Assembly: GCA_018241725.1 (NCBI GenBank) | Contig: JAFEDI010000047.1 | Coordinates: 1-32,061 of the forward strand | Length of the DNA: 32,061 nucleotides | Direction of reading: 5' to 3' | DNA from: Pseudomonadota bacterium | GTDB taxonomy: Bacteria; Pseudomonadota; Gammaproteobacteria; Burkholderiales; Rhodocyclaceae | In this document: positions 1 to 32,061 of the stretch, in pieces | How positions within the stretch are numbered: the stretch's first letter is position 1 | Layout of the letters: each line of letters starts with the position of its first letter | Notes under the pieces: model-generated | Databases searched by the model: none | What the model was told of the DNA's origin: nothing | The model's input: only the letters and a program-made list of their open reading frames with translations | Program-made: the position numbers and the translations under genes

Positions 1-601
1 CAAGCCATGGCGTAAAAATAGAGCGCCCGTGAACAAGGAAGCGTGGTGGCTTTTACACTAGAAGGCGTCAATCTACCACAAGGCAAATCTATCACTTTAG
101 ACATAGATTAGCAGTCATTGGCATAGAGTGCTAACCCTGATGAGTTTACACCAAAGGCATAGCCAAATTCTCGATGTATAAGCACTGAACGGGCCTTCGC
201 GCACCTCATCCTGAGGGGCTTCGTTCGTACTTTACAAACGAGTAACTGGGTACTCGATGGCCGCAGCTTCGTAGAACGCCTTCGCAAACACCAAAGAACG
301 GGTCTGGCGCGCGCCCAAGCACCTCTGCCCCATGACCCACCCGCCGTCCTCTAGGCTTACTCAGTACGGCAGCCATCGGGCTACTCTCCAACCGGGCTCT
401 GCCCTCCCTTCTTCGTACGAGAAGCCTTACCGTTGTCCCCATGCCTCTCCTCCGCCACACGACACGCGAACCCGCACAAGAAATCCGTGTCCTAGCTGGC
501 GCCAGCTGCCGCTCAGGTTCCAGCTGGTTTTCTTGTGTGGGGCATTCGGGATGAAATCCGTCTGCCTGTTCCGTATAGGCCTTGAAGTGAGGACGTGTTC
601 G
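1..601. other. Region without a supported gene
   Basis: I see no convincing gene before the signal-peptide hydrolase that starts at 602. An open frame runs upstream of that start in the hydrolase frame, but its composition (rich in Pro, Ser, Arg and His) is not protein-like. A short coding-like stretch lies at about 43-111 on the plus strand and stops at an in-frame TAG; it may be a relic of a broken gene. The overall impression is decayed or mobile-element-derived DNA. Confidence 0.4.
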
Positions 602-1609
602 ATGCGATTGGGGATGTTGGCAGCCGGCTGGATTGCCGGTCTGGCGTTGGTGGGTGCAGCGCATGCGGCAGAAGGCGGCGTGTACGGTGCCGAGCTGGAA
701 GGGTTTCGCTATCCCTATCCCTTGGCCCATTTCTCATTCACATCCCAGGGGCAGGAACTGCGGATGGGCTACATGGATGTGCCTGCCCGCGGTGCCGCCA
801 ATGGCCGTACGGCGGTGCTGCTGCATGGCAAGAACTTCTGTGGGGCGACCTGGGAGGACACGATCACGGCACTCGCCGATGCGGGCTACCGGGTGATCGT
901 GCCGGACCAGATCGGCTTCTGCACCTCGACCAAGCCGGCCAACTACCAGTACAGCTTCCAGCAGCTTGCCGCCAACACGATGGCGCTGCTGAAGCATCTG
1001 GGCGCCTCCCGCGTCGTCGTTCTCGGCCATTCGACCGGCGGCATGCTGGCGACCCGCTTCGCCCTGATGTACCCCGATGCGGTCGAACGGCTGGCGATGG
1101 TCAATCCGATCGGGCTGGAGGACTGGAAGGCACTCGGCGTGCCGGCACGGACGGTGGACCAGTGGTTCGAACGGGAACTGAAGCTGTCCGCCGCGGGGAT
1201 CCGCCAGTACGAGCGGAGCGTCTATTACGACGGGCGCTGGAAGCCGGAATACGAACGCTGGGTGGACATGCTCGCCGGCCTCAACAGCGGGCCGGGACAC
1301 CGGCTGGTGGCGTGGAACTCGGCGCGGATCTACGACATGATCTTCACGCAGCCCGTGGTGTACGAATTCCCGCTGCTGAAGGTGCCGACGATCCTGATGC
1401 TGGGTGATGCCGACACCACCGCCATCGGCAGCGACCTCGCCCCAGCTGATGTCAAAGCGCGAATCGGCAACTATCGGCAGCTCGGCAAGACGATCGTGGC
1501 GCAGATTCCCGGCGCCCGACTTGTCGCGTTCCCGGGCTACGGCCACGCGCCGCAGATTGAGAACCCGGCGATGTTCAACCGGGCCCTACTCGACGAACTG
1601 GCACACTGA
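602..1609 (+). CDS. Exported alpha/beta-fold hydrolase
   Basis: This is a 335-residue alpha/beta hydrolase, probably periplasmic or secreted. I chose the ATG at 602 because a Sec-type signal peptide follows (hydrophobic residues about 4-20, AHA-type cleavage near residue 22) and a TGAGGA ribosome site lies 8-9 nt upstream. The longer frame from 332 adds 90 non-protein-like residues. Visible family motifs are HGKNF (oxyanion region, near residue 75), the nucleophile elbow GHSTGG with Ser144, an acid near Asp269/Asp271 (LGDAD) and His315 (GYGHAP). The substrate is unknown; the fold covers esterases, lipases, haloalkane-type and C-C hydrolases. It stands alone on the plus strand with no operon partner, and it is not in the set of genes carrying the XylS-like promoter repeats. 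Confidence 0.85.
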   Translation: MRLGMLAAGWIAGLALVGAAHAAEGGVYGAELEGFRYPYPLAHFSFTSQGQELRMGYMDVPARGAANGRTAVLLHGKNFCGATWEDTITALADAGYRVIVPDQIGFCTSTKPANYQYSFQQLAANTMALLKHLGASRVVVLGHSTGGMLATRFALMYPDAVERLAMVNPIGLEDWKALGVPARTVDQWFERELKLSAAGIRQYERSVYYDGRWKPEYERWVDMLAGLNSGPGHRLVAWNSARIYDMIFTQPVVYEFPLLKVPTILMLGDADTTAIGSDLAPADVKARIGNYRQLGKTIVAQIPGARLVAFPGYGHAPQIENPAMFNRALLDELAH

Positions 1610-1789
1610 AACAATTCGGGTGATCAGTTCCGAGCATCACGGAAGGTTTTGAGGAGCGCTCGCACGTCGTCGACCTCGCCGTAGAGAAGCTAGATAACGA
1701 TCACACGGCATGCACGCACCCATAAATAAATTTATTTACCGATAAATACAATCAAATCTGCCGCCCACATGCCAACGCTACTCTATGGA

Positions 1790-1859
1790 CTGTCTCCTCC
1801 ACCCTCCTCCTTTGGTGTGGAATTGAGCCCAGGCCCTTACTGCGCCTGGGCTTTTTTTT
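1790..1859 (+). ncRNA. Putative small RNA with twin anti-Shine-Dalgarno motifs, copy 1
   Basis: A transcript of about 70 nt is predicted from a weak -10 (TACTCT at 1779-1784, conserved in the second copy) to a strong intrinsic terminator. The terminator stem is AGCCCAGGC (1826-1834) with GCCTGGGCT (1844-1852), followed by eight T. The 5' part contains CTCCTCC twice, separated by ACC, so it is complementary to the Shine-Dalgarno consensus. From memory, Rfam has a family of toxic betaproteobacterial small RNAs with anti-SD character; membership is not verified here. No ORF is present. Confidence 0.55.
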
Positions 1860-1876
1860 GATACGCACGTATCGAA

Positions 1877-1892
1877 TACGGGTTATCCCGTA
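1877..1892 (+). promoter_or_regulatory. Palindromic operator at the second RNA promoter, copy 1
   Basis: TACGGG-TTAT-CCCGTA is an inverted repeat lying just where the -35 element would sit, 14 bp upstream of a -10-like TATGTT at 1907-1912. It is kept exactly in the second copy, where the arms extend to GTACGGG and CCCGTAC. It probably binds a dimeric regulator; the regulator is not identifiable. Confidence 0.5.
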
Positions 1893-1918
1893 CAACAAAC
1901 GAGATCTATGTTAGAGTC

Positions 1919-2033
1919 CCGCGCGATACGGAGGAGCGCAGGACGAGCATCAAGACAACTAACAGACAACGTTGCCTTCCTGCGGCTGGAGTGAGAGATG
2001 GGACTGCTCAGGGTGCTGGGCAGTCCCTTTTTG
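1919..2033 (+). ncRNA. Putative small RNA with GGAGGAG motif, copy 1
   Basis: Predicted transcript of about 115 nt from the -10 TATGTT (1907-1912) to an intrinsic terminator with stem GGGACTGC (2000-2007) and GCAGTCCC (2020-2027) followed by five T. It contains GGAGGAG (1930-1936), the exact complement of the CTCCTCC motif repeated in the neighbouring RNA. No start codon stands at a proper distance from that SD-like motif, so a non-coding role (for example a sponge for the neighbour) seems more likely than a leader peptide. The second copy conserves promoter, motif and terminator. Confidence 0.5.
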
Positions 2034-2040
2034 TTGCCTG

Positions 2041-2684
2041 GATTCAGATCCAGAAGGATGAGATACCGACAAAATTATCGCAAAAGCATACAAGCACTTA
2101 ATGTGAGGATTTCGAAAATTTACGTGGCAGAGAAAAGCCCCTCACCGCGCCCAAAAACTCACATCCTTCAGCACTCAAGACCCAATTTTCAGCGCGCACA
2201 ACCACGCTTTTCTGGTCAGTTTTCAACGAGCGTCAACACCTAGGAATGACCCAGGGGGCAAATACCCAAGCCTTTAGCGCGGACGGCACTGCATCACTTG
2301 CAGCCCTAGTGAAAAAGGACGAGCCTGTCCCTAGGGGATCATACTTTTTTGAGAACCGCGATGCAGTGTTATGGCCGTAGAGCCCACGAGAGCTACGTAG
2401 CAGGAGAACTTTTGAGCGACACATTAAGTGTTGCTTCTAGCCTTTTAGGAAGTATCCAAAGCAACTTGCTAAAAATGCCAAACAACTCTTTGCATTAACT
2501 TTTCCATCCTGCCATGTTTTTTGACCTCTGCAAGCACCTGATGGAAACCGACATTCCCTAGCGCTTCTCCGACAAGAGCGCGCTGTGCGACGGGCTAGCA
2601 AGGACAAGCCTCCACGCTTCTTGAGGGACTACCCGAAGTTCAGTAGAACTTGTCTCAGTTCACGTTCTCTACTTTTTTCGCTAA
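2041..2684. other. Intergenic region without a supported gene
   Basis: Short open frames exist on both strands but none has a credible ribosome site or protein-like composition. GC content is lower than in the catabolic half. No terminator, tRNA or repeat is obvious to me. Confidence 0.4.
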
Positions 2685-3071
2685 TCAGACTTTGATGATG
2701 ATGTCACTATAGAGCGCCACGATGGGATCGTGGGTCATCAGCCGCATGGGTTCGACAACTGCTTGGGCTACGAGAATCCGGTCAAACGGGTCTTGGTGAT
2801 GCGCAGCCAAATCTTCAACCGCTATGGCGTGTTCGGCCTCGACCACCAGGAAGCGATAGCCAGACTCGCGAAAGTAGCGCACCGCGTCCTGGCTCGATAC
2901 TGGCATGTCACCCCGCCCAAGCGAATGCTTAATGGCAATCTCCCACACACTGGCGACGCTGATCCAGACTGTCGTCTTCGGGGACTGGATCAATTCACGC
3001 GCCTTCTGCAGCAGCTTCGGGCTATCCGTAATCGCCCACAGGGCTACATGGGTGTCCAGCAGCAGGTTCAA
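2685..3071 (-). CDS. VapC-type PIN-domain toxin ribonuclease
   Basis: A 128-residue PIN-domain protein of usual VapC length, expected to act as a Mg-dependent endoribonuclease that blocks translation when its antitoxin is lost. The acidic active-site residues are in place: Asp6 (LLLDTH), Glu44 (VWEIAIK), Asp97 (DPFDR) and Asp115 (THDP). The start overlaps the stop of the upstream antitoxin by four bases (ATGA), the usual arrangement for co-translated toxin-antitoxin genes. It sits alone with its antitoxin in an accessory region, in keeping with a role in stabilising a mobile element. The target RNA cannot be predicted. Confidence 0.9.
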   Translation of the reverse strand: MNLLLDTHVALWAITDSPKLLQKARELIQSPKTTVWISVASVWEIAIKHSLGRGDMPVSSQDAVRYFRESGYRFLVVEAEHAIAVEDLAAHHQDPFDRILVAQAVVEPMRLMTHDPIVALYSDIIIKV

Positions 3072-3316
3072 GACTGCTCCCCGCCCATGAACAAGCGCGC
3101 CACTTCCTCGTTATGAGCATCAATGCTATCCGGCACCTCGAACTTGCCCTTGGCGACACCAATACGCTGTCCGACCGACACCGTATCCATCGGAACCAGC
3201 TTGGCAGCAGGGCGGCCATTGCGAGCAATGATGATTTCGCGCTCATGCCCCTGTTCGATGGCTTCCACCAAACGGGACAGCGAGGACTTCGCTTGCAACA
3301 TATTGACGGCCTGCAT
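3068..3316 (-). CDS. Phd/YefM-type antitoxin partner of VapC
   Basis: An 82-residue antitoxin of the Phd/YefM superfamily. The N-terminal half (MQAVNMLQAKSSLSRLVE) is the DNA-binding dimerisation region, followed by the family hallmark ARNGRPAAKLVP. The acidic C-terminal part (about residues 50-82) would wrap the toxin. I chose the ATG at 3316 because GGAGAG lies four bases upstream; in-frame ATGs at 3337 and 3328 lack such a site. It probably represses its own operon together with the toxin, as is usual in this family. Confidence 0.88.
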   Translation of the reverse strand: MQAVNMLQAKSSLSRLVEAIEQGHEREIIIARNGRPAAKLVPMDTVSVGQRIGVAKGKFEVPDSIDAHNEEVARLFMGGEQS

Positions 3317-3415
3317 CACACTCTCCATAAAGCACATTGTTAGTCTGGTCTAGCTAACCCCGAAGCGCAAGCGAAGATTAAGCCGTCAGCATCAGCAGGA
3401 CCACACCCCCCCTTT

Positions 3416-3850
3416 TTGACTGACGACGGGCCCCTCCATACTCGTCTCGTCACCCCCCTGAACCTCCTCGGCCTGCGAGTCTTGGACTTCACGGAAATCG
3501 GCCCCAACGCCCTGAAGCCCCTGTTCGGCCACGATATCGCCTCCTACCGCAAGACCGTAGCTATCCACTTGGATGTTCCGCGCTTGCGCTGGAAGCCATT
3601 CAACAAAACCTCACGGCAACGATGCCCGTGCTGACAGAATTCCGCTGCCCAGACGTGATCGTCGATAGCTCACCACAATGGCCGTAACGGTAATTTCCGG
3701 CACGCCATCGAGGTCGCCGAACGTGCCCGAGCCCTCGCCAGCCACCACACAGAAGCGCATTTGCCGGTGCTGATTGCCAGCAGTCTCCTGCACGATGCGG
3801 GCAAGGCCGAGGAATACGTTACCTGTTCGAGTTCGTCTTGCACTGCAGCA
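3416..3850 (+). pseudogene. Decayed HD-domain protein gene
   Basis: No intact frame is present, but conceptual translation from 3671 reads HHNGRNGNFRHAIEVAERA and, from about 3755, LLHDAGKAEEYV. This is the pattern of an HD-domain metal-dependent phosphohydrolase or exonuclease: a first His cluster and the HD doublet. Upstream, the same frame from 3416 is open to 3634 and is interrupted by stops at 3632 and 3656. An alternative frame looks coding at about 3598-3665, suggesting frameshifts, and the frame breaks again near 3817. Such domains occur in plasmid and integrative-element proteins, so it may be a relic of such an element. The exact family is uncertain. Confidence 0.4.
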
Positions 3851-4258
3851 CATCCAATTTGCGTTCCAGTCCTGCCAGCATAAAATGGGGTTATTACCTC
3901 AAATAAACGACCTAAGTCCAGAGCTTACTTCACATTTCATACAAATTTCAGGCAGGGGCATGCTCTCGCTCGGCTCATAGCCATGTCGAATAAAGGGGGT
4001 GGATGCATGACTCTGAGTTACTCAGGGTTGAGGGTGATCGAGTCGTCATCAAAGTGCTTGGGCTGATGTGCAAGGATAATGGCGCACGCCGCAGCCTATG
4101 GATGGGACAGGTAGCCACGGTGAATCCATCAGGATGAAAACGAAAAAAAGCACCCGGCTATTTTTCTTCCGCAGCAGCCCAAATAGCCCCCGCGCCAAAT
4201 AAAACCGGCAAAAAAACATGTCAGCATAAGCCATCACAACACATCTGGCGACAGAGAC
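3851..4258. other. Intergenic region without a supported gene
   Basis: Nothing convincing is seen between the decayed HD-domain gene and the start at 4259. Open frames here are short and have no good ribosome site. The last part (from about 4130) becomes A-rich and presumably holds the promoter for the next gene, but I cannot assign -35 and -10 elements with confidence. Confidence 0.35.
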
Positions 4259-5068
4259 ATGGCCAACCAAAATGACATTGAAGCCCAAATCAACCTAACC
4301 AAAGGTGACCCAATACTGATTATCGAGCAGCAAACAGTTATCGCCGTCACTCAGCTCGATGCCAATATTATTAGTGGCAATTTTGCCTCCATCAATTGGC
4401 AAAATCTACAAAGTATCGCTAACGGCATCATGTCGACCATATCGACCGCCGGAATCACCGATGAAAAAACACTCGAGGCACACGAAACGTTACGCCGCGA
4501 CCCGACAAGCAAGACAATATCGCCATGCGTACATATCTATTGCCAGCGCTCGCTCAACGAGGTCGAAAAAAACACGATCAGATCCCTATGTTTATACCAA
4601 TCATCATGCATGCTACAAGCGCCACTTTGCCGGACCGGCACCGATGATATGTTTAACAAACTCACCACGATTGATTTGACGGACCATCAAAAAGAGGCGG
4701 CAGAGAATGGAGCCCGCGCAGCCGTCGCAGCAGTCGGATCAAGACTAACTCATCCAATAGCTATTATTGACAGCCAAAAATCAAAAATTAGCGAGCTAGC
4801 TGGAAAAGTACAAAAACATCCAAAATCTCTTGTCAGCCCGACCGCAAACCGAATCGTTAATGCAATGATCGATCTGCTTAGCTACAGTCAATTCTCATTA
4901 AAACTGATAACTGAAGACGGAGAAATCGTAAATGGAAACTATGAGAATCATGAAGACTTTCCTAGTCTCGCAGAGCTTTTAAAGAATAGAAACATGCACC
5001 GATACGCCCTATTCGAGACAATCGCCGACAACGGTAGAAGCATGATATCAATCAGCCTTTCCGACTAA
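4259..5068 (+). CDS. Hypothetical protein convergent with the large recombinase
   Basis: I do not recognise this 269-residue protein. It has no signal peptide or clear membrane segment and appears soluble and cytoplasmic. It has a Cys-containing middle (CVHIYCQR near residue 90, then LCLYQSSCMLQAPLC), an Ala-rich stretch near 150 and a polar C-terminus. Base and codon use is clearly more AT-rich than in the catabolic genes, a sign of transfer. Its last 17 bases overlap the end of the convergent recombinase gene, so the two probably travel together as one element. The ATG at 4259 is the only reasonable start, though its ribosome site is weak. Confidence 0.7.
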   Translation: MANQNDIEAQINLTKGDPILIIEQQTVIAVTQLDANIISGNFASINWQNLQSIANGIMSTISTAGITDEKTLEAHETLRRDPTSKTISPCVHIYCQRSLNEVEKNTIRSLCLYQSSCMLQAPLCRTGTDDMFNKLTTIDLTDHQKEAAENGARAAVAAVGSRLTHPIAIIDSQKSKISELAGKVQKHPKSLVSPTANRIVNAMIDLLSYSQFSLKLITEDGEIVNGNYENHEDFPSLAELLKNRNMHRYALFETIADNGRSMISISLSD

Positions 5069-8000
5069 ATCCACCAACAATCTCCCCCAAAACGATGGAC
5101 ATCAAAAACTCCGCCCCATGTCGTATGGGGTGGTCCGTCTCACGGACAAGAATTGCAAGCCGATGATCGACTGTGAATTGGCCATCATCACCACACCTAA
5201 CAGTATCAATCTGGACTGCAGGACTTGACTTCTTGCAATCCTTAACTTCAAGTCCATAGGACTGGGCAGTGCTAATCAATTTCGACGAACACCTTGGCGA
5301 ATGCACAGCTAGCAATTGCTCATTGCCGATCCCCCACCAATTCAAATGATATTTCGCCGCCTCTAGATCCTCGGCAGTCCATAGAACAAGCTGCCGGGAT
5401 GTGGTTATTTTTGAGTACAAATGACTTGTACGGGCAATTTTAGCCACGCACCACCGTTTCCTAGCCCAGTCGATCCACTCATCCCACACGCTGTCGCTAA
5501 AGCGTGTGATCAACTGTGCCAACGATGGATACATCTCTAACATAGAGGGGGCAAAAGCCCGTTCAGAAGCACTAAATCTAAATCGGCCCGCCATATTGTC
5601 AAGTCGCTTATCAATTAGTTCAGCGACATTCTCATCAACGTCCAGCGCATCCGCTGCCACGTCTCGTGCAAACCCACGAGCGCGTAGCCGCAAATACATC
5701 AGGCTATCAGCCACCGTCAGACTCCGTACCTGTTGCCGCTCGGCGCCAGCTAGGATTACGGCACATGATGCGGGCGCATCGTCCAGATATTTCACCCCTG
5801 CAAGCCGTACTTCCTTTTCAGCATCCAAGGCGTTGTATTGATTACTCCAGCAATCCAATATATGCAGATAATACTCTTGCGTCGTCCCAGCATCCGCATG
5901 CCCCAAATACCGCTCGACGGCAGGGAGTGCCCGCCGCGTCCTTTCGGAGCTCCCCAAAAGTATGTTTTTTATTGTGTTAATCGACGTAGACTCACAGTCA
6001 CTCAATCCCAGTTCATCAACGCCAAAAACGCTCGCTGCAATAACATTGCCTGCACTATGTCGAGCGTGATGGACATTAGCTCGTGAATTACCTGTAACCA
6101 CGCGCAGCAAAGGGATCAACAACTTCCGCAAACGTGACGCAAACACTCTTCTTTTTCTACGCTCAATATTCGTAGCATCAATGCCAAACACTGGATAATT
6201 CGAGTCACCTCCACCTTGCGCTTCTGCCTTTGCCATCATATTTCTGATTAGCTTTACTTCTCTTTCATCCAAGTCCGCAAGCAAGGGGACCAAACGGCGA
6301 GACGACTTATTTGTTTTCAGCTTCCTCAGCTTGTTATTTCTTACAATAACAATCAATCCAAACTCTGGATCTCCAACGATGTCCTTGCGTAAAAGTCCAA
6401 GACTCTCACCGACGCGAAGGCCAAATCGATAGGCAAATAACAATAGGAGCGCAGCGAGCTTAGCAGTCTCGTCACCCGCAGATTTTTCAAGATAAGAAAA
6501 AACACGGAGGTACTCCGCCTCCGACACAACGCCGGGATTGGCATTCAGAGATTTGTCAGCTCCTGCGACAAGAGACCAGTCAGGCTCCTCCACAGATTTC
6601 TGCCAAAGAAGCCAGTCGTGAAACTCTTCAAGGCGAAGTCGACTATAGCGTTGCGATTTGGGAGGCACATCATCAATAATCGATGCGTAGACTTCGGTTA
6701 TCTCGTCCTCATCAAGCTCTTCAATTTCTATATCGGGTGCAAGCTCGACTATATATTTCGATAGAGCACAAAGATAACGCTCTACCGTCGAAAGGCTCAG
6801 ATATTGATCTCGATGTTGATTCTGCCTGGTCAGCAAATGCGCAGCCCAATGGGCCAACAGGCAGACCATTGAGCCCGGCTCCCCTACAGCCTCGGCAACC
6901 AATTCCCTAATACCCACCGCACGTTCATCGCGTGCCAGCCGACGCGAGCCTTCTTTTTCGCCGAGGAGATGCACAATCGCACCGATCAATTTGCGATTTG
7001 CCTGTTGCCGTCGATCCGGACCGACTGAGGTATTAACAGCCAGCGACACGCTCGCCGCGGGCATTTCCTTCTGCTGCGGCGAATCCGCCTCTTTCACCAA
7101 ATACCCGAAGTCACGCACATGACCATCTTGCAAACGGGTAAAGTCATACCAATTGAGTGACAACGACTTCACACGTCCTGCCAAATAGCCCGCAACAATA
7201 CCTGGGCGGCTGACTGCATTAACTTGGTCGACCAATCTCGCGGTTGCCAAGACAAGCTGTTCAACGTTGGCAATTCCTGAAGCGCTCGGAGAGTGGCCCT
7301 GGATGCAATCAACCAACGGGTGGAGATTTTGATCAATCGTCCTTTTCCCCGCATTGTTGGCCCGTTTCCCCGTCAGCCCTGCAGCCAATAGACGCGCGGC
7401 CGCTTGACTGATCTCAAGACGACGACATAATGCATCCGGCCCTGCTTCGGCGATTTTCTCCCCAAGTTCTATGTACGTTCGATCGCGGAAGCCGATAACG
7501 CGATAGTTCTCTCCAGCAAGGATGTCTCGTAAAGCATCCCCATCCGTCAACCTTGACTCAAGCACCAACCTCAGCACGCCAAGCGCCAACGCCTGCCCCA
7601 ACGCTCGCGGCAGATAAGCCGGTTCAGGCACTAAGCTCATCAAATTCGCCAAGCGTTGATACGTACGGTAGGCGCCACACGCCATGGGCGTAATGGCGCT
7701 AGGCTCATCCGTAAAGGCCAGATATACCCTTCGCATGCGAATAGGCCGCAACTGCCTTTCTTGGGCTCGCTCAAGCTGTCTCAGAAAAACAGCGTATCGC
7801 AGTGACCCAAGCGCATGGGGGATACCGTTGGGATTAAATACGAGCGCGCGGCTCAGTTGGTCGATCTCGTCTGTCGTAAGCTCGCCGATTTGACGCCCAT
7901 CGCAAACGGTTTCGATCATCATCCGAGCCCCCTGCACCGCGCCGCGCAACCGCTCTCGACGCCGTATCGCACGTTCGGCTCGCCCAAACAGCACTGGGCC

Positions 8001-10457
8001 TTGCTGGTCGGCAACGCGAGGGACTAGGTTCTCCAAGGGCGTGGACTCCAAATGTCGCGAAATCCTGACGGGTCTGAACCCAAGACTGGCGAAACATGAC
8101 TCCAGGGCCGGTCGGGCGGCCGTCATGTCCTCCAACCAGACACGCTCAGAGCGATCTCCATACGCGGCACTCCCCCGCTCAGCGTGACCCAGCAAACCAT
8201 CGATGATCTCGGGGTTCAGTTCGGCGGATCGCAGCTGCCTTGCGAGCCGGTGACGCAAGTGTCGGAGGGGTAGAGGCCACGTAAAAACCCCCGCATTTGC
8301 AATCCCTGCCTCACTGCATGGCTCCCACTCGAGCGACTTCCCATCGAGGCGCAGCATGAAGAACAGCGGCACAGATGGAGTGCCATCTCGGGTAGTGACA
8401 GCAACGACCCGACGCCCGAGCTCGGAGTCGCCACTCCTTTCTATCCAGAGCCCCAGCGATCGCAGATAAGGGAGATATTGTTCTGCGAGAAAGCTACACA
8501 GTCGTCGTGGCAGCGGCACAAGGCGTCCTGATCGCGACGCCCCACTCACCTTGTCAGCAACAAAAGCCGTTCCAGCATCCAAGTCAAAATCCCTGAGCGT
8601 CTCGAATGGTGCTCGGATGGGTCGAGCACCGGACGCCGCGTGTAGTGCGACGACCAAGTAGCTCGTGAGCGCGTTGTGATACTGGAATACATCCTTGCCT
8701 CGCAGGTGACGTAAGGCATGAGCGGCTCGACGTATCTCCCTACGTAGAAGCGACTCAATAGGATCAAGTCGGCTACCCAACACATTTGAGGTGGATAGGG
8801 CTCCGTCAAGCACCGGGACTGGGAGACCTGCACGACGGAGGGTGGCGGCGAGTTCACTACCTGTCCAGCTTGGATACGCCGCCGCACCTGGCAGTCCAGT
8901 TTGAGGATGGCGCGCGTAGAGGCGCGCGAGGATTGCATCCTTCGTTGTGGTGTAAAGCTGCGAGGGCAGTACATTGGCAAGCATGCCGGCGGTCACGCGC
9001 GGCGCGACCTCCTGCATGACCTCCCGGAACCGGCTTGACAACACCTGTGCCGGGAGCAGATCCCCCAAGACGGTCGGCGATACGGGTAGCAATCGCTCGA
9101 TACCGGCGGCAAACACCCCGGCCACCTCCTCAGGCAACCGAAGCTCATAATGGGCGCTCAACGCTCGAACCCAGCGGGCTTGGTCATCAGTTGGGCTCCA
9201 ACCTCGGCTGGGGCGGGCACTCGCGCGTAACAGTGCCCCCGATGACGCAATCGACCATTCTTCACCGGCACTATCCGACAGCCTCATGGCAAGGACTCGG
9301 GCGAGAGAGCGCCCGGTGTTGATTGCGATCCAGACAACGGCAGCAAGCAGTTGGTCCTCTGCGGCACTCGTCTTTAAAGCTGTCGCAATCCATGCTTGGA
9401 TGTCATGCAGTTCCCCGGGAGTGAGGCGCGACCAAGTCCAAGACAGGAACTGGTTTTCTTCAAGGGTACTGAGGAGGATTGATGAAGCGTATTTGACTTG
9501 GCCAGCGAGCGTTGCATCCTGAGGTACGCTCACACAGACCAGATCATCGTCACGGCCCCCAACGAGCTCAAGGCCCGATGACGACGCGTCGTCATTGTCA
9601 TAGAGCAAAGCAGGGAACACCGGCGCAGCGGCATGCAGTTGCTCAATCCTTGTGTGCCACAAAGTGGCGTCGAAAAGCTGTCCACGTAAAGGCCCAGCTG
9701 CAGCATGGTCTTCCCGCAGCGCAACCTGGCTCAGCGCACGCAAGAATGCTCGAGCGCTGGATTCCAACTGCTCAGATCGTAGCTGTACCGCCACGCGGAC
9801 ACATATTTGGGCGTCGAGCGCGTAGGGGTCTCGGGCTGTTAGCCGCAACGAATTCAGGATGTCTAGCCAAGCAGCCTTGCCATCACCTGCAAGTCTTAGC
9901 CGGGTTGCAACCTCTCGGACAGCCGAGTCGAGGAGGATCCCCCTCTCTGCACGTTCAAGCGCATGCACAAGCAGCCACAGCCGCAGGCGGTCATACCCGG
10001 CCCGCCCGACAGTGTCACCCGACGCATAGGGGTTACGCGTCGCCAACAAGGCATAGAGGTACTGGGTATCCAGTCCGCCCTCAAACCGGGCGCGGGCCGG
10101 CAAAGCATCCGGTAGCGGCCGATAGTGTTCAAGTACATGTTGCCCGGCGACGGCCAACCGGTGCGCCAAACTCCACAACAGTCCTGCATGCGCGTTCTCG
10201 TCAGCCCACAACTCCAGGTCGTTGAGAATGCCGGGCTTAACGATGTAGTGCAGGATGGATCCGACAGCCCCGGGCCGCTCGACAGCGGCAGTCGCGTCGC
10301 ACAACAGCATGACAGGAGGCAGCAGATCTTCGGCACCTGCCCACTTGTACAGAACATCCCACGTAGCCACGGGGGGAGCAGGAGTCGTTGCAAAAACCCG
10401 ATTGTCCAGGTCTAATGGCGCGGCTTGAGTGGGCTGCAAGGACTTAGAGAGAGGCAC
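5052..10457 (-). CDS. Giant protein with two tyrosine-recombinase domains
   Basis: A 1801-residue protein, several times the usual 300-500 residues of a phage-type integrase. A first catalytic domain is visible at about residues 590-770: Arg612 (SGARPIR), RHLRH with Arg735 (His position replaced by Arg732), LGH with His758, and Tyr766. A second lies at about 1310-1535: Arg1348 (GLRVGE), His1463 and Arg1466 (HHARH), LGH with His1520, and the nucleophile candidate Tyr1529 (TTQEYY). Before the second core, residues about 1200-1290 resemble a SAM-like core-binding domain. The N-terminal 550 residues and the C-terminal 260 match nothing I know. It likely cuts and rejoins DNA to move the element it sits on. 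The gene begins close to a tRNA-Arg fragment, as integrases often do. Confidence 0.8.
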   Translation of the reverse strand: MPLSKSLQPTQAAPLDLDNRVFATTPAPPVATWDVLYKWAGAEDLLPPVMLLCDATAAVERPGAVGSILHYIVKPGILNDLELWADENAHAGLLWSLAHRLAVAGQHVLEHYRPLPDALPARARFEGGLDTQYLYALLATRNPYASGDTVGRAGYDRLRLWLLVHALERAERGILLDSAVREVATRLRLAGDGKAAWLDILNSLRLTARDPYALDAQICVRVAVQLRSEQLESSARAFLRALSQVALREDHAAAGPLRGQLFDATLWHTRIEQLHAAAPVFPALLYDNDDASSSGLELVGGRDDDLVCVSVPQDATLAGQVKYASSILLSTLEENQFLSWTWSRLTPGELHDIQAWIATALKTSAAEDQLLAAVVWIAINTGRSLARVLAMRLSDSAGEEWSIASSGALLRASARPSRGWSPTDDQARWVRALSAHYELRLPEEVAGVFAAGIERLLPVSPTVLGDLLPAQVLSSRFREVMQEVAPRVTAGMLANVLPSQLYTTTKDAILARLYARHPQTGLPGAAAYPSWTGSELAATLRRAGLPVPVLDGALSTSNVLGSRLDPIESLLRREIRRAAHALRHLRGKDVFQYHNALTSYLVVALHAASGARPIRAPFETLRDFDLDAGTAFVADKVSGASRSGRLVPLPRRLCSFLAEQYLPYLRSLGLWIERSGDSELGRRVVAVTTRDGTPSVPLFFMLRLDGKSLEWEPCSEAGIANAGVFTWPLPLRHLRHRLARQLRSAELNPEIIDGLLGHAERGSAAYGDRSERVWLEDMTAARPALESCFASLGFRPVRISRHLESTPLENLVPRVADQQGPVLFGRAERAIRRRERLRGAVQGARMMIETVCDGRQIGELTTDEIDQLSRALVFNPNGIPHALGSLRYAVFLRQLERAQERQLRPIRMRRVYLAFTDEPSAITPMACGAYRTYQRLANLMSLVPEPAYLPRALGQALALGVLRLVLESRLTDGDALRDILAGENYRVIGFRDRTYIELGEKIAEAGPDALCRRLEISQAAARLLAAGLTGKRANNAGKRTIDQNLHPLVDCIQGHSPSASGIANVEQLVLATARLVDQVNAVSRPGIVAGYLAGRVKSLSLNWYDFTRLQDGHVRDFGYLVKEADSPQQKEMPAASVSLAVNTSVGPDRRQQANRKLIGAIVHLLGEKEGSRRLARDERAVGIRELVAEAVGEPGSMVCLLAHWAAHLLTRQNQHRDQYLSLSTVERYLCALSKYIVELAPDIEIEELDEDEITEVYASIIDDVPPKSQRYSRLRLEEFHDWLLWQKSVEEPDWSLVAGADKSLNANPGVVSEAEYLRVFSYLEKSAGDETAKLAALLLLFAYRFGLRVGESLGLLRKDIVGDPEFGLIVIVRNNKLRKLKTNKSSRRLVPLLADLDEREVKLIRNMMAKAEAQGGGDSNYPVFGIDATNIERRKRRVFASRLRKLLIPLLRVVTGNSRANVHHARHSAGNVIAASVFGVDELGLSDCESTSINTIKNILLGSSERTRRALPAVERYLGHADAGTTQEYYLHILDCWSNQYNALDAEKEVRLAGVKYLDDAPASCAVILAGAERQQVRSLTVADSLMYLRLRARGFARDVAADALDVDENVAELIDKRLDNMAGRFRFSASERAFAPSMLEMYPSLAQLITRFSDSVWDEWIDWARKRWCVAKIARTSHLYSKITTSRQLVLWTAEDLEAAKYHLNWWGIGNEQLLAVHSPRCSSKLISTAQSYGLEVKDCKKSSPAVQIDTVRCGDDGQFTVDHRLAILVRETDHPIRHGAEFLMSIVLGEIVGGFSRKG

Positions 10458-10544
10458 GTTGGGCTAGGGCTGGCGATCGATGATCTGCACAGCCTAGCAT
10501 CTACACCCCGTTTTTGCAGGTTGTAGACCTAATGTTGAAGTTTT

Positions 10545-10564
10545 TGTGCGTATAATGCGCACAG
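10545..10564 (+). promoter_or_regulatory. TATAAT box within an inverted repeat
   Basis: A perfect -10 hexamer TATAAT (10,551-10,556) sits inside the inverted repeat TGTGCG ... CGCACA, just upstream of the tRNA fragment. No matching -35 is seen at 16-18 bp. It may be the surviving promoter of the truncated tRNA gene or a recombinase-binding arm. Confidence 0.35.
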
Positions 10565-10570
10565 AGATGG

Positions 10571-10616
10571 CGTACCCTCCGAAGGGTCGGACGTTCGAAT
10601 CGTCTCGGGCGCGCCA
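10571..10616 (+). tRNA. 3' fragment of a tRNA-Arg (CCG) gene, likely attachment-site remnant
   Basis: The stretch contains an anticodon-loop-like CCTCCGAAG, a T-arm (GGACG-TTCGAAT-CGTCT) and a 3' acceptor CGGGCGC followed by G and CCA at 10,614-10,616. The 5' acceptor and D-arm are missing, and about five bases between anticodon loop and T-arm appear deleted, so it cannot be functional. It is followed by a terminator, as a tRNA gene would be, and lies 114 bp from the recombinase start. That is the typical layout of an att site left by integration into a tRNA 3' end. Confidence 0.5.
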
Positions 10617-10644
10617 AAACACAGCGGAAACAAGCATTAAACTC

Positions 10645-10680
10645 AATGGGTTAGGTCTAAGAAACCTAGCCCATTTTGTT
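10645..10680 (+). terminator. Intrinsic terminator after the tRNA fragment
   Basis: Stem AATGGGTTAGGT (10,645-10,656) pairs with ACCTAGCCCATT (10,664-10,675), followed by TTGTTTTT. It would end transcription of the former tRNA-Arg gene. Confidence 0.7.
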
Positions 10681-10997
10681 TTTGGCCCATCCTTGGCCAA
10701 ATTCGGCCTACCTCTGGCCTACAACCTCTTCCTCGCGAAAGGGCTTTTCGCCCTCTCACTCTCCGTAGTCAAGAGTTCTGGACAGCCTCAGCCTGCGATT
10801 GCAGGCCAGTTACGTCGATTACGAAGGCAAAGAGCCAGAGCCGATCGAGCCCTTGCGCCGACAAACTGCCGACAGGGCCAGCAAGTATCATCCCAGCAGT
10901 GTTTTTCCACTGAAAGTCACACATCTTTGATAATTAAATTTATCAATGAATAAACACAATAAAATCAGTCGCCAACAAACTGACGTTACTCTTTCCC
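10681..10997. other. Intergenic region without a supported gene
   Basis: No gene is supported here. A small hairpin (GCGAAAG-GGC-TTTTCGC, near 10,735-10,752) is visible. The last 70 bases are AT-rich and resemble the sequence upstream of the first small-RNA copy (near 1725-1780), so the promoter region was duplicated with it. Confidence 0.4.
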
Positions 10998-11064
10998 CTG
11001 TCTCCTCCACCCTCCTCCTTTGGTGTGGAATTAAGCCCAGGCCCCAAGGCGCCTGGGTTTTTTT
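10998..11064 (+). ncRNA. Putative small RNA with twin anti-Shine-Dalgarno motifs, copy 2
   Basis: Counterpart of the RNA at 1790-1859. It has the TACTCT -10 candidate at 10,987-10,992, two CTCCTCC motifs identical to copy 1, and a terminator with stem AGCCCAGGC/GCCTGGG followed by seven T. The terminator loop differs from copy 1 but the stem is preserved, which argues for selection on the RNA. Confidence 0.55.
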
Positions 11065-11080
11065 GCTTTTGACTCATGGA

Positions 11081-11098
11081 GTACGGGTTATCCCGTAC
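11081..11098 (+). promoter_or_regulatory. Palindromic operator at the second RNA promoter, copy 2
   Basis: GTACGGG-TTAT-CCCGTAC, seven-base arms around TTAT, overlapping the -35 position of the promoter whose -10 is TATGTT at 11,112-11,117. It is the same operator as at 1877-1892. Confidence 0.5.
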
Positions 11099-11123
11099 GA
11101 AAAACAAGATTTATGTTAGAGTC

Positions 11124-11236
11124 CCGCGCGATACGGAGGAGCGCAGGACGAGCATCAGGACAACAACAGACAAGGTGCCTTCCTGCGGCTGGAGTGAGAG
11201 ATGGGACTGCTCAGAGTGCTGGGCAGTCCCTTTTTG
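11124..11236 (+). ncRNA. Putative small RNA with GGAGGAG motif, copy 2
   Basis: Counterpart of the RNA at 1919-2033: same -10, same GGAGGAG (11,135-11,141), and a terminator with stem GGGACTGC (11,203-11,210) and GCAGTCCC (11,223-11,230) plus five T. Indels between the copies fall in the unpaired middle and would not keep any reading frame, which supports a non-coding RNA. Confidence 0.5.
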
Positions 11237-11304
11237 TTGCCCTGCGGCCGATCTGGCTCAAGCCCGGATGAACAATGCTGCGGTCCTGCAGACCTTGCTC
11301 AAGC

Positions 11305-12177
11305 TCAACTCGGCGCTAGAAACGACAATGCCAAGCTATTGAACTTGCTTGCATGCTCCCACTGAGCCCAATGGCCACAGCTGTTGAAGATGTGCATTTC
11401 GGCTTTCTGGATCCCCACCAGCAAGCGCAGACCAAGATCCAGGGGGACGAACCTATCCTCCCTGCCCCAGACGATCAATGTTGGCGCGATGATTTCATTA
11501 AGCCGGCTCCCCTGATCCGGAAACTGTCTCGGATTGGCCTGGAGACTGGCCACGAAGTTGCTTAGATGCACCCGGTTCCCGAGCATGTTGGCCAGGCGTG
11601 AGCGGAGGAGTTCTTCAGTCAAACTGCCTGGGTCATAGACGAAGATGTCCATCATCCGCTTCAGGTTGTCGATTGTCGGTTCCCGATAAAGCGCATTCAG
11701 GCAACGGATGCCTTCCGTAGGCATGGGAACGAGCAGGCTGGCGCCTCCGGTTCCTCCCCCCATCAAGATCAGTTTATTGACCCGTTGCGGAAATGCGAGG
11801 GCGAAGGCCACCGCGCTGTGTGCCCCCATCGAGTTTCCGATCAAATGTGCGGACGCAATCTGCAGACCGTCCAACAGCGCACGCAGGGTATCCGCATTGA
11901 GTTGAGAGCGAGAGCCAGTCGAAACAACCGGATCGCTTTTTCCCCAGCCTAGACAATCCATCAGAACGACCCGATAACCCGCACGGGAGACAGCTTCTAT
12001 ATTCCGGTGGAAATTGGCCCAACCAGTTGCTCCCGGGCCCGAGCCGTGAAGCATCACCACCACCGGACCGTTGCCGCCCGTGTCATTGAAATGCACCCGG
12101 TACGGATCCCCATTGAGACTGATCTGCATGAAGCGGCTCGTTTGCTCATCTGTCAGGGCCGGGATGGATTGAATCAT
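11305..12177 (-). CDS. mhpC: 2-hydroxy-6-oxonona-2,4-dienedioate hydrolase (meta-cleavage product hydrolase)
   Basis: A 290-residue C-C bond hydrolase that splits the ring-fission product made by MhpB-type dioxygenases into 2-hydroxypentadienoate and a dicarboxylic or other acid. The match to E. coli MhpC as I remember it is close along the whole length: [13 protein letters not shown] near residue 44, the nucleophile elbow GNSMGAHSA with Ser116, acid Asp241 (GREDRFVP) and His269 ([10 protein letters not shown]). The start has AGGAGG seven bases upstream. It is transcribed divergently from the dehydrogenase-cupin-mhpB operon, an unusual split, and its promoter carries tandem XylS-like half-sites. 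Confidence 0.93.
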
Positions 12178-12209
12178 GTGAATGCCTCCTCGATGTGATC
12201 ACGAAATGG

Positions 12210-12273
12210 AGTCTAAGCCCTTGATACTTCATGGATCATATCCGGAGAGCGAAGCACCTATCCCGGTAGCGCA
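12210..12273 (-). promoter_or_regulatory. mhpC promoter with tandem XylS-like half-sites
   Basis: On the minus strand TGCG-CTACCG-GGATA (12,273-12,259) and TTCG-CTCTCC-GGATA (12,253-12,239) lie 20 bp apart. A -10-like TAGACT (12,215-12,210) follows after 23 bp. Known XylS half-sites have the form TGCA-N6-GGNTA in direct repeat. The predicted transcript starts about 25 nt before the ATG. Confidence 0.6.
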
Positions 12274-12369
12274 GGGTTCTGCGAGATAGGGCCAGACGCA
12301 TCATTTCTGGCATTCGATGCGGACTTCAAGCCACAAGCAAATCCACAGCAGACAATTCATTTTCATTCA

Positions 12370-12431
12370 TGCGTTGGGCGGATAAGCCGGGCATTACGTG
12401 GAGTGCGCAACAAGGAATACCCCAATAACTT
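12370..12431 (+). promoter_or_regulatory. Dehydrogenase-cupin-mhpB promoter with tandem XylS-like half-sites
   Basis: TGCG-TTGGGC-GGATA (12,370-12,384) is followed 20 bp on by a weaker GGCA-TTACGT-GGAGT (12,390-12,404) and, after 21 bp, a -10-like TAACTT (12,426-12,431). The geometry equals that of the three other promoters of the cluster. Confidence 0.5.
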
Positions 12432-12494
12432 CATGTCCGCACTCACCGGGATCCCGCTCGATCCCAACCACCAAGAAATAAAAGGAGACAATCA

Positions 12495-13598
12495 GTGCGA
12501 ATGATGAAAGCCGCTCGTCTGCATGAAATTGGCGGAAAATTCCAAATCGACGAAGTCCCTGTGCCGATGCCAGGACAGCACGATGTTCTGATTAAAGTTG
12601 CATCATGCGGAATCATCCCCAACCTTCGGAACGTGGTCACCCATTTTCCGACCTGGTACCCCTTCCTGCCACTGCCAGCACTGCCGGCGATATTCGGCCT
12701 GGATGCGGCTGGAACTGTGGCTGCCGTTGGCGAAGGAGTTGGTTCCTTCAAGCCTGGTGACCGGGTGTACGTCAATCCCGGGGTTGGCTGTGGGGAATGC
12801 CGCCACTGCAAGCAGGGCGAGCCCACGCGCTGTGAGAGCTACACGTTCATGGGTTATTTCGGATTCGGGAGAGACTCCCAATCCGTTTTCAGGAAGTACC
12901 CCTATGCAGGATATGGCGAATACACCGTGGCGCCCGCGGCCAATCTGGTCCGCCTTCCGGAAACCATGCGGATCGAGCACGGGGCACGCCTTGGCTACCT
13001 GGGGACAGCCTACTCAGCCATTCGCAAGGCGAACCTGCGTCCGGGACAGGACATTCTCATTCTCGGTGCAACGGGAACGCTCGGCGTCGGAGCAGCGCTG
13101 TTGTCATTGGCCTTCGGTTCCGGCCGCGTCATTGTCGCGGGCCGGGATCCCGCCGCACTCAAACGCCTGGTGCAATTGGATCCACTGAGAGTGATCCCGA
13201 TCTGCTGGAGCGATGGACCTATTCACGAGCAGGTGCGCACACGGATCAAGGACGGGGTCGACGTCATGCTCGACGCACTCGGCGCGAAAGCCTCGGTGGA
13301 TCTCTCGATCGATGCAATGCAGGCCGTCACCCGCGGGGGACGCATCGTGCAGATTGGCGGCGTGGCCGGGCCGATTCCAATCGATCCCCATCCTTTCATG
13401 TGTGCGCAACACCATTACATCGGCTCCCTCTGGTTTACGCCTGCCGAGGGCGACGAAATGGCCGCCATGATTGCGGCAGGGACGGTGGATCTGGGCATCC
13501 TCGAGCCCCGGCCTTACAGCCTCGAAAAGATCAACGAGGCCCTGGAAGACATCGAGCGGCACGGCAACGGCTTCACGAATTTCCACATTGCCTATTAG
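12495..13598 (+). CDS. Medium-chain (MDR) alcohol dehydrogenase-like oxidoreductase
   Basis: A 367-residue medium-chain dehydrogenase/reductase that would oxidise an alcohol or reduce an enone/aldehyde with NAD(P). The Rossmann motif GATGTLGVG lies at 191-199 and a structural zinc lobe at Cys99, Cys102, Cys105 and Cys113. Of the catalytic zinc ligands only Cys38 is evident: the usual GHE reads GLD (69-70) and the third ligand region reads RLGYLGTAY. GTG at 12,495 is preferred because AGGAG is seven bases upstream; the ATG at 12,501 is possible. It is first in an operon with the cupin and mhpB. The substrate is unknown, probably an intermediate of the same aromatic pathway. Confidence 0.85.
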   Translation: MRMMKAARLHEIGGKFQIDEVPVPMPGQHDVLIKVASCGIIPNLRNVVTHFPTWYPFLPLPALPAIFGLDAAGTVAAVGEGVGSFKPGDRVYVNPGVGCGECRHCKQGEPTRCESYTFMGYFGFGRDSQSVFRKYPYAGYGEYTVAPAANLVRLPETMRIEHGARLGYLGTAYSAIRKANLRPGQDILILGATGTLGVGAALLSLAFGSGRVIVAGRDPAALKRLVQLDPLRVIPICWSDGPIHEQVRTRIKDGVDVMLDALGAKASVDLSIDAMQAVTRGGRIVQIGGVAGPIPIDPHPFMCAQHHYIGSLWFTPAEGDEMAAMIAAGTVDLGILEPRPYSLEKINEALEDIERHGNGFTNFHIAY

Positions 13599-13607
13599 TC
13601 CAATGCC

Positions 13608-14162
13608 ATGCCCCTTACTCGTATCGTCACCGGACACGATCCGTCCGGGCAGGCCGATCTCCAGATCATCGGCACGCCACACAACTCAGGCCCTTTCGAG
13701 CACACACCAGGCTTCTCGGCTGCGTGCATATGGCACACGTCACCAGCCCCGGTAATCGAGCCGACACCACGGGATGAAACCTCAGTATTGCGCTCAGTCC
13801 TGCCGGAATGCGGTGGCACAAGTGCCTTGATGGTCACTTTCCCACCCGACGATCAGGTCATGGGCCCGGACTTCAATCCCCAAAAAGCCGCGAAGGAGTT
13901 TGGCGAACGACTGCCAGGTCTTGCCGAGAGTTTTGAACCCGACGGTTCGGGATACCACGCGACCACTACGATCGATTACGGCGTGCTCATCGAGGGCGAA
14001 ATCGTACTCGACCTCGGTAATGGGCGAGAGAGGTCGCTCCGGCAAGGAGATGTAGTGGTTCAGGTCGGCACCCGCCACGCATGGAGAAATCACAGCACTC
14101 GCCCCGCGCGCATGTTCTTCGTGCTGATCGGGGCAAAACGCCCCGGCAAGGAACAGCCATGA
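13608..14162 (+). CDS. Cupin-domain protein
   Basis: A 184-residue protein with a single cupin barrel in its C-terminal half. The first metal motif is near residues 117-135 (His117, Glu129 candidates; [13 protein letters not shown]) and the second near 147-161 (GDVVVQ, then GTRHAWRN with His157 and Asn161). The N-terminal 70 residues are unassigned. It begins nine bases after the dehydrogenase stop and its stop overlaps the mhpB start by four bases (ATGA), so translation is probably coupled. Cupins of this type can be small-molecule isomerases, dioxygenases or binding proteins; which one applies here is open. Its place directly before mhpB suggests it acts on the ring-cleavage substrate or product. 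Confidence 0.85.
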
Positions 14163-15112
14163 AAGCAATGCTCCAGTGCATGTCGCACACGCCCCTGAAG
14201 GGCTATCTGGATCCCGCGCCCGACGTCGTGACGGAGGTCTCCAACTGCGTCAGCACCGTGCGCAAGGAAATTGAGGCATTCGATCCGGAGATCATCTATC
14301 TGTTTGCGCCAGACCACTTCAATGGTTTCTTTCTTGATCTGATGCCACAGTTTTGTATCGGCATGGTGGCAAGCTCGGTTGGCGACTATGCGACGCCGGT
14401 TGGCGCACTGCACGTTCCCCAAGCACTGGCGGAAGCCTGCGCGGAAAGCGTGATCGAATCCGGGATCGATCTGGCCTTCTCATATCGGATGCAGGTCGAC
14501 CACGGATTCACGCAAAGCCTGATCGAATTGACTGGAGGGCTCAATCGCTACCCGGTGATTCCCATCATGCTGAATGCAGTTGCTCCGCCACTGGCAACAT
14601 TCCGCCGGGTACGCCAATTGGGCATCGCGATCGGGAATTTCGCTCGCAGCCAGAACCACCGCACGCTTTTTCTGGCATCGGGGGGCTTGTCCCACAATCC
14701 ACCGATCCCCAGGATCGCGACGGCAACGGACCCTGAAGTCATTGAACGCCTCATTGCAGGACGGAACCCAACCCCTGCCGCACGGGCCGCCCGACAGCAA
14801 CGCACGATCGATGCGGCACGCAGCTTCTCTGCCGGCGGCAACGACTTGCACCCGCTGAATCCCGAGTGGGATCAGACATTCATGGGGCGACTTTGCCAAC
14901 AGGACTGGCCAGCCATCGATGCATATGGCAATGCCCAGATAACAGCGGAAGCAGGGGCCTCGGCACATGAAGTACGTGCCTGGGTTGCCGCAGCGGCGGC
15001 AATTGATTCCGCTTCAAATGGCAATTGGTCTGGACAGCAGAACTATTACCGCGCCATTCCAGAATGGGTTGCAGGTTTTGGTTCCCTTTCTGGCCAAGGG
15101 CTTGCTCAATAA
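14159..15112 (+). CDS. mhpB: 2,3-dihydroxyphenylpropionate 1,2-dioxygenase-type extradiol dioxygenase
   Basis: A 317-residue class III (LigB-type) extradiol dioxygenase that opens a catechol ring next to the hydroxyls with Fe(II) and O2. It matches E. coli MhpB (314 residues as I recall) end to end. His115 (MQVDHGF) and His179 (SGGLSHNPP) are the family's acid-base residues, [10 protein letters not shown] lies near 49-58, and [12 protein letters not shown] closes the protein. The ATG at 14,159 overlaps the cupin stop (ATGA); the longer frame from 14,081 is not needed. The real substrate may be a substituted catechol other than dihydroxyphenylpropionate, since the usual hydroxylase mhpA and the lower-pathway genes mhpD, F and E are absent from the window. 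Confidence 0.93.
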
Positions 15113-15153
15113 GCGGATACCGGAAGATTTGACGCCCCCAAAAACAAAGAGAC

Positions 15154-15190
15154 GCCGGCCATCCTTCTGCAAAGATGGCCGGCATCCCTT
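15154..15190 (+). terminator. Terminator of the dehydrogenase-cupin-mhpB operon
   Basis: Stem GCCGGCCATC (15,154-15,163) pairs perfectly with GATGGCCGGC (15,174-15,183), followed by ATCCCTTTTG. It ends the operon 40 bp after mhpB. A-rich sequence on the other side would also allow weak function on the minus strand. Confidence 0.8.
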
Positions 15191-15300
15191 TTGAATCCTC
15201 GAAGGGCGCCAAAGCCGCTCAAAAGATCCAATCAACATTATTCCAAAAGCAAAATCACTGCTTGAATTAAACATATCTTCCCAAGCCCAAAAAAATCCCC

Positions 15301-15363
15301 TGCGTCCAGTGGACAGTTCCTGCACTAGCCGGATAGTCGCCCCCCTCTCCCGATCCTTAGATT
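15301..15363 (+). promoter_or_regulatory. Membrane-module promoter with tandem XylS-like half-sites
   Basis: TGCG-TCCAGT-GGACA (15,301-15,315) and a perfect TGCA-CTAGCC-GGATA (15,321-15,335) are 20 bp apart, with -10-like TAGATT (15,358-15,363) 22 bp further. Transcription would start near 15,370, leaving only eight bases before the GTG at 15,378 and so favouring the ATG at 15,426 as start of the next gene. Confidence 0.6.
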
Positions 15364-15425
15364 GACGCCATGTTCTGGTGGCCCGAATTCACGGGTTTCC
15401 TTCACCCAACTGGATATCACGACCT

Positions 15426-16481
15426 ATGGATCGCATTTCCTCTGCCGTCGAGCCAGAGCTCGCAAGCGCTGAAATTCCACGCAATCGCCTACGACGCAAG
15501 ATTGTGAAAGTCACGGTTTCAGGCGTGCCGTGGCTGATCATCAGCGGCCTGCTGTGGGCAGGACTGTTCATCAAGCCTCAACCCGTAGGCGGCACCGTAC
15601 AACCACCCGTTCTGGAGCGCCGTGACCATTTCTACGGAATATCCCCCGCCCCTGGTAAAGGCATCTGGGTAGCCGGCTCCGGCGGCAAGATCGTGGCGAT
15701 CGATGATCACGGGCATACCAAGTCTCTGATCCCGGCCACCGACCAGACGCTGCAGGACATCGCAGTCTGGGATGACGCCCATGGCGTCGCCGTAGGCAAT
15801 GAAGGGGTTGTGCTCATTACTTCCGATGGCGGCGCGCACTGGAGAAAAGTGAATGACGTCCCCCATTCAGCAGTGGCCAACAAACTCACCCGAGTACGCG
15901 TAGCCGCCGACGGCAAGGCCGTGGCCACCGGCGAAATGGGTGCTCTTCTCTATACCGCGGATTTCGGAGCGACCTGGACCCGCCTGCGCAACGAGGAAGA
16001 CGTGGCCTGGAACGACGCCACCTTGCTACCGAACGGCAGCCTCGTGGTGGTTGGCGAATTCGGCCGGATTCTAGTCAGTCCGGATGGCGGTAGTACCTGG
16101 CAGACCCCGGAAGTCCCGGTACAGAGCTCCCTGATGGCCGTCGCCTTCCGCAGCCCCACAGACGGCGTCGCTGTCGGCCTCGAAGGCGTGGTGCTCACCA
16201 CCCGCGACGGTGGCCGGACGTGGCGCCAGGAAAAGCTGGACAGCCACGCCCACCTGTTCGACGTGGCCTGGGATGACGCCAATCAACGCTGGCTGGGCGT
16301 CGGCGCCCTGGGCACCTGGATAAAGGCCGACCCCGGCGCCAACGACTGGCAAAGCGGCCAACTGGATGAGCGGGACCTGGCCTGGCACACCCGCATCCTG
16401 CCCATGGGCAAGGAAGCCTGGCTGACCGGCGCCAACGTCGGCCGCTGGGACGACACCCGCTGGCACCCGCTAGGCCGCTGA
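15426..16481 (+). CDS. YCF48-like beta-propeller protein with membrane anchor
   Basis: A 351-residue protein with an N-terminal basic segment and one transmembrane helix (SGVPWLIISGLLWAGLFI, about residues 33-52), placing a periplasmic beta-propeller outside. The rest consists of BNR/YCF48-type repeats, each with a G-x-x-G turn and T-x-DGG-x-TW (for example TSDGGAHW, SPDGGSTW, TTRDGGRTW). Related proteins in this setting accompany an RND exporter and DUF1302/DUF1329 proteins, probably as assembly or scaffold factor; cyanobacterial Ycf48 assists photosystem II assembly but that role cannot apply. The ATG at 15,426 is chosen because the predicted transcript barely precedes the alternative GTG at 15,378. 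First gene of a four-gene operon. Confidence 0.85.
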   Translation: MDRISSAVEPELASAEIPRNRLRRKIVKVTVSGVPWLIISGLLWAGLFIKPQPVGGTVQPPVLERRDHFYGISPAPGKGIWVAGSGGKIVAIDDHGHTKSLIPATDQTLQDIAVWDDAHGVAVGNEGVVLITSDGGAHWRKVNDVPHSAVANKLTRVRVAADGKAVATGEMGALLYTADFGATWTRLRNEEDVAWNDATLLPNGSLVVVGEFGRILVSPDGGSTWQTPEVPVQSSLMAVAFRSPTDGVAVGLEGVVLTTRDGGRTWRQEKLDSHAHLFDVAWDDANQRWLGVGALGTWIKADPGANDWQSGQLDERDLAWHTRILPMGKEAWLTGANVGRWDDTRWHPLGR

Positions 16482-16547
16482 AACGCGCCATTCCCGCTCA
16501 TTCGCACTCTCCTTCCCACGACTCATCACTGTTCGGGATCCAAAATC

Positions 16548-18914
16548 ATGATCGAAAAAATCGCCGCATTCTGCATGCGCCGGCGAGCCTTGATTGCAGG
16601 CGTCATTGCCTGCCTGACCCTTGTGCTCAGCTGGTTTGCCCTGCGTATCGAAGTGCGCACCGTGTTCGAGGACATGCTTCCGTCCCGTCACGAATACGTA
16701 AAGACTCACCAGAAGTTCAAGGACACCTTTGGCGGCTCGAACATGGTCACGATCATGCTCGAGGTGGACAAGGGCGACATCTTCGACATGGAAGTACTGG
16801 AGAAGGTCCGCGCGCTGACCCTCGGCCTGCGCGAAGTCTCGGCGGTCAATCCCTTCCAGATCACCTCCCTTGCATCGAAGAAGCTCAAGGAAGTGCGGGC
16901 GTCGACGGACGGCATCGAAACCCGCCCGCTGATGTGGCCCAACCTGCCGGCCAACACGGAAGAAATGACCAGCCTGCGGCAGGCGGTCCTGCGTAACCCG
17001 CTGGTGTATGGCCCCTATGTGTCCAAGGACCTGCAGGCCACGCTGATCACGGTGGACTTCATCGATCGGGAGGTGAACTACTCCAAGGTCTTCGAGGAAA
17101 TTGGCGCCTTGGTGAAGAAGGTCGAAAACGATCGGATTCATGTGCGCGTGGTGGGGGCGCCCATCCTGTATGGCTGGGTCGAGCATTACCTACCGGAGAC
17201 CCTCGAGCTGGTCGCCATTGCGCTCGCACTGACCCTGACCATGCTGTTCCTGCTGCTGCGCACCTGGCGCGGCGTGTTCCTGCCCTTGCTGGCCGGAGCG
17301 GTCAGCGCCATCTGGGCACTGGGCATCTGCAACCTGCTGGGCATCCACTTCGAACCCCTGGTCATCGTGGTAGCGATGCTGATCACCTCGCGGGCGGTGT
17401 CCCACTCGGTGCAGATCGTCAATCGCTTCGATGACGAACTGGAGCACATCGCCGACGGCAGCGAAACCTCCCGTCAGGCGGCCTATGTCGCGCTGGTCGA
17501 CCTCTTCCGACCGGGCATGGTCGGCGTGATTGCCGACGCGGCCTGCATGGCCGTGGTCGCGCTGAGCCCGATTCCGATGCTGCAGAAACTCACCCTGTTG
17601 TCCGTGGTGTGGGTGATGACCCTGACCATCAGCGCAGTGATCCTGACTCCGGTGCTGCTGTCCTGGATCCGCAAGCCCCAAGGCACAGCCCATGGCCTGG
17701 ATCTGGCGCCGCTGCTGCGCAAGGTTCTGGATTTCGGTCTGTGGATGGCTCTTTCCCGCTTCCGCTACGTGGTCATCGCCTGCAGCCTGCTGGTACTGCT
17801 CGGGTCCGGCTTCTACGCCTTCAAACTCAAGGTCGGCGACGCCAACCCGGGCTCGCCCATCCTGTGGCCAAATGCCGTTTACAACCAGGACTCCACCGCC
17901 ATCAACAACCGCTTCGACGGGGTGGACCGCATGTTCGTGGTGGTGGGCCAGGATGGCAAGGATGGGCTCGTCAAGAGCAATGAAGTCCTGCAGGCCATGA
18001 ACCGCTTCCAGCGCTTCATGGAGGTGCAACCCGAAATCGGTGGCTCGATTTCCATCGCCGACGTGGTCCCCGTGCTCAACCGTACCCTGCGGGAGGGCAA
18101 CCCCCGCTACGAGGAACTGGGCGCCACCGCAACCATCAATGGCAGCCTGATGGCGATTCTGGAGTCGGTTTCCGAACCGGGCGACATGGACCGCTTCGTG
18201 GACGGCCCCGCAGCCAACGGCTCCGTCACCTTGATGTTCCGCGACCGCCAGGGCGAAACGATCCGCACGGCAATGGCCCGCATCAAGGAATTCGTAGCCA
18301 ACAACCCGCTTCAAACCGGCGAATGGCAACTTGCCGGCGGCCTGATCGGCATTACGGCGGCGATGAACGAGGTGATCCTCGCCAGCCAGATAGAAGGCGT
18401 CGCGCTGGCCCTGCTGGTCTTGATGATCATCTGTACCGTCGTCTATCGCTCGACCGTGGCCGGGATGCTTTTCATGCTGCCGGTGATCATCTCCAACACC
18501 CTGACCTTCGCCTTCATGGCCTGGAAGGGTATCGGGATGAGCATCAACACGGTGCCGGTAGCCGCCCTCGGCATCGGTCTTGGCGTGGATTACGCGTTCT
18601 ACATTGCAGATCGCATCAAGGAAGAAATCGCGATCGGGAGCTCCCCGGAAAACGCCATCCGCACCGCCCTCCACTCAGCCGGCATGGGCGTGCTGGTGAC
18701 CGCCAGCGTGCTGATCCTCAGCACCCTGCTGTGGTGGGCTTCTTCCCTGCGATTCCAGGCCGAAATGGGCCTGCTGATGGCGATCTGGCTCGGCGTCTCA
18801 GCCATGTCCGCGCTGTTCGTGATGCCTTCCGTCATCTACGTGTTCCGCCCCGACTTCATCTTCGGGCGCAAGGACCGGTCGGTTCTGGCCGGGATCCAGC
18901 CCCAGGCGCACTGA
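16548..18914 (+). CDS. RND/MMPL-superfamily exporter
   Basis: A 788-residue inner-membrane protein of the RND superfamily (predicted exporter, COG1033-like). It shows the duplicated RND plan: a first helix (about 13-32), a large periplasmic loop, helices from about 210 to 375, then helix 7 (about 407-425), a second loop and helices from about 610 to 770. It is shorter than the 1000-plus residues of AcrB-type pumps, as usual for this group. It presumably moves a lipid-like or hydrophobic compound using the proton gradient. Lying between the YCF48-like gene and DUF1302, it forms a recurrent module that in proteobacteria often neighbours genes for degrading hydrophobic substrates. Direction and substrate are unknown. 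Confidence 0.9.
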   Translation: MIEKIAAFCMRRRALIAGVIACLTLVLSWFALRIEVRTVFEDMLPSRHEYVKTHQKFKDTFGGSNMVTIMLEVDKGDIFDMEVLEKVRALTLGLREVSAVNPFQITSLASKKLKEVRASTDGIETRPLMWPNLPANTEEMTSLRQAVLRNPLVYGPYVSKDLQATLITVDFIDREVNYSKVFEEIGALVKKVENDRIHVRVVGAPILYGWVEHYLPETLELVAIALALTLTMLFLLLRTWRGVFLPLLAGAVSAIWALGICNLLGIHFEPLVIVVAMLITSRAVSHSVQIVNRFDDELEHIADGSETSRQAAYVALVDLFRPGMVGVIADAACMAVVALSPIPMLQKLTLLSVVWVMTLTISAVILTPVLLSWIRKPQGTAHGLDLAPLLRKVLDFGLWMALSRFRYVVIACSLLVLLGSGFYAFKLKVGDANPGSPILWPNAVYNQDSTAINNRFDGVDRMFVVVGQDGKDGLVKSNEVLQAMNRFQRFMEVQPEIGGSISIADVVPVLNRTLREGNPRYEELGATATINGSLMAILESVSEPGDMDRFVDGPAANGSVTLMFRDRQGETIRTAMARIKEFVANNPLQTGEWQLAGGLIGITAAMNEVILASQIEGVALALLVLMIICTVVYRSTVAGMLFMLPVIISNTLTFAFMAWKGIGMSINTVPVAALGIGLGVDYAFYIADRIKEEIAIGSSPENAIRTALHSAGMGVLVTASVLILSTLLWWASSLRFQAEMGLLMAIWLGVSAMSALFVMPSVIYVFRPDFIFGRKDRSVLAGIQPQAH

Positions 18915-18924
18915 GCCTTATGCG

Positions 18925-18947
18925 CTGGCGGGCGCTCTGCCCGCCAG
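18925..18947 (+). other. Intercistronic hairpin between RND and DUF1302 genes
   Basis: Stem CTGGCGGGC pairs with GCCCGCCAG around GCTCT, without a T-run behind it. It is not a terminator by itself; it could stabilise the downstream or upstream mRNA segment and set the relative dosage of exporter and outer-membrane protein. Confidence 0.5.
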
Positions 18948-19013
18948 CCGGCTCCCATTGTCTTCAATCCGCCGGAGAACCGGCACAACCCCCCAGCAAT
19001 CCAGGAGAAGTAA

Positions 19014-20639
19014 ATGGCAAATGGAAACATGCGCAGCCAGCGGTTTGCGTGCAGGCCCAAGAGCGTGGCCCTTGCGGTGGCGCTTACCGCCGCCCAGGCT
19101 GCAAGCGCCGGAGAACCGGGTGACGTGAAGCTCGACGGCTTCTTGAGACAGGAGTTTTCCTGGAACACGGCGGACTGGAAGGACACGCCGAACTACAACG
19201 ACCGCGGCAAGCTGTCGATGGCCCGCACCACGGCCCGCCTGAACATCGACTGGACGCCGGTCCGGGACGTATCGGTGGTAACCAAGCTGCGCGCCGTTGG
19301 AGAAGCCAAGACCTCCTTCCTGGACCATCTGGAAAAGATGGGCGCCTACAACTACGGCGACGCCAGCGGCCGCGGCGACATCATGGCCCTCTACAACAAG
19401 AACGACATCGGCGATGTGATCCGCGAGATGTACGTGGATTTTCCGGTTGGCGAACGGGCGCGTCTGCGCCTCGGCAAACAACAGGTCGTATGGGGCGAGA
19501 CGGACTTCTTCGCCGCCAACGACCTCGTGCATGGCTTCGACTACACGTGGCGCTCCTTCCTTGAACCGTCCAACGAGGAACTGCGCAAGGCCAACCTCAT
19601 CGCCAAGCTGAACGTGGACGTGCCCGAGCTGGACGGCGGCATCGAAATGTTCGTACGCCCGGGCTGGGACCGCAAATCGGACATCGGCACCGAACTGGAT
19701 GTGTACGGCGGCCGCTGGTCCAGCCAATCGGTAGTCGGCGTGGATTTCCGCAACATCGACCCCTACGACTTCCGCAATCCCAAGGGCAATGCCCGGGAAG
19801 TCACCGGCGGTATCCGCTGGACGGGCCTGGCCCACGACGTCAACTACTCGGTGTCCTACCTCAAGACCTTCTGGCCCAGCCCCATGCTCAACGCCGCCAG
19901 CACGCTCAAGCTGTTTGGCCTGCCGGACACGCCATCTGGGGCCACGACACTGGGTCGCGCCAACAGCCTGGGCATTGCCGGCGACCTGATCTATCCCACC
20001 GTGGATGTGTATGGCGCCACCGCCAGCGGGTATGCCGCCTGGGCCGACGCGGTATTCAGCACCGAAGTGGCGTTCATCAAGGACGCGCCCTACCAGTTCC
20101 AGAACGGCCCGCTGGCAGGCCCGCTGTCGCAGGCGGTAGCGCCGGGCTTCGACGGCATCAAGCGCAAGGACCTGATGGCGTGGATGCTGCGCATGGACAA
20201 GAACATCCCTGCCACTCAGCCGTTGCTGGGCACGGAAAAGCCGATGTTCTTCTCGGTCCAGCTCTTCGACAAATGGCTGATGAACTATGACAAGGGCGAG
20301 CGCCTGCTCAATGCCGTGGGAGCCGGCCAGCTCACCAAGGAGCACTCTTTCCTGCTCACCGCGATCTTCGACCTCTCCTACGACAGCGGCCGGGTCAAGC
20401 CCAACCTGGTGGTGGGGACCGACCTGACCTACGGCGGCGGCTTCATCGTTCCCTCCGTGACGATGGAACTCAACAAGCAATGGCGCTGGAAGGTGGAGTA
20501 CGACAAGTTCTGGGACGACGAACACCGCGACCTCAGCAAATGCCCGGCCGGCAATGTGGCCGTCTGCGACAGCGCCAGCCTCTTCGGCTACTTCCACCGG
20601 CGCGACCAGCTTTACACCGGCCTGACCTACCTCTTCTGA
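19014..20639 (+). CDS. DUF1302 family outer-membrane protein
   Basis: A 541-residue exported protein. A signal peptide covers residues 1 to about 32 (basic start, hydrophobic VALAVALTAAQAA, ASAG cleavage). The mature part alternates polar and aromatic residues as in a beta-barrel and ends in Phe (YTGLTYLF), the usual C-terminal signal for outer-membrane insertion. DUF1302 proteins are thought to be outer-membrane proteins linked to transport of hydrophobic compounds, but their exact function is not established. The ATG has AGGAG nine bases upstream. It is separated from the next gene, DUF1329, by 20 bases; the two families almost always occur together. Confidence 0.92.
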   Translation: MANGNMRSQRFACRPKSVALAVALTAAQAASAGEPGDVKLDGFLRQEFSWNTADWKDTPNYNDRGKLSMARTTARLNIDWTPVRDVSVVTKLRAVGEAKTSFLDHLEKMGAYNYGDASGRGDIMALYNKNDIGDVIREMYVDFPVGERARLRLGKQQVVWGETDFFAANDLVHGFDYTWRSFLEPSNEELRKANLIAKLNVDVPELDGGIEMFVRPGWDRKSDIGTELDVYGGRWSSQSVVGVDFRNIDPYDFRNPKGNAREVTGGIRWTGLAHDVNYSVSYLKTFWPSPMLNAASTLKLFGLPDTPSGATTLGRANSLGIAGDLIYPTVDVYGATASGYAAWADAVFSTEVAFIKDAPYQFQNGPLAGPLSQAVAPGFDGIKRKDLMAWMLRMDKNIPATQPLLGTEKPMFFSVQLFDKWLMNYDKGERLLNAVGAGQLTKEHSFLLTAIFDLSYDSGRVKPNLVVGTDLTYGGGFIVPSVTMELNKQWRWKVEYDKFWDDEHRDLSKCPAGNVAVCDSASLFGYFHRRDQLYTGLTYLF

Positions 20640-20659
20640 CCCCTATCGGAGCCAACACC

Positions 20660-21925
20660 ATGACCTTACGCAAACCCATCGCCGTCAGCGCCTGCGCCGC
20701 GCTGCTCGCCCTCGCCTTCAGCAGCAGCCATGCCGCCGAGCTACCGCCGGGCACCGTGATCTCCGCCGAAAACCTCGACAAGATCAAGAATGACACCTTC
20801 GAAGGCCACACCATCGCCAGTCTGCTGACCGAAAAGATGGAATGGCGCATCCGCAACAACGGCTGGAAGCTGCCCCTTGCCAAATCCCAGAAGGTCAAGC
20901 TCGATCCGAAGTGGCTGAAGGCCTCCGAGGCCAACGCGGGCAAGACCAAGATCAATACCGAAAGCTGTCAGGTGGACGGCTGGAGCGCCGGGCAGCCCTT
21001 CCCGAATATCGACATGAAAGATCCCCAGGCGGCCGAAAAGCTGATCTGGAACTGGCACCTGGGCCAGTTGATGGGCGATGTGGCCATCGTGCCCCTCTAC
21101 ACCCAGGTCCTCATCGACGGGCAGAAAGGCGTGCATGCCGAACCGGTCGCCGAATTCACCCGCTACGCCATGAAGGGGCGCCTGTCCGGCGAGGCTACCC
21201 AGGGCGACGGCACCCAACGTGGCCGGCAACTGCTGTACTTCAAATCGCCGTCGGACATGAAGGGTATCGGGACCTTCACGATCCAGTACGACTCCGTGAA
21301 GGTCAATGACGTCTGGGCCTATGTGCCGGCCGTCCGCCGCGTCCGCCGCCTCTCCGGCGGAGCATGGATGGACCCGGTGGGTTCCTCCGACCAGCTCCAG
21401 GACGACCTGGAGATCTTCAACGCCCGCCCCTGCTGGTACAAGGGTTACAAGCTCCTCGGCAAGCGCTATGTCCTGGCGGTCATGCATAGCAAGTACCCGC
21501 TGTGGAATGCCAAGGGCGACAGCTTCGAGAAGAAGTACCCGGTGCTCGAAAACAAGCCACCGTACTGGAACATGAACAACAACAGCTTCGAGCCGCGGGA
21601 AGTATATGTGGTCGAAGCCACCACGCCGGCTGAGCACCCCTACAGCAAGAAGGTTCTCTACATCGACACCCAGTTCCCGCGCATCCACTACGGCGAGGCC
21701 TACAACCGCAAGGGCGAGTTCTGGAAGTTCATGGAATGGCATTCCTACCCGGGCAAGGCCGAGGATGGCTTCCTGGACATCCGTACCAGCGCCGGCGCGA
21801 TCATCGACTTCCAGCGCAACCATGCCACCGTGTCGCTCATCGATACCGCGTCCTGGAAGACCAACCCGCCGGGCGTGAAGGAGTCCGACATCTCCCTGCA
21901 GACCCTGCAGGCTGCCGGCCGCTGA
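20660..21925 (+). CDS. DUF1329 family exported protein
   Basis: A 421-residue periplasmic or outer-membrane-associated protein with a signal peptide (residues 1-25, SSSHAAE). Members of DUF1329 are distant relatives of the LolA/LolB lipoprotein-carrier fold, a curved sheet able to hold an acyl chain; it is therefore a candidate shuttle or receptor between the RND protein and the DUF1302 barrel. Aromatic-rich segments such as NKPPYWNMNNNSF (about 300-312) and repeated Trp/Tyr fit a hydrophobic pocket. The ATG at 20,660 follows GGAGCC; the longer frame from 20,480 lies inside the DUF1302 gene. Last gene of the module, directly before a terminator. Confidence 0.92.
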   Translation: MTLRKPIAVSACAALLALAFSSSHAAELPPGTVISAENLDKIKNDTFEGHTIASLLTEKMEWRIRNNGWKLPLAKSQKVKLDPKWLKASEANAGKTKINTESCQVDGWSAGQPFPNIDMKDPQAAEKLIWNWHLGQLMGDVAIVPLYTQVLIDGQKGVHAEPVAEFTRYAMKGRLSGEATQGDGTQRGRQLLYFKSPSDMKGIGTFTIQYDSVKVNDVWAYVPAVRRVRRLSGGAWMDPVGSSDQLQDDLEIFNARPCWYKGYKLLGKRYVLAVMHSKYPLWNAKGDSFEKKYPVLENKPPYWNMNNNSFEPREVYVVEATTPAEHPYSKKVLYIDTQFPRIHYGEAYNRKGEFWKFMEWHSYPGKAEDGFLDIRTSAGAIIDFQRNHATVSLIDTASWKTNPPGVKESDISLQTLQAAGR

Positions 21926-21948
21926 GCAAGCGCACTGCGGTGTGACAC

Positions 21949-21990
21949 AGGGGCGTCGCTCGTCAGCGGGCACGCCCCTTTTTCTTTTTT
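21949..21990 (+). terminator. Terminator of the membrane-module operon
   Basis: Stem AGGGGCGT (21,949-21,956) pairs with ACGCCCCT (21,972-21,979), followed by TTTTTCTTTTTT. Strong rho-independent signal 24 bp after the DUF1329 stop. Confidence 0.85.
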
Positions 21991-22027
21991 GGTGCGGCCC
22001 GGCAGAAGGCCGCGCCAGGAGTATCGA

Positions 22028-22495
22028 ATGGAACACACACACGCCAATGACACGTCCCCGCCGCTGGCCGTGACCCAGCGCAACATCAGCCGCCATGCCG
22101 CAGAGCGCATGGCCAGCGCCGCCCTCGACGAGGCGGAGCGCCTCGGCATCCACGTGAATGCCGCAGTGGTGGACCGCCACGGCACACTGATGGCCTTCCT
22201 GCGCATGCCCGACTCATCCCTGTTTTCACTCCAGACCGCCATGGACAAGGCCTACTCAGCCGCCAGCGCGCGGATGCCCACCGCCCAGTGGAGCGATGCC
22301 CTGTCCGGTTACTCGCCCCTCATCCAGCAGAACATCCTCCAGCGCCCCCGGCTGGTGGTGTTCGGCGGTGGTATTCCAGTGGAGGTGGACGGCGAAGTGA
22401 TCGGTGCAATCGGCGTGTCGGGAGGCAGCGTCGAGGACGACGAGCGCTGCGCGGAGGCTGGTTTGAAGGCGGTCTTCCCCGCCACGTCACAATGA
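22028..22495 (+). CDS. GlcG/HbpS-family protein (DUF336)
   Basis: A 155-residue protein of the GlcG/HbpS family, single domain of usual length. Recognisable parts are AAVVDRHGTLMAFLRMP (about 43-59), the FSLQTAMDKAYSAAS helix and the glycine-rich GGGIPVEVDGEVIGAIGVSGGS (about 112-133, broken up here as GGGIPV, IGAIGVSGG). Some family members bind haem or cobalamin; many sit in catabolic operons with no proven role. The ATG at 22,028 has AGGAG seven bases upstream. It follows a strong terminator, so it may depend on read-through or on an unseen promoter. Its stop borders the terminator of the opposing operon. Confidence 0.88.
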   Translation: MEHTHANDTSPPLAVTQRNISRHAAERMASAALDEAERLGIHVNAAVVDRHGTLMAFLRMPDSSLFSLQTAMDKAYSAASARMPTAQWSDALSGYSPLIQQNILQRPRLVVFGGGIPVEVDGEVIGAIGVSGGSVEDDERCAEAGLKAVFPATSQ

Positions 22496-22530
22496 AAAAA
22501 GCCTGGTTGCGGGTCCCCCCGCAACCAGGC
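22495..22530 (-). terminator. Terminator of the seven-gene minus-strand operon
   Basis: Stem GCCTGGTTGCGGG (22,501-22,513) pairs with CCCGCAACCAGGC (22,518-22,530). The run of six A at 22,495-22,500 becomes a U-tract on the minus strand, so the terminator serves the operon coming from the right. It lies 20 bp after the racemase-like gene. Confidence 0.85.
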
Positions 22531-22550
22531 CAACCGCCGAGGAGACAGAC

Positions 22551-23288
22551 TTAAATGCCGAATGCCGCGTCCTTCAAGGCTTCCGGTGACGGAAACGCCT
22601 TCTTGCTGTGGGCAAGGCCCAGATCGAGGAACAGCTCGCACATCTTGTAGGCCACGACGCCGGGGTTCAGCACCGGCACCGGCAGGCGGGAAGCCAGGTA
22701 AGCATGGGACTGATGCATCGTGGTGGAGCCGAGGACGATGGCATCGGCGCCGTCCTCGTGGATGGCCTTGAGCGCGGCCTCCTCGAGCCGGGCGAACACG
22801 ATGTCCTCCTTGCCGGTGAGCAATTCCACCGTATCCGGGCGGACCTCGATGGCGCGCATGGAAGCGAGTCGCGACTCCAGGCCGTATTCCTTCAGGGTCT
22901 TGCGGTAAAGCGGGAACCAGCGCTCCCACATGGTCACGATGCTGAACTTGTGGCCGAGCATGGCGGCCACGTGGAAAGCACTCTGCCCCGGAGAAAGGAC
23001 GGGAATGGTGAGCCGGGCCCTCAGCGCGGCGAGACCGGAATCGCTGACGGTATTGATGCACACCGCGTCGAACCCCTCCTCTTCCGCCTGGATGCCGGCC
23101 TGGATCACGGCCAGCTCCATGATGGCCATGTCGTAGTAACTGTCGGCGAGGGTGATCGTGCTGCCGGCGCCGACAAAGCTCACGTCGATGTCGCTGCGCC
23201 GGAACTCCGGCGGCAGCTGGGATTCGACCATCGGCCGGGTAGCCTCGCTCATCGGAACGGGGAAAATCATCTTGACTCGCTTGCCCAT
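22551..23288 (-). CDS. Asp/Glu/hydantoin racemase-fold protein lacking both catalytic cysteines
   Basis: A 245-residue member of the Asp/Glu racemase superfamily. In active racemases two Cys act as the acid-base pair, in contexts like ACFxDPG and LGCAGM. Here these positions read NTVSDSG (Thr80) and VLGSTTM (Ser188); Cys77 lies three residues off. It may therefore catalyse a different reaction (isomerase, decarboxylase or hydrolase-like) or only bind ligand. ATG at 23,288 is chosen because AGGAG is eight to nine bases upstream; the longer frame to 23,405 overlaps the SDR gene. Last gene of the minus-strand operon, 42 bp after the SDR. Confidence 0.85.
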   Translation of the reverse strand: MGKRVKMIFPVPMSEATRPMVESQLPPEFRRSDIDVSFVGAGSTITLADSYYDMAIMELAVIQAGIQAEEEGFDAVCINTVSDSGLAALRARLTIPVLSPGQSAFHVAAMLGHKFSIVTMWERWFPLYRKTLKEYGLESRLASMRAIEVRPDTVELLTGKEDIVFARLEEAALKAIHEDGADAIVLGSTTMHQSHAYLASRLPVPVLNPGVVAYKMCELFLDLGLAHSKKAFPSPEALKDAAFGI

Positions 23289-23329
23289 GGATTGCGCTCC
23301 TTTTCTGTCTGTGTAACCGGGAATCGACA

Positions 23330-24088
23330 TCAACTGGCCGACATGCCGCCATCCACCGGGATGAAACCACCGGTCACGTAGGACGACTGGTTCGACAGCA
23401 GCCACAGCACGGCATGGCTGACTTCCCGCGGCTGGCCGATGCGGTGCATTGGCACGCCATCGTCGTACATGTGGTCGTCGCCACCGGTGACGCGGTCATA
23501 GCTGGCCGTCTTGATCGGACCAGGGCAGACCGCATTCACGCGGATGCCCTGCCGGGCGTAATCGAGCGCGGCCGCGCGGGTGGCACCGATGATGCCGTGC
23601 TTGGCGGCAACGTAATACGCCAGGCGCGGCATGGCCTTGAGGCCGAAGATGGAGCTGTTGTTCACGATGCTGCCGCCCCCGCTGCGGAGCATCGCGGCAG
23701 CCTCGTACTTCATCATGTACAGCATGCCCTTCAGGTTGATGTCGATGACGTCCGAGATATCGGCGTCGGGGGTCTCGTGGATGTCGCAGAAGTCGCGCTG
23801 CAGGCCCGCGTTGTTGAAGGCACCGTCCAACCGGCCAAAATGCCCGACAGCGCGCTCCACCAGCGCTGCACAGTCCTCCGCTCGGGAGACATCGGTAGGC
23901 TGGAAGACGGCCTGGCCGCCAGCCGCACGGATCTCTTCGACGATGCGCTGGCCTTCACTCCGGTTGCGGTTGCCGAGGATGACGCGTGCGCCCTCCGCAG
24001 CCAGCGCCAGGCAGGCGTCACGGCCCATGCCGCTGCCGCCGCCGGTGACGATGTAAACCTTGTCCTGCAGGTCGGGATAAATACTCAC
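23330..24088 (-). CDS. Short-chain dehydrogenase/reductase (classical SDR)
   Basis: A 252-residue classical SDR that oxidises or reduces a hydroxy/keto group with NAD(P). The cofactor motif TGGGSGMG is at 15-22, NNAG at 92-95, Asn118 in the helix, Ser145/146, and the catalytic Tyr159-x-x-x-Lys163. The acidic/basic pattern after beta-2 (GNRNR) hints at NADP rather than NAD, but this is weak. I place the start at a GTG (24,088) with GGAG seven bases upstream; no ATG fits. It lies between amidase and racemase-like genes with short gaps, clearly in one operon. The substrate is unknown. Confidence 0.88.
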   Translation of the reverse strand: MSIYPDLQDKVYIVTGGGSGMGRDACLALAAEGARVILGNRNRSEGQRIVEEIRAAGGQAVFQPTDVSRAEDCAALVERAVGHFGRLDGAFNNAGLQRDFCDIHETPDADISDVIDINLKGMLYMMKYEAAAMLRSGGGSIVNNSSIFGLKAMPRLAYYVAAKHGIIGATRAAALDYARQGIRVNAVCPGPIKTASYDRVTGGDDHMYDDGVPMHRIGQPREVSHAVLWLLSNQSSYVTGGFIPVDGGMSAS

Positions 24089-24116
24089 TGCTGGTCTCCT
24101 TTTTTCTCCGGGGGAA

Positions 24117-25571
24117 TCACAGGTGCGCCGGAGCAATCCGCCCCAGCACGTTTTCGAGGGCGATGCCGATGGCCAGCAGGCGACGGTCTTCGCCGCCGTG
24201 GCCGTCCAGCTCCAGGCCGACGGGCAAGCCCGTCGTGGCGCCCAGCCCCACCGGGAGCTGGATGCCCGGCAGGCCGGCACTGGCCGAGGGCTCGGTGTTC
24301 TGGATCAGCAAAGAGAAGTTCTGCGGCTCGCTGACATCAGGGCGGGCCAGCGGCGCCACGATCGGCGTGGTGGGAAAAGCGAAGGCGTCCAGACAATGGC
24401 GTTCGAAGAGCGCCTGGTAGTGAGCGCGCAGCGCTGGGCGGCCGATGCGCTGGGCCTGCTCGTAAAGAGGCGCCGAATCGACGATGTTGCCCTCGGCGTC
24501 CAGCGCCTTGCGGGGCAGCACGAAGGTGTCGTAGATGCCGGCCACGTCCGGGCTGGCAATGCCGGCGCGCAGCGCTTCGATGGAGATATCGGGCCCCTGG
24601 GTAGCCAGGTAGTCCACCATGTCCTGATACGCCTCGTGGAACACCACCGGAAAGCCCACGGCGTTGTTGAGGGCCATGATCTCCTTGTCATCCACTTCGA
24701 CAAAGGTGACCCCCACGTTCTCGAGCTTGAGTCGCGCGCTGGCCATGATGGGCGCCACTTCATCGTCCATGTTGGCCCAGAAATCGGGCACTACCCCTAG
24801 ACGCAAGGTCTTGAGCTGCACTGGCGGCAAAGCCTGCTCGCCGGTGATCAAACCATCCAGCAGGGCCACGTCGGCCATGCACAAGGCCATGGGTCCGGCG
24901 GTGTCACGGCTGCTGGCAATCGGCGCAATCCCCTGGGATGGGTAACGGCTGGCGCTGGGACGCAGGGAGCTGCAACCGTTGAGTGCCGGCGGAATGCGCA
25001 TCGAGCCACCGGTATCCGTACCGAGGGCGGCGGGCGCCATGCGGGCGCCGAGGGCCGCCGCGCTGCCCGACGAGGAGCCACCGGCAATCCGGGTCGCGTC
25101 GTAGGGGTTGCGCACACCGACCACGCCGGGTGTGTGATACGCGGCGTTATAGCCCGTCGCGCCGAAAGCCAGTTCATGCATGTTGGTCTTGCCCAGCATG
25201 ATGGCGCCGGCATCCCGCAAGCGGCGCACCACCGGCGCATCATCGGCAGGAACGAAGCTGGCAAGCGCCGGCGTGCCGGCAGTAGAAGGCATGCCAGTGA
25301 CGTGGATGTTGTCCTTGACCACCACCGGAATGCCGGCCAGGGGACCAAGCGACTGGCCCGCGCGGCGAGCGGCATCCACGGCGCGCGCAGCCTTCAGCGC
25401 CCCCTCTTCGTCCAGCGTGATGAAGATGTTGAGATCGCCGTGGGCGCGGGCGCGCTCGAGATAAGCCTTTACCAGGGCCTCGCTGCTCAGGCGGCCGCTG
25501 TCGAGAAGCCGCAGGGTCTCGGCGAGGGTCAGCGCATCGATATTGGCGGGGGTCGGGGAAATCTGGGACAT
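24117..25571 (-). CDS. Amidase-signature amidohydrolase (first of two)
   Basis: A 484-residue amidase-signature enzyme that hydrolyses a C-N amide bond to acid and ammonia or amine. The Ser-cisSer-Lys triad is present: Lys86 (VVVKDN), the GGSSSGS loop at 164-170 and nucleophile Ser190 (DTGGSMRIP). The start ATG at 25,571 has AAGGA eight bases upstream; the in-frame ATG nine bases earlier would sit directly on that site. It is 41 bp downstream of a second, clearly different amidase (the DNA is not a recent duplicate), so the operon may hydrolyse two amide bonds or both ends of a diamide. Cytoplasmic, without signal peptide. Confidence 0.9.
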   Translation of the reverse strand: MSQISPTPANIDALTLAETLRLLDSGRLSSEALVKAYLERARAHGDLNIFITLDEEGALKAARAVDAARRAGQSLGPLAGIPVVVKDNIHVTGMPSTAGTPALASFVPADDAPVVRRLRDAGAIMLGKTNMHELAFGATGYNAAYHTPGVVGVRNPYDATRIAGGSSSGSAAALGARMAPAALGTDTGGSMRIPPALNGCSSLRPSASRYPSQGIAPIASSRDTAGPMALCMADVALLDGLITGEQALPPVQLKTLRLGVVPDFWANMDDEVAPIMASARLKLENVGVTFVEVDDKEIMALNNAVGFPVVFHEAYQDMVDYLATQGPDISIEALRAGIASPDVAGIYDTFVLPRKALDAEGNIVDSAPLYEQAQRIGRPALRAHYQALFERHCLDAFAFPTTPIVAPLARPDVSEPQNFSLLIQNTEPSASAGLPGIQLPVGLGATTGLPVGLELDGHGGEDRRLLAIGIALENVLGRIAPAHL

Positions 25572-25612
25572 GGGATGCATCCTTCTTGGGTTCTGTGTGA
25601 AGTTGGGTTGGA

Positions 25613-27001
25613 TCAGCAAGCTGGATGGGCCCGATGCCAGTCGGTGGCCCGTTGCAGGGCCAGCCCGGCCCCCAGCAGGGTCTGCTCACCCCCCTTACGA
25701 GCGACGAACTGAAAGCCGATCGGCAATCCGTCGGCAGTCAGCCCGCAGGGCAGGCTCAAGGAGGGATGGCCGGAAATATTGAAAGGCGCGGTGAACTGGA
25801 TGAGCCGCTGGTTGGCTTCGGGGTCGGCGGCCAACGCACCCAGTTGCTCGTGGGTAGGTGCCGCGACGGGCTGCACCGGCACCAACAACAGATCGATGCT
25901 CTCCAGCAGCGCATTGACTCGACCGGTGAAGGCTGCCGCCGACAGCAACAGGCGCTGATAGGCGGAGCCGCCGAGGCTGCGCCCCATGTCGATCAACCGG
26001 CTCAGCGCCGGGCCGTACTCCGCCGCTCGGGCAGGATAGGTGTCCGCGTGGGCGACGGCCGTCTGGACGCCGCACTGGGCTTCCCATTGGCCAGCAACGT
26101 GCCAGGCATCGGGAAAGCGCACCTCCCGCACCTGGGCCCCCAGACTACGCAACGTGGCGAGGACGTTCTCCAGCGCGCGCTGGGTCGCGTCATCGGTGCC
26201 ATCGGAGTTCCAGTAGGGGTCGAGTCCGATGGTCAGTCCCTTGAGGGCGACGGCGCGGGAGCGCCCCCGCAGGGCCGTCGAGTCCGACGTGGGATCAAGG
26301 GGATCGTGGCCTTCGATGGCGTTGAACAGGATGCGCGCATCGGCGGCGCTACGCGCCATGGGGCCCACGTGATCGAGCAGCGCGGCGAGTTCGAAAGTGC
26401 CATGCCGGCTGACCCGCCCCCAGGTCGGCTTGAGCCCGGTGAGGCCGTTGGCGGCGCTGGGAAAGCGGATCGAGCCGCCCGTATCGGTACCCAGCGCGGC
26501 ACAGCACAGGCCGGCCGCCGTGGCCACGCCGGAGCCGCTGGACGACGCCCCCGTCCAGTGGTCCGCGCCCCAGGGATTGACCGGGGCGGGAATCGACGGG
26601 TGGTGGGTCGCAAAGGCGCCCTCGGTCATCTGCAGCTTGCCGAGGATGATCGCGCCGGCATCGCGTAGACGACGCACCACCGTCGAATCCTCCGCGGGGA
26701 CAAAATCCCGATGGACAGTCGTCCCTGCCGCCGTGACGACACCCTTGGTCCAGAACAGGTCCTTGACGGCCAGAGGAATGCCATCCAGCGGACCGCGATA
26801 GTCGCCGCGCAGGATGCGGGCCTCGGCAGCCTGGGCCGCAGCGCGGGCCTCATCGGCCATGACCCGGGCGTAGGCATGCAGCCGGGGATCGAGCGCTTCG
26901 ATGCGGTCGAGGAAAACCTGGGTCAGTTCCACCGGCGACAGCTTGCGGGCACGGATCAGCGGAGCCAGCCGGGAGATCTCCTGGTAGTGCAGCCGGCGCA
27001 T
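25613..27001 (-). CDS. Amidase-signature amidohydrolase (second of two)
   Basis: A 462-residue amidase-signature enzyme, usual family length. Catalytic residues are Lys80 (LAVKD), the GASSSGSG loop near 151-158 and Ser177 (DTGGSIRFP). The first glycine pair of the consensus GGSS reads GA, a tolerated variant. The ATG at 27,001 shares one base with the stop of the upstream hydrolase (TGATG), indicating coupled translation. It resembles enzymes annotated as amidase or glutamyl-tRNA amidotransferase subunit A, but no gatB/gatC genes are nearby, so a catabolic role is more likely. The partner gene order (hydrolase, amidase, amidase) suggests consecutive steps. Confidence 0.9.
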   Translation of the reverse strand: MRRLHYQEISRLAPLIRARKLSPVELTQVFLDRIEALDPRLHAYARVMADEARAAAQAAEARILRGDYRGPLDGIPLAVKDLFWTKGVVTAAGTTVHRDFVPAEDSTVVRRLRDAGAIILGKLQMTEGAFATHHPSIPAPVNPWGADHWTGASSSGSGVATAAGLCCAALGTDTGGSIRFPSAANGLTGLKPTWGRVSRHGTFELAALLDHVGPMARSAADARILFNAIEGHDPLDPTSDSTALRGRSRAVALKGLTIGLDPYWNSDGTDDATQRALENVLATLRSLGAQVREVRFPDAWHVAGQWEAQCGVQTAVAHADTYPARAAEYGPALSRLIDMGRSLGGSAYQRLLLSAAAFTGRVNALLESIDLLLVPVQPVAAPTHEQLGALAADPEANQRLIQFTAPFNISGHPSLSLPCGLTADGLPIGFQFVARKGGEQTLLGAGLALQRATDWHRAHPAC

Positions 27002-27882
27002 CACCGCCCCTCCAGAAAGGCCAGCAGGTGGGCGTTGAACTCCTCGGCACACTCGCTTTGCAGGTGATGGGCGGCATTGCCAACAACGTGCAGGCGCGCA
27101 TCGGCAAACTGGTTGAGCATCAACATGGGCACGTCGATGCCGCCGAACCAGTCGTGCAGGCCCCAGAAGATCAGGGTCGGAGCCTTCACCGCAGAAAAGA
27201 CGGGCGCCAGGTTCTCCCACTCGCCAAAGGCACCGGGCGTCTGGAGCAACGCACGAAAACCGGGGTGGATGCTGGCCTCGTAACGCAGCCGGACGTTGTC
27301 CTCGGTCACCCGCTCATCGTCGTGGTACTCGAGACGGGCAATCAAGGCGCGCATTTTGTCCAGGCTCGGCCCGCCATCCGCCACGAAGTAGTCGTGCATG
27401 ATGTTGCGGGCGTGCTTGCTGAACAGCGGCAGCGGCGACATCACGCCACGCGCCACCGGCTGGGAGCCGATCAGCGTAAGGCTGGCGACGCGCTGCGGAT
27501 GATCGGCCGCCAGACGGATGGCCACGCAACCGCCGAATGACTGGTTGATCAGGTGCGCCTTGGCGATCCCCAGCGCATCCATGAATCCCCGCAGCTTGTC
27601 GGCCTGCCACGAGAAAACCGGGCCTGCGATCGGCACCATGTCCGAGTCGCCGAACTGTGGCAAATCGATGAAGTAACAACGCCGACCAGCCGACACGGCC
27701 GCGGCGCTCAGGCGGAAATTGCTCCAGCCGGTACTGCCGGGCCCGCCGCCATGGGTGAAGATGGCGGGAATCGCCTCATCCGCCCCTTCAACTTCGCGGT
27801 AATGGATGCGGATTCCGTCCACAGTGATGAAACGGCTGCTGCTGGCGGGCACGGAAAGGCTGCCTTGGGTCGTCGGGGGCAT
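27001..27882 (-). CDS. Alpha/beta hydrolase of meta-cleavage-hydrolase type
   Basis: A 293-residue alpha/beta hydrolase. HGGGPGSTGWSNF (44-56) is the oxyanion region typical of C-C hydrolases such as BphD and MhpC; the nucleophile elbow is NQSFGG with Ser115, acid Asp244 (GLHDWF) and His272 (NAAHH). The usual GNS before the nucleophile motif reads NQS, as in several ring-fission hydrolases. It is distinctly different from mhpC at 11,305, so the cluster holds two hydrolases of this type, perhaps for different ring-cleavage products or one acting as an amidase/esterase. CAGGAGA lies six bases before the ATG. It follows the M20 gene after 75 bp including a hairpin. Confidence 0.88.
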   Translation of the reverse strand: MPPTTQGSLSVPASSSRFITVDGIRIHYREVEGADEAIPAIFTHGGGPGSTGWSNFRLSAAAVSAGRRCYFIDLPQFGDSDMVPIAGPVFSWQADKLRGFMDALGIAKAHLINQSFGGCVAIRLAADHPQRVASLTLIGSQPVARGVMSPLPLFSKHARNIMHDYFVADGGPSLDKMRALIARLEYHDDERVTEDNVRLRYEASIHPGFRALLQTPGAFGEWENLAPVFSAVKAPTLIFWGLHDWFGGIDVPMLMLNQFADARLHVVGNAAHHLQSECAEEFNAHLLAFLEGR

Positions 27883-27926
27883 GGAAAATCTCCTGAAAAC
27901 AGCTCAAGGGGCTACGACAAGACGCT

Positions 27927-27954
27927 CTCGGGCCGGCACGACGCCGGCCCCGAG
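27927..27954 (-). other. Intercistronic hairpin inside the minus-strand operon
   Basis: On the minus strand CTCGG-GGCCGGC pairs with GCCGGCC-CGAG around GTCGT, directly before the ATG region of the alpha/beta hydrolase and just after the M20 stop. No T-run follows, so partial attenuation or mRNA stabilisation is more likely than full termination. It may weaken expression of the last five genes relative to the first two. Confidence 0.5.
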
Positions 27955-27957
27955 GGC

Positions 27958-29283
27958 TTACAGCCCCAGTTCCTGGCGCTTGCGTGTCAGGGTGTCGATG
28001 AGCACGTACATGATCTTGTGCGCGCAGGGGATGAGGTCCGGCACGTAGGTCGCCCCCATGCCGCCCAGGCCTTCGGCAACCGGCAGCGGGGGATTCGGCG
28101 CCGGCCAGGGCCAGCCGATGCGCACGGTGGGAACACCATAGCGGCGCAGTGCCGTACCGTCGGTCTGCCCCCCAAGCAGGTCCGGCATGCCGTGGGAGCG
28201 CTGCTCGATGTGCTCCCAGCCCCGCTTGGCCGAGCGCACGATCCAGCTTTCCGGATCGGTGGTGCCACCGGGCACGGAGCCATACATTTCCCAGTCGAGG
28301 ACAATGCCCGGGTGGCGCTGGCGAAGATCCGCCACGAACTCCGCGAACTGGGCCTTCACATTGGCCGGCGATGTGCGCGGGTTGATCCGGATGTCGAAGA
28401 AGATCTCGGTCACCGCCGACGGAAAGGCCGGACGTTCCGGATCGCCGGAGCGCACGCCGGCAATCCACCCGTGGGGCTTGATCACGCCGGAAGTGTTGCG
28501 GTCGGCGTATTCCTGCAGCCACGCTTCCAGTTCCTGGATCACCGTGGCGGCGGGCACCACCGAGCTGCGGAACGCAGGGAGGTCATGGGGCACCCCGGCA
28601 TAACCCAGGGTGCCGTGCACCCGGATCTTGAACCAGCCCATGCCCGGCTCTTCGTGATAGACCCAGTTCCAGGGCTTCATGATCACCGCGAAGTCGGCCG
28701 CCGCACCGCGGTTGAGGAGATGCAGCACCCCATTCGACATGCCGCCATGGTTGCGGGCGGAAATGTCCACCGGCATGCCCCCATCGGCCATCCCGACCAG
28801 CAGGTCACCGACGATAGGCACTTCCGCCTCGATCAGCGCCGTGGCGATCTCCGTGAGGGTAGCCACCATGGCCTTCGGGTTGGATGCGCCCAGGCCGAAG
28901 ACCCAGTCGTCCAGCATCTGCGCGCGGGGCTGCATGTCCGCCTCACCCTTGGCGCCAGTCCATTCGCTTTCCGCTTCGGTCAGATCCAGGTGGGTATCGA
29001 TGGGCGCGTAGAGCATCAGCGTTGCACCGCCGCCACTACCGCGCAGTTCAGCCAGCACGTTGCCGCTGGTCTCGGTCATCGGCTGATAGCGGGCCTTCAG
29101 CCCCGCCTCCGACAGATGCTTGGTCATGAACTCGCTGGCAGCACGGGCGGCGCCCGTCGGGCTGTGGATGTCCACGATCGAGAAGAGGAGTTTCTGCAGA
29201 CGCTGCGGGTCGATCTTGGCGCAGGCCTTTTCGTACCAGGCCTGCTGCTCGGCGCTAAAGGCCGGCACACTGGGGGTGCTCAT
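27958..29283 (-). CDS. M20-family metallopeptidase-like protein with altered active site
   Basis: A 441-residue protein with the M20 (ArgE/DapE/acylase) plan: a catalytic domain with a lid domain in the middle (about 205-320). His98-x-Asp100 (DTHLD) keeps the first zinc motif. The bridging Asp of the usual GxGAxDxKG reads Asn135 in GLGASNPKAMV, and the general-base Glu pair (xEExG) is replaced by Ala-Asp-Gly (166-168 in GMADGG). The C-terminal His is present (CAHKIMY). It may be a mononuclear or otherwise changed hydrolase, or non-catalytic. GGAGAG lies eight bases before the ATG. Second gene of the operon, 15 bp after the reductase. Confidence 0.85.
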   Translation of the reverse strand: MSTPSVPAFSAEQQAWYEKACAKIDPQRLQKLLFSIVDIHSPTGAARAASEFMTKHLSEAGLKARYQPMTETSGNVLAELRGSGGGATLMLYAPIDTHLDLTEAESEWTGAKGEADMQPRAQMLDDWVFGLGASNPKAMVATLTEIATALIEAEVPIVGDLLVGMADGGMPVDISARNHGGMSNGVLHLLNRGAAADFAVIMKPWNWVYHEEPGMGWFKIRVHGTLGYAGVPHDLPAFRSSVVPAATVIQELEAWLQEYADRNTSGVIKPHGWIAGVRSGDPERPAFPSAVTEIFFDIRINPRTSPANVKAQFAEFVADLRQRHPGIVLDWEMYGSVPGGTTDPESWIVRSAKRGWEHIEQRSHGMPDLLGGQTDGTALRRYGVPTVRIGWPWPAPNPPLPVAEGLGGMGATYVPDLIPCAHKIMYVLIDTLTRKRQELGL

Positions 29284-29298
29284 GGGGTTTCTCTCCGG

Positions 29299-30351
29299 TT
29301 AGTGGCTGGCGACGAACTGCTCGCTGTAGATATGTTCGGGCGACATGCCCAACTCGATCAGGCGCTGGGTGGCGGCGTCGATCATCGGCTGGGGGCCGCA
29401 CAGATAGGCCACCGTGTCGGGACCGGTGACATCGCCTTCCCGCAGGGCTGACACGGGACTGCCGGACAGCAGCTCGCCGTTCGCTCCACGGTCAACGGTG
29501 ATCCGGGTTTCGAGGGTCGGCAGCCACTGGCGGCGCAGTTCAAGCTCGTCGAGGCAGAACAGGGCGTCCGGCGTGGCGCAACCAAAATTGAGAAGCATCT
29601 GGGGCTTGCGCCCGCCCCATTGGCGGATGCCGTCGATCATCGACAGCACCGGCGCGAGGCCCGTCCCGCCAGCCACGAAGATGTGCTTGGCGCGGCGATG
29701 CTCCTCGCGCAGGAAGAAAGCGCCGTAGGGGCCGTGCAGCTTGACCACGTCATCCGGCCGTGCCTGCTCCTGCAGCCAGGTGGACATGGCGCCGCCCGGC
29801 AGGAGGCGCACAAGCAGCTCCAGCTGCGGCAGGTCTGCAGCGATGCTCGACGGGGAATAGCTGCGCACCACACCGGTACCTGGAACTTCAAGCTGCAGGT
29901 ATTGGCCGGGGCGGAAATCGAGCCAATCCCCTTCAGCCAGTTCAAGATTGAGCCTGATCACATTGGAAGCGACCCGCTCGACTTCATTCACGAAGGCGTT
30001 TGCGATAACCGGTGCGATCTGGCCCGCCGTGCTGGTGTAGGGCAGTTCGAACACGCAGTCGGTGTTCGCCTGCGTCACGCACAACAAGCGCTGTCCGGCA
30101 GCGTATTCGCTGCTCAGCAGGCTGGGCGTGGCGCCGGGCTGGGTCGCAGCATCGCCCGCGCACAAGGTGGCAATGCAGCTTGAGCAGCTGCCCGAATGAC
30201 ACTGATGTATGAGCGGCGCGCCCGCCTGGAGGGCAACATCGAGGACGGAGCGACCACTTTCCGAATGGACCGTATGAGTGGCGCCGTCCGCGAAGCGCAG
30301 CGTGATTTGGTGCGTTTGATCGTTCATGAGGCTGGATTCCATGGCTTGCAT
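29299..30351 (-). CDS. Ferredoxin-NAD(P)H reductase component of an oxygenase (2Fe-2S, FAD, NAD)
   Basis: A reductase of about 350 residues, as found with aromatic ring hydroxylases and phenol hydroxylase. It has an N-terminal plant-type 2Fe-2S domain (Cys51, Cys56, Cys59 and Cys91), an FAD domain with RSYSPSS (about 165), and a NAD-binding domain with GGTGLAPVLSMI (about 240) and CGPQPMIDA near the end. It would pass electrons from NAD(P)H to an oxygenase. The start is uncertain: ATGs at 30,351, 30,342 and 30,327 are all possible and none has a strong ribosome site. No oxygenase subunit is found in the window, so its partner must lie elsewhere. First gene of the seven-gene operon, preceded by tandem XylS-like sites. 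Confidence 0.9.
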   Translation of the reverse strand: MQAMESSLMNDQTHQITLRFADGATHTVHSESGRSVLDVALQAGAPLIHQCHSGSCSSCIATLCAGDAATQPGATPSLLSSEYAAGQRLLCVTQANTDCVFELPYTSTAGQIAPVIANAFVNEVERVASNVIRLNLELAEGDWLDFRPGQYLQLEVPGTGVVRSYSPSSIAADLPQLELLVRLLPGGAMSTWLQEQARPDDVVKLHGPYGAFFLREEHRRAKHIFVAGGTGLAPVLSMIDGIRQWGGRKPQMLLNFGCATPDALFCLDELELRRQWLPTLETRITVDRGANGELLSGSPVSALREGDVTGPDTVAYLCGPQPMIDAATQRLIELGMSPEHIYSEQFVASH

Positions 30352-30391
30352 TCACACTCGTGGAGTGCGCGAAGGACCGCGCGTGGAACGC

Positions 30392-30454
30392 ATCCTATGA
30401 ATCGGCCCCGCCGACGTCGCTCCAAATCAGGCAAGGCTTTATCCCGGCAGTGCA
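30392..30454 (-). promoter_or_regulatory. Reductase-operon promoter with tandem XylS-like half-sites
   Basis: On the minus strand a perfect TGCA-CTGCCG-GGATA (30,454-30,440) is followed 21 bp on by TGCC-TGATTT-GGAGC (30,433-30,419) and, after 21 bp, a -10-like TAGGAT (30,397-30,392). The first half-site shares 14 of 16 bases with the matching stretch at the mhpC promoter (12,259-12,274). Confidence 0.6.
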
Positions 30455-30565
30455 GTTTTCCGATTAAGGAGGGTGCCCGGTACTTTTCCTGGAATCGACG
30501 GCTTCAACATGCTTCGCACAGGAACAAGCGAATCGATTCATGTTTTTGAAACACCCGAAAAGCGC

Positions 30566-30600
30566 TATACAAAAAGTGCACCGAGCATCCGGAAAGTGCA
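30566..30600 (-). promoter_or_regulatory. Additional tandem XylS-like half-sites in the regulator intergenic region
   Basis: On the minus strand TGCA-CTTTCC-GGATG (30,600-30,586) and TGCA-CTTTTT-GTATA (30,580-30,566), 20 bp apart. No -10 is obvious at the expected distance, so the pair may serve control of the regulator gene on the other strand. Confidence 0.4.
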
Positions 30601-30610
30601 CTTTTATTTA

Positions 30611-30630
30611 TATCCGGCAATCACCGGATA
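30611..30630. promoter_or_regulatory. Perfect inverted repeat upstream of the sigma-54 promoter
   Basis: TATCCGG-CAATCA-CCGGATA, seven-base arms around six bases, ending ten bases before the -24 element. It contains GGATA on both strands, so it may bind the same AraC/XylS protein as an autoregulatory operator, or another dimeric regulator. Confidence 0.45.
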
Positions 30631-30640
30631 CACGAAATTC

Positions 30641-30655
30641 GGCACGGCGCTTGCA
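30641..30655 (+). promoter_or_regulatory. Sigma-54 promoter upstream of the AraC/XylS-type regulator
   Basis: GGCACG-GCGC-TTGCA matches the sigma-54 consensus (T)GGCACG-N4-TTGCA, with GG and GC at the required 12-base distance. Transcription would begin near 30,667. The xylS gene of the TOL plasmid is likewise read from a sigma-54 promoter. No enhancer-binding activator is in the window. Confidence 0.6.
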
Positions 30656-30734
30656 TCTTCAAATCACGCACAAAGACGTCGAGGCCTGATTTTTCAGGCT
30701 TTATCCAGAAAATGCCTGACAGAGGAATGCGACG

Positions 30735-30935
30735 ATGCACCAGCTTGAAAAAATGCTGCACCGCAAGAGTGCTTTCTGGTTCGGACAATGTTCAAATCTC
30801 GGCGCGCTGGAAATAAAAACAAGAACGCTGCGCAACATTGCACTTAATTCGGACATACGCTTCCAGAGAGAACGATGTCCAATTCCGCTCATAAGAACAG
30901 GCAGACATGAGCAATGTTCCAACGGAGGAGACTGA
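30735..30935 (+). CDS. Possible small leader ORF before the regulator
   Basis: A 66-codon frame with AGAGGAA ten bases upstream of its ATG, beginning about 68 nt after the predicted sigma-54 start. Its TGA ends one base before the regulator ATG (TGA-A-ATG), so translation could be coupled. The N-terminal third (MHQLEKMLHRKSAFWFG) looks protein-like; the rest is less so. I recognise no family. It could be a translated leader that tunes regulator synthesis, or a chance frame. Confidence 0.35.
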   Translation: MHQLEKMLHRKSAFWFGQCSNLGALEIKTRTLRNIALNSDIRFQRERCPIPLIRTGRHEQCSNGGD

Positions 30936-30936
30936 A

Positions 30937-31941
30937 ATGGAACTTATTGGTCATAAACCGGAGCCGAGCGCACTTCCGCTCATGGCCGGGGCAAATCTTT
31001 TCCAGACCCAGAGTGTGGAAGAAGCGCGCCAGTGGGGCGTCCGCACCTTCTGCGAGAGCCGCCTCAGGAAACTGGACGGCCTGCGCCCCATCAACGCACG
31101 GCTGCACTACCGCAAGGTGCGCGACGTGGGCTTCGGACGCATTACCTACGGCGGAGCGGTGGATATCGATCCCGGCAGCTTCGATTCCTTCTATCTGGCT
31201 CAGGTGCCGCTGAGCGGACGCGAAGTGATCGATGTCGGCGGTCAGACGGTCTGCTCCAGCGGCAAGGTGGGCTCGGTCATCAATGCCACCTCACCCTCCG
31301 TCATCCATCACGAGGCCAATACCGAAAAGCTGGTGGTGCGCATCGAACGCGAGGTGCTGGAACGCAGCTGTATCCAGCACCTGGGCCGCGCCCTGCGCCA
31401 GCCCATCGAGTTCCTCCCGTCCATGATGCTGGATGGCGTCGCCGGCAGCCGGTGGACCGGACTTCTGCGCTGGATCTACGAATCCCTGGCCCTGGACGAG
31501 CAGTGTTTCGACTCCCCGATCATGGCGGCCCAGGTAGAACAGGCAGTCATTGCCACCCTGCTCACCTGCCAACCGCACAATTACACGGAGGAATTGACGG
31601 GTGAGGAGCGCTCGATTGCGCCGGCTTTCGTCAAACGTATAGAACGCTATATCGAGGACAATGCCGATCAGCCGATCACCATCGTCGATCTGGCAGAGCA
31701 CGCGGGAGTCAGCAGCCGCTCCATATTCAATGGCTTCCGCCGCTTCCGGAATACCTCGCCGATGCTGTATCTGAAAGAGGTACGCATGCGCAGAGTCAAT
31801 GAGGAACTCAAGCGTTTGTCTCCTTCCGACACCACAGTAACGGCGGTGGCGTATCACTGGGGCTTCACCCATCTCGGCCATTTCACCACCGATTACAAAC
31901 GCCGCTTCGGCGAAAGCCCTTCGCAGACCCTTGCCCGCTAA
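30937..31941 (+). CDS. AraC/XylS-family transcriptional regulator
   Basis: A 334-residue regulator. Residues 1-200 form an effector-binding region like that of XylS/BenR (AraC-binding-2 type), and the C-terminal hundred residues are the AraC double helix-turn-helix: ITIVDLAEHAGVSSRSIF (first helix pair, near 248) and VTAVAYHWGFTHLGHFTTDY (near 302-321), ending in the FGESPSQTL signature. It would activate catabolic promoters when bound to an aromatic or related acid. The ATG at 30,937 has GGAGGA eight bases upstream; the ATG at 30,907 has none. The TGCN-N6-GGNTA repeats at four promoters of this window are its likely targets. Probably driven by the sigma-54 promoter at 30,641. Confidence 0.92.
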   Translation: MELIGHKPEPSALPLMAGANLFQTQSVEEARQWGVRTFCESRLRKLDGLRPINARLHYRKVRDVGFGRITYGGAVDIDPGSFDSFYLAQVPLSGREVIDVGGQTVCSSGKVGSVINATSPSVIHHEANTEKLVVRIEREVLERSCIQHLGRALRQPIEFLPSMMLDGVAGSRWTGLLRWIYESLALDEQCFDSPIMAAQVEQAVIATLLTCQPHNYTEELTGEERSIAPAFVKRIERYIEDNADQPITIVDLAEHAGVSSRSIFNGFRRFRNTSPMLYLKEVRMRRVNEELKRLSPSDTTVTAVAYHWGFTHLGHFTTDYKRRFGESPSQTLAR

Positions 31942-31962
31942 GGGCATCCCCTTACACATAAC

Positions 31963-32061
31963 TCACCCCTGATCCATTTGCCTTGCATGGCGCATGCCCT
32001 CGACAAAGACCGCCACCTGCTGGAGGCCGAGCCAGATTGTCTTGGCGCCTGGCTCGCCATC
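31963..32061 (-). CDS. IS4-type transposase, C-terminal end (partial)
   Basis: The last 32 codons of a gene that continues beyond the window. The translation DGEPGAKTIWLGLQQVAVF followed by VEGMRHARQMDQG resembles the C-terminus of IS4-family DDE transposases as I remember them (DGEPG-x-x-T-x-W-x-GLQ). It ends 22 bp from the convergent regulator stop. It marks an insertion sequence at the right edge of the catabolic cluster, a sign that the cluster may be mobile. Confidence 0.6.
   Translation of the reverse strand, partial: DGEPGAKTIWLGLQQVAVFVEGMRHARQMDQG

Follow-up and report, generated by a model that had tools for sequence, protein, structure and literature searches.

A fused two-domain recombinase gene lies at the opposite end of a tRNA-Arg island from an arm-type integrase

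The window analysed here, a stretch of 32,061 nucleotides from a Rhodocyclaceae genome, contains a single very long gene (5052..10457, minus strand, GTG start at 10457) encoding a protein of 1801 residues. Read on the plus strand the same interval has many stops, whereas on the minus strand the frame is open over all 1801 codons; a simple stop-codon estimate puts the chance of an open frame this long at 4.6e-31, and a chance origin is ruled out. The protein, all on the minus strand, divides into residues 1–558 (8784..10457), which are mostly helical in the AF2 model and have no significant family match; an N-terminal recombinase-fold domain, residues 559–806 (8040..8783); a helical region, residues 807–1188 (6894..8039), which in split relatives forms the start of a separate C gene; a C-terminal catalytic recombinase domain, residues 1189–1559 (5781..6893); and a C-terminal region, residues 1560–1801 (5055..5780). 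A convergent partner gene of 269 residues (4259..5068, plus strand) shares 17 bases with the end of the recombinase frame. This partner has four clear homologues at the same place, in L076, L077, L084 and L087. The idea that a single partner family follows the recombinase at every locus was tried on seven further downstream genes or groups, for which profile comparison reached P 0.033 at best.

The original prediction had named the joining of two genes by a sequencing error as one possible refutation. This is ruled out, since Zoogloea sp. LCSB751 carries a copy of the protein that is 100% identical and divergent homologues, with 19–58% identity to the window protein, are likewise single chains. 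The coding pattern agrees: between the window and its nearest homologue, L076, the third codon position differs in 60–68% of codons and the second in 19–24%, and all five segments into which residues 181–1795 were divided have this protein-coding pattern. Judged from these substitutions, purifying selection acts along the length of the fused recombinase. Pfam and NCBIfam searches of the window protein and its relatives returned general recombinase families only, and in two annotated plasmid records the corresponding genes are named hypothetical, integrase or recombinase. Models for the gamma-mobile-trio (GmtXYZ), which we take to be included in the NCBIfam library, did not match the window protein, seven proteins of relatives or eight further proteins, and this identity was rejected as no model matched.

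The C half is, by its residue set, a complete recombinase. PF00589 matches the window protein at residues 1313–1476 (E 1.2e-10), and the catalytic residues are R1348, K1381, H1463, R1466, H1520 and Y1530. Across the loci that could be aligned the first Arg is present in 38/38, the Lys in 37/37, the Arg of the HxxR motif in 37/37 and its His in 35/37, and the second His and the Tyr each in 35/35 (L143, L157 and L159 lack the last positions in the scoring); the full R-K-HxxR-H-Y set, which defines a tyrosine recombinase, occurs in 34 of the 35 loci alignable to the Tyr. The AF2 model of this half has a pLDDT of 83, and the best 50 of its 106 PDB matches are tyrosine recombinases or relatives, headed by XerH, Tn1549 Int and the integron integrase. 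All nine residues originally quoted for the two domains (R612, R735, H758, Y766, R1348, H1463, R1466, H1520 and Y1529) stand where they were placed, and the second set holds as a catalytic set except for its nucleophile, the invariant Tyr being the next residue, Y1530.

The N domain retains the fold of a recombinase and part of its active site. R612, K636, R735 and H758 are conserved, their equivalents being found in 38/38, 38/38, 37/37 and 36/37 alignable loci (for L141 the scoring covers just the first two positions). At the nucleophile position, by contrast with the invariant Tyr of the C domain, the 37 alignable loci have Tyr in 6, Trp in 11, Phe in 6, His in 4 and some other residue in 10; none of the 37 has the HxxR His, and in 27 of them its place is taken by Asn. 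The six with Tyr are the window (Y766), L076, L077, L079, L080 and L083. The complete catalytic set including Tyr is thus not present in the N domain as a family, and the original description of two catalytic domains is not supported for this half, though its remark that the first set is less canonical proves true family-wide. The AF2 model of the N half (pLDDT 81) places Y766 ahead of the next helix, in a loop modelled with modest confidence, and the spacing from His to Tyr is 8 residues compared with 10 in the C domain. The best 50 of 101 PDB matches of this model are all tyrosine recombinases or DNA topoisomerases, with probabilities up to 1.00 but E values of 0.03 or weaker. Residues, Pfam and models together bear out a single chain with two tyrosine-recombinase-fold regions, as was first proposed. 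The separate profile searches suggested at the time succeed for the C region; searched alone, the window's N half has no PF00589 match, and 4 of 31 N halves do (best 8.9e-6). The N and C halves match each other weakly in profile comparison (P 0.092 and 0.026). Eleven homologues could be compared over the segments of both domains, and in 9 of these comparisons the N domain surpasses every other segment of the protein in conservation. From this pattern of residues it is probably a conserved but non-cleaving recombinase-fold domain.

The search for full-length homologues gave 47 loci matching N or C, and 17 of these have both parts in one open frame, the N part being partial in L084 and L149. A further 21 loci encode the halves separately, by two genes that overlap in 20 cases. 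The split and fused forms, the residues and the tree were analysed in the 38 loci with both halves, leaving out nine partial ones (L049, L084–L089, L149 and L156) and counting L083, which is interrupted by an insertion, as fused; in L076 the first ~180 residues are in a separate frame, past an insertion. Parsimony gives four changes between the two forms (bootstrap 3–5), of which well-supported branches force only one, several branches being long. On comparison of these loci the window protein is, in its lineage, a fusion of two recombinase-fold proteins that are encoded elsewhere by neighbouring, mostly overlapping genes. Frames with two recombinase matches at two places in another genome were set aside.

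The start of the fused gene lies 119 bases from one end of an island inserted in a tRNA-Arg(CCG) gene. The right island end (attR) is a displaced 3' piece of this tRNA (10577..10616, plus strand) that runs from the anticodon loop, with CTCCGAAGG at 10577–10585, to CCA; five bases of the native tRNA are missing. The anticodon stem forms an inverted repeat flanking the 7-base loop. Positions 1..10576 are the right-hand part of the island (the contig starts at 1), and 1–10620 match Zoogloea sp. LCSB751 at 99.99% with one gap. The flank outside the island is 10617..32061, of which 10584–20528 are 93.1% identical to DNA beside the intact tRNA-Arg in G294, a congener with an empty site (the comparison covered 19.9 kb of its contig, so that 20529–32061 fall outside it). 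The intact tRNA-Arg is on contig C117, and the two flanks of the empty site match C117 and the window; in G000 the two island ends are on contigs that are not joined. Thus, the regenerated tRNA at one end, the displaced 3' piece at the other and the empty site in a relative identify a tRNA-integrating island. A tRNA-Arg core is visible in 10 of 44 upstream stretches, where the N frame begins 73–130 bases away (the window and L002 are one element among these ten), and 31 of the 44 showed no remnant. Not all remnants are clean halves: five bases are missing from those of the window and L076 and the T-arm from those of L080, L083 and L086. In G337 attR and the fused gene are 13 kb apart.

The other end of the island carries an arm-type integrase (PF12167), here called INT, which in each of the five genomes searched is separated from the intact tRNA-Arg by 0.7–0.8 kb. 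Both PF12167 and PF00589, the complete arm-type architecture, are present in 13/13 members. The island and this third, canonical integrase escaped the original prediction because the other end is outside the window. Of 18 genomes in which an N/C unit was detected, the INT subfamily was found in 17, and of 280 in which none was detected, in 12 (Fisher 4.4e-19), in a test that is not independent, since the INT profile A7 derives from INT genes adjoining N/C units and G000 and LCSB751 share one element. The single genome with N/C and without INT has an INT fragment cut by the contig end, and 12 of the 29 INT-positive genomes are without a detected N/C unit, which may be missed by a search using a single query and scoring at most two candidates per genome. 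On all nine contigs holding both, INT and N/C face inward (10–74 kb). Elsewhere the layout varies: in L150 and L155 the genes run in one direction, in L144, L157 and L076 an INT sits past the N start, and the INT of L048 is ~60 bp from the C gene. The 8 kb around two plasmid N/C copies yielded no INT. The finding of INT at the tRNA end weakened the idea of the fused protein as sole integrase.

We consider it rather probable that these islands form a three-recombinase arrangement, INT, cargo and then an inward-facing C–N unit, in which a cutting and a non-cutting recombinase are fused and INT and N–C share the att site. In the circular form this site would lie between INT and N–C, which would act on it jointly. 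The C domain would cut and rejoin DNA and the N domain would hold the partner half-site without cutting, so that the fusion would fix both the ratio and the order of a cutting subunit and a holding one. The covalent half of a synaptic complex envisaged at first is more likely with the N domain as such a non-cleaving partner. Counting against the favoured reading are the INT-positive genomes without a detected N/C unit, the loci with other gene directions or positions, the plasmid copies with no INT nearby, the distance from attR in G337, the upstream stretches that showed no tRNA remnant, the remnants that are not clean halves, the Tyr that the window's own N domain has at 766 and the weak match between the N and C profiles.

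INT alone is the usual enzyme of tRNA-integrating islands, so that N–C need not act at att. It is possible, if unlikely, that N–C is inactive at the tRNA site and that INT alone moves the island, N–C maintaining the circle (dimer resolution, segregation) or regulating INT. The complete architecture of INT, its presence in 12 genomes without N/C and the two plasmid copies without it nearby are consistent with this, as is a small gene often found upstream in split loci, ParB-like by eye, two of which had no Pfam match. The short distance from the N frame to the tRNA-Arg core, the fixed orientation on 9/9 contigs and the near absence of N/C without INT argue against it. In a partial exchange, each N–C chain would place a cutting C domain and a holding N domain on a core site, and together with INT only part of the att strands would be exchanged, INT or host replication finishing the junction. 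This seems doubtful to us; it would account both for the retention of R, K, R and H without the nucleophile in the N domain and for that domain being the most conserved segment.

That there are two adjacent elements in the same tRNA, one with N–C as its complete integrase and the other with INT, is improbable. For two elements speak the status of tRNA-Arg as a hotspot, the second INT that G292 has just past attR, and G295, where a split and a fused copy accompany a single INT at the threshold applied; against them stand the inward orientation and co-occurrence, the gap in L048, which leaves scant space for an att between elements, and the detection, with ≤2 mismatches allowed, of no more than two tRNA 3' sequence copies in each of G000 and LCSB751, one being the intact tRNA. 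Very improbable, finally, is a covalent tandem catalytic in both domains in the window's lineage and forming half of a tetramer, for although Y766 and its five counterparts and the high conservation of the N domain speak for it, the column has Trp, Phe, His or other residues in the other 31 of 37 loci, the His–Tyr spacing is short, the HxxR His is Arg or Asn in all six loci with Tyr, and Y766 is in a modest-confidence loop.

We found no description of a three-recombinase island in the arrangement favoured here, that is, with INT opposite an N–C unit. Several known systems share some of its features, judging from excerpts of the published accounts. GInts (Tn6571 family) have three integrase-like proteins, of which GinC is short of a catalytic residue (Bardaji 2017, PMC5385486), are site-specific with variable cargo (PMC5385486) and carry defence genes (PMC10121019). 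The island of LCSB751 has a CBASS-like defence set. The likeness extends to an island with three integrase-like proteins, one without a catalytic residue; as described, ginABCD is one operon at one end, coding for three integrases and a small protein, whereas here INT is opposite a fused or paired N–C and faces inward. The strand-biased circularizing integrative elements (SEs) combine two active recombinases with Tfp, of recombinase fold and without the catalytic motif, in one operon, intA-tfp-intB-srap, with inverted terminal repeats, and in the parts of the reports available tfp-srap blocks are described in Gammaproteobacteria only (PMC10214605, PMC9345347). Compared by description, the window island has a tRNA target, genes at both ends and active and inactive partners fused, and the gene order of the N–C islands differs from that of the SE operon. 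Integrases of the IntBPP-1 type (DUF3596/PF12167) mark a subgroup of tRNA-integrating islands (PMC8138268) that, as far as described, resembles ours in INT beside the regenerated tRNA, the displaced 3' piece at the far end and the empty site; the window island adds an N–C unit at the far end. A 30-kb CRISPR-Cas island at tRNA-Met in Vibrio natriegens, known to us by description only, has three integrases, one adjoining the tRNA (PMC6360697), a layout that would fit INT, N and C. Tsy and TnsF are two cooperating recombinase-fold proteins, TnsF of Tn6022 being an inactivated recombinase, and ZooTsy comes from the same strain LCSB751 (PMC10293859). By their description they are separate genes of other domain layout targeting comM, whereas here the target is tRNA-Arg and the partners are fused.

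If our reading holds, ordinary-looking tRNA-integrase islands have at their opposite end a second recombinase unit of very large size, and both island ends can be located by the rule of the INT-cargo-N-C layout. Loss of the nucleophile beside the retained R, K, R and H would be a natural test of how many of the four active sites a synapse needs, and the fused chain, by fixing subunit order, would be helpful for structural work. Were partial strand exchange true, the islands would be the fused counterpart of strand-biased elements and the family a widespread unnamed class of three-recombinase tRNA islands.

The minus strand of the window, which is the entire contig C93 of assembly G000, carries an open frame of 1801 codons (5052–10457), and the residues that the original prediction had assigned to two tyrosine-recombinase catalytic domains (R612, R735, H758 and Y766; R1348, H1463/R1466, H1520 and Y1529) are all found in its translation. 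The protein is 100% identical in Zoogloea sp. LCSB751, where window 1–10620 matches a contig with 99.99% identity and one gap. Matches to the protein were found in 18 of 298 genomes of relatives and in 8 of 274 genomes of the class (own genome counted), and matches to a profile of the N-terminal (N) half in 14/369 class and 21/398 phylum genomes, own counted in both and weak matches (E 1e-4 to 1e-3) included.

The residues of the two domains were compared across 38 loci, denominators below 38 reflecting positions that were not aligned. The C-terminal (C) domain has R in 38/38, K in 37/37, the HxxR Arg in 37/37 and H in 35/35. The HxxR His is present in 35/37, with Tyr instead in loci L143 and L144, and the nucleophile Tyr is present in 35/35, being Y1530 in the window, ten residues past the last His. 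In the window protein the PF00589 match is confined to the C domain (Pfam). The AlphaFold2 model of the C half (986 aa, pLDDT 83, pTM 0.79) matched XerH best in a Foldseek search of the PDB (E 4e-5), with nine matches below 0.001.

The N domain has R in 38/38, K in 38/38, R in 37/37 and H in 36/37, but the HxxR His position is occupied by Asn in 27 of 37 loci, Arg in 4 and other residues in 6. The nucleophile position (n = 37) is similarly varied (W 11, Y 6, F 6, H 4, L 3, E 3, Q 2, I 1, G 1), Tyr being found in the window, L076, L077, L079, L080 and L083. The idea of two catalytic domains is supported for C, where the catalytic set is complete in 34 loci, and not supported for N, where the HxxR His occurs in 0/37 and the Tyr in 6/37. 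Of 31 N halves from the family, Pfam detected PF00589 in four. The model of the N half (826 aa, pLDDT 81, pTM 0.61) gave no PDB match below 0.001; the best was an S. aureus integrase (E 0.03, probability 1.00), and the best 50 of 101 matches are tyrosine recombinases or topoisomerases. Segment 560–830 is the most conserved against most homologues (exceptions L082 and L094), and between the window and L076 all five segments show amino-acid identity of 56–65%, dN of 0.29–0.39 and a third-position excess. The residue pattern suggests that the N domain is a recombinase fold in which DNA binding would be kept and cutting would be dispensable.

Of the 47 loci retrieved in which N or C was matched, 17 have both in a single open frame by the longer profiles (window, L046, L055, L076–L082, L084, L094, L141–L144 and L149), L084 and L149 being counted although their N part is incomplete; domain profiles added L140. 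The ten other proteins aligned are 19 to 58% identical to that of the window. The halves are two genes in 21 loci, the N gene ending at or near the end of the N recombinase domain. In 20 of these, the C frame, taken from its first possible start, begins before the N frame stops (overlap 1–133 bases); in the other, L090, N and C are apart. The matches are weak for N of L047 and for C of L157 and L158. In a tree of the 38 loci, eight fused proteins including that of the window form a well-supported clade, the tree being compatible with more than one number of fusions. Insertions interrupt the fused gene in two relatives (L076, between 10847 and 11662; L083, 7765–9364), so that some copies are not intact.

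Positions 10577–10616 of the window are the 3' portion of tRNA-Arg(CCG), anticodon loop to CCA. The congener G294 lacks the element and has an intact tRNA-Arg; one flank matches C117, the G000 contig with the intact tRNA-Arg, to just past the tRNA end (92.8% identity), and the other matches window 10584–20528 (93.1%). The window therefore holds the right end of an island, and the left end and intact tRNA are on C117, the two being separate, unjoined contigs in the assembly. The core common to the ends is CTCCGAAGG (anticodon loop plus GG). Of the 44 upstream stretches, 10 contain it at a distance of 73–130 bases from where coding begins (the window and L002, which are one element, L076, L077, whose contig stops at the core, L080, L081, L083, L085, L086 and L089), and in genome G337 it is 13 kb away from the gene. 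A T-loop scan of the 44 gave eight matches (window, L002, L076, L081, L085, L143, L150 and L151), the last three of which look, by eye, like fragments of different or more distantly related tRNAs; overall, 13/44 carry a tRNA remnant. The L076 piece carries the host's own T-arm and is thus displaced host sequence. Compared with the native tRNA, the remnants in the window and L076 lack five bases, those in L080, L083 and L086 the T-arm, and that in L089 the 3' end, which we take as post-integration decay. In LCSB751 (L002 9837/L042 ~5153) the same island end adjoins a tRNA-Asn-Gly-Lys operon, not the tRNA-Arg flank; deletion, rearrangement and another site are all candidate explanations.

At the other island end, a PF00589 search found an integrase (INT) 0.7–0.8 kb from the intact tRNA-Arg in 5/5 genomes (G000, LCSB751 (G290), G292, G280 and G337). 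The INT proteins read are 412–428 aa, that of G337 being truncated where the retrieved sequence ends, and INT is an arm-type integrase (PF12167 plus PF00589 in 13/13 members). Members 48–59% identical to the G000 INT adjoin six split pairs. Of the 18 genomes with N/C, 17 have INT (E <= 1e-90), against 12 of the 280 without (Fisher 4.4e-19, ignoring kinship among the 298 genomes); the INT genes behind its profile came from the neighbourhood of N/C units, and the N/C search was less sensitive than the INT search. The sole exception, G283, has an INT fragment ending at a contig end. In the nine contigs of this set with both, INT and N-C face inward, 10–74 kb apart (tRNA ends uncalled for G378, G423, G443 and G456). 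Profile matches put INT on one stretch with N or C in 14 fetched loci (L094 and L076 belonging to both sets): nine inward, L150 and L155 in one direction, and L144, L157 and L076 with INT past the N start. In G292 a second INT (L076 13221–14483), oriented otherwise, lies directly past the right island end, which points to islands in tandem within one tRNA.

A 269-aa gene is convergent with and overlaps the recombinase gene, and four homologues are similarly placed. Directly upstream of N in 11 of the 21 split loci is a gene of 158–226 aa, each with a relative in another locus; it looks ParB-like by eye, and two proteins tested had no Pfam match. One plasmid each of Vibrio and Ketogulonicigenium carries the split pair with a small upstream gene, annotated as integrase/recombinase or hypothetical. 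A 317-bp direct repeat, 86% identical, has one copy in the island (window 1722–2038) and one in the host flank (10930–11241), both matching RF02278, a Betaproteobacteria toxic small RNA. Each of the two known parts of the G000 island has a copy of a 152-bp stretch, 94% identical (L039 3047–3198 and window ~3670–3820). A minus-strand PIN-domain gene (PF01850, window 2685–3337) and the 89-aa frame ahead of it resemble a toxin–antitoxin pair. In LCSB751 a CBASS-like set (CD-NTase, HORMA, TRIP13, TIR effector and exonuclease; L041 9756–13810) adjoins the region that this genome has in common with the window.

The domains, their residues, the fusion, the island ends, the empty site and the association with INT are seen in the sequences; by inference, INT and N-C would act jointly at att, N in a non-cutting role, with exchange of one or two strands. 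In the literature covered, largely open-access, nothing that we found on fused or two-domain tyrosine recombinases, inactive partners or three-recombinase islands described this architecture. GInts require all four gin genes for excision and integration, among them GinC, whose first arginine is missing (PMC5385486), and SEs include Tfp, without the catalytic motif (PMC10214605). These precedents, compared by their published descriptions, make it plausible that the N/C island likewise needs an inactive partner. A Vibrio natriegens tRNA-Met island with three integrases, mentioned in PMC6360697, may be a member of the same class.
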